From contig OW285197.1 in the NCBI GenBank assembly GCA_935421135.1, forward strand, positions 1,863,068 to 1,927,067: DNA of 64,000 bases. The letters run 5' to 3'. This DNA comes from Bugulina stolonifera (Eukaryota > Bryozoa > Gymnolaemata > Cheilostomatida > Bugulidae). The notes beneath the pieces were generated by a model. The model worked only from the letters and a program-made list of their open reading frames with translations. It was not told the origin of the DNA and did no database searches. The translations under genes and the position numbers were made by a program. This document shows, one piece after another, positions 1 to 64,000 of this stretch (position 1 is the first letter of the stretch; every line of letters starts with the position of its first letter).

Positions 1-790
1 TTATGAAGGTAGTTAGCTCTTGAGATTCTTTGGCCAGTCTCATTTGCCAGTATCCGCAGTTCGCGTCCAATTTACTGAATATCGCTGCAGAGCCTAATTC
101 ACTCAACGTTTCCTCTGTTGTAGGTAGAGGGTGATATTCACGCATTACTGCTTGGTTTAGTCTGGTGAAATCTATGCATACTCGAATTTTGCCATTCTTC
201 TTGGGTACGACGATACACGGGGAGCACCATTCTGTCGGTTTCTCTATTCTTTCGATTACCTCTAGCTTTTCCATTCTCTGCAACTCAACCTCCAGTGGAT
301 GTTTACGTGTGGCAGCTATTCTCCGGGGCACTGACTGAGCAAATGGCGGTATTGACCCTTTTAAGACAATGTTCACTTCATTTTTCATGGATCCCAATCC
401 TTCAAATACTTTGGGAAATTCAGTAAACCAGGGGCAACTACCCTCTATTTCATCTATAAACTGAATTAATCCCAATTTAGATATGGCTGGCTTTCCCAAT
501 AATGGGGTCACTAGACAATCCACTAAGTAAACTGTCTCCTCAATTTGCCTCGAGTTTCTACACAACTGTGCTTTGGCCACACCCGTTATTTCCAACTTGT
601 GGTTTCCCGCACCTCTTAATATTTTCTTAGATGGTTCTGTGTCCAAGAACTTCTCAGACATATTTGCAGGAACTGCAGTCACTGCTGCACCTGTGTCCAC
701 TTTGAACCTAACAGGTTCAGAATTTATCATGATTTCCACAAACCATGCTTTGCCAGTGTCAGTGACTGGGCTAGAGTTGACCACATCTAG
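1..790 (-). CDS. pol: Pol N-terminal part (protease and start of reverse transcriptase) of element A, cut by window edge
   Basis: Minus-strand frame continuous with gag after its TGA. I read it codon by codon from 790 to 1 with no stop. First comes a retropepsin-like aspartic protease with the active-site triad in FKVDTGAAVTAVP, followed by a flap-distal segment (LVDCLVTPLLGKPAI). Next is the gypsy-type connection (PRRIAATRKHPLEVEL, EWCSPCIVVPKKNGKIRVC). The start of the reverse transcriptase fingers and palm follows (DFTRLNQAVMREYHPLP, FSKLDANCGYWQM). The catalytic YxDD box, RNase H and integrase would lie beyond position 1. The frame is undamaged apart from the TGA, so this copy may be young. 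Family assignment to Ty3/gypsy is by motif; the clade is not determined. Confidence 0.88.
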
Positions 791-1717
791 TCATTCTGAG
801 TCGGAACCTAAAAACAGTCCCTCAACTTCATCTGCCACTTCATTTGCCGAGCTAAGCTTTCTGCCCTTGCAGAATTTAGATTTGGCCCAGTGTCCCCTTG
901 TCTTGCGCACATGGCAAAGGGCATTTCTTGCTGGGCATGTTTCCCTGCTGTGAGGTCCATATTTGCAGTACAAACAGCTTTTCCAACGATTTCTCGTGTC
1001 TACCTGCTGCTTGGCACCTTCCGTTTGTCGGCTGTTCGACGTCTTATCGCGTTGAGTTCGAAGCACATCAATATTGTTATCGCTGGTAGCCACTGCCAAC
1101 CTGTCAGATTGCTCATGATGGCTTACAAACTGCTTTGCTTTTTGAATACATTTCTGCAAATCCGGGTCATCGAGGTCTATTAGATACTCTCGGAGGCGCT
1201 TATCCTTCACTCCAACTACAATCCTGTCACGAACCAGCTCATCCTTCATTGTTCCATATTCGCATACATCAGCTTGAGTCTGGAGTTTAATTATAAACTG
1301 GTGTATAGGCAGCTCTCCTTGTACAATACTGTTAAATTTCATCCGTTCATATATGACATTCTTGACTGGTTCAAAATATTTCCCGAAAAATTTGAGAACA
1401 TTCACCAGGGTCTTCTTCTTATCATCATTTGTTTCATCAAATTGAAACTGCTCATATATCGGCACACTTTCAGGTCCCATCAATAGTAATGTATTAGCAA
1501 TCTTCACGTCCTCTGACATTTCATCATATTTTTTTGCTATCTTGTAAATGTTAAGTTGTGATTTAAAGGTATTCCAGCTTGCAGCTAAATTACCCCCAGA
1601 AAAATTTATTCGTTGCACAAACCTTTCCTCTTTACCACCTTCCGCCATTCTACTACTAATATTGTTGCACAGGCACCGAAAGTAATCGTTCGTATTTGCA
1701 GCAACCAGAGAGTTCAA
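791..1717 (-). CDS. gag: Gag of a Ty3/gypsy-type LTR retrotransposon (element A)
   Basis: Nucleocapsid/capsid precursor of a retroelement read on the minus strand. The open frame is 308 codons; an internal Met (MAEGGKEERF) near 1646 is the likelier start. The middle resembles the helical retrotransposon Gag core (SWNTFKSQLNIYKIAKKY, then KQFVSHHEQS). Near the C-terminus is a CCHC zinc knuckle, CLYCKYGPHSRETC (CX2CX4HX4C). A second knuckle is degenerate and lacks its second Cys. The frame ends in TGA, followed directly by CTAG. The same frame stays open through protease and reverse transcriptase to the window edge, so Gag-Pol probably arises by stop-codon readthrough. An LTR and primer-binding site lie upstream (2115-2294). 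Identification as a Ty3/gypsy-type Gag rests on the knuckle plus the adjoining pol. Confidence 0.85.
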   Translation of the reverse strand: MNSLVAANTNDYFRCLCNNISSRMAEGGKEERFVQRINFSGGNLAASWNTFKSQLNIYKIAKKYDEMSEDVKIANTLLLMGPESVPIYEQFQFDETNDDKKKTLVNVLKFFGKYFEPVKNVIYERMKFNSIVQGELPIHQFIIKLQTQADVCEYGTMKDELVRDRIVVGVKDKRLREYLIDLDDPDLQKCIQKAKQFVSHHEQSDRLAVATSDNNIDVLRTQRDKTSNSRQTEGAKQQVDTRNRWKSCLYCKYGPHSRETCPARNALCHVRKTRGHWAKSKFCKGRKLSSANEVADEVEGLFLGSDSE

Positions 1718-1917
1718 CTAAACTCGGCGTACTCGTATTTTTGATTCCACCAAATCAAATCATAGATAATTATAAATCAGATCAGATACGCTTATTAGTG
1801 GGAGTTTAACTAAACTCCACTTCACTTGTTACTGTATTATAATTTATGAAGTAATTAATTAATCCTAGTTATTCGTAGTTAATCAGGTCAGACAAATCAA
1901 ATCACTATTTTAGTCAT

Positions 1918-2110
1918 TAATTAGATATCTGTATCAATCAAGTTCAACCAAACTTGACTCTCCACCACCTTAATCAGGTTCAACTAAACCTGATAATCGT
2001 TATGTGATAACTATCAATAATTAGATATCTGTATCAATCAAGTTCAACCAAACTTGACTCTCCACCACCTTAATCAGGTTCAACTAAACCTGATAATCGT
2101 TACGTGGGAA
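1918..2110 (-). repeat. Two tandem 100-bp units in the gag leader of element A
   Basis: The stretch starting TTAGATATCTGTATCAATC at 1921 recurs at 2021, exactly 100 bp later, nearly unchanged. Each unit contains inverted pairs such as AAGTTCAACCAAACTTG and CAGGTTCAACTAAACCTG, so each could form two small hairpins. It lies between the primer-binding site and gag, where packaging signals of retroelements usually sit. Its function is not shown by the sequence. Confidence 0.75.
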
Positions 2111-2114
2111 CTAT

Positions 2115-2132
2115 CTGTAACTTCTGACACCA
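2115..2132 (-). other. Candidate tRNA primer-binding site of element A
   Basis: Directly after the CA end of the proposed LTR, the minus strand reads TGGTGTCAGAAGTTACAG. It starts with TGG, the complement of a tRNA CCA end, as expected for minus-strand priming. The matching tRNA was not identified. Confidence 0.6.
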
Positions 2133-2294
2133 TGTGAAGTTCGTACTTACTAGTAGTAACTCTGGGTTGCAGTCGCGTCTCAAAGTACGTCCTCCCTTGT
2201 TGGTTCCAAGATATGTTCTCCTTTCTCCCAAGATGATCTCAATCTCGGACTATTCGTGACGTTGTGTTAACGCCCCTTTCCGGTAGCCACTACA
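2133..2294 (-). repeat. Short 5' LTR of element A
   Basis: The minus strand begins TGTAGTGGCTACC and ends CTTCACA, giving the canonical TG...CA ends. It is followed immediately by the primer-binding site and then the gag leader. About 162 bp is short for a gypsy LTR. The other LTR lies outside the window, so the boundaries are inferred from one copy. The LTR begins inside the last codons of the upstream gag (element B), which places element A as an insertion into B. Confidence 0.6.
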
Positions 2295-3258
2295 GAGAGT
2301 TCACCTTCTTCTTCTTGCGGCAGACTGCTTCTAGATGTCCTGTTATCTTGCAGTAGTTGCATGCAGCGTTCTTGTATCTGCAGTCTCTTTGATTATGATT
2401 TGTCCTTCCACAGCAGTTACATGGTAAAGCTGTTTGTGAGTGTGTCTTTGTTGTCAGAGTCGTCTTCTTCTTCCGTAGCAAGTGTAGTGTATTGGTTGTT
2501 CCATGGACAGTTTCCTTGGCTACTTTGGCTGCTTCTTCCGCTTCAGCTGCTACCTCTATTGCTCTGTTGAAAGTTAAATCTCCATCTTTCAATTTGAAAA
2601 GTGCTTTTAAGATGGCTTCATTTCCTACTGAACATATGAATCTTGTTCGCAAGGCTTCATCCTGGGGATCCTGAATAGATGTGAAGTCACATGTGGCTGC
2701 GTCATGCCGAATCCTAGCTGCTAATTCTGGAATTGTCTCTCCTGGTTTTCTGTTCATGTCACTCCAGAATCTGTACCTCTCTCTGATGATAAAAGTCCTT
2801 GGGTTATATTGAGTCATCATATAGTTGTAGATTTCCTCCATTTCCAGTTTCTGTATGTCTTTTCTTGGCTGCTGCTCTGTCCAATCCTTCAGTTGTTTGT
2901 ATATATCAGTTGATTGGTTAGTCAAGAATACCTGTGGTACTTTTTCATCTGTGATAGACTGAGCCTGGATAAAAGTAGTGAACCTTGAGAAGTAATCAGT
3001 CCATAGTTCCGTATTCGGATTGAATGCGGTAAAACTTGGTGTGGTTTGTACTTGCCTGCCTGTTGATTGAGCAAGTAATTTCATCTGTTCTGCATGCTGT
3101 GATCTTTGTTCCTCCAGCTGCCTTTCCAGATGTTCCTTCTGCTGTTCCATCTGTTCCTTCTGCTGCTCCATCTGTTCCTTCTGTTGAGCAATTTGTTGGG
3201 CTAGCAAGGTAACTAGTTGTTCAGTTGTAGTAGCCATAGTTATTTGACCAATATGCAA
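2290..3258 (-). CDS. gag: Gag of a second LTR retrotransposon (element B), truncated at its 3' end
   Basis: Minus-strand frame of 322 codons. The second Met (MATTTEQLV, 3237) is the probable start. The N-terminus is a Gln/Glu-rich coiled coil with the repeated heptad-like block KEQMEQQ. It is followed by a retrotransposon Gag helical domain (WTDYFSRFTTFIQAQSI, FWSDMNRKPGETIPELAARI) and two CCHC knuckles (CNCCGRTNHNQRDC, CNYCKITGHLEAVC), both intact. The frame ends at a TAG that belongs to the LTR of element A, so the original C-terminus and pol were cut off by that insertion. A likely leader start, TTGGCGACGAGGATTAACC, is readable on the minus strand near 3331. The Gag differs from that of element A, so B is a separate family. 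Confidence 0.82.
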   Translation of the reverse strand: MHIGQITMATTTEQLVTLLAQQIAQQKEQMEQQKEQMEQQKEHLERQLEEQRSQHAEQMKLLAQSTGRQVQTTPSFTAFNPNTELWTDYFSRFTTFIQAQSITDEKVPQVFLTNQSTDIYKQLKDWTEQQPRKDIQKLEMEEIYNYMMTQYNPRTFIIRERYRFWSDMNRKPGETIPELAARIRHDAATCDFTSIQDPQDEALRTRFICSVGNEAILKALFKLKDGDLTFNRAIEVAAEAEEAAKVAKETVHGTTNTLHLLRKKKTTLTTKTHSQTALPCNCCGRTNHNQRDCRYKNAACNYCKITGHLEAVCRKKKKVNSL

Positions 3259-3734
3259 GTCAAATTTACCTTTGGTTCAGATGGCAGCTGATGAGTTGAT
3301 ACTTGATATGTGGTTAATCCTCGTCGCCAAATCTATTGTATTCTTCTAACAGTTTATTTAATGTCTTATGTTACTGCTCAATCTCAACTCTGACTTTACC
3401 ATATAGCAGAAGTGTTTATACACCCAAAAATATATCTAACATCTTACAGCTATAAGCTATTCTAGCCAAAAGCTGGCTTTGCACATAATATGACAGGAAG
3501 CGATGACTCCAAGAAAACACAACAGTAATTATAGTCATATTATAATGTCTCAACAGTAATTATGCTGCCTAACTTGTCCATTACTGATTACTAAGCATTA
3601 CATAATCACTAAGACAGTTGATATTATTTTACCAGCATTTTTTATGTCATTTAGCCTTTTGTAAATATGGACTTGCCAGAATATGGTGGTCTTCACATAT
3701 AATAGGCTATGTTTTGCATTATTATAAGGTTCTT
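3259..3734. other. No gene recognised; probable leader or LTR of element B
   Basis: AT-rich stretch upstream of the element B gag. The minus-strand TTGGCGACGAGGATT near 3331 resembles the start of a retroelement internal region, so an LTR of B may occupy part of it. I could not fix its ends. Confidence 0.35.
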
Positions 3735-4147
3735 TTGTAATGGCCGGCCCTTTTTAGATCGGACCTCGGCCTTTTGCCGCCATTTTGTTGCATAATTGAC
3801 GGAGCCGACCCTATATCGTTTCTCCCGATACTCGATCAGGCTTTTTACCAGAACTGTTACCGGAAACTAATTTAGTATATAAGTAAGAATATTTCACTAC
3901 ATAGCCTCAGCCTTCCCAACTGACATTATGCACATCAAGTGCCTGGTAGTTGTCTCCCTCAACTCATACTCGTCTACATACTCTTGTACTTATCTTATTG
4001 TGTATGCATGCACTTATACTTGCTTATAATTACTCCATTATGCTGTTCCTGGACCATAAATTGTAACCTGCTATGTATTAACTGCCTTTTTATACTTATG
4101 TTATGGAGGCAGAGGTCTCAGATTTTGCTACAATTTATGTTGCATAT
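3735..4147 (+). repeat. LTR-derived sequence, 5' part (interrupted by the element at 4148)
   Basis: This stretch aligns by eye with the plus-oriented solo LTR at 7623-8430. Shared blocks include a CTGC-TTTTATAC-ATG segment followed by AGAGGTCTCAGA near 4110. Sequence up to about 3900 (GCCGCCATTTTGTTGC) matches the middle of the same LTR, so two partial LTRs appear to lie head to tail. No reading frame is supported. Confidence 0.5.
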
Positions 4148-5599
4148 CAGGGGCGTAGGTTAGAAAAATTGAGTGGGGAGGCAGAAAGTCGGGTGGGAGG
4201 GGGGTGCGGGGGGTGGGGTGCGGGCACCCCCCTCAAATGCACGCGCAGCGGAAAATTTTTAAATCTTACTCTCTGAAGTGCAAAAATTAGACATAGCAGC
4301 AAGTTAGTTCTAGCATCACTACAACAAGTACTCATTACTACTTCTGCTTAATAAAGTTACTACTACTTGCAACAGGTGTTAAATAGTCAGGTTCGTAATA
4401 TACTTAGCGTTCTCAGATACGTCTTCACTCACCGAAGTTCATGAAGATAAGGGTTGAATAGTCTTCTTAATCCTCTCGGCTTGTAGCGTAGTCTTTCGTT
4501 GTCCGGTTGGCCAATCAGCTCCGACCTTTAGCGTAGTCTCTTACGAGACGCTTAGAATAGCCGTAATGACTATATAACAACAGGAGTGAAAGTGTTACAG
4601 TACTATTACTAGTTAGTAGAATTTTATAATAACTACAATACTGCATGATTGTATATTTTACAAAGAGTCCATAGTGTATTTTTTAAATTAAGATTTTCAA
4701 ATTTTAGTAGCTGATCAACAACTGTGGTCCTTATAAATTAATTATTTAAAATAAAATGTATGTAAAATAAATATTTTTGCAAGAAAAGTGTAGCAGCCTA
4801 TTAAAGTTAAGATAATATTAATAGTGTAATTATATTAATTATATATAAATTTAAAATTAAAATATTTAATTATTATTGTATTATGTTATTTTTAAATTAG
4901 TATTTTTCCTTTACAATACATATTTAGTTGTTAGCAGTGAATGTAGCAGTAGAGTAGTAGCTGTCAGTAGAGTGGCAATTGCTGGAATGAATGACTAAAA
5001 TGAATGGAAACACTTTTAATTATATTATATTAAAAGAAAAAATCATAAATATTTTTAAAAGAAGCCAAGATAATTCATAATATAATATATAATATTGGAA
5101 TTAAATTTCATGCATCTGCTCGTAGTCAGTGACAGGGAAGAAACCACCTCATTGATAGCAGTGACTTACAAATTGATTCACCTGATTCAACTGTTCACTA
5201 CTTTTACTTTCACATTTATTATTTTTTCCTTGGTATAAATAACTATCCATAAAAATATTTATTAATTCATTCACAAGATCGCAAGTTTTTAACCTTGGCA
5301 TAACCATAGAGTCTTTTAGCAGATTACATAGTTTTATGGGCCTCTTTGTGTGCCACTTGCAATGTAGTGATTATTCCAAGATTACTGGTTATTCTTACGC
5401 CGCAACACCATAGAGTTAAAAGTAGAGTGATAACGCCATAGAGTTAAAACTATAGAGATAACGCTTCGATCGCAAACCGGAAATGAAGCAAATATTAAGG
5501 AAAACAGTGTCAAATTTTCAAAAGTAGTGTTTTTAGGCCACTTTATTTTGAAAACAGGGGCGGCAGTGCCTCCCTGCCGCCCCTTAAAATACGCCCCTG
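4148..5599. mobile_element. Non-autonomous DNA element with CAGGGGCGTA inverted ends
   Basis: The left end reads CAGGGGCGTA and the right end TACGCCCCTG, a perfect 10-bp inverted pair. The element is 1.45 kb, AT-rich and without a credible reading frame. The flanks read GCATAT before and CATATG after, consistent with a 5-bp CATAT (or 6-bp GCATAT) duplication. Removing the element rejoins an LTR that can be aligned to 7623-8430. The CAGGGGCG terminus resembles hAT ends, but a hAT should leave an 8-bp duplication, so the superfamily is open. Just inside the right end is a short hairpin, GGGGCGGCAGTGCC / GGCAGGGAGG-like, rich in GC. Confidence 0.7.
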
Positions 5600-5860
5600 C
5601 ATATGAATTACACCATTTTAAGCATTTTTTGTAAAAAGCCGACCCTAATGAGGTTGAGCCTTGTCCTCATAGACGACATCTTGTTGTTCAACTTCCCGAA
5701 GATGCTACATCAAAATTTTACTGGACACTTTTACCCGAAATCTGAAACTACCAGACCACCCATCGGGCCCGAGTCAATGCTTAGACTTGTTCTTGAGAAA
5801 GAGTATGTTCAAGATTGAGTAGAAGTTCAAAGAAGACAATCAGCTTTAAGCAGAAAATGT
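5600..5860 (+). repeat. LTR-derived sequence, 3' part
   Basis: Continuation of the LTR interrupted at 4148. TTTTAAGCATTTTTTGTAAA followed by GCCGACC matches TTTTAAGCAACTTTTGTCAAA and CCGACC of the LTR at 7623-8430. A related segment occurs in reverse at 37140-37330. Confidence 0.5.
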
Positions 5861-5901
5861 GCTTATTACCCATGTTGAGTTTGAGTAGTATTAGTGGACA
5901 T

Positions 5902-6204
5902 CAGGGGCGGATATAGGAAAAAATTTCAACACCAGCCTATTTTCAAGAAGTCATGGATTTCACACATGAATCAATACAAGATAAGTGTGGAACATTCATG
6001 TATGGGTACAATCTAGACATATAACATGATACATGACTGTTACAGCGCTATAATACAATAACTGTACTGCCTGAGCAAGTAAATAGAAAATGAATTGCAG
6101 CCTGGACATGCATAGTATTGATAGTTTACAGAGCACAGCTAGTACTGCATGCTTGATTGATCACATGCCTAGGATGGTGGCGTGGGTGCGTATAGCCGCC
6201 CCTG
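5902..6204. mobile_element. hAT-like MITE, about 303 bp
   Basis: Terminal inverted repeats are CAGGGGCGGATATAGG and its partner CGTATAGCCGCCCCTG. The 8-bp flanks GTGGACAT and GTAGAAAT agree at 6 of 8 positions, as expected for an aged hAT target duplication. No coding capacity. Confidence 0.65.
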
Positions 6205-6370
6205 GTAGAAATACATGTAACCTGGAACCTATTAGTTTTGTAATGATTTCATATCCATACAGCTGTGAAGGTAATTTTATATAGTAAAGTACGTGTATGT
6301 AGTAAAGACGTATTTAATAAAAATAAAATACTATCTGCACTATGGAATGAATGGCTGACTAATATTTCAC

Positions 6371-7067
6371 TGTAATGGTTTTTGGTTTCTTGCGCGGTCG
6401 TCCTAGGACCACTCCCGAGCCCAAAATGAAGTGCCTATGAGTGGTGCTAGGCCTTGTCATTACATGAAAGATCGAGCGGTCTCAGTAGTCAAAGTACTAC
6501 CAGAGACGACCCATCTGGTCATGAGTCTAGCCTGGGTACTATACTTAGAAAGAGAGTGATCCGACCTAGTAGGCGGTTCGTGTTGCAAGGTCAAAGACCT
6601 TAACAACTAGAATGACCTAGCTACAAAGTGAAAGTCTCTGTATAATAAGTATAGATATGTCTTTATTGAGATTCAAGCAAAGACTGAGACAGCAAACGTA
6701 TAAACAATGCCCTTTATATAATAGAAGGACTTCCGCCCGACGTAGTGTCGGGAAAAGACGACATAGGGTTGTCCGGAAGTTGCGCAACAACATGGCGACC
6801 GGAAGCCCGATGGCTGACCCAAAATGGGTCGGGTTATACAAAAGTTGCTTATAATGATCCAATTCATGTACAAAATAAATATCAAGTGATTCTGAGAGGT
6901 CGGGCCTCTATACATGGGTATAAAAGGCACTAAAAGACTTAGTAATTATCATACATAAATGTACAATGGTATATGGTCAAGTAGTACAGAATACAAGCAG
7001 GTATATACATGTAAGCACACATAATAATGAGTGTCAGGTGTAGGAGCCGACTGTGCGTACCATTACA
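6371..7067 (-). repeat. Solo LTR (same family as 7623-8430 and 45634-46297)
   Basis: Bounded by TGTAATGGT on the left and ACCATTACA on the right, giving TG...CA ends on the minus strand. It carries a TATA-like block (CTTTATATAATAG in plus orientation), an AATAAAGAC poly(A) signal on the minus strand near 6660, and the block GATCCGACCTAGTAGGC shared with the other two copies. No internal region or paired LTR adjoins it. The flanks show no clean duplication. Confidence 0.75.
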
Positions 7068-7622
7068 ATACTAACGTGAGTTGCTGCATGGGTAAAACAT
7101 GTAAAATATAATGTAAGTTGATTAAACTAAATAATTATAATGTACATGTATAACAATAAAATTTACAACCAGTCATTGTGTTAATTATTGTCACAGGAGA
7201 CAGGTGACAACTACTATTCATATTATGAAGAGTAGTTGTCACCCTTTTAGGTATATGGAGTTGTGATCTCTCAATAGAACATGTCACTACAATACAAAAC
7301 CCACATAGAACGCATATTAATTTGACCCTCGTCTTGAGTTGTATTCTCTCAAAAGTCAACTAGAGATGGCAAATAATGTTCAATACTGCAAAATTAATTG
7401 TTCACTATATTTTTTTAATGATGATAATTACAAAATCATGCATTTTTGATCAGCAATAAGTACAATTGTACATGAAATAAATAATTACTCTTTAAATTAC
7501 AGTACCTTCCTATGTACTGATTTTCTAGTACAGTACAATGTACTAGCAGCTCTAGACCACAACTATAAGCAAAACTAATAACTACAATGTATATTCCAAT
7601 TACCACTCTCATGACAGAATAT
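7068..7622. other. Spacer between two solo LTRs; holds one strong hairpin
   Basis: No gene is supported. The only structured feature is the inverted repeat at 7203-7243, described in the findings. Confidence 0.5.
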
Positions 7623-8430
7623 TGTAATGATTCAGGACATTTGTACATACCACTCCAGTCACCCTGATGGACCTTATAGCACCCTAAGTGCCTAGTAGTT
7701 GCCACAGCACTACTCATCTAACACTTGTTCTCTTGCACTTAGCTGTTTTGATACTCATACCTACATTGTTTTGCATGTCTAACCATACAGTGTACATTGA
7801 TAATTACATATCAATTACATACCTGTATATAGCATTACTGAGTCATTATACTGCTTTTATACCCATGTAAAGAGGCCGGACCTCTCAGAAATACTTGATA
7901 TTGATTTTACATATGATGTAGATGATTTTAAGCAACTTTTGTCAAACCCGACCTATTTTGGGTCGGCGATCAGGCTTCCCGCCGCCATGTTGTTGCGCAA
8001 TTTCTGTACGACTCCACGTCGTCTTTTTACGACACTTCGTCGGCCTTTTTACCGGAACTTCCTCTGGAAGTTCTAACACTATATAAAGGGCATTGTTTTT
8101 TATGTTTGTTGTCTCAGTTCATACTTGGATCTCAATAAAGACACTTCCATACTTATTTATAGAGACTTTCACTTCGTAAATAGGTCATTCTAGTTGTTAA
8201 GGTCCTCGACCTTGCAACACAAACTGCCTACTAGGTCGGATCACTCTCTTTGTCAGTATAGCAAACAAGCATTGACTCGGGATCACATGGGTCGTCTTTG
8301 GTAGTTCTTGGACTACTAGTACCTGTTAATCTTTCATGTAATGAGAAGGCCTAGCACCACTCATAGGTATTTCATTTTGGACTCGGCAGTCGTCTCAGGA
8401 CGACCACACCAAAACCCAAAAACTGCTACA
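7623..8430 (+). repeat. Solo LTR, plus orientation
   Basis: Starts TGTAATGATTCAGG and ends CTGCTACA, flanked on both sides by ATAT, a plausible 4-bp target duplication. It contains CTATATAAAGGGC (TATA box), CAATAAAGAC (poly(A) signal) and the family block CTACTAGGTCGGATC. These are the reverse complement of blocks in the copies at 6371 and 45634. The U3 part is extended relative to the copy at 6371. Confidence 0.75.
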
Positions 8431-8600
8431 ATATTATGTTAAATCTGAAGGGCAAACATATTACAAAACTATACTGAGGGTTGATAGGCTGATATTATAC
8501 AATGTGGACAATTAGAATGAAGTACGTACATGGAGGTAATGTTTATAATATCAGACTATTATTATTCTTCCTCTTGTATAAGTTGGTGTGTATTCTTACA

Positions 8601-8690
8601 TGTATATCACTTGGTCTACATGTATATCACTTGGTCTACATGTATATCACTTGATCTACATGTATATCACTTGGTCTACATGTATGTCTA
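8601..8690 (+). repeat. 20-bp minisatellite
   Basis: TGTATATCACTTGGTCTACA is repeated in four full copies plus a partial fifth, with a single substitution (GATC for GGTC) in the third. Confidence 0.9.
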
Positions 8691-8990
8691 CTTTATAACA
8701 ATGACAGACTCTTGTGACTGAGTATGTTGGTTGTGTTTTTACATGATATACATGTACCAAGTACTAACTGTGTGAGCTTACCAATTGACTTTATCATAGC
8801 TATTCGGCCACTGTCTGTTATGAACCCAGTGTTTAGTATTGTGCCACATGGCTGAAACAGACAGTGCTGGTTCTACCGATATCATGTGACCTAAACAAGA
8901 GTGATTCTAGTAGTAGATCTTTTGCATAAACTCAAATTTGTCACATGAGACTGACTACCTCATCCATAATATACATACACTGTACATGTA

Positions 8991-9030
8991 CGTAGTATAG
9001 TCAGTGCAGATCTGCACTGACTATACTACT
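8991..9030. mobile_element. 40-bp palindromic mini-element: two fused termini of the PolB element family
   Basis: The sequence is the 19-bp terminus GTAGTATAGTCAGTGCAGA followed directly by its inverse, making a 38-bp perfect palindrome (8992-9029) centred on AGATCT. It is flanked on both sides by CATGTA (8985-8990 and 9031-9036), a 6-bp duplication of the length seen at the full elements. The outermost left base is C instead of the expected A. No internal sequence is left. Confidence 0.8.
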
Positions 9031-9036
9031 CATGTA

Positions 9037-11989
9037 CGTGGATAAATTTTTTTCATCTACATGTAATTTAATAGAATATTGACTTACAATGTAGATGTAA
9101 TTTATAGGATACCGCCCTCTACTGCACTGTACATGTACAATGTAAACAGTACAAGCTAGTTGTTGGAATAACAATTGGTACTACTGAGCTGTATAGTCAC
9201 GTCAAGCTATCTAAATATAATCTATATATAAATTTTTGCCATCAAACACTATGATTGTCATGGGAAGGTTTACTCTTTTCAGTAAAATCACTTTTTTAGT
9301 TTGGTCATTTAACTCTATGATGAGTGTTAATATACTTTCTCTTTCAAGCTTAGTCATCTAAACTAATCAATAACTTGCTATTAGGAAATTTTGCTTTTAG
9401 TGGGCTTGGGAGGGGGGGTGCTAGCTTAACTTCTGTTATCTTTCATGTAGATTCTAAGCTAGGCAATGAACAGCCTTGAGTGTGTCAAACACAATCCAGC
9501 TTGCACAAGGAAACTTTGAAGCGGACGGCATGTTATTCAACTGCTGGCCCAAGCTACCTGCAACTTGTAATGAATGAATTTTTACATTACTAAGCAGTAG
9601 GATTAGGCGCTAGATTGTTAGGAATTGATAAGATGGTAGTAGTAGCTTTTTGGGCCAGTAAAGTGTCGGCCATATCTTGCTGCAGTAAGATGTGAAACAT
9701 TAGATCCAAACCCGTGTGCCGACCGGCTAGCAGCTAAAACTTTGAGACACAGTTTTCTGGCCAGTGACTGACAGGATTTGAAGCTGGAGTTAAAAGTTGA
9801 AGTTGTCTTCACAAACTGTTGCTAATATGTGTTCCTTCTCCGCTGCTCAACTGGAGCCACTGCAGTGACCGATTCTGTCCACCACTTCGTCAGCCAGAGT
9901 TGGAGTTTAAAAAGATGTGCCCGTCCTGTGAATGAGATGTGTGATCCTCTAGAAAGTCAGTAATCTCTAGCTGGAACAATCAAACTGCAAGGAGACGCTC
10001 AGAACTCTGTGACTGTGAAGAAGGTCCTCTCCTGATATTTCTGTTTTTCTTCTGGGAGAAGACAACTTCATACTACAGTGAGTAGCTTGAGAGCCTACAT
10101 GTACAGGTCAATGTAGTTCTGTGGTAAGTAGTGAGGGAAGAGCTGAGCTAATGGCTCACAGTATATATGCGGTATACATACAGTATACATACCTGTATAT
10201 ATACAGGCATGTCTGACTAGTGAAGGGCTCTGTGTGTAACTACATTCCCATCTGCTGGAGTGGGAGGAAACTTCTTGGACACGTTAATAGGCAAGGCATC
10301 CATGGTACAGTTGAATTTGTAGATTAATGTAGACATCCTGTTCCTCTGTCTGTACAATAGTTTTTGCCTGTAGCCCCTCACCTCCAGAGTTGCGCTGAAT
10401 ATATTATCCCCTTTACCATAATCATTTATATATGCACTGCATAGTGTGCTATCTGCAGCTACATACACTGTGTATGCAGTTGTACATCCTATGGCAGTAG
10501 TATATAACACTCAGGTATGACTAGCGCACGCATGTCCAACACCCACAGTTTGTGACATGCAACTAAGGAGTAAGGATTCATGTGGGCTGCATCTGTTGCT
10601 GCTGTTATTGAGCAAATAATCACTGATTAAGTATTGGAACAATCCTCTAGCATATGGTTACAGGAAACTAGATTTAGTAGAGTAACTGTGTATATATATT
10701 AGTACATTACCTACAGAATGATAACATATGATAATTATAGTATAGATCCATATGTATCTAGACAACAATAGTACATACACATACATAAAAAGAGGTTACT
10801 ATTTTGCCATTACTTACCAAATTGGTAGTAACCTCAGCCTGGCTGTACTCTGCTTATACACGTATACATGGCATGACATGACATGACAGTACACTCCTTG
10901 TTGAGTAGTTCGGATTAGATAGAGGTGTCTGACATTGCTCAAGAATTATATATTTTGTAACTATGTAAGTTTATATTTCTTGGTCTATGATCAGTTTGCA
11001 TTCTGCTGTGTAACAAGATTGACTTCTTACAGTAATTTTATTTATTAGTTTAGAAAAGAATTTGGTGGATTTTTACATTGTTTAAAGAACATAGCACAGA
11101 GACACACAACTTCTATGAATATCGGAAGTTTGAAAAACGGAAAACGTTGCTAGATGCCACACCATTATGTTGCGTTTTACTTGCAAGCAAGAGAAGTTGT
11201 TTACTCATTGATTCAACTAAGGGCAAGAGTAGATAAATCTAAGTAATTGCATGTAATATAGCCTGTGAATCTACAAGAGATAAATTGGAGGTAGTGATGC
11301 ATTCACATACATCTCCTTTGTTGTAGCTTAGATTAAAAACCTTCACTATTTGAAATATTTCTGCTTGGTGAAAATCAAGTTCAACTAAATGTTTCCTATA
11401 AGCAACACCATCTGAGAGGTGTGACTTCAATTAATGGTGGAATATGGATACAATAGCTTGACTGTTGATTTACTTTATTTTTCTGGGATTTGTAACAAGG
11501 ATTAATTTGATCAACATGCATGTACATGTAGCTAAACAGCTTTCGTCCATTTTGTGGTTGTCCATTTTGTAGTCGTCCATTTTGTGGGCAGTGCAGACTA
11601 AGTATTCACTGTGTGTAAATTATCGCAGACACTTTTTGTACCAATGTTGTTGTTATGGCGTTAGTGTTACTATGTACTACTGCAGCTGTTTAATGGAGTG
11701 TAATACAGATTATTTAGCTATGTACATGTACATGCCCCTTCAGAATTCCACTATCTATGCTCAGTATGACAGCTCTCTTCATGCTTTCGATAAACACTAC
11801 TAGAGTGGAATATTGTAGAGGTCAGAATAACACTATAGACATAGCCATGGCCATCTCGTACTGCATTGCATTGCATACCATTGCCATGAACAATTCATGT
11901 ATCGTTCAGGTAATGCAGAAGGCCTAGCACCACTCATAGGTTCTTCACTTGTGCAAGTAGGTTGCTCATTGACCATACGAACACCACAG
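9037..11989. other. No gene recognised
   Basis: Nearly 3 kb of AT-rich DNA with stop-rich frames. A 97-codon minus-strand frame at 10217-10510 has even composition and a possible splice acceptor (CTGCCATAG) near its start, but no recognisable domain. Three tandem TCCATTTTGT blocks occur at about 11545-11585. Confidence 0.5.
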
Positions 11990-11995
11990 TACATG

Positions 11996-12535
11996 AGTAG
12001 TATAGTCAGTGCAGATCTACACAGACGCCCGGCCATTTCCGCGTCGTATTAGCCCTAGATCCAAAAACTCCCCGGGCGGACGACCACCCCACCCGTCCTC
12101 TCGCCCCCTCCTCTCCCCTAAACCTCACTCTATGTGCAAAGCCCTAGACCCTACTCCCCCCATCGCGGGTGGGGTTTCAAAAACCTCATCGGCTGTTCCG
12201 CGGAACCCAGTCTAAAGATCAAACCCCGCGCCCCGCCCTCGCCCCGTCCCACGGCTCGGGCGAGGGGGCGCGCGTACGCGCGCGCCCCCCGCCCCGCGAA
12301 CCCCACCCGTCCTCCCTCCATCCGTCCCCGCCCCTCCCCACCCCTCCCCTCCGCCTCGCCCTCCGCCTCGCGGCGGTTCTCGTTTGCGAGTCCAGCCGTG
12401 GCCCCACGCCGCCCTCCCCCCGCCCATCCCCCGCCCCTCCCCCGCCCTCCCGCCCCAACGACCCGTCGCGGCCCTCGCGGGCGGACCGTCGGCTGGAGTA
12501 GGGTGAAGCGAAGGAAAATACGGGTTAGAGTAATG
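11996..12535. repeat. Left terminal inverted repeat of copy 1
   Basis: Matches the reverse complement of 20741-21292 from AGTAGTATAG to GGGTTAGAGT, with scattered differences and small indels. It is very GC-rich against an AT-rich host. The inner part is C-rich on the plus strand, with many runs of four or more C. Reading frames through it are artefacts of composition. Confidence 0.92.
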
Positions 12536-12559
12536 GTGTGTGATGTATTCTAGAATAGA

Positions 12560-12835
12560 TGATATACGACCATGAAAAATATGCGTTTGTTTTATAATTT
12601 TCAATACGTTTGAGAGTAATAATATAAAATTAAGTGATAAAAAACTTGATACACGACTATGAAAAATATGAGTAAGGGTAATGATACACGAGTTTGTTTT
12701 AATTTTCAATACGTTTGAGAGTAATAATATAAAATCAATCGATAAAAACCGATATACGACTATGAAGAATATGAGTAAGGCTAACGATACACGAGTTTGA
12801 GAGTAATAATATAAAATCAATTGATAAGTAGACAC
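12560..12835. repeat. AT-rich subterminal repeats of copy 1
   Basis: Three imperfect copies of a unit ending TACGTTTGAGAGTAATAATATAAAAT (written in parts: TACGTTTGAGAG, TAATAATATAAAAT) begin near 12595, 12703 and 12795. They lie between the OB-like gene stop and the TIR. An equivalent array sits at the same place in copy 2 (31880-32215). Confidence 0.8.
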
Positions 12836-12865
12836 AAATGAGTGTGAATGACAAAAGTTTTTGCC

Positions 12866-14186
12866 TCAAAACTGTGCAGTGGCGGGGAGGAGACGCTCGC
12901 CGAGGATGGAGTCTAGAACGGAGCAATCGTAGAATGTTCTCCCGCTCTTGGAAGTCTTCTGTCCCTTGTACACCATCACGGAGGGGAGGAGGTCTTTCAT
13001 CGAAACTGCCAGACGTCCCGGAAGGAAGACCTCTCCCTTTTTTTCTTCGTTTCCAATCCGACACTCGTAGGTGGCAATGGAGTTGCTCGCATTATCACCA
13101 TCACCGCATCTTGGGACGTATGTTGGTCGGAGCGCGGTCACCACCAGCACAGAACCAACGGGGAATGAAGATAGCGTTTGCACTCGAAAAAATTCTTCCA
13201 ACTGGGCCAAGGTCTTCTTTCTCAAGTCACCGGCCAGCTTTTTCATGGCTGCTCCTGGCAGGGAGCACACGCTCTCGATACGATTGAATGTGTTTTGTCC
13301 TTTAGCGGTCTCCTGCTGTCCCAAGTACACCATGATCCTAGGTGGAAGGGTAAGGTCCTTTAGCTCCTCTTCTTTGACATCCGCTAGCTTGGGCATGGCG
13401 TGACGAATGTTGGTGTGAAAGCTGATGCAATGTCTCATCCCCTTGTCATCCACATAGCTTGCCCTGGCTAAGAATGCTTTTCCGAATGCCGTTTCAACCA
13501 CCGAACCTCCACTCACTTCTAGCACAGTTCCTGGCTCTAGCTCTGACAGCTTCACCGTTGTCTGCAGAGAGCTCCTCTTCTCCGCTTCCATGCTCCTACA
13601 ATAACGAAAGTGGTGTATATAGTTCCGACAAAGCGGTTAAACGGGAGAAAGATAGTACGATAATTTATAGATATACGAATAGGGCTACTTACATTAGGCT
13701 TGCCGCTACTGCACGAGCTTTCTCCAGGCTTAGTCCCCCGCTCTTTTTCTTCCCCTTGCAAGAGGACTTGGTAGCTTTTTTTCCCTTCGTTGTCTCACCA
13801 CCATCCATTTCTTCCGTAGCCGTATCGGCTCCGTGGCCATCATCATCATCATCATCATCTGATATTACAATCGTCTGGGGTTTCTTCTTTTTCTTAGCAC
13901 AGATTTCATCTCCTTTTGGGTTCTTCCTCTTCTTGGTTGTTGCGGTCTCACCCCTATCCGAGGCCCGCTCCGGAGAGGACGGAGAGTCCACCATGTTAGA
14001 AAGATCCTTTCGAGCGAGACTCCCCACTCCTATTATTTTCCCCTTCTTCCGTGCCTCTTTTAACGCATCCACCTCTTCTTTCCTCTTCTGACTGCACTCT
14101 TCTTCTTCAATAATTCCATCCATTTGTGAGTCCGTTAAGCCCGCAAATAACTCTTCTTGGTTTTGGACTATGTTGTCAGTATCCAT
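12866..14186 (-). CDS. Two-domain OB-like, putative single-strand DNA-binding protein of copy 1 (407 aa)
   Basis: Two exons on the minus strand: 13693-14186 and 12866-13595, joined in phase across a 97-bp GT-AG intron. The N-terminal half is charged and disordered, with an acidic patch (VISDDDDDDDGHG) between basic clusters (KKRKNPKG, CAKKKKKPQ) that look like nuclear signals. The C-terminal half holds two copies of a domain of about 100 residues. Each has a GTVLEV/GSVLVV strand and ends alike (LPPRIMVYLGQQETAKGQ and LLPSVMVYKGQKTSKSGR). The beta-rich pattern suggests tandem OB folds, as in single-strand DNA-binding proteins. A PolB partner would need such a protein, but I do not recognise the family and the function is inference. 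It is transcribed divergently from PolB. Confidence 0.72.
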
Positions 14187-14314
14187 CGATAATGTACTAT
14201 TGTAGTAGTGTAGCTGTACAGTAGTTATGTGCTGAACTTTGAATACTGAGACTGTGATCCCACTCTCCCTTTATACAACTGCTCATTTCTTGACTCCTCC
14301 TTTCTTTTTATCCA

Positions 14315-14752
14315 ATCCCAATGTGACCCGAAGCTTCCCGATGCATCCCGATGCGATTCCGAAGCTTCCCGATGCTTCCCGATGCTTCCCGATGCGTCCC
14401 GATGCGATTCCGAAGCTTCCCGATGCTTCCCGATGCGTCCCGATGCGATTCCGAAGCTTCCCGATGCTTCCCGATGCATCCCGATGTGATTCCGAAGCTT
14501 CCCGATGCATCCCGATGCGTCCCGATGTGAATTGACACATCGGGACGCATCGGGATGCATCGGGAGGCATCGGGAAGCCTCGGAATCGCATCGGGATGCA
14601 TCGGGAAGCATCGGGAAGCTTCGGAATCGCATCGGGACGCATCGGGAAGCATCGGGAAGCTTCGGAATCGCATCGGGACGCATCGGGAAGCATCGGGAAG
14701 CTTCGGAATCGCATCGGGATGCATCGGGAAGCTTCGGATTCACATCGGGGTG
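14315..14752. repeat. Long inverted repeat of 10-bp units between the two genes of copy 1
   Basis: The left arm (about 14325-14529) is a run of decamers such as CCCGATGCTT and CCCGATGCGT, broken at intervals by ATTCCGAAGCTT. The right arm (14536-14745) is its inverse, with the centre at about 14532. The arms pair almost end to end, giving a hairpin or cruciform with a stem of about 200 bp. It lies in the only intergenic space between divergent genes, so it could be a promoter, a replication origin or both. Peptide frames across it are by-products of the repeat. Confidence 0.92.
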
Positions 14753-14888
14753 GTATTGCCAAGGGTGGGGGGGATGGTTAGACTCCGCCCACTGAATACT
14801 ACTATTTAAGGTATGAGTTTCTCACTCTAGCAGCATGAACAATCAGCCTCTAGTCAACAGAGTGAGAGTAAACAGAGACAGCTACCTA

Positions 14889-15310
14889 CTAGTCAGTACC
14901 TGAACAGAGATGTCAACAAGTAGAACATAAGGTTAGTGTTAAATGGAGTAATTGGCAGCAATTGTGAAGTGTTTATTGTATAAAATACTATCAAGCTAAA
15001 AAATAACTCACTAGTCAGTACCTGATCAGAGATGTCAACAAGTAGAACATAAGGTTAGTGTTAAATGGAGTAATTGGCAGCAATTGTGAAGTGTTTATTG
15101 TATAAAATACTATCAAGCTAAAAAATAACTCGCACCCTACTACTATATATTTTTATAGGGAGACTAAACAGAAACGCCTACCTTCTAGCCAGCGCATGAT
15201 CAGCGGAGATGTCAACAAGTGAAAAAGGTTAGTGCTAAATGAGGCATTTGGTAGCAATTGTGGATTGTTTATTGTTTATGTAGTGTGAAGTAAAAGAATA
15301 ATAACTTACA
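14889..15310 (+). promoter_or_regulatory. Three tandem 5' exon/intron modules upstream of PolB (copy 1)
   Basis: A unit of about 122 bp containing GAGATGTCAACAAGT and a donor AAGGTTAGTG occurs at about 14890 and 15012, with a diverged third copy at about 15188. In the first two, the ATG opens a six-codon frame that stops (TAA) just before the donor. Only the third ATG (15209) runs open into its donor and splices in frame into PolB. An internal acceptor (TTTTTATAG, about 15160) separates the second and third units. The arrangement suggests upstream ORFs or alternative first exons controlling polymerase expression. Confidence 0.7.
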
Positions 15311-18300
15311 CCCTACCATTTTGTTTTTTTTTCTTTTTATAGGGGGAGAGACCTCTCGTCAGGTCGAGCACACCTGTCAACTATGCGGTCTGGTTCTCAG
15401 AACAGCGTTTTCTCTAGACAGGCACATGAAGAGAATGCATGCACAGGCTCACCCGCACAAGTGTCCCGTTTGCGGTGGATGTTTTGATGGGAGGAGAAAG
15501 CTAGGTCATCACATGAGACGATTTCATAGCGAGGGTAAGGTGGAAAAAGATGAGGGAGGTGCGGAGAGGTTTGATGATGTTTTCTGGTCTAAACCACCAA
15601 CAGCTGAAGAGGGGGATGAGATGGGGGTGCTACTAGCCCGCTATTGGAGCTCCATCAGGTCCGCAATACACTCTCGTCCCGTGGAAGATATTCTCAACGT
15701 TCGAGTGTGGAGAGGGGAAGGTGAAGACGAAGGAGATGAAGAGGTGTGGACTAAGTTGAGAGCAATGTGGAAGAGAGTGCCTTGTACTGTGAAGATTAAC
15801 TGTAGCGCTGGAGTCATCCTCGAGCATAAGACCAGTGGAGAGTTGCGCTACTTTCACTCATCAAGCAACAATGCCGCATTCTTCCCCAAACCAAGACTGA
15901 TCAGAACAGAGAATGAGATGAGAGAGTTTTGCGAATCTGTGCAGGAGCTCGACTTGAGAGAGAGGTCAGCACAAAGGAGACCGAATACCGCTTGGGCTTT
16001 ACGTCACATTGCGAATCTGACATTCTACATCTATAAACTCCTAGAGATTGGCAAGGTGGGTGGTGTAGTGAGCAAACTCCCAGACTACATACTTAACAAC
16101 CGACACGTGATAGCACTAGACGTAGACTTTTGGGCTAGAGGAGGTGCGCGTCCCTACTCAGACAACTTGTGTTTCTTTAGATGCTTGGCCATGATGTATG
16201 ACTGTAACTGCGACCAAAAGAAGGGATGTCGTTGCCGTCGCCCCTCTCACACCACAACACATCGCTTGTTTAAGCAATACATGAGACAAACTAAATCTTC
16301 TTCTCCGCCCTCATCAACTTTGTCAGACTTTCCCGGGGTGGGCGCGAGTGATCTGCTGGTCTTGGAAGATCATTTTGACATATCTATAATAGTCTTCTGC
16401 CTAACTGATGAGGGGGTAGCTCCGATAGTTTGGTCATCTGGGGCACGAAACAAAGCCCGTACACTCTTTGTCAACATGTACGAAAAACACTTCAGCTGGA
16501 TAAAGAATGTCGATTCGTTTGCCAGATGTTTCACCTGCAAGTTGTGCGATGGCGCTTTCACACGTTTGTCCAGCCTACGGCGACATAAGTGCTCGCCAGA
16601 GGAAGCATCGGTGTTTGTTTTCCCTGGTGGAACGTTTGGACCCCCGCCAACCATATTCACAAAACTCAAGCGAGTGGCGGGAATAGAGGTGGTGAACCCC
16701 GACCTCTTATACTACCCCTACTATATCACCTATGATATTGAATGCTTCATGCCAAAAGACAACCTACAAACTAACACCTCCACAATGACTTTTAGTGCAA
16801 GACACGAGTTACTGAGCATATCTGTATGTTCTAACGTCCCGGGGTTTGAGCGGGCCAAGTGTTTTGTGAGGAGTGTCGACAGCAAGGATGGAACGAAGTG
16901 CATTCGTCAATTCGTCCAATACATAGCAAAGATTGCTGACGTGGCAGGAGATTTGTTCGGAGAAAGATTCCGGGATGTACGCAAGCGACTCTCTACTTTC
17001 CTTGCGGATCGGGCGGATAGAGAAGAAGCCTTTGCTGACGAAAAGTTCTCTAACGTCTCGACTTACAGGGTGAAGTCCGGTCTCTCCGGATTAGAAAGAG
17101 AGTTAGAACAGCACATCTCCAGCGTTCCGGTGGTTGGTTTCAACTCACAAAAGTATGACCTAAATATACTAAAGGGACCTTTGCTTCGCTCTCTACAAGA
17201 GGAGGAGGGAGAAGATTTTGTCTTCATCGTTAAGCGTGTTAACAGTATGTCCTGCGTGGAGAGTAGACGTTTTAGGTTCCTTGACATATGCAACTTTATC
17301 GCACCGGGCTTCAACTACTCCAAATACTTGAAGGCATTTGGTGTGTCAGAGAGTAAGGGATTCTTTCCTTACGACTGGGTAGATTCCCTGAGAAGGTTGG
17401 ATTATTATGGACTCCCTCCCCGAGAGAGTTTTTTCAACTCGCTGACTCAGCAAGAATTGAGCGAGCAAGATTATCACCACTGTCAGGTCGTGTGGGTAAG
17501 AGAGAACATGGAAACGTTCAGGGATTTTCTCATCTGGTACAACAACCTCGATGTGGCCCCATTCATCGAGGCCATTGCACGTCAGAGCTCTATCTATCGA
17601 CAAAAGGGTATTGACATGTTGAAATCCGCAATCTCGCTTCCAGGCTTGGCTATCAGATGGTTGTTTATGGAGGTGGAGGCCCGACCTTATGGCTACTCTC
17701 CTCCACAAGCCGCTCTTCCGCTGCATAGGTTAAGGTCTCTCCGAGACGAACTTTGCAACTCGCAACCCATATGTCTGTTCGATGAGGAGAGCAAAAGTCT
17801 GTACCATACTCTTCGTGATAACCTCGTGGGAGGGCCGAGCATTATCTTTCACAGACATCATGAAGTTGGAGTGACCTCTATTCGAGAGAAGATGTATGGC
17901 ACATCCGCAAAACCCTGTAGGTCCATTCTGGGAGTTGATGCCAATGCCCTCTACCTATACTGTATGATGGGGAATATGCCTACGGGTTATCCCAGGCGGA
18001 GGCTAGAGAGCCGAGGCTTTGCTCTAGAACCTATTAAAAAGTTCAGCAAAGTGGCGCATGGTTGGTTGGAGTTCCAATCGTGGAAGAGAGGAGAGGTCAT
18101 CCTTCACCAACAGAATGGAGGAGAAATGAGGATAGGCTGTCACAACCTACCGGTGGATGGTTATAGCGAACAGAGTCGGACGGTGTACCAATTCCACGGT
18201 TGCTACTGGCATGGGCACGAGTGCGAGCTAGGAGGGAACGGGAAAGGTGTCAGAAACATGACGAATGAAGAGCTCCGGGTGGACACTGCGAGGAAAGAAG

Positions 18301-19870
18301 ATTACATCAAGGCTCTAGGCTATAAGCTCATCACCACTCGGGAGTGTGAGTGGGAAGCGCGAGTTCGTTCGGATGTAGAAGTTAGGACATTTCTCGCCAT
18401 CTTCTTTTCTTCTCTCTATCCGGAGAGGGGTTACGTCAACCTCGATAAGATAATCAATAACATTCGTAGTGGAGAGTACTATGGTTTAGTGGAGTGTGAC
18501 ATTTCCGTACCCGAAGAGCTAAAAGCGAAGTTCTCTGAGATGGCACCTATTTTCAAGAATGTAAACGTGGGAAGAGAACATCTTAGCGAACACATGCGCG
18601 CTTTTGCCGAACAGAACGGATTCTTGAAGAGACCTCAGCGAATGCTCGTAGGGAGTCTTTTTGGCGAGCGAATCACACTACTCTCCGATCTGGCTAGATG
18701 GTATCTAGATCAAGGTTTGATAATTACCAGGATCTATCAGTTTGTTCACTTTATCCCACGAGCCTTCTACAAAGACTTTGGATCTTCGGTCTCAGACGCA
18801 AGAAGAGGTGGGGATGTGAACCCCGACCTGGCCCTCTTGGCCAGCACCAGCAAGCTTGTTGGGAATTCAGCCTACGGAAAGACTATAACAAATAAAGAGA
18901 AACATAAGACTGTCAAGTATGTGGAGACAGTAGAGGAGGTGGCTGTCAAAGTGAGGAGTAGGCACTTTTCTAGCCTCAACGAAGTTGATGAAAACTACTT
19001 TGAGATAGAGCTTCACAAGAAAAAGGCAAGTGTTGACAATCTTTCTTTTTATTTTGATTCTTGATTTGACGAAACTTTTTCTGAGTGGTAGGGTAAACTC
19101 TCTCTCTCTCTTTCTTTCTTTTAGATTCGAATGGATGTTCCATCCGTCGTAGGATTCGTTATCCTCCAGAGAGCCAAGTTGAGAATGCTAGAATTCTACT
19201 ACGACTTTATGGATAGGTAAGTAGAACTAGACTATACAAAGATTTTATCAAATCCTTCTCTATTTATTCTTTGGTGTCAACCCGTTCGTTTTATTTTCAC
19301 AGATTCGTCAGCAGAGAGGACTTTGAGTACGTAGAAATGGACACGGATAGCGCTTACATGGCTCTGAGTGCTCGTAGTATAGATGAGGTCATCCGAAAAG
19401 ATAAAAAAGAAGAGTTCTACAGAGAATATGGTAGATGGTTTCCCAGACCCTTCTGCGATAGGCACAAGGGAGACTTTATCACGACCAAGGTGCTCGGCCA
19501 AGAGTGGGAGATGAGGGAATGTTGTGAGAAGGTGCAACGATACGAAACACGAACCCCCGGCCTGTTTAAGGAGGAGTTTCGGGGGGAGGGGGTCATCGCG
19601 CTCAACTCAAAAACATACTTTTGCTGGTCCGCTGATGGTGATAGCAAGTATAGCAGCAAAGGACTAAACAAAAGAGGAAACGCCCTAACCAAAGAGAAGT
19701 TCCTCTCCGTGCTCAGGACAGGGGAGTCGGTGAGAGGGGACAATCGGGGTTTTATCAGAAGAGGAAACCAAACGTATAGCTACACCCAGCTAAAGACCGG
19801 ACTCGCCTACTTCTATGGTAAGCGGAAGGTTGCAGAAGACGGGGTGAGTACGAGTCCTATAGAATGCTAG
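15209..19870 (+). CDS. polB: Family B DNA polymerase, protein-primed type, of copy 1 (1453 aa, four exons)
   Basis: Exons 15209-15227, 15343-19025, 19125-19216 and 19303-19870 join in phase. Intron 2 is a GC-AG intron (AAG|GCAAGT). Replication polymerase of the element. Order: two C2H2 zinc fingers (18-68); an OTU-like segment with DNLCFFRC (280-287) and KHFSW (His 389); a third zinc finger (405-424); exonuclease motifs YDIEC (about 470), FNSQKYDLN (606) and YNNLDV (739); palm motif A LGVDANALY (Asp 872); a Vsr-endonuclease-like insertion FHGCYWHGHEC to ECEW (957-1010); motif B KLVGNSAYGK (1177); motif C MDTDSAY (1278-1280). The C-terminus EDGVSTSPIEC resembles the usual Polinton PolB end. 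All polymerase and exonuclease residues are present. OTU and Vsr labels rest on motifs only. The terminal protein may be part of the N-terminal region. Confidence 0.9.
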
Positions 19871-20305
19871 TACTGATTTCTCGGAGATGAGACTACTTCA
19901 TTCGATAAATTAGAAAGTAAACGAACAGTGTATCATAACCCTTGTACATATACCCGTATAATTTTTTTCACATTCACTCTCTATTGTAAGGGGTCTCCGT
20001 CCTCAAAACGGAGGGTTTACCGGTTGTAGCCTTAAAACCGAGCAATAAAACACTAGCTAATACATTAAAAACCATTTACCTCTCCAAACCAAAGGTGTAG
20101 ACGGTACTAGCGCAGCTTCCGCTCATACTAACCCCTTATCAGTTCACATTTCTTCTATTGTCTTCATTCGTAGGTGGGGGGTGACATCGCACGCGCACGA
20201 TGCGCTCTCTCCCTATCGGAGTTTGCTACCCGGGGGAAAGTGGACGCGGTGGTCAAAGAAATTGGTGGCGAGTCAACGACATCATCGTAGAGGCGGGTCT
20301 ATTTG

Positions 20306-20339
<34 letters not shown>

Positions 20340-20740
20340 GCGATGAGAAGACAAGCATCCGTCTATCCCGTTTATCTATTTCTATTTCTACCCCTCCGAG
20401 CGATGATGTCGTCGGCTAACCTCCTCGCGAAGTCTACGGTTTGAAGCGCGGAAGGGCCACCGCCTTCACCTTCCCTCGCCGCTCGTCACGGGGACGGGCG
20501 ATTTCCCTAGGGGAGGGTCCGGGGGAAATGAGGGTTAAGGCGCGAGTCTTTCATCGAAGGTCCGGGGGCGCTCGAACGGAGGAGCGCGCGAGTGCGGTGT
20601 CACCCCGACCAGTTCAGTCTCAACAGTCCCCGGCAAAGAAATCATCCGGAAGCACCACCACCACCACTCGGTAAGTTTCTTATAGTAGTATAGTCAGCGT
20701 CGTAAACTCTGCACAGGCACTCCGCACGGGTGTAGCCTAT
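19871..20740 (+). other. Inner segment of copy 1 between PolB stop and right TIR; possible further exons
   Basis: A donor-like GGG|GTGAGT at 19844, inside the last PolB codons, and an acceptor CATTCGTAG at about 20174 would join in phase to about 38 more codons ending TAG. A GAT-repeat (20310-20340) and a donor CTCG|GTAAGT near 20671 follow. Part of this stretch (about 20520-20700) is also recognisable in the decayed third copy (36465-36640, inverted), donor included. Copy 2 has lost most of it. No protein family is recognised. Confidence 0.4.
20687..20702 (+). repeat. Internal copy of the element terminus
   Basis: AGTAGTATAGTCAGCG at about 20686 repeats the first 16 bases of the element with one or two changes, in left-end orientation, just inside the right TIR. 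The equivalent CGCTGACTATACTAC occurs in the third copy at 36467-36481. Confidence 0.7.
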
Positions 20741-21292
20741 CATCACTCTAACCCGTATTTTCCTCCGCTTCACCCTACTCCAGCCGACGGTCCGCCCGCG
20801 AGGGCCGCGACGGGTCGTTGGGGCGGGAGGGCGGGGGAGGGGCGGGGGATGGGCGGGGGGGAGGGCGGCGTGGGGCCACGGCTGGACTCGCAAACGAGAA
20901 CCGCCGCGAGGCGGAGGGCGAGGCGGAGGGGAGGGGTGGGGAGGGGTGGGGAGGGGCGGGGACGGGTGGAGGGAGGACGGGTGGGGTTCGCGGGGCGGGG
21001 GGGCGCGCGCGTACGCGCGCCCCCTCGCCCGAGCCGTGGGACGGGGCGAGGGCGGGGCGCGGGGTTTGATCTTTAGACTGGGTTCCGCGGAACAGCCGAT
21101 GAGGTTTTTGAAACCCCACCCGCGATGGGGGGAGTAGGGTCTAGGGCTTTGCACATAGAGTGAGGTTTAGGGGAGAGGAGGGGGCGAGAGGACGGGTGGG
21201 GTGGTCGTCCGCCCGGGGAGTTTTTGGATCTAGGGCTAATACGACGCGGAAATGGCCGGGCGTCTGTGTAGATCTGCACTGACTATACTACT
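20741..21292. repeat. Right terminal inverted repeat of copy 1
   Basis: Inverse of 11996-12535. G-rich on the plus strand, with runs such as GGGGGAGGGGCGGGGG that could form G-quadruplexes. Ends CTATACTACT at the 6-bp duplication. Confidence 0.92.
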
Positions 21293-21589
21293 TACATGTA
21301 GGTCTTGGTGGTCGGGTGGTATAGCGCTAGTCACTCTGGTCTTGCAGTAATGACGCAAATTATCTGCGAGTTCCGCCAATGACCTGGAGGTTTTTGTCCC
21401 GGAGAAGGTCTTCCCCCTGTGCCATATCGAACTAAAGTAATATCTAGCTCTAGGAGCCCTGGTGGCCCCTCGACTAGCTCCGCTATTAGGCAGCCATGTT
21501 AATGAGTTGTGTTTGGCGCCTCGGATATTATTACAGCAACATTACAATATAAATAATGTGCTTGTCTATTTTAGTAAGTGAAGGATATA

Positions 21590-21652
21590 CACATGTACAT
21601 GTACATGTACATGGTACATGGTACATGTACATGTACATGTACATGTACATGA
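21590..21652 (+). repeat. GTACAT microsatellite
   Basis: Alternating ACATGT / ACATGG hexamers, nearly self-complementary throughout. Confidence 0.85.
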
Positions 21653-21714
21653 TTTGTATCATATACCTTTGAGAGTACAGAGATTTAAGTTAAGATTCAT
21701 GTGATTTGAGTACA

Positions 21715-22330
21715 ATATTTTCCACACCCCAGGTAGGGAAATGTACTTGGCAGATGCATTAAGTAGACCTTGCATGGAAGGAATTCCTGATAAAGTGAAT
21801 TACAATATTGTGCTCTAATAGGGCGTTACATAATAAATATTGTTGAAGAGAAACTTGTAGGTGGCATAAGAGAACAGAAACTACTATATGCAATAAAAAT
21901 GGTGATGCTGCAAGCAGTTGTATACTATATATTTGTAATGGAATTACGACGCCTCTAAAGCTGTCATAATAGTCTAACTGAATATGGTGGGTTAATTCTA
22001 TGTAACTCACGTGTATATGTTCCAAAAATGAATGTCGAGACAAACTTATCTGGAAAGGTGCCACTCTGGACACCAATGAATAGTCAAGTGCCAGAGAAGA
22101 GAAGGCAATTATTCTGCTAGCCTAGTGTTAGTAGTGACATTCATAACAATGTCTCTACATGTGGTTCTTGTGAAAGAAGTAATGCCATAAAACACCAACC
22201 TACTGTAGGTATTACCTATCTACAGCACCATGGGTCGAGTTTGGAATCAATGTATTCGGGTTTGATGGAATTTTGTATTTAATTACTATTCTAAATGGAT
22301 AGAACCTATTATAGGGGTGGGGCGATTGTG
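21715..22330 (+). pseudogene. Decayed retrotransposon pol fragment (RNase H to integrase)
   Basis: Three separated plus-strand islands read as retroelement pol. PGREMYLADALSRPCME near 21731 is the RNase H C-terminal region with its conserved LADALSR. VSTCGSCERSNAIKHQPT near 22151 matches the CxxC half of an integrase zinc-binding domain. FGINVFGFDGILYLI near 22240, with YYSKWIE in another frame after it, matches the integrase core start. Frameshifts and stops separate the islands, so the copy is dead. The type fits Ty3/gypsy. Confidence 0.7.
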
Positions 22331-23145
22331 ACTGCCATATAAGGGATGGGGTCAATGTGAATGCCACTTCTCCATCTACATGCTAAAAGGTGCATCATTA
22401 TAATTATTCTACACCCAAGTGCATAGTTACAGAACCAAAATATTATTTCCTCTGGAATTCATAAAATGAAAACAAATCTCATAATTTCACATAAATAATT
22501 TGTACATGTGAAGAAAATCAATAAATTTGAAAAACCAGTATTGGAGTAGTATTTCAATTTAACAAGCACAGCTTTTCATTTGCTTATTACAACCTAATCA
22601 ATATATTTTCTGTTGAAGTTTTTTCAGCAGTTTCAGTGCATGTAGACCAAATATTAGAATACGGTAGAAAAATATCATTGTGAATTGTTCAAATTACTAT
22701 CAATGTCAGAAAATTTTGAAATAGACAGAACAAAAATTTTATTCCTAGTTGCAACGGCATTCAATGTTTCACGTAATTAATCAATTTCGCGTAGATATTG
22801 CCAGAGGTATGTCGGTTCACTGCCTCTCTGTACAATTTTGCCAGATTCTAATAGTAGGTACATCAAGTTAATAATTGCCGTACATTAAGAATATAATATC
22901 GTTATATACCAGCCTACACTGCATTCTACATCATCGGGAGAGTACATATGGGCTGCTTTAAATACTGTATATGGATGTATTTGAATGGAATTAAATAATT
23001 AAATAATACAATGATGCCATTATTTGCCACTTTGAATATCAACAAAAGTCCTTGTAAGGAAGTTAGCAGACTACAGAACAACATGTGAGATCTGTTAACA
23101 AACAATACAATTACAACTATTAATTCAGCTTTACTGATGTGTCCT
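22331..23145. other. No gene recognised
   Basis: AT-rich sequence downstream of the lectin gene stop. It presumably holds that gene's 3' UTR on the minus strand. Confidence 0.5.
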
Positions 23146-26100
23146 TTAGTAGTCTCTCTCGCATACTGATTTGCGTACAAATGAAGTACAATATACGCTT
23201 CCATAGAGGATAGCACTGTCGGCATATTTAATTTGCATACATGCCTTCTCATGGTTGGAATCAAATATAACACCGCTAGCATAAGACATGTTAACTGGTG
23301 TTCCGTCATTCCACAGCCAAACTCCATCTACTCTGGATGCTCCCACATTTATGCTTTTAAGGTTCCAATCTAAAGAGATGTATGCATAGTAATGTTACTA
23401 CTTAGAAAATAATAAGCTATAGTATATCGAGTGGATTACTATGTTCTATTTGGCCGAGTCCAGAGTCTAATTCATATACATGTACTACATACTACATACA
23501 TACTACACTAAGTAAATCTATGCAGTGAACTCCACATGCATGCACTATGTATGCACATGTCTGTATGTAAATTGCATACTATGACACTGTTATATACACT
23601 TGAAGTAATACAAAATTCAAAATATAGGTATTTTAGTTAGTAAGTTCATATTTTGGGCTTCAAAATGATACGCAACTTGACTTGGTTGAACATGTACAAA
23701 TGGCTGTATTTGAACCCCAAAAACCGTTGAAATATAGTGATTTTGTAAAAGCTCAGGAAATTTTGCCAGGAATTTCCAACTATTCATTGATGTCACTTGT
23801 CTGTTCAGTATGAAAGAGCATCCACATAGTTGAACAAAGAAACAAAGACAACCAATGAGAGAGTGTTAGTTATAAATAGGTCAATTGTTACCATTGTTAC
23901 TGTGGGAGTAATGCTCCTTACAATTATAGTTTAGTTTATTGTACTAGTGCACATGACTAGTTGACCTATTAAAACCAATTGTAAGCAAGCCCATGTTCAT
24001 TGACAAATTTCAGCAAATCATCGGGACAAAAGTACATTAGAATCCCCTTTACACAATAGTAGTTGAAGAATTAAGCTATGTACATGTTGCATGAATACTA
24101 ATATAGACCGGTGATTCATAGTAATTTGCATTAGAGCAATCAGTGTTTGCGCGGCTCATAGAACTAGTAGTCAACGTGTCGCTTGATCGCACTAGTGATA
24201 ACCTGAACAAGTGACGTCACTTATTCACCTATTGTTGAATAGCTGAGCATTTTTGGCAATATATAAACTTTACAGTCTGATTACACTGAAGTAAATAAAG
24301 TAAATATAGTCAATTTGCATATCATCTTGAAGCTAAAAGTGTTTCCTAATTGACTAGAATGGTCAAATCCTCAAAAATTGAATACTTTAAAACACAGAAG
24401 CATGTAGGACTATAGTTTTATGCCTACAGCTTGCTTAGAAGGATAAAAGATGACATGTTTCACATAGAAGGAAAAATGGTTAATGGGTAATGAATACAGA
24501 CAATCAGATGGTAGCAACAAGTTCAAATATATACAAAATAATGCAAGTAGTATTGTCAGCGCAGATCTACACAGACACCCACCCGGTTTTGGTACGTGTT
24601 AGCCCTAGATCCCTAAAATCCCCGGGCAGACTACCACCCCACCCGTCCTCTCGCCCCCTCCCCTAAACCTTACTCTATGTGCAAAGCCCTAGAACCTACC
24701 CCCCGATCGCGGGTGGGGTTTCAAAAACCTCATCGGCTGTTCCGCAGAACCCAGGCTAAAGAGCAAACCCCAAACCCCGCCGCGCTCCTGTCCCACGGCT
24801 CGGGCGAGGGGGCGCGCGCGTACGCGTGTGCTCCCCCGCCCCGCAAACTCCACCCGTCCTCCCCTCCACCCGTCCTCCCCTCCACCCGTCCCCGACCCCC
24901 TCCCCGCCCCGTCCCCTCCTCCTCCCCTCTGCCCCGCCCTCCGTCTCGCGGCGGTCCTCGTTTGAGAGTCCAGCCGTGGCCCCATGCCGCCCTTCCCCCG
25001 CCCTCCCCCACCCTCCCCCACCCTCCCCCACCCACCGTAGACTTCGAGAGGTAGTTCGCCGACAACGTCCTCGCTCGGAGGGGTAGAAATAGATAAATAG
25101 ATGGATGTTCTCTCTTCCTCTTCGTCATCATCATCATCATCATTGTCATCATCGTCATCATCATCCTACAAATAGACCCGTTTGTTTCCCCTTCTGATAA
25201 AACCCCGATTGTCCCCTCTCACCGACTCCCCTGTCCTGAGCACAGAGAGGAACTTCTCTTTGGTTAGGGCGTTTCCTCTTTTGTTTAGTCCTTTGCTGCT
25301 ATACTTGCTATCACCATCAGCGGACCAACAAAAGTATGTTTTTGAGTTGAGCGCGATGACACCCTCCCCCCGAAACTCCTCTTTAAACAGGCCGGGGGTT
25401 CGTGTCTCGTATCGCTGCACCTTCTCACATCATTCCCTCATCTCCCACTCTTGCCCGAGCACCTTAGTCGTGATAAAGTCTCCCTTGTGCTTATCGCAGA
25501 AGGGTCTGGGAAACCATTTACCGTATTCTCTGTAGAACTCTTCTTTTTTATCTTTATCTTTTCGGATGACCTCATCTATACTACGAGCACTCAGGGCCGT
25601 GTAAGCGCTATCCATGTCCATTTCTACGTACTCAAAGTCCTCTCTGCTGACGAATCTGTGAAAATAAAACGGATGGGTCGGAGGGGGTTGACACCAAAGA
25701 ATAAATAGAGAAGGGTTTGATAAAATCTTTGTATAGTCTAGTTCTACTCACCTATCAATAAAGTCGTAGTAGAACTCTAGCATTTTCAACTTGGCTCTCT
25801 GGAGGATGACGAATCCTACGACATATGGAACAGGTGCAGGCTAGTGATGGTGTAGGCTAGTGGTGGTGCAGGCTTGGGAGTGGGAGTGGGAGAGAGAGAG
25901 AGAGTTCACCCTACCACTCAGAATAAGTTTCACCAAATCAAGAGTCAAAGTAAAGAAGATTGTCAACACTTGCCTTTTTCTTGTGAAGCACTATCTCAAA
26001 GTAGTTTTCATCACCTTCGTTGAAACTAGAACTGTGCCTACTCCTCACTTTGGCACCCGCCCCCTCTACTGTCTCTACATACTTGACAGTCTTATGTTTC

Positions 26101-29100
26101 TCCTTATTTGTTATGGTCTTTCCGTAGGCTGAATTCCCAACGAGCTTGCTGGTGCTGGCCAAGAGGGCCAGGTCGGGGTCCAGATCCCCCCCCTCTTCTA
26201 GCGTCTGAGACCGTAGAACCAAAGTCTTTGTAGACAGCTCGTGGAATAAAGTGAACGAACTGATAAATCCTGGTAATTATCAAACCTTGACCTAGATACC
26301 ATCTAGCCAGATCAGTGAGTAGTGTGATTCGCTCGCTAAAAAGACTCCCCACGAGCATTCGCTGAGGTCTCTTCAAGAATCCGTTCTGTTCGGCAAAAGT
26401 GTGCATGTGTTCACTAAGGTGCTTTCTTCTCACGGTTATATTCTTGAAAATAGGTGCCATCTCAGAGAACTTCGCTTTTAGATCTTCGGGTACGGAAATG
26501 TCACACTCCACTAAACCGTAGTACTCTCCACTACGAATGTTATTGATTATCTTATCGAGGTTGATGTGGCCCCTCTCCGGGTAGAGGGAAGAAAAGAAGA
26601 TGGAGAGAAATGCCCTAACCTCTTCATCCGAGCGAACTCGCGTTTCCCACTCACACTCACACTGGTGATGAGCTTATAGCCTAGAGCCTTGATGTATTCT
26701 TCTTTCCTCACAGTGTCCACCCGGAGCTTTTCATTTGTCATGTTTCTGACACCTTTTCCGTTCCCTCCCAGCTCGCACTCGTGTCCATGCCAGTAGCAAC
26801 CGTGGAATTGGTACACCGTCCGACACTGTTCGCTACAACCATCCACCGGTAGGTTGTGACAGCATATCCTCATTTCTCCTCCATTCTGTTGGTGAAGGAT
26901 GACCTCTCCTCTCTTCCACGATTGGAACTCTAACCAACCATGCACCACTTTGCTGAACTTTTTCACAGGTTCTAGAGCAAAGCCTTGGCTCTCTAGTCTC
27001 CGCCTGGGATAACCCGTAGGCATATTCCCCATCATACAGTATAGGTAGAGAGCGTTGGCATCAACTCCCAGAATGGACCTACAGGGTTTTGCGGATGTGC
27101 CATACATCTTCTCTCGAATAGAGGTCACTCCAACCTCATGATGTCTGTGAAAGATAATGCTTGGCCCTCCCACGAAGTTATCGCGAAGAGTATGGTACAG
27201 ACTTTTGCTCTCCTCATCGAACAGACATATGGGTTGCGAGTTGCAAAGTTCGTCTCGGAGAGACATTAACCTATGCAGCGGGGGAGCGGCTTGTGGAGGA
27301 GAGTAGCCGTAAGGTCGGGCCTCCACCTTCATAAACAACCATCTGATAGCCAAGCCTGGAAGCGAGATTGCGGATTTCAACATGTCAATACCCTTTTGTC
27401 GATAGATAGAGCTCTGACGTGCAATGGCCTCGATGAATGGGGCCACATCGAGGTTGTTGTACCAGATGAGAAAATCCCTGAACGTTTCCATGTTCTCTCT
27501 TTCCCACACGAGCTGGCAGTGGTGATAATCTTGCTTGCTCAATTTTTGCTGGGTCAGCGAGTTGAAAGAACTCTCTCGGAGAGGTAGTCCATAATGATCC
27601 AACCTTCTCAGGGAATCTACCCAGTTGTAAGGAAAGAACCCCTTACTCTCTGACACGCCAAACGCCTTCAAGTATTTGGAGTAGTTGAAGCCTGGTGCGA
27701 TAAAGTTGCATATGTCAAAGAACCTAAAACGTCTACTCTCCACGCAGGACACACTGTTTATACGCTTAACGATGAAGACAAAATCTTCTCCCTCCTCCTC
27801 TTGTAGAGAGCGTAGCAAAGGTCCGTTTAGTATATTTAGGTCATACTTTTGTGAGTTGAAGCCAACCACTGGAACGCTGGAGATGTGCTGTTCTAACTCT
27901 CCTTCCAATCCGGAGAGACCGGACTTCACCATGTAAGTCGAGACGTTAGAGAACTTGTCGTCAGCAAAGGCTTCTTCTCTATCCGCCCAATCCGCAAGAA
28001 AGGTAGAGAGTCGCTTGCGGACATCCCGGAATCTTTCTCCGAACAAATCTCCTCCCACGTCAGCAATCTTTGCTATGTATTGGACGAATTGGCGAATGCA
28101 CTTTGTCCCATCCTTGCTGTCGACGCTCCTCACAAAACACCTGGCCTGCTCAAACCCTGGGACGTTAGAACATACAGATCTGCTCAGTAACTCGTGTCTT
28201 GCACTAAAAGTCATCGTGGAGGTGGTAGTTGGTAGATTGTCTTTTATAGTAGGGGTAGTATAAGAGGTCGGGGTTCACCACCTCTATTCCCGCCAATCGC
28301 TTGAGTTTTGTGAATATGGTTGGTGGAAGTCCAAACGTTCCACCAGGGAAAACAAACACCGATGCCTCCTCTGGCGAGCACTTATGTCATCGTAGGCTGG
28401 AGAAGCGTGTGAAAGCGTCATCGCACAGCTTGCAGGTGAAACATCTGGCAAACGAGACAACATTCTTTATCTAGCTGAAGTGTTTTTCGTACATGTTGAC
28501 GAAGAGTTTATGGGCTTTGTTTTGTGCCCCAGACGACCAGACTATCGGAGCTACCCCCTCATCAGTTAGGCGGAAGACTATTATAGATATGTCAAAATGA
28601 TCTTCCAAGGCCAGTAGATCACTCGCGTCCACCCCGGGAAAGTCTGACAAAATTGATGAGGGTGGGGAAGAAGATTTAGAACGTCTCATGTATTGATTAA
28701 ACGAGCGATGTGTTGTGGCGTGAGAGGGGTGACGACAGCAACATCCCTTCTTCTGGTCGCAGTTACAGTCATACATCATGGCCAGACATCTAAAGAAACA
28801 CAAGTTGTCTGAGTAGGAACGCACACCTCCTCTAGCCCAATAGTCCACGCCTAGTGCTAGCACATGTCGGTTGTTAAGTATGTAGTCTGGGAGTTTGCTC
28901 ACTACACCACCCACCTTGCCAATCTCTAGGAGTTTATAGACGTAGGACGTCAGATTTGTGATGTGACGTAGAGTCCAAGCGGTGTTCGGTCTTCTTTGTG
29001 CTGACCTCTCTCTCAAGTCGAGCTCCTGCACGGATTCGCAAAACTCCCTCATCTCATTCTCTGTTCTGATCAGTCTTGGCTTGGGGAAGAATGTGGCATT

Positions 29101-32100
29101 GTTGCTTGATGAGTGAAAGTAGCGCAACTCTCCACTGGTCTTATGCTCGAGGATAACTCCAGCGCTACAGTTAATCTTTACACTACGAGGCACTCTCTTC
29201 CACATCGCTCTCAATTTAGACCACATCTCTTCATTCCCTTCATCTTCACCTTCCCCTCTCCACACTCTAACATTGAGAATGTCTTCTACAGGTTGAGAGT
29301 GTATTGCGGACCTGTTAGAATTCCAATAGCGGGCTAGTAGCACCCCCATCTCATCCCCCTCTTCAGCTGTTGGAGGTTTGGACCAGAAAACATTATCAAA
29401 CTTCTCTGCACCTCCCTCATCTTTCTCCGCCTTGGCCTCGCTATGAAATCGCTTCATGTGATGACCTAGCTTTCTCCTCCCATCAAAACATCCGCCACAA
29501 ACCAGGCACTTGTGCGGGTGAGCCTGTGCATGCATTCTCTTCGTGTGTCTGTCTAGAGAAAACGCTGTTTTGAGAACCAGACCGCATAGTTGACAGGTGT
29601 GCTCACCCTGACGAGAGCTCTCTCCCCCTCTAAAAACACAAAATAGTAGGGTGTAAATTATCTCTTTACCTCATACTACTATAAGCAATAAACAGTCCAC
29701 AATTGCTACCAACTACCTCTTTTAGCACTAACCTTCTTTTGTACTTGTTGACATCTCTGATCAGGTGCTGACTAGTAGGTAGGTGTCTCTGTTTAGTCTC
29801 CCTATGAAAATATAAAGTAGCAGGGTGTAAGTTATTTTTTGCTTGATACCATTATATACAATAAACACTTCACAATTGCTGCCAATTACCCTACTTAGCA
29901 CTAACCTTATGTTCTACTTGTTGACATCTCTGATCAGGTGCTGACTAGTAGGTAGCTGTCTCTGTTTAGTATCACTCTGTTGACTAGAGGCTGATTGTAC
30001 ATACTCCTAGAGTGAAAAACTCCTACCTTAAATGGTAATATTCAGTAGGCGGAGTCTAGCCATTTCTCCGCCCTTTCCAATACCCTCTCCCCCCTCCCCC
30101 CCCCCCCCCGATGCATACCGATGTCAATCCGAAGTCCCCGATGCGTACTGATGTCAAGCCGAAGCCTCCCGATGCACCTCGATGTCAATCCGATGTGTCC
30201 TGATGTGTCCTGATGTGCCCCGATGTGTCCCGATGTGCCCCGATGTGCAACGATGTGTCCCGATGTCACTTGACGCATCGGGACACATCGGGAGACATCG
30301 GGACACATCGGGGCACATCGGGACACATCGGATTGACATCGGGGTGCATCGGGAGGCTTCGGCTTGACATCGGTATGCATCGGGGCACATCGGGATTGGA
30401 TGATAGAAAGGGAGGAGTCAAGGATTGAGCAGTTGTATAAAGGGAGAGTAGGATCACAGTCTCAGCATTCAAAGTTCAGCACATCACTACTATACATCTA
30501 CACTACTACAATAGTACATCATCAATGGATACTGACAACATAGTCCAGAACCAAGAAGAGTTGTTTGCAGGCTTAACAGACTCACAAATGGATGGAATTA
30601 TCGAAGAGGAAGAGTGCAGTCAGAAGAGGAAAGAAGAGGTGGATGCGTTAAAAGAGGCACGGAAGAAGGGGGAAATAATAGGAGTGGGGAGTGTTGCCCG
30701 AATGGATCTTTTTAACGTGGCGGACTCTCCATCCTCCCCGGAGCGGGCCTCGGATAGGGGCGAGACCACAACATCCAAGAAGAGAAAGACCCCAAAAGGA
30801 AAAGAAGTGAAACAAGATGAAATCTGTGCTAAGAAAAAAAGGAAACCTCAAGTCATTGTAATATCCGATGAAGAGGGTGGAGATGATGATGATGATGGAC
30901 ACGCAGCCAATTCGGCTACGGAAGAAGTGGATGGTGGTGAAGTGTCGAAACCAAAGAAAGCTACCAAGTCCCCTTGCAAGGGGTAGAAAAAGCGTGGAGG
31001 ACTAAGCCTGGAGAAAGCTCGTGCGGTGGCAGCGACCCTATTGTAAGTAGACCTATCCCTATATCCATAAAACTCCGTACCATCTTTCTCCCGTTTAACC
31101 GCTTTGTCAGATCTATCTATATACACCACTTTTGTTATTGTAGGAGAATAGGAGCGGAGAAGAGGAGCTCTCTGCAGACAACGGTGAAGTTGTCAGAGCT
31201 AGAGCCAGGAACTGTGCTAGAGGTGAGTGGAGGTTCGGTGGTTGAAACGACATTCGGAAAAGCATTCTTAGCCAGGGCAGGCTACGTGGATGGCAAGGGG
31301 ATGAGACATTGCATCAGCTTCCACACCAACATTCGTCACGCCATGCCCAAGCTTGTAGATGCGAAGGAAGAAGAGCTAAAGAACCGTACCCTTCCACCTA
31401 GGATCATGGTATACTTGGAGCAACAGGAGACCGCTAAAGGACAAAACACATTCAACCGTATCGAGAGCGTGTGCTCCCTGCCAGGAGCAGCCATGAAAAA
31501 GCTGGCCGGTGACTTGAGAAAGAAGACCTTAGCCCAGTTAGAAGAATTTTTTCAGGTGCACATGCTATCTTCGTTCCCCGTTGGTTCTGTGCTGGTGGTG
31601 ACCGCACTTCGGCCCACATACATCCCAAGATGCGGTGATGGTGATAATGCAAACAACTCCATTGCCACCTACGAGTGTCGGATTGGAAATGAAGAAAGGA
31701 AGGGAGAGATCTTCCTTCCGGGACGTCTGGCGATTTCGATGAAAGAGCTCCTCCCCTCCGTGATGGTGTACAAGGGACAGAAGACTTCCAAGAGCGGGAG
31801 AGCATTCTACGATTGTGTCATTCTAGACGCCGTCCTCGGCGACCGTCTCCTCTCCGCCACTGCACAGTCTTGAGGCAATTCATGACACTTTTTCATAGTT
31901 GAATGTATTAGCAATTAAATCGCATTACTTATCAATACTCTCAGTGAATTGTTTATCGCTTGATTTTATATTATTACTCTCAAACGTATTGGATTTTAAA
32001 GCTATTTCATCACGTTTTTTCATAGTTACGCGTATTAGTGATTAAACAGTGTTACGTATCATTCCTCTCACCGAATTTTTTATCGATTGATTTTATATTA

Positions 32101-35010
32101 TTACACTCAAACGTATTGAAATGTAAAACAAACTCATGTATCATTACCCTTACTCATATTTTCCATAGTCGTATATCATTACTCTCGAATACATCGGTAA
32201 TAAACATCATCGCCTATCATTACTCTAACTCGTATTTTCCTTCGGTTCACCGTACTTACCTTTTAACTCGTAGGTCAAAAATTGCGCGCGCCCCCGCTCT
32301 AGCCGACGGCCCGGCCGTGAGGGCAGCGACGGGTCGTTGGGGCGGGAGGGCGGGGAGGGCGGCGTGGGGCCACGGCTGGACTCTCAAACGAGGACCGCCG
32401 CGAGGCGGAGGGCGAGGCGGAGGGGAGGAGGGGACGGGATGGGGAGGGGTGGGGGACGGGTGGAGGGGAGGACGGGTGGGGTTCGAGAAGCGGGGAGCGC
32501 GTGCGTACGCGCGTGCCCCCTCGCCCTAGCCGTGGGACGGGGGCGCGGCGGGGTTTGGGGTTTGCTCTTTAGCCTGGGTTCTGTGGAACAGCCGATGACG
32601 TTTTTGAAACCCCACCCGCGATCGAGAGGGGTAGGTTCTAGGGCTTTGCACATAGAGTGAGGTTTAGGGGAGAGGAGGGGACGACAGGACGGGTGGGGTG
32701 GTAGTCCGCCCGGGGATTGTTGGGATCTAGGGCTAAAACGTACCGAAAATGGGTGGGTGTCTGTGTAGATCTGCGCTGACAATACTACTAATGCATGTAC
32801 TACTGAGGTTAGATAGAAGGGAAAATATGACCAGCCTATAGCAGTAGCCATTAAGATCATTTTATATGAGTCCAATCGTCACTTTTCCTGCTAGCCTGCC
32901 CTGTGTACAGCATTTCAGTAACATTACAAATGCGTACCTGGATTATTGAGAGCCATGTTGATCAGCCAATCAACAGACAATATAGTAGTCAGCATAACCA
33001 GAGTTCCATTCATACTTTCACAGTGAGTCTGGACATCAGAATGCGAGTGTCTGTCATTCACATACAAGAGACATCTCTTACTAACTGGATTTCTACGCCA
33101 ACCTTCCTCTTTACATTGGTCAATTTCTGTAATATAACATTGTAATATTTTGTGGTTTTGGGTTTCACACGGGTGCGGATATTAGCACGAGTGTGGGAAG
33201 CGCTTGGTAGTGGTAATGGGCTGCCAAGATAAACTTCCACACATTGCATAAAGAGTAAACAGTTATGTAAGCTCTTATAGGTATTGTAGAGGACGTAGGC
33301 CGATGCTTGGACTCATTAAAGAGTCAAGGGTCGACGAAGGTCCAATGGTTTATAACCCTAAGAGTGAAGAAAGATTCAATGTTGAAATGGGGACGTAGGC
33401 CAGATGCATAGGCTCATTGAAGATTCAAGGATCGACTAAAGTTCGATGTTTATACTCATCAAAAGTGTGATAAGAGACTTATACGAGTATAAGGACGAGC
33501 TCGGGCGCTAAAGGTCCAGGGAACCAAGGCTGGAGCTGCCTGCCTGAAAGAGTCAGACTGTAGGTTGAGTTAGGGGATGTTGCTTTATTACAGCGCAATC
33601 AACAACTGACTTAGCATAGAAAATGTGCTGGCTTTTATACTATTTGGGTTTCCTGGGTCGGGCGGTACCATAAGGTATCGTTCCCAGAAATTGTGTAACA
33701 AGATGGCTGAAAAGTGCCCAAGGTCCGACCATAAGAAGGTCGGCCATGCACAAAAAGTGCTTACAATCATGTGAAATGAATAATGTGTTAAAATGGCTAA
33801 GATTCAAGACATCGACTATTAATTATAATTGGCAAAAAGACTTAGACTAAAAGTAGACAGTGATGTACTTGACGTAATAACGATACAATAACAGTAAACA
33901 GGCACATAGACATGATTGATTGAATATTGAAGCGCATGAACCAGACAGTTAATTGATAATAATAAACAATCTAGGCGTAATGCATAATAGCTCGGCATGT
34001 AGAATTAGTTATATGTGTGGCAGTCCAGGAGAGACTGGACAGGTATGCTGTAGCACCACAATATATTACATTGTAGTCATCGAAGACAGCGCTTTTCTAG
34101 CATATACCAACATTATTCTTAGGTTATTGAAATGCTGTTGAACATATGAACATTTGTATTAAAATCTTCTGTATCAGATGGTTACATACATGGTTACATA
34201 CGGACCTACCAGACTCCACTAAATTAAATAGTTGATGAGTCATTGCTATAATCAGTTTGTGAACCACTTCAGAGTAATTTAGTAGTTACTTTAGTCAGTA
34301 TTCTGATACTACTATTGTAACAATCACACCATACATCTAGTGTACAGGATTGTAAGATTCTCACCCTGGTCATAGATGTCTACATCATCAGCAACAGTAT
34401 TGACTGTATCAGATCTGTAGATAGACTGATATGGTGAGAGGTTACACAACCTTGATGGAGTGTCAAAGGTGAACGCCTCACAGGCAGCACCTCTCACCAG
34501 ACATCTGACAGCACATCTGTGGGAGTTTTTGGCAACAAATGACTCTGATATTAACATCAGATCTTTTCCTTTCACTCTTTTAAATAACTTTTCTTCTGGT
34601 ACCTGAGTAAAGTCAAATGGAGAAGGTTGCAAATTGCTTGTTATCGAGAATCTCCAAACTTTATAACATTGTTTGTCTACCCAGTGAGTCTAATTAATAG
34701 ATTACAGCTCATGCATTCATGCTGGTTTAACCTGCTTTGAGTTTGTCTCTCTTACCACCAAGTGGTACTGAAACCTGTGATGCTAATGTCTGTATTTAAC
34801 AGTAGATTCATTACTACCTCATACTGTCATCAGGTAAGACTCAAGTCAAAGTTTTGTTAGTAACTTCAAAATACATTATAAACATTTACTTGTATGGAGG
34901 CACCATTAGTTGAACCTACATTATCTATGTCTAAATGAAGAAGAATATGTTACCTGGGAAAGAACCAAGACGCTGACTATACTGAATATGAATAGTATGT
35001 ATAGACGCAT
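23146..35010 (-). CDS. Secreted PAN/apple plus C-type lectin protein (221 aa, four exons)
   Basis: Minus-strand exons 34954-35010, 34365-34602, 32938-33084 and 23146-23369 join in phase (0, 1, 1) to 221 residues. Exon 1 is a signal peptide (MRLYILFIFSIVSVLVLSQ). Exon 2 has a PAN/apple-like core (CAVRCLVRGAACEAFTFD then CNLSPYQ). Exons 3 and 4 split a C-type lectin-like domain: CLLYVNDRHS, HCESMNGTLVML, then VWLWNDGTPVNMS, ACMQI, YCTSF and VCER, which supply the expected cysteines. The calcium-site EPN/QPD and WND motifs are absent, so classical sugar binding is doubtful. It is probably an extracellular recognition or adhesion protein. The last intron contains element copy 2, and intron 2 contains a solo LTR. 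Exon borders are set by consensus splice sites and phase. Confidence 0.78.
24546..25037. repeat. Left terminal inverted repeat of copy 2
   Basis: GC-rich, inverse of the outer part of 32218-32789. It is shorter than its partner because the inner end is joined directly to the PolB-side segment (CACCGTAGACTTCG) by a deletion. Confidence 0.88.
25166..29754 (-). pseudogene. polB: Broken PolB gene of copy 2
   Basis: Aligned with copy 1, the exons are recognisable on the minus strand. These are a start exon at about 29733-29754 (MSTSTKE), zinc fingers and OTU-like segment at 29620-28471, polymerase domain to about 25970, a short exon at about 25751-25830, and the motif C exon at 25640-25166. Lesions: a TAG at 28471 replaces the Trp after KHFS; a 29-bp deletion near 28245 removes the first exonuclease motif and shifts frame; further frameshifts lie near 26640 and 26190; and a 3' deletion replaces the C-terminus. 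Motif C (MDMDSAY) carries Met for Thr. The GC-AG donor is conserved. The protein cannot be active. Confidence 0.88.
29700..29990 (-). promoter_or_regulatory. Two 5' exon/intron modules upstream of PolB in copy 2
   Basis: The minus-strand unit with GAGATGTCAACAAGT and an AAGGTTAGTG donor occurs at 29754 (open into PolB) and at about 29929 (stops after six codons, as in copy 1). The same open-proximal, closed-distal pattern in both copies argues that it is a family trait. Confidence 0.68.
30105..30400. repeat. Inverted repeat of 10-bp units between the genes of copy 2
   Basis: Decamers such as CCGATGTGTC and CCGATGTGCC run to a centre at about 30270 and then invert to GGGACACATC. The position and symmetry are as in copy 1, but the unit sequence differs (GATGTGTCC here, GATGCTTCC there). 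Confidence 0.9.
30525..31873 (+). pseudogene. OB-like protein gene of copy 2, one premature stop
   Basis: Exons 30525-31042 and 31144-31873 align with the copy 1 gene along their whole length, with the same intron position and phase. A TAG at 30984-30986 (Lys codon in copy 1, after PCKG) ends the frame inside the N-terminal half. The second exon with both OB-like repeats remains open, so the loss may be recent. The N-terminal part has the same acidic and Lys-rich blocks. Confidence 0.82.
31880..32215. repeat. AT-rich subterminal repeats of copy 2
   Basis: Repeated TGATTTTATATTATTAC followed by TCAAACGTATTG at about 31960, 32088 and nearby, the inverse of the array at 12560-12835 in copy 1. 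Confidence 0.75.
32218..32789. repeat. Right terminal inverted repeat of copy 2
   Basis: From CATTACTCTAACTCG to CAATACTACT. G-rich on the plus strand. Relative to copy 1 it carries an extra stretch of about 50 bp near 32260-32305. Confidence 0.88.
33285..34060 (-). repeat. Solo LTR inside an intron of the PAN-lectin gene
   Basis: TGTAGAGGACG...TAGCACCACA gives TG...CA ends. The flanks GTAT and ATAT agree at 3 of 4 positions. The minus strand carries a CTGTAATAAAGC poly(A) signal near 33590 and an internal tandem of about 105 bp starting GGACGTAGGCC at about 33290 and 33393. GGTCGGCC/GGTCCGACC blocks link it loosely to the other LTRs. Confidence 0.6.
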
Positions 35011-35814
35011 TTTCTCTCTGAAACAATCTACGAGTGACAAGAGTTAGTTCTTGAGATATTAGAAGAACAGTTTAGTTGAATGACGGGCACCACTAGCGAG
35101 TGCAATGCAGGTGTTAATACTACCAAGTCAGATTTATCGATGGTATAATCCAATCGTACACACAATAACATACAGCTCCTTGTACAAGCATGCAGTATAA
35201 CAATATTGATTCCCTAAAATACTAATGTACAAGATACCTACGAGTGAAGCAGATGACATATCCACTAACTTTAATTATGTATATGCATTAATCTCATGAG
35301 ATGAACACATATACATATAGTTAGTGAATTTTTAAGTAGAATTCCTCACTGTCAAGTCAGGGTATAGTATCATTAGGATAGACTTTGACCGTATGGCTGT
35401 CTAGACTTACCAATAGTATAAATAGAAGGGAGTCTCCGCAGTCCCCGTGCTCGAAGCCTCAGTCTCACATGATAATCCTATTGCTTAGCACTTATCTCAG
35501 GACCCAATAGGTCACGCTATGTAGCATGGTTCTCTAGACTTTGCCCTTTGCTTGGAAGAGCCTTCCCATTGATCTCTAGACTCTAATTTCACACTCGCAT
35601 TTATTGTGTCTTGCAACTAGAATAACCTGCACAAGCTATTTGCCAATTGCCTATTGCCGATTTTACCAATATACAAATGGAGGCAACACCGAATTATGCA
35701 TTACGCACATAATATTTGGCATACCTCCATTGCCCAATACAATACTGCAATGTTTCAAACAGCCCAATAAATCGTTTATTTTAGTAATAGCCTACATCAT
35801 ACTCACTGTATAAT

Positions 35815-35961
35815 GTTGTAATAGTCAGGACATTTGCTTACATGGCCTCAGCTTACCTGATGGACATTATAGCGCAAAGTACATGTCACGGCTCTACTTG
35901 TCTATGTCCTAAATGCTCTGTACTTACCTACATTTGACTCATATCCATATTGCTATGCATG
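35815..35961 (+). repeat. LTR fragment cut by the third PolB-family element
   Basis: TTGTAATAGTCAGGACATTTG followed by CTGATGGACATTATAGC matches the start of the LTR at 7623. It ends at the terminus-like sequence at 35962. Confidence 0.55.
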
Positions 35962-37130
35962 AGTAGTAAATAGTCAGTGCTGATCGGCACAGACACTCCC
36001 ACCCGGCCTAAATTTAGCCCTAGATCCCAAACCCAACTCGGGGGCCTACCCCCACCCATCTTATCAATCACAACCTCCTCCGCAAACCCAGTCTATGTGC
36101 AAAGCCTAAAAACCTAACCCCCCCCCCCCCCATTACGGGTGGGGTCACCAAAACCAAGTCGGGCTTTTTCTCGAACCCCCTGCTAAAAACCAATCCCTGC
36201 GCCCTCCCGCGACCCACCTGGCTCGAGCGGTGAACGGACACTACACGCCCCCCACCCGCCTTGCGCAGTTGCCCGTCCCTTCCTCCTCTCTCTGCCGAGC
36301 CTCCGCGCGCCGCGTCTTCCACCCAGCAAACCTGGCAGTCCGCGGCCGGCGCCAAATAGCTCGCTGGTCCCCGCCCCGGTCGCGCGTGGTTCCCTGTCAA
36401 AGGCCGAGGGCTGTTGGCGAATTTGAATATAAAAATCGGAAATGTCAATTCAGGCAGAATTTATGGCGCTGACTATACTACGAGGGTAATCTTACCGACT
36501 TTTCTACCCATGGAGTGGAAGAGCAAACTGGTTGGGATGACATCGCACCCACGCGCCCCTCGAGCGCCCCCAGACTCCGATCGAGATACTCACATTTCAC
36601 CCTCTCTTAGCCCCGGATCCCTCCCCTAAAGAAGTTCATACATGCACATACATGTGCATATACATGTACACGTAAATGTACATGTATTATGTACATACAT
36701 GTGTATGCACATGCATGTATGTATGCTGTATTTGCTACTCACTCTCTCTTCCACTTGTTCACATCTCTTCTGATTAGGGTCTGGTTGGCGGGTAAGTTTC
36801 TCTGATTAGTCTCATTCCATTGACTAGAGCCTGATCGCACATACCACTACAGTGTAAGCTCTCACCTTAAATACTAATATTCAGTAGGCGGAGTCAGCAC
36901 AATCTCCACCCATTCTAATGCATTTCAATGCGCTTCGATGCATTCCGGTGTATTCCGAGGCCTCGGAATAGCATCGGAACGCTTCAGTATACCATGGGAA
37001 CGCTTTGGAATAGCATCGGAACGCATCGGATCCTTCATTTCGATGCGTTTCGATGCGTTTCGATGCGTTTCGATGCGTTCTGATGATATTCCGATGGCTT
37101 CATTGAGATCCAAGCATCAACTGGCAGTGT
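35962..37130 (-). mobile_element. Third, internally deleted copy of the PolB element family
   Basis: 35962-36460 is a diverged TIR (AGTAGTAAATAGTCAGTGC start, TAGCCCTAGATCCC, TCTATGTGCAAAGCC). 36465-36640 matches the inverse of the copy 1 inner segment 20520-20700, including the internal terminus. A microsatellite (36640-36720) replaces the genes. 36740-36915 matches the PolB 5' module region, and 36917-37100 the 10-bp array. The second gene and the far TIR are missing. No target duplication could be checked. Confidence 0.75.
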
Positions 37131-37350
37131 ATTGAAAAAGCACACGCTTTATATACATTTCTAGTAAAAGGACGATGTAGCATCTTCTGGAAATTACACA
37201 ACAAGATTTCCGCCAAACAGACGAGGTCCAACTTCATTAAGGTCGGCTTTTTACAAAAGATCTTTAAAATGACATGAGTCATATAGAAAATTAATTGTAA
37301 CCAAGTCTGAGACCTCAGCTCCATTACATACACTGTAGGTATAAAAACGT
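37131..37350 (-). repeat. LTR fragment, minus orientation
   Basis: Reads on the minus strand as TTTTGTAAAAAGCCGACC and AGAAGATGCTACATC, matching the segment at 5600-5760. Confidence 0.5.
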
Positions 37351-37353
37351 AAG

Positions 37354-38248
37354 TTGTACAAGTCATAGTAAGTTACAATCAGTAGTCTAGAGCTGTATAA
37401 TAAGAATAGTAAGTCATAGTAAGTTACAATCAGTAGTCTAGGAGCTGTATCTGTATAATAAGAATAGTAAGCCATAGTAAGTTACAATCAGTAGTCTAGG
37501 AGCTGTATAATAAGAATAGTAAGTCATAGTAAGTTACAATCAGTAGTCTAGGAGCTGTATAATAAGAATAGTAAGTCATAGTAAGTTACAATCAGTAGTC
37601 TAGGAGCTGTATAATAAGAATAGTAAGTCATAGTAAGTTACAATCAGTAGTCTAGGAGCTGTATAATAAGAATAGTAAGTCATAGTAAGTTACAATCAGT
37701 AGTCTAGGAGCTGTATAATAAGAATAGTAAGTCATAGTAAGTTACAATAAGTAGTCTAGGAGTTGTATAATAAGAATAGTAAGTCATAGTAAGTTACAAT
37801 CAGTAGTCTAGGAGCTGTATAATAAGAATAGTAAGTCATAGTAAGTTACAATCAGTAGTCTAGGAGCTGTATAATAAGAATAGTAAGTCATAGTAAGTTA
37901 CAATCAGTAGTCTAGGAGCTGTATAATAAGAATAGTAAGTCATAGTAAGTTACAATCAGTAGTCTAGGAGCTGTATAATAAGAATAGTAAGTCATAGTAA
38001 GTTACAATAAGTAGTCTAGGAGTTGTATAATAAGAATAGTAAGTCATAGTAAGTTACAATCAGTAGTCTAGGAGCTGTATAATAAGAATAGTAAGTTATA
38101 GTAAGTTACAATCAGTAGTCTAGGAGTTGTATAATAAGAATAGTAAGTCATAGTAAGTTACAATAAGTAGTCTAGGAGTTGTATAATAAGAATAGTAAGT
38201 CATAGTAAGTTACAATCAGTAGTCTAGGAGCTGTATAATAAGAGTAGT
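37354..38248 (+). repeat. 52-bp satellite, about 17 copies
   Basis: The unit GTAAGTCATAGTAAGTTACA then ATCAGTAGTCTAGGAGCTG then TATAATAAGAATA repeats with few changes. A sub-variant with AATAAGTAGT and GAGTTG recurs at intervals, suggesting higher-order duplication. Confidence 0.95.
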
Positions 38249-38279
38249 TATGAACAAGTATGAGTAAATGAAGAGCTGC

Positions 38280-39146
38280 ATTCCAAAATGAGACATGTCC
38301 ATTTTTCCAATTTCAGATTTTTGAGAAAGAATTTTCACAGCAAAGCTTTGTACAACAGACCACAAAACTTTTCGCATTTCAACATGTTGGACTTAGGCCC
38401 AATCATTGGGATGTTTTATGAAAATCATGTGAGCAATGTGGCCGCGCTACAGTCTTTTGAATTTCACATCCCGTTCCAAAGTGAGACATATCCTCGGATA
38501 TGTATCACTTTGACACTGATTCATATATACAACTGAATCAAATAGTTGAATGTTATCGTCGTCATATAACAGCTTGTACTGAATTAGTCAATAATTCAAA
38601 GTAAACAATGAAGCCCTGATCACAATCTCTGACAGCATTCTAAACCATGCATGTCTCCCCAAAAATTAAGAAATGAATCAAATTAGCTATATTATGTTAT
38701 TCTGACATTGTCACTTCTCCACTATGAAGAGCTTTCTTCTAATAGTTTGTTGGTGAGCCTCTTTGTTTGGTCTTTTTTTGCTGCTACTATTAGGAGAGGT
38801 TTGTTGAACATTTTCATCCAAGGAATCAAAACCAGCAGGGTTGTACATTGAAGCCATTATTGAGTTCTGCATGAAATACTAGGTTGATACTGATTGGCTG
38901 ATTGGCTGATTAGCTGAAGAGCACACATTCTCATTGGACAAAAGGATTTTTCTCATTTTGGAATTCAACAATCATGGATATATCTCATTTTGGAACAGTA
39001 TACTGATGCACATACAATATTATTACTATGGATATGCAGCATTTTGAAAAAAATATTTTGATCCATATGAAACTCTGTACTGTGAAGAACACCGTGGGAT
39101 GTCAAGCTCAATTTTTTTTAAAATGGTCTATGTTTCATTTTGGAAT
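38280..39146. mobile_element. Non-autonomous element with ATTCCAAAATGA inverted ends
   Basis: The left end ATTCCAAAATGAGACAT pairs with the right end ATGTTTCATTTTGGAAT. Internal copies of the same motif lie in both directions (38470-38495 and 38970-38995). No transposase frame. The superfamily is not determined. Confidence 0.55.
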
Positions 39147-39329
39147 TCAACTGTTCATATGCATACATGACAAGGTAAGTACAGGAGTAAGTGGACGGGT
39201 ATGAGTTGAGACAACATTACTGCCAGGCACTTGGTGTGCATTGAATATCAGTCAGGAAGGCTGAGGTTATATATTAAAATGTCCTGTGCCACTACAATAT
39301 TTTGAAGTTGCATCTTTAAAATTGGTTAG

Positions 39330-39620
39330 AATGCTGAACCTTTATGCTGACGGTTTCAGGTTCGAATCTAGGTCACAGTGGTGTTAGGGAGAGCATCCAG
39401 CCACAATTGCTCCTGTGCCTCATATAAATTCTTTGAGGTCATGCAAGCCAACATGGATTTAAGGCAACTCCTCTACCCCTGCCAAAAAAGGCCATATCAT
39501 CTGGGCTTTTGCTCACAGGGAGTTGGCCAGCACTGGCACCTGATAGTGCGAGCTGCAAGGGGCTGATCACGCCGAGGAGTATTAGCTGGCGAGTGTTTGT
39601 TAGTAATCTTATTGTTTCTT
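39330..39620 (+). repeat. SINE-like tRNA-derived repeat
   Basis: A B-box-like GGTTCGAATCTAGG (39359) is followed by GTTAGGGAGAGCATCCAGCC, closely like GCTAGGAAGGGCATCCAACC at 53831. The shared order of B box then conserved body suggests one SINE family. The 5' A box is degenerate here. Confidence 0.5.
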
Positions 39621-40658
39621 GACACAGAGAATGTTCCGAACATTTATTCAATTTTAATTTTAATTTTCAGTCTGCCAGCTCATCCAGGTCACTGCATGTA
39701 TCTTGATAGAACTGGCCTAAGGCTATATTGATAGAACTGGCCTAAGGCTAATTTAATAGAGCTCTTTTTAGTGCTAACATGCATGCTCCTTTCGTTACAC
39801 TCATAGTATAATATCCTGTAAGTCCCTGTCGATCTGTTCTTGAAAAACTTGAAAAATATTACTCGTCATAATTGCGTTTGCATACAAAACTAATACGGTT
39901 AGTTTATTAGATGATCACAGAAAAGAGAGTTCTAATGCAACAGCTGACATGTTAGTATCACATACAATAACATACGGTAGCTACTAAAAACAATTACGTG
40001 TAAATTGTAATGCAGTCATCATAAAATCATGTACTGTGTATAATGTCTTCACCAATAGCTTATAGAGTATGCAAGAAATCTAACATATTATTATCTGATG
40101 AACTGGGAATGTAAATTTCTAAAATAAATTAAATAAGTTTCAGACTATTTCTACAAGAAAGAGATTAGCAACTATTTAACTAAGTGAACTAATCTACTGG
40201 AATGTGCATCTATACTGGAAACACTGCATGTAAGAGCTGAGCCAGACGGCAGCAGGTTTTGGCAAAAATACCCGAGTGAGGATGACTGAAATCATTTTGT
40301 GGTATGATTGTTTGCAGTCAGCATGCTATGCTTTTGCGATTTCATCAATAACATTCAAACTCTTCTCCACAATACTGACTTAATTTTACTGACTTTTGGA
40401 AAAAAACTGCAACCGTTGGGCCCCAGTATTATGGAATAAAACTTAAATAAAATATTAAACTTTATCAAATTAGAGAGAATTTAGTAGAAGGGTATCAGGA
40501 TAGTGGTAGTAGCTGACAATGTACATAAAACAGGTGTTAAACTAGCATTGGCAAGATGCCATGGTGTGTAACTAAAGACATTGCTACTGATGAAAGTGTT
40601 CCACATTTCTATGTCTTCTGTTAGTGAAATTTCACATTTCGTTGTGTCGACATGGTGA
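39621..40658. other. No gene recognised
   Basis: AT-rich. It probably contains the 3' UTR of the CAP gene on the minus strand. Confidence 0.5.
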
Positions 40659-43600
40659 CTAGGTTCGGGATACGTTGGCAGCAAAATGGTTGATGTAGTT
40701 ACCAGCAGGTCTATAGTTGGCTACTACAAACACTCTACCATTACTGTCTCCTGCCTTACCAATACCCAACTCTTCACTTCCTTTCCACACGACTTGAGTA
40801 AAGTGACCTGAAGAGTTTAAATAATATTCTCATTATTGATATGAAAATTACTTACTGCATTGCATTTCAATTTCTAAAGCATTCTATACTTAAGTATGTA
40901 TTAATTTTGGCATTGAGCCACACTACAACCGCGGCTGGTGATGTGGTGAATACACCATACATCAGCCTACTAGTCAACCCTTTGGTTCCCACAGATATAC
41001 AGATGCATTACTCACCTGCAGAGCCAGCATTACTGGCCCCAGAATAATCGTAGGTAGGTTCCTCACTATACCACTGTTGGGTCACTTCTTCACCTGCGGA
41101 ACAGATACCAGATACGTACACGCTATGACTGTATACCATCTAATAACTGAGTATTGAATGGATCTTCATTGCAATCTATGGGGATGGTAATCAGATTTAA
41201 CAGCTAAGAGAACGTGACATGCCACACACGAGATGTCTGCACATGTTCTCAGGCTAAACTGTGAATACCGTAGTCAACATACCGGTATAATCTGCTCCTG
41301 CAGATCCCCACTTAGAGGCTACATTTTCACCCAATGGCTCGCCTTTGTATTTGTTAGTGCTGTGCTGCAGTGTAGATATACTCGCCAAATGCTCCGCCCA
41401 CTTCTGAGCTGTTTTGCAGAGGTCAGAGTTCAACTTTAGCTTTCCAGCTTTGTGTTTAGCCCTGAAAGAATTGTTACTGCAGTGTATTAAACACCCATAT
41501 TCTTTTTAAATATTATAAAAAGTGTATATGTACATGTAGTTTGAATTTAAAAACTGAAATGGATTATTTATTATTTAAATCTAGCGGCCATCTTGGAAAT
41601 ATGACGTAATGGAAGGCAGCACTCACCTCAGTTTGTTGTGGGTCTCCAGAGCGTCTTTCTCAAACTGACTTGAGGACTGCTTTGGTTTGTAAGGAATGGC
41701 TTTACCTGAACCCTGGAAAACCCAAAACAAATATTGCACATGTACATCAGCAGAACAGCGATAGCCTACATTCTTAACTCCAGTACAGTAAAGTATTCAT
41801 GAACAGGTGTTTATTGCATATATATACATTATACAAGCTGTATATAATTATATATTTGTCACATTTACATTGCACATCGTATATGTACAATATGTACATG
41901 TACATGTACATATTGTACATATGTACATATGTACAATATGTACATATACATGTACATATTGTACATATCATTATTATACTTAAAAATCATGCATAACTTT
42001 TTATTCATGATAAAAAAGCGCACCAAACCAGTCATGTAATGCAACGTCGTTGTGCCCCCTATCTGCATGTGATCAAGTGTGAGTAAACACAACTAGATAG
42101 ATACACGGAGGTTATATTATGGCTGTACCATACAACATAGTAACTAGGGGGCGACACAGGGTAAGTACGTGTACAAGTAAGTCTGCGTCACACTCCCAAG
42201 TGTACAGTCAGAGAAACTCGTTGGCTAAACTAAGTACCTTCTCATTGTTGTTAAAAGATGGGTTCTCAATCTTCTCCACTCTCTCCTCTGTTATCACCTC
42301 AACTGTGCCATCAGGCTTTGTTATTGTCTTTGTGGTCGTAACCTGAAGATGGTACCAAATTAGTTAATGAGGCTACTATATAGCAATTCAAAAAATTAAA
42401 AATATTATATTGCATAAAAAAAATGGTATAATAATATTAGAACACATGTACATGTATAAGCTACATGTAAAAATTGGTCTACATTTTGTTAGAGCCAGCA
42501 GTAGACCAAATGCTCTGACTTTTATTTCATCAGGTGATAAATAATGGTATGCTGATATAGTAGTTGTCCTCTCTTTCCATACTACAACTCTAGTGTGAAA
42601 ATTAATTTTAAAACACTATGGTGTGTTTATAGTCTTGAGGTTTAATGTTTCAGTTGGCGACATGAAGGGAGGGTTACTTACTGTTCTCGTACCATAGCTC
42701 TTAGGTGATGGTGCCTTGCAGTCTCTGTGACCTATACATAAAAACATAAGGAGATTATTACATCTACCATGTACATGTACATGTATAATAGAAATTGATA
42801 CTTTACTAGTACTTCACTTTCTTTAGATAATCAAGTCACATGACTTGACTGTCAGTGACTTCAAGTCACAGTGACTTACTTGAGCCGTGCTCATCATCAC
42901 TTGAAGAAGAGGAGTCGTCGCCTTTCTTTCCAGATTTCCCAGAAAATAGAGACTTGACTTTAGCTCCAGCTGATTGGCTACTCGACACAGGGAACACGTT
43001 GTCCTTGTACATTCCTATGTAGTTACCTGCGGGTGTGTAGTTAGCTACTACAATACATTTACCTCCGTTGGTCGCCATGCCAACGCCCATTTCCTTGCTA
43101 TCCTTCCACACTACCTGGCTGAAGTGACCTGAATGGGATAGTTCAAGGTGAGATACCGACTTACAATGTACATGTGACTAGATTCAGACGTACATGTGAC
43201 TAGATACAGGCGTAAGTACAACTAGATACAGACGCACGTGTGACTAGATGCAGACGCACGTGTGACTAGATGCAGACGTGCATGTGACTTGATACAGACG
43301 TGCATGTGACTAGATACAGACTTGCGCTTATCTTCCGCATACAGTATATACATGTAAGTGACAACCACAAGCAGTGATGAATATGTACCTATGCAGTGGA
43401 TTACTTACCAGTGATGAATATGTACCTATGCAGTGAATTACTTACCAGTCTTAAGTCCAGAGGTGTGTCCCTTGAAGTCATAGTCCTTAATCTCGCTGTA
43501 CCACTGGTCAACGACCTCAGTACCTGGACAACAGTATTCACAGTTAGACATGCTACTAGGTATCAGTATGGCTCACTGAGATATGCTCCTTATTGGATTA

Positions 43601-44326
43601 TTGGTAAATGCTGATTGGAAATAATATTCATGCTGTATAATCTTATTTATAATAATGTCAGTAATATTAAACTGGAAGCTATGACCTGCAGCTGGTAAAA
43701 TTACGTAGCATGAAGGATAATGCCTCGGTAACTACTAGCTTCTAACCATGTACATGTAGTACCCAGATTTATTGTCAGCACTTATTATGAATTTTATTTA
43801 TATACATGTATTTGCAATAATCGCAGATTTCTATTGATATTATAGCACGCATGGTTCTAAGGCTAAGTTATGTGACCTCATAGCGTACCAGTATATTCAG
43901 TGACGGCTCCAGTTGAGGTTTTACCAGCTATGTTCTCTCCTAGCGGAGCTCCTTTATACTCGTGTTTACTGTGGGTCAAAGTACCACTCCTACAAGATAT
44001 TCACATAACACTTATTGGTCCACAGGCTACGTTTAGCATTAGTTCGCAAAATAACGGAAAAATTATCTTTAGTCTATAGCTGACTGGAATGATATCATGC
44101 TACAGCGACATAATATTATCTGGTAGATGCAGGAGTTGTCTTCTATTAGTAACATGTATTCATATTATTACAAACATATTCCATACTTGATTAGGTTAAG
44201 AGCCCAGTTCTCAGCCAGGACGCACAACTCAGAGTTTAGCTTTAGCTTGGGTACTCCGTGTAGTTTCCTTTTCTCATTGTGGGCCTGTAGGCACTCACTC
44301 GCAAACTTGCTGCTTGTGGAAGACAT
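40659..44326 (-). CDS. Two-domain CAP superfamily protein, GAPR-1-like (404 aa, ten exons)
   Basis: Minus-strand exons: 44187-44326, 43889-43989, 43446-43523, 42880-43128, 42682-42731, 42238-42342, 41627-41712, 41283-41461, 41016-41093 and 40659-40807. All joins are in phase with consensus sites. CAP domain 1 (CLQAHNEKRKLHGVP, HSKHEYKGAPLGENIA, VVDQWYSEIKDYDF, GHFSQVVWKDSKEMGVG, NYTPAGNYIG) and domain 2 (HNKLRAKHKAGKLKL, HSTNKYKGEPLGENVA, VTQQWYSEE, GHFTQVVWKGSEELGIG, NYRPAGNYI) both keep the His-Glu-Glu-His cavity set. A Ser/Asp/Lys-rich linker separates them. There is no signal peptide, and the start MSSTSS lacks the Gly-2 myristoylation site of human GAPR-1. The protein is therefore probably cytosolic or membrane-peripheral. 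The second and third introns of each domain match in place and phase, showing duplication of an exon set. Confidence 0.88.
41877..41970. repeat. Palindromic TGTACATA microsatellite in a CAP-gene intron
   Basis: Runs of GTACATGTACAT and GTACATATTGTACATATG that are self-complementary. The peptide-like frames over it are spurious. Confidence 0.85.
43160..43330 (+). repeat. Minisatellite of about 22 bp in a CAP-gene intron
   Basis: Variants of TGTGACTAGATACAGACGCACG are repeated about seven times. Confidence 0.8.
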
Positions 44327-45633
44327 CTCAGTTTAGGAACTTAGGCTATCTACAGGCATGACACTAATATAAGAATTAACTAGTTTATAGAAAGTCCTCA
44401 ATCTACTAATTTGTGTGTCAGCCAGGTAATTACGTGACGTCTGTGTCACACGTGATTGGCTAATAAGTATTTAATCAACTCATTCACCGGTGACCTGCCA
44501 CACATGCTATGAGTTTACACTAAAGTGGGAAAATACAAAATAATACTAAGCTCATATTATACTAACATAACAGTAAAATTCATAATACTTATACAATTTA
44601 TATGAAAGCATAATCCAAGTGGAGAAGTAGGTAGTTGCCTTCTCTCTATGGAATATATTATGATGCAGAAATCATTTGGAACATAAAATGTAATTCTTAT
44701 ACTATACTGTCTGTCACTATGCACTCACTCTATCATATAATGTGTATTATGAGTCAATGAACCAGGTACAGTAAAGCCCTATATTATGATGTAGGCTCCC
44801 TTTAAGACGTAGTAGGGTGATAATGAATTGGTGCTCTGTCCAAAATTCCGTAGCGTTGGCATAACTACTATACATTGTATGTATATGGTGTATGTATAAC
44901 TATGATAATACATGTATATACTGAATAGTAATATAATGATATTATAGTAGAATAGAATGGTTCTTGTATAAGCTATGTAACCTACTACCACCTTTCTAAC
45001 GCTTTCTTTTTGCTGCTCTGAGGAAAGCCTTAAGCCGTGACTATCAGTCAAACAGTGCTCACAACACTTAATGCTCTCCGTAATGTATATTGACTCTGTT
45101 TTATTGCACTGTGATTTATATACAAAGGGTTTTCTATATGACTATTATTGTTCAGTGACTGCTATTACAATCAGTTCAAACAATTAACTAATATTCAACG
45201 TTTAGTGTGATAAAAGTCGTATTCATGGTGTGTCTTTTGTCAACAAGCCTACGCTATGATCTCATAGACCTATACAATATAGCTAGATTTCTTACGCACT
45301 TCTTACGCATACATTCAACAACTTTGTATGTTATGTGATTTGCAAAGAGGTTGTTTATTATTTTAATTATGCATTTTCTTTATACACTGCACTGACTAGC
45401 ACTGACTAGCAGTCAGCCAAAAAATCGTTTACTTTATTTTGACGGAAGTAAACCAGGAGTACAGCGTGGAGTGCACAGATGTACACTGTTTAGCACTATA
45501 ATGCTGCATGTCGGTGCATAACATTGACCTCTGTAATAAGACATAAGGCTGTACATCGTGCATGCACGATGATATTGTAAGAAATAGGAGGTCCCAAAGC
45601 AGAGGAGACGATCTACATGTCTGTATATAATAT
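44327..45633. other. No gene recognised; upstream region of the CAP gene
   Basis: AT-rich. The CAP promoter would lie just above 44326 on the minus strand, but no defined motif is claimed. Confidence 0.5.
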
Positions 45634-46297
45634 TGTAATGGTTTCTGTGTTTTGGTGCGGTCGTCCTTGGACGACTATCGACCCAGAAATGAGGTGCCTA
45701 TGAGTGGTAATAGGACTTCGCATTACATGAAAGATCGAGCGGTCTCAGTAGCCCAAATACTACCAAAGACGACCCATCTGATCTCAAGTCCGACCTTCAG
45801 ACTATACAATGAAAGAGAGTGATCCGACCTAGTAGGCAGTTCGCTAAGCGAATGACCTGGCAAAAGGAAGAGAAAGTCTCTGTATCAAGTATAGATGTGT
45901 CTTTATTGAAAGCCAAGTGTAGACTGAGACAATGAACAGTAAAACAGTGCCCTTTATATAGTATAAGGACTTCCGGCCGACGTAGTGTCGGGAAAAGACG
46001 ACGTGTAGTCGTCCGGAAGTTGCGCAACAAGATGGCCGCCAGAAGCCCGACGGCCGACCCAAAATAGGTCGGGTTCTACAAAAGTTGCTTATAATGGTCC
46101 AATTCATGTACAAAATGAATATCAATGGATTCTGAGAGGTCGGGCCTCTGTACATAGGTATAAAAGGCATTAAAAGACTTAGATATATCATATAGTTATA
46201 TAAAACAATATAGGAGTAAGGTACAAGCAGATATATACAATTATATGCACACAAGAATGAGTGTCAGATGTAAGATACGACTTGGCGTACCATCACA
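45634..46297 (-). repeat. Solo LTR (family of 6371-7067)
   Basis: TGTAATGGTTTCTG...GTACCATCACA, flanked by ATAT on both sides, the same 4-bp duplication as at 7623. It shares GATCCGACCTAGTAGGC, the CCCTTTATATAGTATAAGG TATA region and TCTTTATTG (poly(A) on minus) with the copy at 6371. Confidence 0.8.
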
Positions 46298-49200
46298 ATA
46301 TGTTAGCAATCTAACACACACATAGCAGTCTTATAACTGTATAGTATGTAGTTTGCACTGTTAATAGGCCTTATTTGTTCCTGGAAGATCAGGGCTTGCT
46401 GACAGTCCTGGCAGCTAGTTTGGTTACATAATACATGTACAACAGTACTATTATACTTACCTCATTTACCTGCTAAGTAGGATTCGTACTTACTCTATAT
46501 TCCTGTATTACTGGCGACTGAACGGCAGCAGTGTCACTTACTGTAGATGCCCGCTGCTAGAGCCATGCGACCCACTTGTAAACAACCCCCCTCGTCCACA
46601 CCCCCTCTCCACACCTCCCTCTCCACACCCCCTCTCCACACCCCCATCCCACTTGACACAAATACAGAACTGTTAACAGCATAGGCACTTACCTTGTCAT
46701 TGAAATACATGTATACCCATTGCCTGTGTGTGCTCCTGAAATATCACCTATTTGCATGATGTGACACTTACCTGCTATCACCTGCTAGGCGTTGTCAGCC
46801 CTCAACTGTGCTATATAGAGTATGCACACTAGTACAATGTCATACACTGCACTGCAGTAGGTAGATATCATTGATTAATTGGTAAACTACTGGAGAGGTC
46901 AATAGCAATTACAAACTATAGCTTAGAAATCAATTTTATTCTATTACTAATATTCACTGATGACCTGAAATAATTGTGGCCTTTCTTCCAGATATCAGTA
47001 TGGGTGGTATTCATGACAGCCCCGACTTCGTCACATAATATATAAATCAACAAAAAGGCTAGCAGTATCCTCTACAGCTGTGACAGCTTGAACTGTGGCA
47101 GCACGTTTAGACAATTACCCCAACAGCCGGTTAAGAGCTGATATATTATGTGCACTTCTATTATTTTTAACACAGTATGTGTATAATACCCAACACCTAC
47201 ATCTGTATGCACTGTAACTGAGTGCCATTGTTGTAATATTTGATCATATTGGATTCCATCTAATCGGTTGTCACTTTTTTAAATGAGATGCAAATAATTA
47301 AGTTTCGAGTCGAGGTCAATGCTCTCCTACACAAGGGCACAGTCACTGGTCAGTTTACGGCTTGCGCAATTTTTCTCATAATATTAATGGTTGAGTAAAT
47401 ACAAAGGTAGCTCAAGGTACAGATAATCAGCAGAAGGACGACCTCTACAGGAAATGATTGTTAGGTACATGTACATTGATACTGCAATGTGGATGGACTT
47501 TTGTACAGTACAGAATATTATTACCGACGGAAGAGTCAGAACGGTGCTGGATGATTCTGTCTAGAAACTGTACAAGTCACATGTAAACAAGTCACATGTA
47601 AACAATACACTGTAGACAGCATACTGTAGACAGCATACTGTAGACAGCACACTGTGGATGCACTTTACTTAAGCGGCCCTCCAAAAACATTTTTTTCTAT
47701 ACTGGCATCTACATGTATACAAAGCCTTTAGCCATTACAAGCTAACAATAATACTACTACACTGTATATATAGTATGCATGTTATAGCAATGTACCTATA
47801 TGTATAGTATGATATCACTACTGTGATGAATGAATTATTATATATAATTATGTACAATGTATATGATTTCTACCACAGGCAGCAGGACAATGCACTTTCA
47901 GTCTATTTGGTGTCAAAAGGTGAAATATTGATTTTTTTACTATGTGATATTATATTATTCATGAATGTTGACACATTACTATTATTACATTATTATTACA
48001 TTATTACTATTATTACATTGCCTGTGATAGTAATATTATAGTAAAACTAAAGTGTAGCCTGTGTGCAGGTATTTGTCACCATTAAAATAATAATACATAG
48101 ACATGATATCATAAAATAATTATGTTTAATGACATCACATTCTTCACACAGTAGTAATTTCACTGCTCTAGACCTGTGAAGCTTCACTGACGAATATTGT
48201 GTTAACACAAGGTCCTAGAGGTCGCTATATAAAACTAAATAGCATTGGAGTTGTCTTCCTTCCTATAGTTGTGCACAGTTTGTGCAGCATTATGCTCCAT
48301 GTTTAAAGACGTTGTGTCATGGTTAGGAACGACCACAATAAATTAGACATCAATGAATATTGCCTATCACTCAGACTCATGTGTGTCAGATGGGGTTTAA
48401 TTCTGCCATCTTGGACTTTCATTTGCAAACTTTTGCAATTTTTTTTCTCAACAACCCACTTCGTAAATCGTGAGTTGACAACTTAAAGAAGAGTCAAGGA
48501 AAATAAAGTTATGAGTTGTGCTCACAACACCCTAGTAGTATATTAACATGAGCCAGTATTATCGTGAACTAGTACATGGTCTCTCAGTTCACAAACTCAC
48601 AAATCCAAGATTTACTATTATAATAGTAAGTAAAATATGCAGTATGTATGTCATGAGCTACGTGTATATTATTGGTCTGTATTGGAGAGGATAACTCCTA
48701 GTGAGGCCTTGCTCCCTACCTTACACTCTGCCCATTTAACCACACCATCTTACTTCAAACTACATGTACATGTTATATATTGGGATGTACGGGTGAGAGA
48801 GGCACCAGTAATGTAACACTATTTGAGGAACCTTCACTAAACTCAACGACAGCATCATGTATAAAGTGGCATGTCAAACAGGAAGTGATACAAAACCAGG
48901 TGCGCCATTTGCATGCAAGAACCTCTATGGATATCAAATAGACGTACCTTTGCAGTAAGGACAGTTCTGTTTGTCTGTACAGCAGCGTCTATGAGTTTAC
49001 ACCCTCTTAGCAGTTAGCTCAGCGGTCGAGTGGCTGTATGCCAAGCATTGGTGAGTATATTAGGTATATTACTAGGTTTTATCTAGGGTGTACATGTATT
49101 TATACAGAGATATGCTGTGTTATATACGTAGTGTTTATACTCTTTACGTGTACACACAGTGTGGGTAGATACTTGGTATACATAGCAGGGAGAGATAAGG

Positions 49201-52200
49201 CTGTTATACATGGAAATAGTGTGTACATAGTGACAAGAGGTCGTGATAGGGTGAGTAATATACACGACCTGCCCATAGATAGCCTCTGGTCTCTGCTAGT
49301 CTGCTAAAAATTCCTAAGGGGTATCCTTATAGCACCCTGTTTAGGACAGAGGGAAGCTTTTTCCCATTCATTGCATCTACATGTACAACATGTCATATCG
49401 TACATATGCAAAGATGATGAGGCAGAGTGTAAAATGCATTAGCTGAACTATATTTCAGTCATCATCAGTGGACTCTGGTCGTGACGGAGTATGACTGCTA
49501 TATCTGGTGTAAATGTTGGTTTACACAAATGCAGTGTACTTGATGTCTATCCTCATGGTGGCTTACAATCACATGTAGTTGTTCACTAATTCCACGAAAC
49601 TGGAACACGGTTGGGGGGAGGGGAGGGAGTCATGGTAGTAAAGAACATGAACGACTACCGAACGATAGTGGAGGAATTTGAGACAATGATTGTATTGAAA
49701 TGCCTCTACTTTATCAACTTTAAATGTACTGCAAAATATTGCAATTAGGAGGCAATAGAGATAACGTTGTATGGGAACAGAATCAGAAAATAGCCATTGA
49801 CAAAGTAACATTAAGTTTTGTATCTATTGACTTATGCAGATAAGACACTTGAGATTGGTAATGGCACCCACAGTGCAAACACATGTTAATATAATGTATC
49901 CAAACAGTACAGAAACTAACAGTGTGGGGTGCTGAGGGTACTGCATGTGTCTATATTATGTACTTGTACCGGGTTATAAAACATGATATGGTGTGCCCAT
50001 ACCCTAGCAAGATAGTGATGAACTGTTAGCACTGACTCCCCCTGGTGGTAGTAGAATCAGTTCAGGGGGAACCAACAGAACAAACAGCTTTTGATGGCTG
50101 ACATAAATTTCCGCCACAATTTATCATTTCAAGAACTTTAGGAAGTTTGGAGCCGTAAACTGCAGGTGTGACGAATGCTAGAGATAGTTTTGGGGTCGTG
50201 AGTCGTAGGTGATAGAGGCGGTTTAATTTGACTAAGTTAACTGACGACTCACATTATATAATTATGTGACCTCTCTGAACAAGGTTACGCAAGCATCTTT
50301 GGAAGTTCACGAGGTGAGCCCAAATGTTCATGAAACTGTGTTAGATTAAATTGAGGAAACAGTGGACTTGGAAATGATTGCTTTATCTAAGTAAATTTTA
50401 ATATGCACAGCAGGTGGACAAGTACTAGTGTGTTCATGTGTGGAGACAACTTCTCCATGACAAGGAAACCTCACCAACAAATTGCAACATTGTACTCATG
50501 TATATTGTGTTCGATGGCAATGAGTTAAAAATGCATTATTAAGAGCTGCATGGTGTGGCTGAGTGCCATGGTTGCTGCCAAAAGAATATAATAAAGGAAA
50601 AATGTGAATAAAATAATATACATGTATTATTTTATTTCCATTTATTTTAGCACCAGGTGTGCAGTTAGTAGCCATGGTTTCCCATAGCTCTGGTTCTGCA
50701 GGAGCAAGGCTAGCTTGCAACAGTAATAGTGACAGTATTAGTTACTGCAGATAACCTCTCATTCTACACGTAACTGGACTCAACCAAAATAGCACATCGT
50801 AATAGTGGTGGTTGGAATGCACAAGTGTTTACAGGCCTACGTTTAAATTGGCCCATTTCCAACTCCAAGCAGATACAGTAGAGACCAAGAGGAACTGAGC
50901 GGGAAGTTACACTTACTTAGGGATGATCATGGGCGTGGGTATATCATATCGGTGCTCACTGATTGGACAGCCATGTTTACAGCTCTCAGGACAGCACTGA
51001 CACACAGATAGTAAACTATGCTATTAGCATAGCACTCATTGTTTCTATACAGCTTATCTTGCGATTCGCAATCAAGTGTTTTAATTGGCTGAGAATGGGC
51101 TATTTATAGGGTGGGTGATTTGACCTCAGCCACAAGTTTCAGTAAACATGCTTATGGGCTTAACTCCCTTCATTTCTGTTACATAATATCACATGTATAT
51201 GCACCTTGAAGGAACTAATTATCACTAATTATCCTGTTCAGCAAAAATAATGTAGCTTGGTGTACAAATGAATGCAGTAGTAAAGTTACATATTTTGGAG
51301 TTGTGCTCTCAACAAGTTTGCACTTCCCATAATGCACCGCCTCTGGTGTTCGTTTAGTACTGTTGCAATGTGCCAACCTAACTAGTCAAATCTGAGTTGT
51401 CCTTTTTGTAATTTATCGCGCATTGCTCTATCACGTGTGCAGTTGGAGCTCAGGCTAGCCATTGGCCCTGTGTGTTTTCTCCAATACTTTGTAGTTATTA
51501 TAATTTATCTGAGTGACATTTTAATAACTTCAAAGTATTGGAGAAAAATCACAGGGCCAATGGCTACCCTGACTTGAGCTCCAACTGCACATGTGTTAGA
51601 TTAATAGGCATGTAACATGCTGTGTAGGCAGAAATTCTCTCCACGACATGTTGAAGGACGACAGTACAAGCTGGATTACACAGGAACCAACTATAACCAG
51701 CTTGTAAAGAAGTAACTGTGAAGAGATTCAGTAAGTAGACTTGTAGAGTTGAGTGTACTACCGGTAGTGTGTAGGCCTTGGAAATACTGGACGAACTAAC
51801 CGATTAGCTCGCCCTGTGTGATACTGCCATTGGTGGATATACTAATGAGACACACAATGTACATGATTGTACGTCCCAACAGTGTACTTGACATTCTTGA
51901 TTGTACACAAACTGATAATGGGCAGACTAGAGTACCACTTGTATTAGTAGTGTAACAGGATGGAGATGTTCCACCGAATTGTAGACTACCGGAACCTCTG
52001 AAGAGGTCATCCAGTTCCCCCACACCTACTCACCACCGGCACACCCAACTAGATTCTACTTACTGTTATGTTTAGATTAATAGGCTTGATGCCCTTTCCA
52101 GATGTACAGAAATGCAAATATAGCGAACAGGAAGTGACATAGGCTGTGAATAAGACAACCAAGCACTAGGGAGTGATATTTAGCACCCAAACCAATTACC

Positions 52201-53528
52201 ATTTTATACAGATCTGAACAGACCAAGTAGCTTTGGTCGGGTCCCATGGCATACAGTTATGGAATGAATGTCATCCTAGGAGTACATGTAGTATAGTGTC
52301 TTCAAGACCTAAATTTCAGGCACAGGCCAGCTTGCTAAAAATTTTCCGGCAAAATCCTCATTTTTGTGCCAAAAACCCAGGTGTGCCAATGAGTTTTCTC
52401 CCACCAAGCAAAGTTCCAGGCCAATAGTCGTTTAAGTCTAGGCTGGACATATTTGGACTTTCATTTGCAACCCGGTCTGTCCAAGAGGTCACAAAGACAC
52501 TAATTGCTACCAAGATTATGATTACCATCTGTTCGATAGTCACTTTAGTTTAATAGAGGGCAGGTATATGACATATTGACTGTATCAATGCACTGAGACC
52601 AGCGCTCAGACATCAGGTGCTCCTAGGCCTGTCAGCCATCTTGGAAATCTAGTAATACCTCAGATCAGCTTCATGAAACATGTCTGCCCACCATGTCACA
52701 TGACAATTCTTTATTTACAATTATGGATTCTCCAAATTTATTATGTAATCAATAACAAGAATGTTACATCATGATAATTAAATAGTACATGTACTATAAT
52801 ACTGTCTTATTCTTTTGCATAACCTATACATAATTATTATCATTATATAACAATACCAAATAGTTACTATTATACTTAACTGCTTTTACAATAATATATG
52901 AAAATTATGACTTCACATGAGCAATCAGACCAAAATAAAAATAAACCTGCTAGATAATAATTTTATTTTGAGCCGTGAAATGTTTCAGGACACTGTTGAA
53001 AATTCAATAAATTTTTTGCTAGACAACACACCGTCATGTTTACAAAATATTTGTCTAACATGTATGCGCTTATATGCTGTATAAATCAAATCATATGAAA
53101 GAATTCGGTGGTTAAATACTAAGAAAGTTAGTCCTCCATAAATGTAAATATCATATAAAGTAAGAGATGACCAACCAGCTAGAGTATGTTAATATACTGG
53201 CATAGTGCCAATCACAGCAGACGTCGTATCCCAGATCAGCTGACTAGTAGCTACACTAGAGCAGATCTACCGACGAGTTGATATGTTTACTGCTAACATC
53301 TCAACAGAGTACGAGCGATTCACAGAGATAGAGATGAAGCCTGCTCCACTACTACTAAGAATTGTCTGCTACCAGGGGAGGCCAACTTCTAATATGAGTT
53401 CAATAAATAATATGTGGAAGCCACCCTGGAGGGAGGAGTATAGTTAACATTGCACCTTCTTAAAGCATGCCTTTTAGCACCAGATATTAACAGGAAGATA
53501 TGTTACCCACAATGCACAATTGTTGCTG
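46298..53528. other. Long stretch without a convincing gene
   Basis: Contains CCCTCTCCACAC repeats (46590-46640), a possible short 5' exon near 49038 (see findings), a foldback MITE (51436-51592) and otherwise AT-rich DNA with no recognised protein. Confidence 0.45.
51436..51592. mobile_element. Foldback MITE
   Basis: GTGCAGTTGGAGCTCA...CCATTGGCCCTGTG...CTCCAATACTTTG on the left is mirrored by the inverse on the right. The arms are about 60 bp with a loop of about 35 bp. The flanks (CACGTG and CATGTG) are too similar to the arm to set a target duplication. Confidence 0.7.
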
Positions 53529-56500
53529 CTAGGTAAGACGTAACTTGGCTGCTGTGCGGATCACTTCCTCTACTGTGGTGGATGGTGGATAGTTCTATAA
53601 ATAGAATAACTATAAGTGAGTGGAAACGATTCCGATTTTGCAGTTTAACATTGCGGGCAGCGAGTAAAGAGTATCTTTCGTAGTTATGAAATGCAATGCA
53701 AGAGACAGGGCTACCTGGGGGAATATAGTACATGCTCTGTCTATAACCAGACCGCTGTGGCCTAGTGGTAAGGGTTCTGGACTCTCATGTGGGAGTCCCA
53801 GGTTCGATTCCCATAAAGGCCATTGGTTGTGCTAGGAAGGGCATCCAACCTTATAATGCTCTTGTGCTACTTCAGTAACTTCGCGATTGGTGAAGTGCTT
53901 TCTCCACCCCAAATTAGAAAAAATGCAGATCTCTTTAGATCTTTGTTTTCTTACCTGGGATTAATAGCGGGAAGAAAATTGGTAAGTTTTTTTCTGTCTA
54001 TAAGCAGACTGGCACAGCGCCAGAAAGGAAGTGATGCTGCAGGTTGACATGACATGCGTCTACATTAAACTGTATAGCAACATGTATATAAGACATGTAT
54101 ATGTGTAGGTGTGTATATGTGTGGGCGAGTTCATTGAAGTAGAATAGTAACTGTTAGAAACCAGGTGACAAGAGGACATAACTACGAATCATGTCATACC
54201 TGGAGTAGTTTCATATTAGATGCAAAGTCATTCTTTAGAATGCTCTTCTTTACAAGTCTAAAACAACAATATAATTATATATATATATATACACTGTAGG
54301 GCAACAGACACCTGCAACTACCAGCACATTCCATTGTGGAAATAACTGCCGATGCAGACATACTTGCCAAGTGTCCAGATTTTATCAGGACACCCCCTGG
54401 TTTTTGTGCCTGTCTCTACTATTTTTCCAGCTGTCCTGATTTTTTATGTATGGTGAAAATGTTACCAAACCTTATAAAGCACAAGATACAACCTAGAATA
54501 TGTCATTTACATTGAAGAAAATATCTTACAAGTCACTAAATAACACTAAGATTAATATTTGAGCCAAAAAGGCCAGATTTTTTGCTCCTGCTCGCTGGCA
54601 AGTACGGATGCAGATAGTAATAGACAGGAGGTTGTTACATAATATAGGAGGATGCCGATATATAGTTGAGTAAAGTACACACAAAGTATACCCAGTTGTA
54701 GCTACAGAGAATACTGAGTTTATGTGTTGGTATAAAACACATGTTAATGTATCTGTTACTACACAGTGACTGCTTTAATCTATGATAACTACGAGTGCAG
54801 TGAATGTGAGCTTTATACCATATATTACACAGTGTATCTCATAGGATAGACAGCAACTTATATACTGTACATCATATAGTATGAATAGCGACCTATATAC
54901 TAATTATATCATATAGCCTAATATGAGCAGTGACCTACATACTATATATCATATAATATGGGCAGTGACCTATATTCTATATACTATATAATATGGGCAG
55001 TGACCTATATACTATATATCATATAATATGGGCAGTGACCTATATACTATATATCATATAATATGGGCAGTGACCTATATACTACATAACATATAATATG
55101 GGCAGTGACCTATATATTCATATATCAATATGTAAATACTGTACTTACATTATCATTGAGCAACAAACATCTACTAAAAATTTAAATCTGTGTTCATCTG
55201 AGAAGAGAGAGTCCCATAGCCTCAGTACATCTGCAACAATAGCCTGAGAGTTACACACAGTATGTACTCTACATGTATTTGCTAACAATATTATGTGTAA
55301 ACATACATGTATAGCGAGTATCTAGTATTGGTAAGTTGTCATATCTTACATATACACCAGCAAACGTGTGACAACTCCAATTATGTAACAGTTCATTATA
55401 TTGGACTAGTTTATGTGGTTATTCTAAGTAATACAATACCCTCTACCAACCGGCAAACCATAAGCTATACACCGATTACATTTAACAGGCCGGTCTGGAT
55501 GAGCAGTAGCACCCTTAGCTTTTCCCAGGCTGATAATATATGGTTTAGAAAGTCTAATTGGCAGTTGTGTTCTCCTGCACACATTAGCAGACGCCGTGAT
55601 CACTAGTAAGTGTTCACAATCACCAGACAGAGCAATAATCCTTGGATAAGCATTGTTATACATGTGATCGCCAGAAAGTGATCTTTGTCATAACGCATTA
55701 CACGTAGATTTTGGGGAGATATCAAATACGCAAGTCATTATTCCACACTGGAAATCCTCAAGGCTGATAAGACTGTAGAATAGTAGAGTCTGATGTGGGG
55801 GAGGGAGGGGGGGGGGGCCCTAATGACTACATAGCAGGTCTAAGATAGAAGAGTGACTAACCTGGCAGCTCGAATTCCTGAGAGAGAAGTAGAGTAATCC
55901 ATCGGAATGCAAAGAACTCCGGTTTGATATTCTGACCAATGAGGTGCTGGTATACGTTAGGTTCATATTGACGTAGAGAGGACATGAGACCGTGCATATT
56001 ACCACCTAAAGTATATATAGGCAGAACAACATGTCATCATACTGCCTGCATGAGCAACACACAGGGTACACCATGGAGTTATCATACCATTGTCATGAGA
56101 TGAATGAGTGGGTAACTCCAAACTAGAGTATTATCCATAATACTTCACACGAAGCTCACTGACGATTATATTTTGACTGTTTGTCATTTTCATGAAGGAA
56201 ATGTACATCTGCACACTTACATGTATGTGTATAGTTAATATTTGTCATTTCCTACGCACAGTGTTTATAATATTGTACAGATCAGTGTAAACATAACGCT
56301 GTAATGTAATGAATCACTATATTATTATATAAGAGTGTTACTGAAAGACAGGGTTGACCAATGGTAGAGTGGACAAAGGGCAGTGACTCACCTATACCAC
56401 ATATACTGTCATCCAGTGACTTGATAAAGTTATCCCTAACTTCAGCCATGAGACTGGTAAAGCAGTAGAAGGCATCAGCCTCTGCGTGTTTGGCCCATTC

Positions 56501-59500
56501 CTTATTTGGGTCTGTGGCCATTGTGTAGTAAAGTGGTCCTAACAGTTCATTCATGCCCTGCAATACGTACATAGTGAGTACATAGTAAGTACATAATAAG
56601 TACAGAGTAAGTACATAGTAAGTACATAGTAAGTACATAGTAAGTACATGTATATATAGTAAGTACATAGTAAGTACATGGTAAGTACATGTATATATAG
56701 TAAGTACATAGTAAGTACAATGATAATGACAATGACAATGACAATGATAATACCCTGTTTCACCAAATACGCCCAATTTGGCGGTCCCGACGTTCCGTTA
56801 TTCACTTACCCGCCATCTGCTTACTAGTAATTTGGATAGCTGTTCGACTTAAACGCGCAACTTAACTGCTGTCATATTTACGATTCTGTATTGATATCTT
56901 GTAAACATAAATAGATGGTTTATACGACGCCGTTGTAAATAAGCGCTTCTTATTGGTCTGCGGAACGCCAATAGCCATAGTGGATTTGTACACAAGATGG
57001 CACAACTCCTTACTTAATCCGGATTGCGTTTAGAGGCGGGGAGGGACAGTTTTTGGCCGGAGTGATCCCTCTTTCCTTTTACTCTCTTTGACACGGGCCT
57101 AACCCCTTAATAAATTGAACAAAAATGGACAAACAGACATCAGGCTCAGTTTCTTGGAAATATACTATAATACATAATACAAAGTACCTGGACATAATGT
57201 AATACATAATACAACGTACCTGTACATACTGTAACACATAATACAACGTACCTGTACATACTGTAATACATAATACAACGTACCTGTACATACTGTACTA
57301 CATGATACAACGTACCTGTACATACTATAATACATAATACAATGTACCAGTACATACTATAATACATAATACAATATACCTGTACATACTGTACTACATG
57401 ATACAACGCACCTGTACATACTGTAATACATAATACAACGCACCTGTACATACTGTAATACATAATACAACGTACCTGTACATACTGTACTACATGATAC
57501 AACGTACCTGTACATACTATAATACATAATACAATGTACCAGTACATACTATAATACATAATACAATATACCTGTACATACTGTAATACATAATACAACG
57601 TACCTGTACATACTGTAATACACAATTCAACGTACCTGTACATGATGTAATACATCATACAACGCACCTGTACACATACTGTAATACATAATACAACGTA
57701 CCTGTACATACTGTAATACATAATACAACATACCTGCACGTACTGTATACCAGGGTTGAGCTTTGCGTATATAAACAACATTCTTTCTACAACCTCCCAG
57801 TGAGCTTCTTCTCCTTCTCCTAGAGTGTGAAAAGCCTCGGCACTACTAGACCGGTGTCTCGTAGTATCCATCTAAAGACACAGTGAGAACTCAAGCAATA
57901 CTATACATAGTATACTTGCACCACGTTTACTAGTATATATCCTGTAAAGTTACATGTGCACAGGACTATCACTTAGCCAACAACAGAGAGAATAACGTCT
58001 ATTTTATTGTCTATCACAAAATGACTAACGACTATAGCAGAAGACTAGTGGGGTGCTAGTAACCCGTCCCCCACCCGATATGCATACCTTAGTGACACCC
58101 AGTCTATCTCTGGAGACTGTGTGAGACTCCAGGAATATGTTCTCCACCCTCTTCCTGAGGGTACCGATACCGTTCTCTGACTTGGTGAGCCGCAGACACG
58201 GGAACTCTGTGGCACTTTGGAAGAAGACAAAGTCTGGATACAGACGTCTACAAACACCAGAGAGACACTGCATACACAGAGATACTCAGTATACATGTAC
58301 GTAGGTAGATGTCTATCCACATCATGCAACGTGTAGTCACATGGCTAGCTATGGTCCAGCAGTCAGAGTACCGCACCACCCTGAGTTTTGGGATGCAATC
58401 CTATGGGGCCCCCAGTTGCAGCAAGGAAGGGCCCTCAACGCTAAAACCCTTTATAGCAGCACTAAATCTTGCCTCCCCTACATCAATATAAGCCTATGAG
58501 GAAGTCAGCTGTTTCACATACCCATTATTCTCATGAGAATGAACAATAATAAAAAAAGGCATATAATCTTTGCTGTGGTACATAACTAAGCAATCAGAAC
58601 CATCTAGAAGTAATAATGAAGTCTTGTAGAGCAAACTACTACTTGGCCAATTAAATAGTTGAGACTCTCAACTCCTATACTCAGTAACAATAATTATAGT
58701 GTATGGTGACAATTACGTAACTATATATAATATCTCAATGGCCTACAGGTCCAGTAGACATAGTGTGAGCCATTTCTGATTGGTTGGGAAAACATGCGGT
58801 TTATCAAACACAAACTACTCAACTATTGATCAGGCAGTAAAACTGAAATTATAGAGTTGGCCAGCTGTTATCAGTCTATGCTTGTCAAGTACAATGTATA
58901 TGCAGTGTAGATTTTGTCAGGACACCCTACTAATGTTTCGGCTGTCCTGATTTTTTTCTATTGGAGATGTTACCTCATAAAAACAAAAGACATAACCTAA
59001 GATGAGTAATTTAGGCCTATATGGAAGAAAATATTTTAAAGATCACAAATATCCCAAAAAATTGACATTTCGATAAAATAAGTTTTTTTCAAATAATATA
59101 CCCTACAGAGGTTTACCAAGCCTCTCTGTTTCCACAGGAGACGCCTCGATTTTCAACTTATATTTCGATACCCCACTCAAGATGGACACCCCCACCCAAA
59201 TGCTGAATCTTCCCAATTTTCACCATTCTAACTTGGTAAGCCTGACCCTCCACACAAACTACGTCCAGGAGTTTTGAGCAGATGAGTCCTGCTCAGTATG
59301 TGTCAGTCTGCTATTAAATGACCAGACCGATTAGACCAAACACAGGCAGGTACTAGTACTATAAATTTGACAGCAAGTGAAGGCAACTCATAACAACTGT
59401 CAGCACTCAACGTTGTAAACAAACCACAATCACTTGTATTGGTGAACGACTGAATGAAACTTGGCACTGATCCAATAACTAGTAGTAAAGTTACTACAGT

Positions 59501-62500
59501 ACGTGGTGCAAAGGTTACTGATAGGGTAATGTTCTACTAGATAGCGATAGTGGACAGTGGTTTGTGTTTATCTAGCAAAATTTTGTATAGTTCAGGAACA
59601 ATAATATAAGTTTTGAAGGCAATGCTTAAAAGAAACAACATAAATGTTGAAAGAGGAGAGCATAATTCATATATGCAGTAGAATGGGGTGACGTTAGCCG
59701 GGGTTAAAGGTGGACTGTACTGAAATTTTGACGTTATGAGTTGGATACACCATTAGAAAGCCTAGTAGCAGCTGAACCAGTTAGCACAATACCAGCTGGG
59801 CTATATGATGTCATCATGGTACCCAGCTCTGTTAAAACTAGTGAAATACATCATTGCAGGGAGTGAATGCCAGACCATGCATGGCTTTATTATAAACCGA
59901 AAATTTTAATTGAGATTTTATCTTTGTTGTACTAGGAATATCACCAAACGAAAAAATGGGTATGTAGAACAAATGCTAGTTAATATTCCTAGGCAATAAA
60001 AAGTACAATTTGTTGCAAAAAATTATCAAATGACTTTTGAGTTCCCAATTTGATTGGTCAATATAGGTTACTTGTTTATCTCATGAATAACAAGCCAATG
60101 CACTAGACTGGTGTGTTGAAACTGTAGTATGTAGTACTCTACTTGCTAATATCTGTTTTATTGAATGAACACTGTATTTCTTCTAAAGCAGTTGTGACAA
60201 CTGAATATTTCAGCTATATAGTGTGTCAGAGTTGAGATAATCAAAGAAGAAGTTTTGAGAACTGACATAAAACTAGGTGGAGATAACTCCTCAAGCTGAC
60301 ATCACTATGGTTAATTTAGAAATTTTGGGGTTACTTTTTGCAGTTTAGAATCTGTTAACTACTACTAAAACAGTTTAGATATGTTTGTATAGGTATCAAG
60401 TAATACTAACATAGTTAACTTGGTGACAAACATTCTGAAATTGTCAGTGCAGTCCACCTTTAAAGGCCTTCCAAGTGGGTAGGGGTGGGCACTGCAACCA
60501 TTGATTGAAAGACCTGGCACACAAGCTGAATTACTGAATAATTAACTAAATAGTGAAATAGGCTAATTGGTTGTACCAAGAGAAAAACAAGGACAATTTC
60601 ATCACATGTTTCTATACAATCATATAGTTTATATCATATATCAGTAAGTTATCACAAAATATGTTACCAGATAAATATACCATGTACCTAATATAACAAT
60701 TATCAGTTCAATAACTCCAATCAACAATACATTGTACATGGAGATAGTAGGTAAGTGAGGTGTACTATAGATTTATTATGTAGCACTTGATAGCTAGTAT
60801 CTACACCAGGATAGTAGTAGCTGTCAACTAGCAGTAATAGATAATAATTATGTTGTTACATAATAAAACTCACTGTTGATACTTTACACAATGCTATGAT
60901 ACACACTAGCTAAACCTGCCTCACAAGGAAAATATTGGAATTACTGCGTATGCTCTGGCCTAATACTCTATACATGTATACTTACCTACAGTCTAGACAC
61001 TCTATACATGTACATATACTTACCTACAGTCTATATACTCTATACATGTACATATACTTACCTACAGTCTATATACTCTATACATGTACACTTACCTACA
61101 GTCTATATACTCTATACATGTACACTTACCTACAGTCTATATTATACTCTATACACGTACACTTACCTACAGTCTATATACTCTATACATGTACATATAC
61201 TTAGCTACAGTCTATATACTCTATACATGTACACTTACCTACAGTCTATATACTCTATACACGTACACTTACCTACAGTCTATATACTCTATACATGTAC
61301 ACTTACCTACAGTCTATATACTCTATACATGTACACTTACCTACAGTCTATATACTCTATACATGTACATTTACCTACAGTCTATATTATACTCTATACA
61401 CGTAAACTTACCTACAGTCTATATACTCTATACATGTACACTTACCTACAGTCTATATTATACTCTATACACGTACACTTACCTACAGTCTATATACTCT
61501 ATACACGTACACTTACCTACAGTCTATATACTCTATACATGTACACTTACCTACAGTCTATATACTCTATACATGTACACTTACCTACAGTCTATATTAT
61601 ACTCTATACACGTACACTTACCTACAGTCTATATACTCTATACATGTACACTTACCTACAGTCTATATACTCTATACATGTACACTTACCTACAGTCTAT
61701 ATACTCTATACATGTATACTTACCTACAGTCTATATACTCTATACATGTACACTTACCTACAGTCTATATACTCTATACATGTATACTTACCTACAGTCT
61801 TTATCTATCTGTAGGAGCATTTCATTATCCTTAAAGTACACACACCATTCACTGTCTGGGTTGGGGTTCAGGGGCTGAAATAACAACCATAATTATGTTA
61901 TACAAGTATTATATTACATGTATCTTCTATTATAACAATGTAATAGGTACACTAGCTTGTACAGTGTATACCTGTGTCCACTGCTCTATTATAGCTCGAT
62001 TATGTATAATTGTAAACTAATACATGTATGTGATAGTTGTGTATTGTGTAGGTGACAATGAACTCAAACTAATAGTGCACTGTGAATACACAGTGATACA
62101 ATTATATAGATATACTATTGTGTGCAGTGTGTGTATATAGACTAATCTAACAACAAGAGCACAACATGTACCAGGAAGGACAGCTAATCAGCTTGACTGT
62201 CCAGTGGAGGTAGGAGCAGGTCAACGCAATAAGAGATGTACATTAGATAGAACCCAAAACTGTGAAGTCCAGCACCATGTGGGTCAAGGTAGAATGGGAG
62301 CGACATGTCTATATGGACGGCTGAGATAATTCAACCATCCCTTACAGGACCACTGGTGCTGGTAGAACTGGTTATTCAGTTGATCATGACAGCGACTGTA
62401 TGCTGGGTAGCCTAGGTACCACAGTTGTACTGACCCAAGTGGCGGTTGGGGGGGGGGGAGGGTTAGACTCACGTGATCTGATACGGGCTCCTCACTCTTC

Positions 62501-63170
62501 ACTTCACTACCAGGTTTGATAATCATCTCTTCTATAAAGCTCTGGTATGCAGCTCTCTGCTTACTGAGTGTGTCCTCCCAGTCGGCTCTCTTGCGCGGGA
62601 GGTAGTATAACATCAGTTTCCATGACAACGACCGGATTCCCTTTACATCCGGACAACCTGAGAGTACATTGTATACTATGTAAACAATTGGTACAGAGGC
62701 AGTGGACAAGTGGGCCAAGTATGAACTTACATAGGTCAGGCAATAGAGGATTGGGTAGTCCTCCTATTTCTCATTATGTTCACACCTTCTCCCTAGTTAC
62801 ACTTTCCCACTAAAAATTTTAACCATGTAACTGTCTTAACATTCCCTTACTAACCCATAGTGCGAAGTAAATGTTAGAATCTAAGGCTAGTAATGAGTGC
62901 AAATGATTAATATGAATGGTTCTAGTACAGGAGTTGTGCCAAAAGTAAGCAAAGATGATATGCCATGGGTATTGGGTAGCCTGAAGCACCAAGTCACTCA
63001 GAATGCATTGAAATTGGATAATCACTAGCAGTAAGTCACGTGATCCAATAGGAGTATTTAAGAGACATTCTACAGACAGCAATGACGTCTCACCCCCATT
63101 AAAGCATAGCTTAGAGAGCTCTTTGAGATTGACACTGTCCTGACTCAGTAACTTCTCAAACTCGTTTATC
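53529..63170 (-). CDS. TBC1D13: TBC1D13-like Rab GTPase-activating protein (ten exons, first coding exon not found)
   Basis: Minus-strand exons: 63094-63170, 62473-62657, 61792-61874, 58088-58247, 57734-57871, 56392-56557, 55862-56005, 55149-55230, 54200-54257 and 53529-53594. All are in phase and give about 385 residues, near the 400 of vertebrate TBC1D13. Characteristic pieces: EFEKLLSQDSVNLKELSKLC, LNPNPDSEWCVYFKDNE, GTLRKRVENIFLESHTVSR, EAHWEVVERMLFIYAKLNPG, MNELLGPLYYTMATDP, NIKPEFFAFRWITLLLSQEF and VLRLWDSLFSDEHRF. The TBC dual-finger residues are present: IDKDCRR (Arg finger, exon 3/4 junction) and YVQ (Gln finger, end of exon 5). The protein stimulates GTP hydrolysis by Rab GTPases (Rab35 for the mammalian protein). 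The start exon lies upstream of 63170, perhaps beyond the window. Four introns or intron edges carry satellites. Confidence 0.92.
53750..54050 (+). repeat. tRNA-derived SINE
   Basis: A box TGGCCTAGTGGT and B box GGTTCGATTCC are correctly spaced, with an anticodon-loop-like ACTCTCA. They are followed by GCTAGGAAGGGCATCCAACC, shared with 39380. The acceptor stem does not pair properly and there is a body after it, so it is a SINE head rather than a working tRNA gene. Confidence 0.6.
54359..54606. mobile_element. hAT-like MITE, 248 bp, in a TBC1D13 intron
   Basis: Ends CATACTTGCCA and TGGCAAGTACG form inverted repeats. A perfect 8-bp duplication GATGCAGA lies at 54351-54358 and 54607-54614. The internal part (TCAGGACACCC, GCTGTCCTGATTTTTT) recurs at about 58915-59040 as a partial copy. 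Confidence 0.8.
54890..55115. repeat. 35-bp minisatellite in a TBC1D13 intron
   Basis: GGGCAGTGACCTATATACTA then TATATCATATAATAT repeats about six times, starting about 30 bp from the donor of exon 55149-55230. Confidence 0.85.
56570..56725. repeat. 11-bp minisatellite next to a splice acceptor of TBC1D13
   Basis: TAAGTACATAG units run up to within about 12 bp of the acceptor of exon 56392-56557, occupying the place of the polypyrimidine tract. Confidence 0.85.
57160..57746 (-). repeat. 32-bp minisatellite made from an exon end and its splice donor
   Basis: On the minus strand each unit reads ACAGTATGTACAGGTACGTT then GTATTATGTATT. The first unit overlaps the end of exon 57734-57871 (ACAGTACGTGCAG, donor GTATGT). 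About 18 units follow. Confidence 0.92.
59704..60463. mobile_element. piggyBac-like non-autonomous element in a TBC1D13 intron
   Basis: Flanked by TTAA on both sides. The inverted ends are AGGTGGACTGTACTGA and TCAGTGCAGTCCACCT. About 750 bp with no transposase. TTAA duplication is the piggyBac signature; the family is otherwise unproven. Confidence 0.65.
60965..61808 (-). repeat. 34-bp minisatellite made from an exon end and its splice donor
   Basis: On the minus strand the unit is GACTGTAGGTAAGTGTACAT then GTATAGAGTATATA, with some 37-bp variants. The first unit includes the last bases of exon 61792-61874 (GACTGTAG) and its GTAAGT donor. About 24 units, each with a perfect AG|GTAAGT. Confidence 0.93.
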
Positions 63171-64000
63171 CTGAAATCAAAATAAAACACAATATACATA
63201 TGGGAGCAGAAGTTGAGGTGAGAGGACTTGCTGTGAGCTGACTACTAAGCTGCTCACTGGGCGGTCAACCCAAAGCTAGGAGGGCAGATTACAGATAAGG
63301 TACTGTATGCTGGTGGAGCTAGCAACTACCCTCTGTACTAAATAATAACTGCTGAATATATAGTAGAGCGGGGTAAGTTGGACAATTTTAGGTTTTTCAG
63401 GAATAACACAAATCCTACAGCTCATAGCATAATCATTTAGTGCATAGAGGTACTTTGATATATTGCCCCACTATAGCCTGAAGCGTATACATGTACACGG
63501 GTAAGTAAGCATAGCGTGGTTATCCATGATTTAGGTGTGTATGTCAAACATCCCAACTTGCCCGTTGACGGAATAAAGTTGATCCAACCTGCTTCTTTCA
63601 TTCGGTACTAATTACTTTTCCTGGGTCTTGAACAGTTTAAATTTAAATATTTACACATGGAAGTCCCAGAATTTTTTAACATTTGATTGAATTATTGATT
63701 ATTTATAATATGTGATTGAATTATTCCTTGGTAGGCTACTTTCTCAAAGGATGCTATACATCTGGGGGAGGCTTGGAAACCAAGGGTTGGGTAACAAGAA
63801 GTATCTAGAGACTTTGATTTTATAGCCTGCTTGTCTGGTTTGAAAAAGAAAAGAGAATCCTGGAAACTTTACAACTAGTTTATACCTAATACCCCACTGG
63901 ATTATTAGCTTAGTGCAGTCTGATAGTGTTAGCCTACTTGGTATGATGCTTCAAAAGCTTTATAACAATAGATCAGGTTTGACCAATTTCTAGTACCAGT
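63171..64000. other. Upstream intron or promoter of TBC1D13; start exon not identified
   Basis: The exon at 63170 begins at an acceptor (GATTTCAG) in mid-codon, so at least one more coding exon must lie upstream. No ATG with a phase-2 consensus donor stands out here. Confidence 0.5.

What the first reader, a model, noticed from the sequence alone, without database searches (positions are those of the whole stretch)
11996..21292. A Polinton-like element reduced to a DNA polymerase and an OB-like protein
Seen: 9.3 kb, AG-starting TIRs, perfect 6-bp duplication (TACATG), and only two genes, both open in this copy. Known: Polintons/Mavericks have 6-bp duplications, AG termini and protein-primed PolB, but also an RVE integrase, protease, ATPase and capsid genes. 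Here these are absent and the layout is repeated in copy 2, so the reduction is a family trait and not a local deletion. Inference: a replication-competent satellite that makes its own polymerase and borrows an integrase, or a separate lineage of PolB transposon.
Basis: partly seen in the sequence, partly recalled or inferred. Interest (0 to 1): 0.92.

Follow-up and report, generated by a model that had tools for sequence, protein, structure and literature searches.

The report
Polymerase half of a split Polinton
In this animal genome a Polinton (a virus-like jumping element) seems to exist as two separately inserted halves with matching ends, one carrying the DNA polymerase and one carrying the integrase and virion-type genes, which would be a new way of organising such an element.

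Summary
Copy 1 (11996-21292) has ~545-nt TIRs, AG termini, a perfect TACATG duplication and two genes: a phi29/Polinton-type PolB with a conserved Vsr-type nuclease insert, and an OB-like protein. Of six copies read over their length, five have both genes and the sixth is a deletion; none has an ORF left over for an integrase. The tip occurs 317+325 times; three intact copies are 99.9% identical; both genes show purifying selection. The reduced-satellite idea is only half the story. The same genome holds 356+358 tips matching at 29/33 nt (first 18 identical). Four such elements read over their length carry an RVE integrase, an A32-type packaging ATPase and capsid/protease-like ORFs, but no polymerase; 40 of 40 scored integrase copies are >=99% identical. 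Both types make 6-bp duplications, overlap at no locus checked, and have recombined. Best reading: a two-component (bipartite) Polinton, with polymerase and integrase/packaging on separately integrating segments complementing each other in trans. Complementation and joint packaging are inferred, not shown. A canonical 15-kb Polinton here (9-10 shared tip nt) remains a possible integrase donor. Eight library searches listed no bipartite Polinton.

The parts
11990..11995 (.). left target-site duplication TACATG
   Evidence: identical to 21293-21298; 6-bp TSD perfect in 12 of 12 copies checked
11996..12540 (+). left TIR, ~545 nt; tip AGTAGTATAGTCAGTGCA is the presumed integrase site and protein-primed origin
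   Evidence: tip compared with partner element and Polinton
12869..13591 (-). OB-like protein, main part (241 aa); presumed ssDNA-binding protein
13692..14186 (-). low-complexity N-terminal part (165 aa), presumed first exon of the OB-like gene (splice inferred by eye)
   Evidence: 95-96% identical in L041-L043, 79 aa of it in L044
14308..14752 (.). palindromic 10/41-bp minisatellite between the two divergent genes
   Evidence: ~70% similar block in the partner element; exchanged into a young partner copy
15321..19064 (+). PolB long ORF (1247 aa): C2H2 fingers, presumed TP region, vOTU-like domain, exonuclease, palm motifs A and B, Vsr-type nuclease insert (aa ~945-1011). The true start is not settled (the slice in L041 has a stop at its very beginning)
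   Evidence: dN/dS 0.17-0.21 between copy 1 and young copies
18153..18353 (+). Vsr-type PD-(D/E)XK insert (VDGY..FHGCYWHGHxC..ECEW) inside PolB
   Evidence: Pfam Vsr in 18 of 31 members at E<=0.1; D946, C961, H964, C968, E1008, C1009, W1011 31 of 31; Foldseek 1vsr probability 1.00, E 0.055
19124..20289 (+). remaining PolB exons (about 19124-19217, 19304-19838 with motif C DTDS, 20175-20289); splice sites read by eye
   Evidence: third-exon part 98.9% identical in L041-L044
20741..21292 (-). right TIR
21293..21298 (.). right target-site duplication TACATG
24546..32789 (-). copy 2 of the same family, 8244 bp, older (93-94% to the copies L041-L044), PolB interrupted
24540..24545 (.). TSD of copy 2 (AATGCA; other copy 32790-32795)

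Best explanation
The element is segment A of a two-component Polinton. A carries the replication module: a PolB of the protein-primed type with presumed terminal-protein, vOTU, exonuclease, polymerase and Vsr-nuclease parts, plus an OB-like protein. A second, separately integrated element B (9.6-10.9 kb) carries an RVE integrase with a chromodomain-like tail, an A32-type packaging ATPase, and capsid- and protease-like ORFs, but no polymerase. Proposed cycle: A's PolB primes on the AGTAGT tip shared by both and copies A and B as linear DNA; B's integrase inserts both with 6-bp duplications. B's packaging genes may also encapsidate both. Shown: the split gene content in the copies read, matching tips, equal TSD length, hundreds of tips of each, young copies of each, purifying selection on both gene sets, and DNA exchange between A and B. 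Inferred: trans-complementation, and above all joint packaging.
For: A: six copies read over their length, five with PolB and OB-like gene, one deletion copy; 317+325 tips at <=1 mismatch; 40 of 40 scored PolB DNA hits >=99%, of 300 candidates. B: the copy at C6 and two more, L064 and L067, which hold all ten queried B genes; no A gene in any of the three; a fourth, L070/L071, has matches to all ten B queries and no PolB. B tips 356+358 at <=1 mismatch, control 0; 40 of 40 scored integrase DNA hits >=99%, of 218 candidates. A/B tips identical at 29 of 33 nt, first 18 all, against a 9-10 nt prefix with three Polinton tips; outside the tip only minisatellite and GC-rich TIR stretches match. Separation, on the listed places only: 0 of 40 PolB hits in 38 B pairs, closest PolB-integrase 64 kb; 13 of 15 integrase hits on C1/C2 inside 49 B pairs, 0 of 18 PolB hits; 0 of 23 integrase hits on C1-C3 inside 46 A pairs. 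TSD 6 bp: A 12 of 12, coding B 4 of 4. dN/dS: PolB 0.17-0.21, OB 0.22-0.31, INT 0-0.10, MCP-like 0.09-0.28 (near-identical PolB pairs uninformative). Recombination: 1.4-kb A block, 91.7%, in a young B copy.
Against: No replication, integration or packaging assay; no extrachromosomal form seen. A canonical Polinton in the same genome (copies 97.3-99.5% identical) shares 9-10 tip nt and could integrate A. The tip variant of window copy 2 was not found in B context (0), so tip co-variation is not shown. Among three B copies identity is only 93.5-95.8%, L064's integrase ORF is broken, and the first B gene is interrupted in the young copy. Capsid names for B rest on size and order only: Pfam found nothing for the MCP- and mCP-like ORFs, a PDB sequence search nothing significant for the MCP-like one, and the protease matches Peptidase_C5 only weakly (0.057, 0.098). 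B-tip insertions are not all coding: two of 14.7 kb have no B genes, and pairs of 16.8, 17.2 and 20.1 kb were not read. The young B form (10.6-10.9 kb) is larger than A (9.65 kb).
Confidence: 0.68

Rival explanations
1. A is a replication-competent satellite that inserts with the integrase of the canonical 15-kb Polinton; B is an unrelated polymerase-less derivative using the same host or Polinton machinery.
For: Canonical Polinton present, RVE integrase and A32 ATPase open at the locus read, copies 97.3-99.5% identical over 3.5 kb, first 9-10 tip nt and 6-bp TSD shared with A.
Against: A shares 18 identical (29 of 33) tip nt with B but only a 9-10 nt prefix with three Polinton tips; A has exchanged DNA with B, while blastn found no A-Polinton similarity in the three pieces tested. 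A and B tips are in the hundreds; A32 hits that look canonical number six.
Confidence: 0.18
2. A inserts with its own Vsr-type nuclease built into PolB and needs no RVE integrase: a separate lineage of PolB-endonuclease transposon.
For: The nuclease domain's key residues are invariant in 31 of 31 aligned sequences; Foldseek 1vsr probability 1.00; relatives with this PolB in Branchiostoma and Littorina.
Against: 6-bp duplications and AGTAGTATA ends are the same as for two RVE-integrase elements in this genome, which a Vsr-type nuclease would not be expected to produce (inference). The domain could serve replication or be a domesticated homing-type insert.
Confidence: 0.09
3. A and B are internal-deletion derivatives of one full Polinton that is absent from this assembly or was not read.
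For: Matching tips and related minisatellite; 16.8-, 17.2- and 20.1-kb B-tip pairs were not read; capsid-type genes normally sit with PolB (recalled).
Against: TIRs of A and B are otherwise dissimilar, so they are not recent deletions of one element; none of the 40 scored PolB hits lies in 38 listed B pairs, nor 18 on C1/C2 in 49; both gene sets show purifying selection.
Confidence: 0.05

Closest known systems
Polintons / Mavericks (Polintoviricetes)
   Different: Gene set divided over two separately integrating elements; in the copies read neither half holds both polymerase and integrase
Adintoviruses
   Same: PolB with OTU-like domain and integrase with C-terminal chromodomain (PMC11071296, section 16 read); B integrase has a Chromo match at 4.7e-5, below Pfam's cut-off
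   Different: Defined there by PolB and hexon, with integrase also encoded; here polymerase and integrase are on separate elements
Bidnaviruses
   Same: Polinton-type pPolB in viruses some of which have divided genomes, up to twelve segments (PMC11071296 passage; PMC11071308 passages)
   Different: ssDNA viruses with parvovirus-type NS1 and capsid (PMC11071296 passage); no RVE integrase recalled
Polinton-like viruses (PLVs) without PolB
   Same: Element B, like most PLVs, lacks pPolB (PMC11071308 passage)
   Different: PLVs encode other replication proteins and mostly lack RVE-INT (same passage); B has RVE-INT and no replication protein was recognised
Transposon satellites using a helper's integrase (recalled)
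   Same: A lacks an integrase and shares tips with integrase-bearing elements
   Different: A supplies the polymerase its proposed partner lacks, so help would be mutual

Membership tests
Polinton/Maverick | 6-bp target-site duplication | tested here: met
   12 of 12 A copies; 4 of 4 coding B copies; canonical Polinton at the 3 loci where both ends were found (at the other 3 of 6 loci only one end was found)
Polinton/Maverick | Long TIRs with AG terminus | tested here: met
   canonical Polinton in the same genome has the same first 9-10 nt
Polinton/Maverick | PolB of the protein-primed type | tested here: met
Polinton/Maverick | TP and vOTU domains in PolB | tested here: inconclusive
   viral OTU chains with Foldseek probability up to 0.99 but E 0.06 or more; C284 and H390 31 of 31, their catalytic role inferred; TP part not tested by itself
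Polinton/Maverick | RVE integrase in the element | tested here: not met
   no integrase domain in copy 1's ORFs and no spare ORF in the other copies; present on the separate element B (PF00665 1.1e-11)
Polinton/Maverick | Packaging ATPase, capsid and protease genes in the element | tested here: not met
   not among A's ORFs; B has A32 ATPase (1.2e-6) and capsid/protease-like ORFs
Bipartite/multipartite virus | Complementary genes on separate nucleic acids with common ends | tested here: met
   for the copies read and places listed
Bipartite/multipartite virus | Both segments packaged and needed together | not testable with these tools
   needs particles, reads or genetics
Vsr endonuclease family | Vsr Zn ligands and catalytic residues (assignments recalled) | tested here: met
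   corresponding D946, H964, C961, C968, C1009 31 of 31, H966 30 of 31; Pfam 18 of 31 at E<=0.1, copy 1 below the curated cut-off; activity untested

The most novel reading that the evidence does not exclude
A living bipartite, chromosomally integrating DNA virus of an animal: segment A (polymerase) and segment B (integrase, capsid, packaging) are replicated from a common protein-primed origin, packaged separately in the same capsid type and re-integrated, and each persists by complementation.
Probability: 0.35. Interest if true: 0.95.

Novelty: new variant of a known kind. Interest (0 to 1): 0.86.

Why it matters
Polintons are regarded as self-sufficient virus-transposons. A split into polymerase and integrase/packaging segments, each with hundreds of tips in one genome, would show that their replication and integration modules can be uncoupled and kept together by shared ends. 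It would give a chromosomal record of how a multipartite DNA virus arises, testable by asking which integrase and polymerase act on which ends.

Tried and rejected
Retroelement integrases: PF00665 in the own genome gave 150 scored hits; the two best look Copia-type (ORFs read; label recalled), so this search could not see Polinton integrases; I went through PF04665 instead.

IMG/VR scans with the PolB alignment, the B MCP-like ORF and the B integrase found no relatives, so no outside copy of the pair could be compared. OB-protein homologues: two at first, one more by profile.

Co-variation of tips: the T9/C15 variant of window copy 2 does not occur in B context. Two 14.7-kb B-tip elements looked like possible full Polintons but hold minisatellites and, in one, a LINE-like ORF (B and canonical queries, ORFs, A queries).

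Script fault: (and in failed) the 'window' sequence could be an alignment row, so their comparisons with segment A are void; one search repeated them with the right file. The B and canonical-Polinton rows do not use that variable.

The PF03175 search of the genome did not complete. VIA listed no Vsr or OTU chains for PolB; this is not evidence of absence. Rows dropped before counts: 8 unpaired tips of 100 listed, 24 of 100, 2 of 100. Of 15 integrase hits on C1/C2, the two outside B pairs are one beside a single listed tip (C1:16375077) and one beyond the listed range (C2:21428263).
Full report

THE FAMILY. The A tip (31 nt) occurs 317+325 times with at most one mismatch, control 0. With three mismatches it occurs 755+772 times, but that count includes the partner's tip. 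From the 100 listed tips I formed 46 pairs: median 9649 bp, 27 between 9600 and 9730, 13 under 9 kb, largest 11134. Four further copies were read: L041-L043 (9649, 9636, 9637 bp) with PolB and the OB-like gene, and L044 (7662 bp), a deletion copy with PolB pieces and part of ORF165 but no OB match. Their ORF lists leave no ORF for an integrase; they were not searched with integrase queries. L041-L043 are 99.92-99.97% identical over 3.7 kb, copy 1 is 97.5-97.6% to them and copy 2 is 93%. All 40 scored PolB DNA hits are >=99% (of 300 candidates). The TSD is a perfect 6 bp in 12 of 12 copies. Between copy 1 and L041-L043 PolB has 50-52 synonymous and 33-39 non-synonymous differences, dN/dS 0.17-0.21; comparisons among the near-identical copies are uninformative (3 to 14 differences, ratio near one or undefined).

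THE PARTNER. A search for A32 packaging ATPases gave ten loci. Six belong, by score and open frame, to a canonical 15-kb Polinton (PolB 1381 aa, RVE integrase 310 aa, A32 ATPase; genes read at one locus). Its tips are AGTAGTATAGACTCG or AGTAGTATA(G/A)AAGTACC; 6-bp TSDs at the three loci where both ends were found. A seventh locus, at C6:13986207-13995814, proved to be the complementary element B: 9608 bp, TIR ~570 nt, TSD AACAAC. Its integrase (PF00665 1.1e-11; Chromo 4.7e-5, under Pfam's cut-off) lies among A32 ATPase and capsid- and protease-like ORFs, all on one strand, with no polymerase recognised. The other three A32 loci were not read. Two more copies (9629 and 9642 bp) hold all ten queried B genes at 86-100% amino-acid identity and no A gene (L064's integrase ORF is broken). 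A fourth, young copy (10704 bp) has matches to all ten B queries, integrase 100%, its first gene interrupted. B tips occur 356+358 times with at most one mismatch, control 0; how many of these are coding is not known. All 40 scored integrase hits are >=99% (of 218 candidates). On C1 and C2, 13 of 15 such hits lie inside B-tip pairs, 12 of them 10.57-11.08 kb and one 17.2 kb.

WHY THE TWO BELONG TOGETHER. A and B tips agree at 29 of 33 positions, including the first 18; three Polinton tips share only the first 9 or 10 with A. Beyond the tip the TIRs differ, apart from GC-rich stretches, and both elements carry a related minisatellite (~70%). Conservation of just the tip is what shared trans-acting enzymes would cause (inference); AGTAGT is a tandem triplet of the kind that adenovirus-type jumping-back priming uses (recalled). 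PolB and integrase copies are separate in the places listed: the closest pair among 40 x 40 hits is 64 kb apart, 0 of 40 PolB hits lie in 38 B pairs, 22 of 23 PolB hits on C1-C3 lie inside A pairs, and 0 of 23 integrase hits on C1-C3 lie in 46 A pairs. A and B have met as DNA: the young B copy has 1.4 kb of A, 91.7% identical, including 84 codons of A's ORF165, where the older copy has its own minisatellite; whether other young copies share it was not tested. B genes are also under purifying selection (INT 0.09-0.10 against C6 and 0 between L067 and L070, MCP-like 0.09-0.28, ATPase 0.27, mCP-like 0.32).

WHAT IS NOT SHOWN. No assay links B's integrase to A's ends or A's polymerase to B's ends. 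The canonical Polinton could supply either. The MCP and mCP names rest on ORF size and order; sequence searches found no relatives (PDB for the MCP-like ORF only). Two B-tip elements of 14.7 kb are without B genes, and B-tip pairs of 16.8, 17.2 and 20.1 kb were not read. Similar size as a sign of joint packaging is only suggestive: the older B form is 9.6 kb like A, but the young one is 10.6-10.9 kb. The T9/C15 tip variant of window copy 2 was not found in B context.

LITERATURE. Eight searches of the library listed no bipartite Polinton and no Vsr-bearing PolB transposon in the rows shown (3 to 15 each); I saw listings and abstract starts only, except for passages of PMC11071308, PMC12721341, PMC6431247 and PMC12220804 and passages plus section 16 of PMC11071296. 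'Bipartite' in PMC12220804 refers to gene networks. Most subscription papers, and Repbase, are not covered.

Noticed in passing
L065+L066 (C8:3738640-3753346) and L068+L069 (C6:17348338-17363069): 14.7-kb elements with B tips but no B genes: minisatellites, in one an 830-aa LINE-like ORF and a 41-aa PolB exon fragment (73%); one has a 6-bp TSD (TTCATG), the other none.
   Followed up: partly
C1:4278024-4293072 (L050, L045, L051): A canonical ~15-kb Polinton with open PolB, RVE integrase and A32 ATPase; five copies 97.3-99.5% identical over 3.5 kb, with at least two TIR-tip subfamilies.
   Followed up: partly
L071:3228-4648: Young integrase-type element carries the intergenic block of the polymerase-type element (91.7%), a recombination between the two.
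   Followed up: yes
L054 (C1:34619763-34620263): A polymerase-type 3' tip ends about 100 bp from a canonical Polinton 5' tip: nested or adjacent insertion.
   Followed up: no
window 37295-38374, 57066-57769, 61004-61909: Long tandem arrays of 52-, 32- and 34-bp units.
   Followed up: no
C3:4199412-4216168, C9:4818626-4838767, C1:26262243-26279407: B-tip pairs of 16.8, 20.1 and 17.2 kb, not read; the last holds an integrase hit.
   Followed up: no
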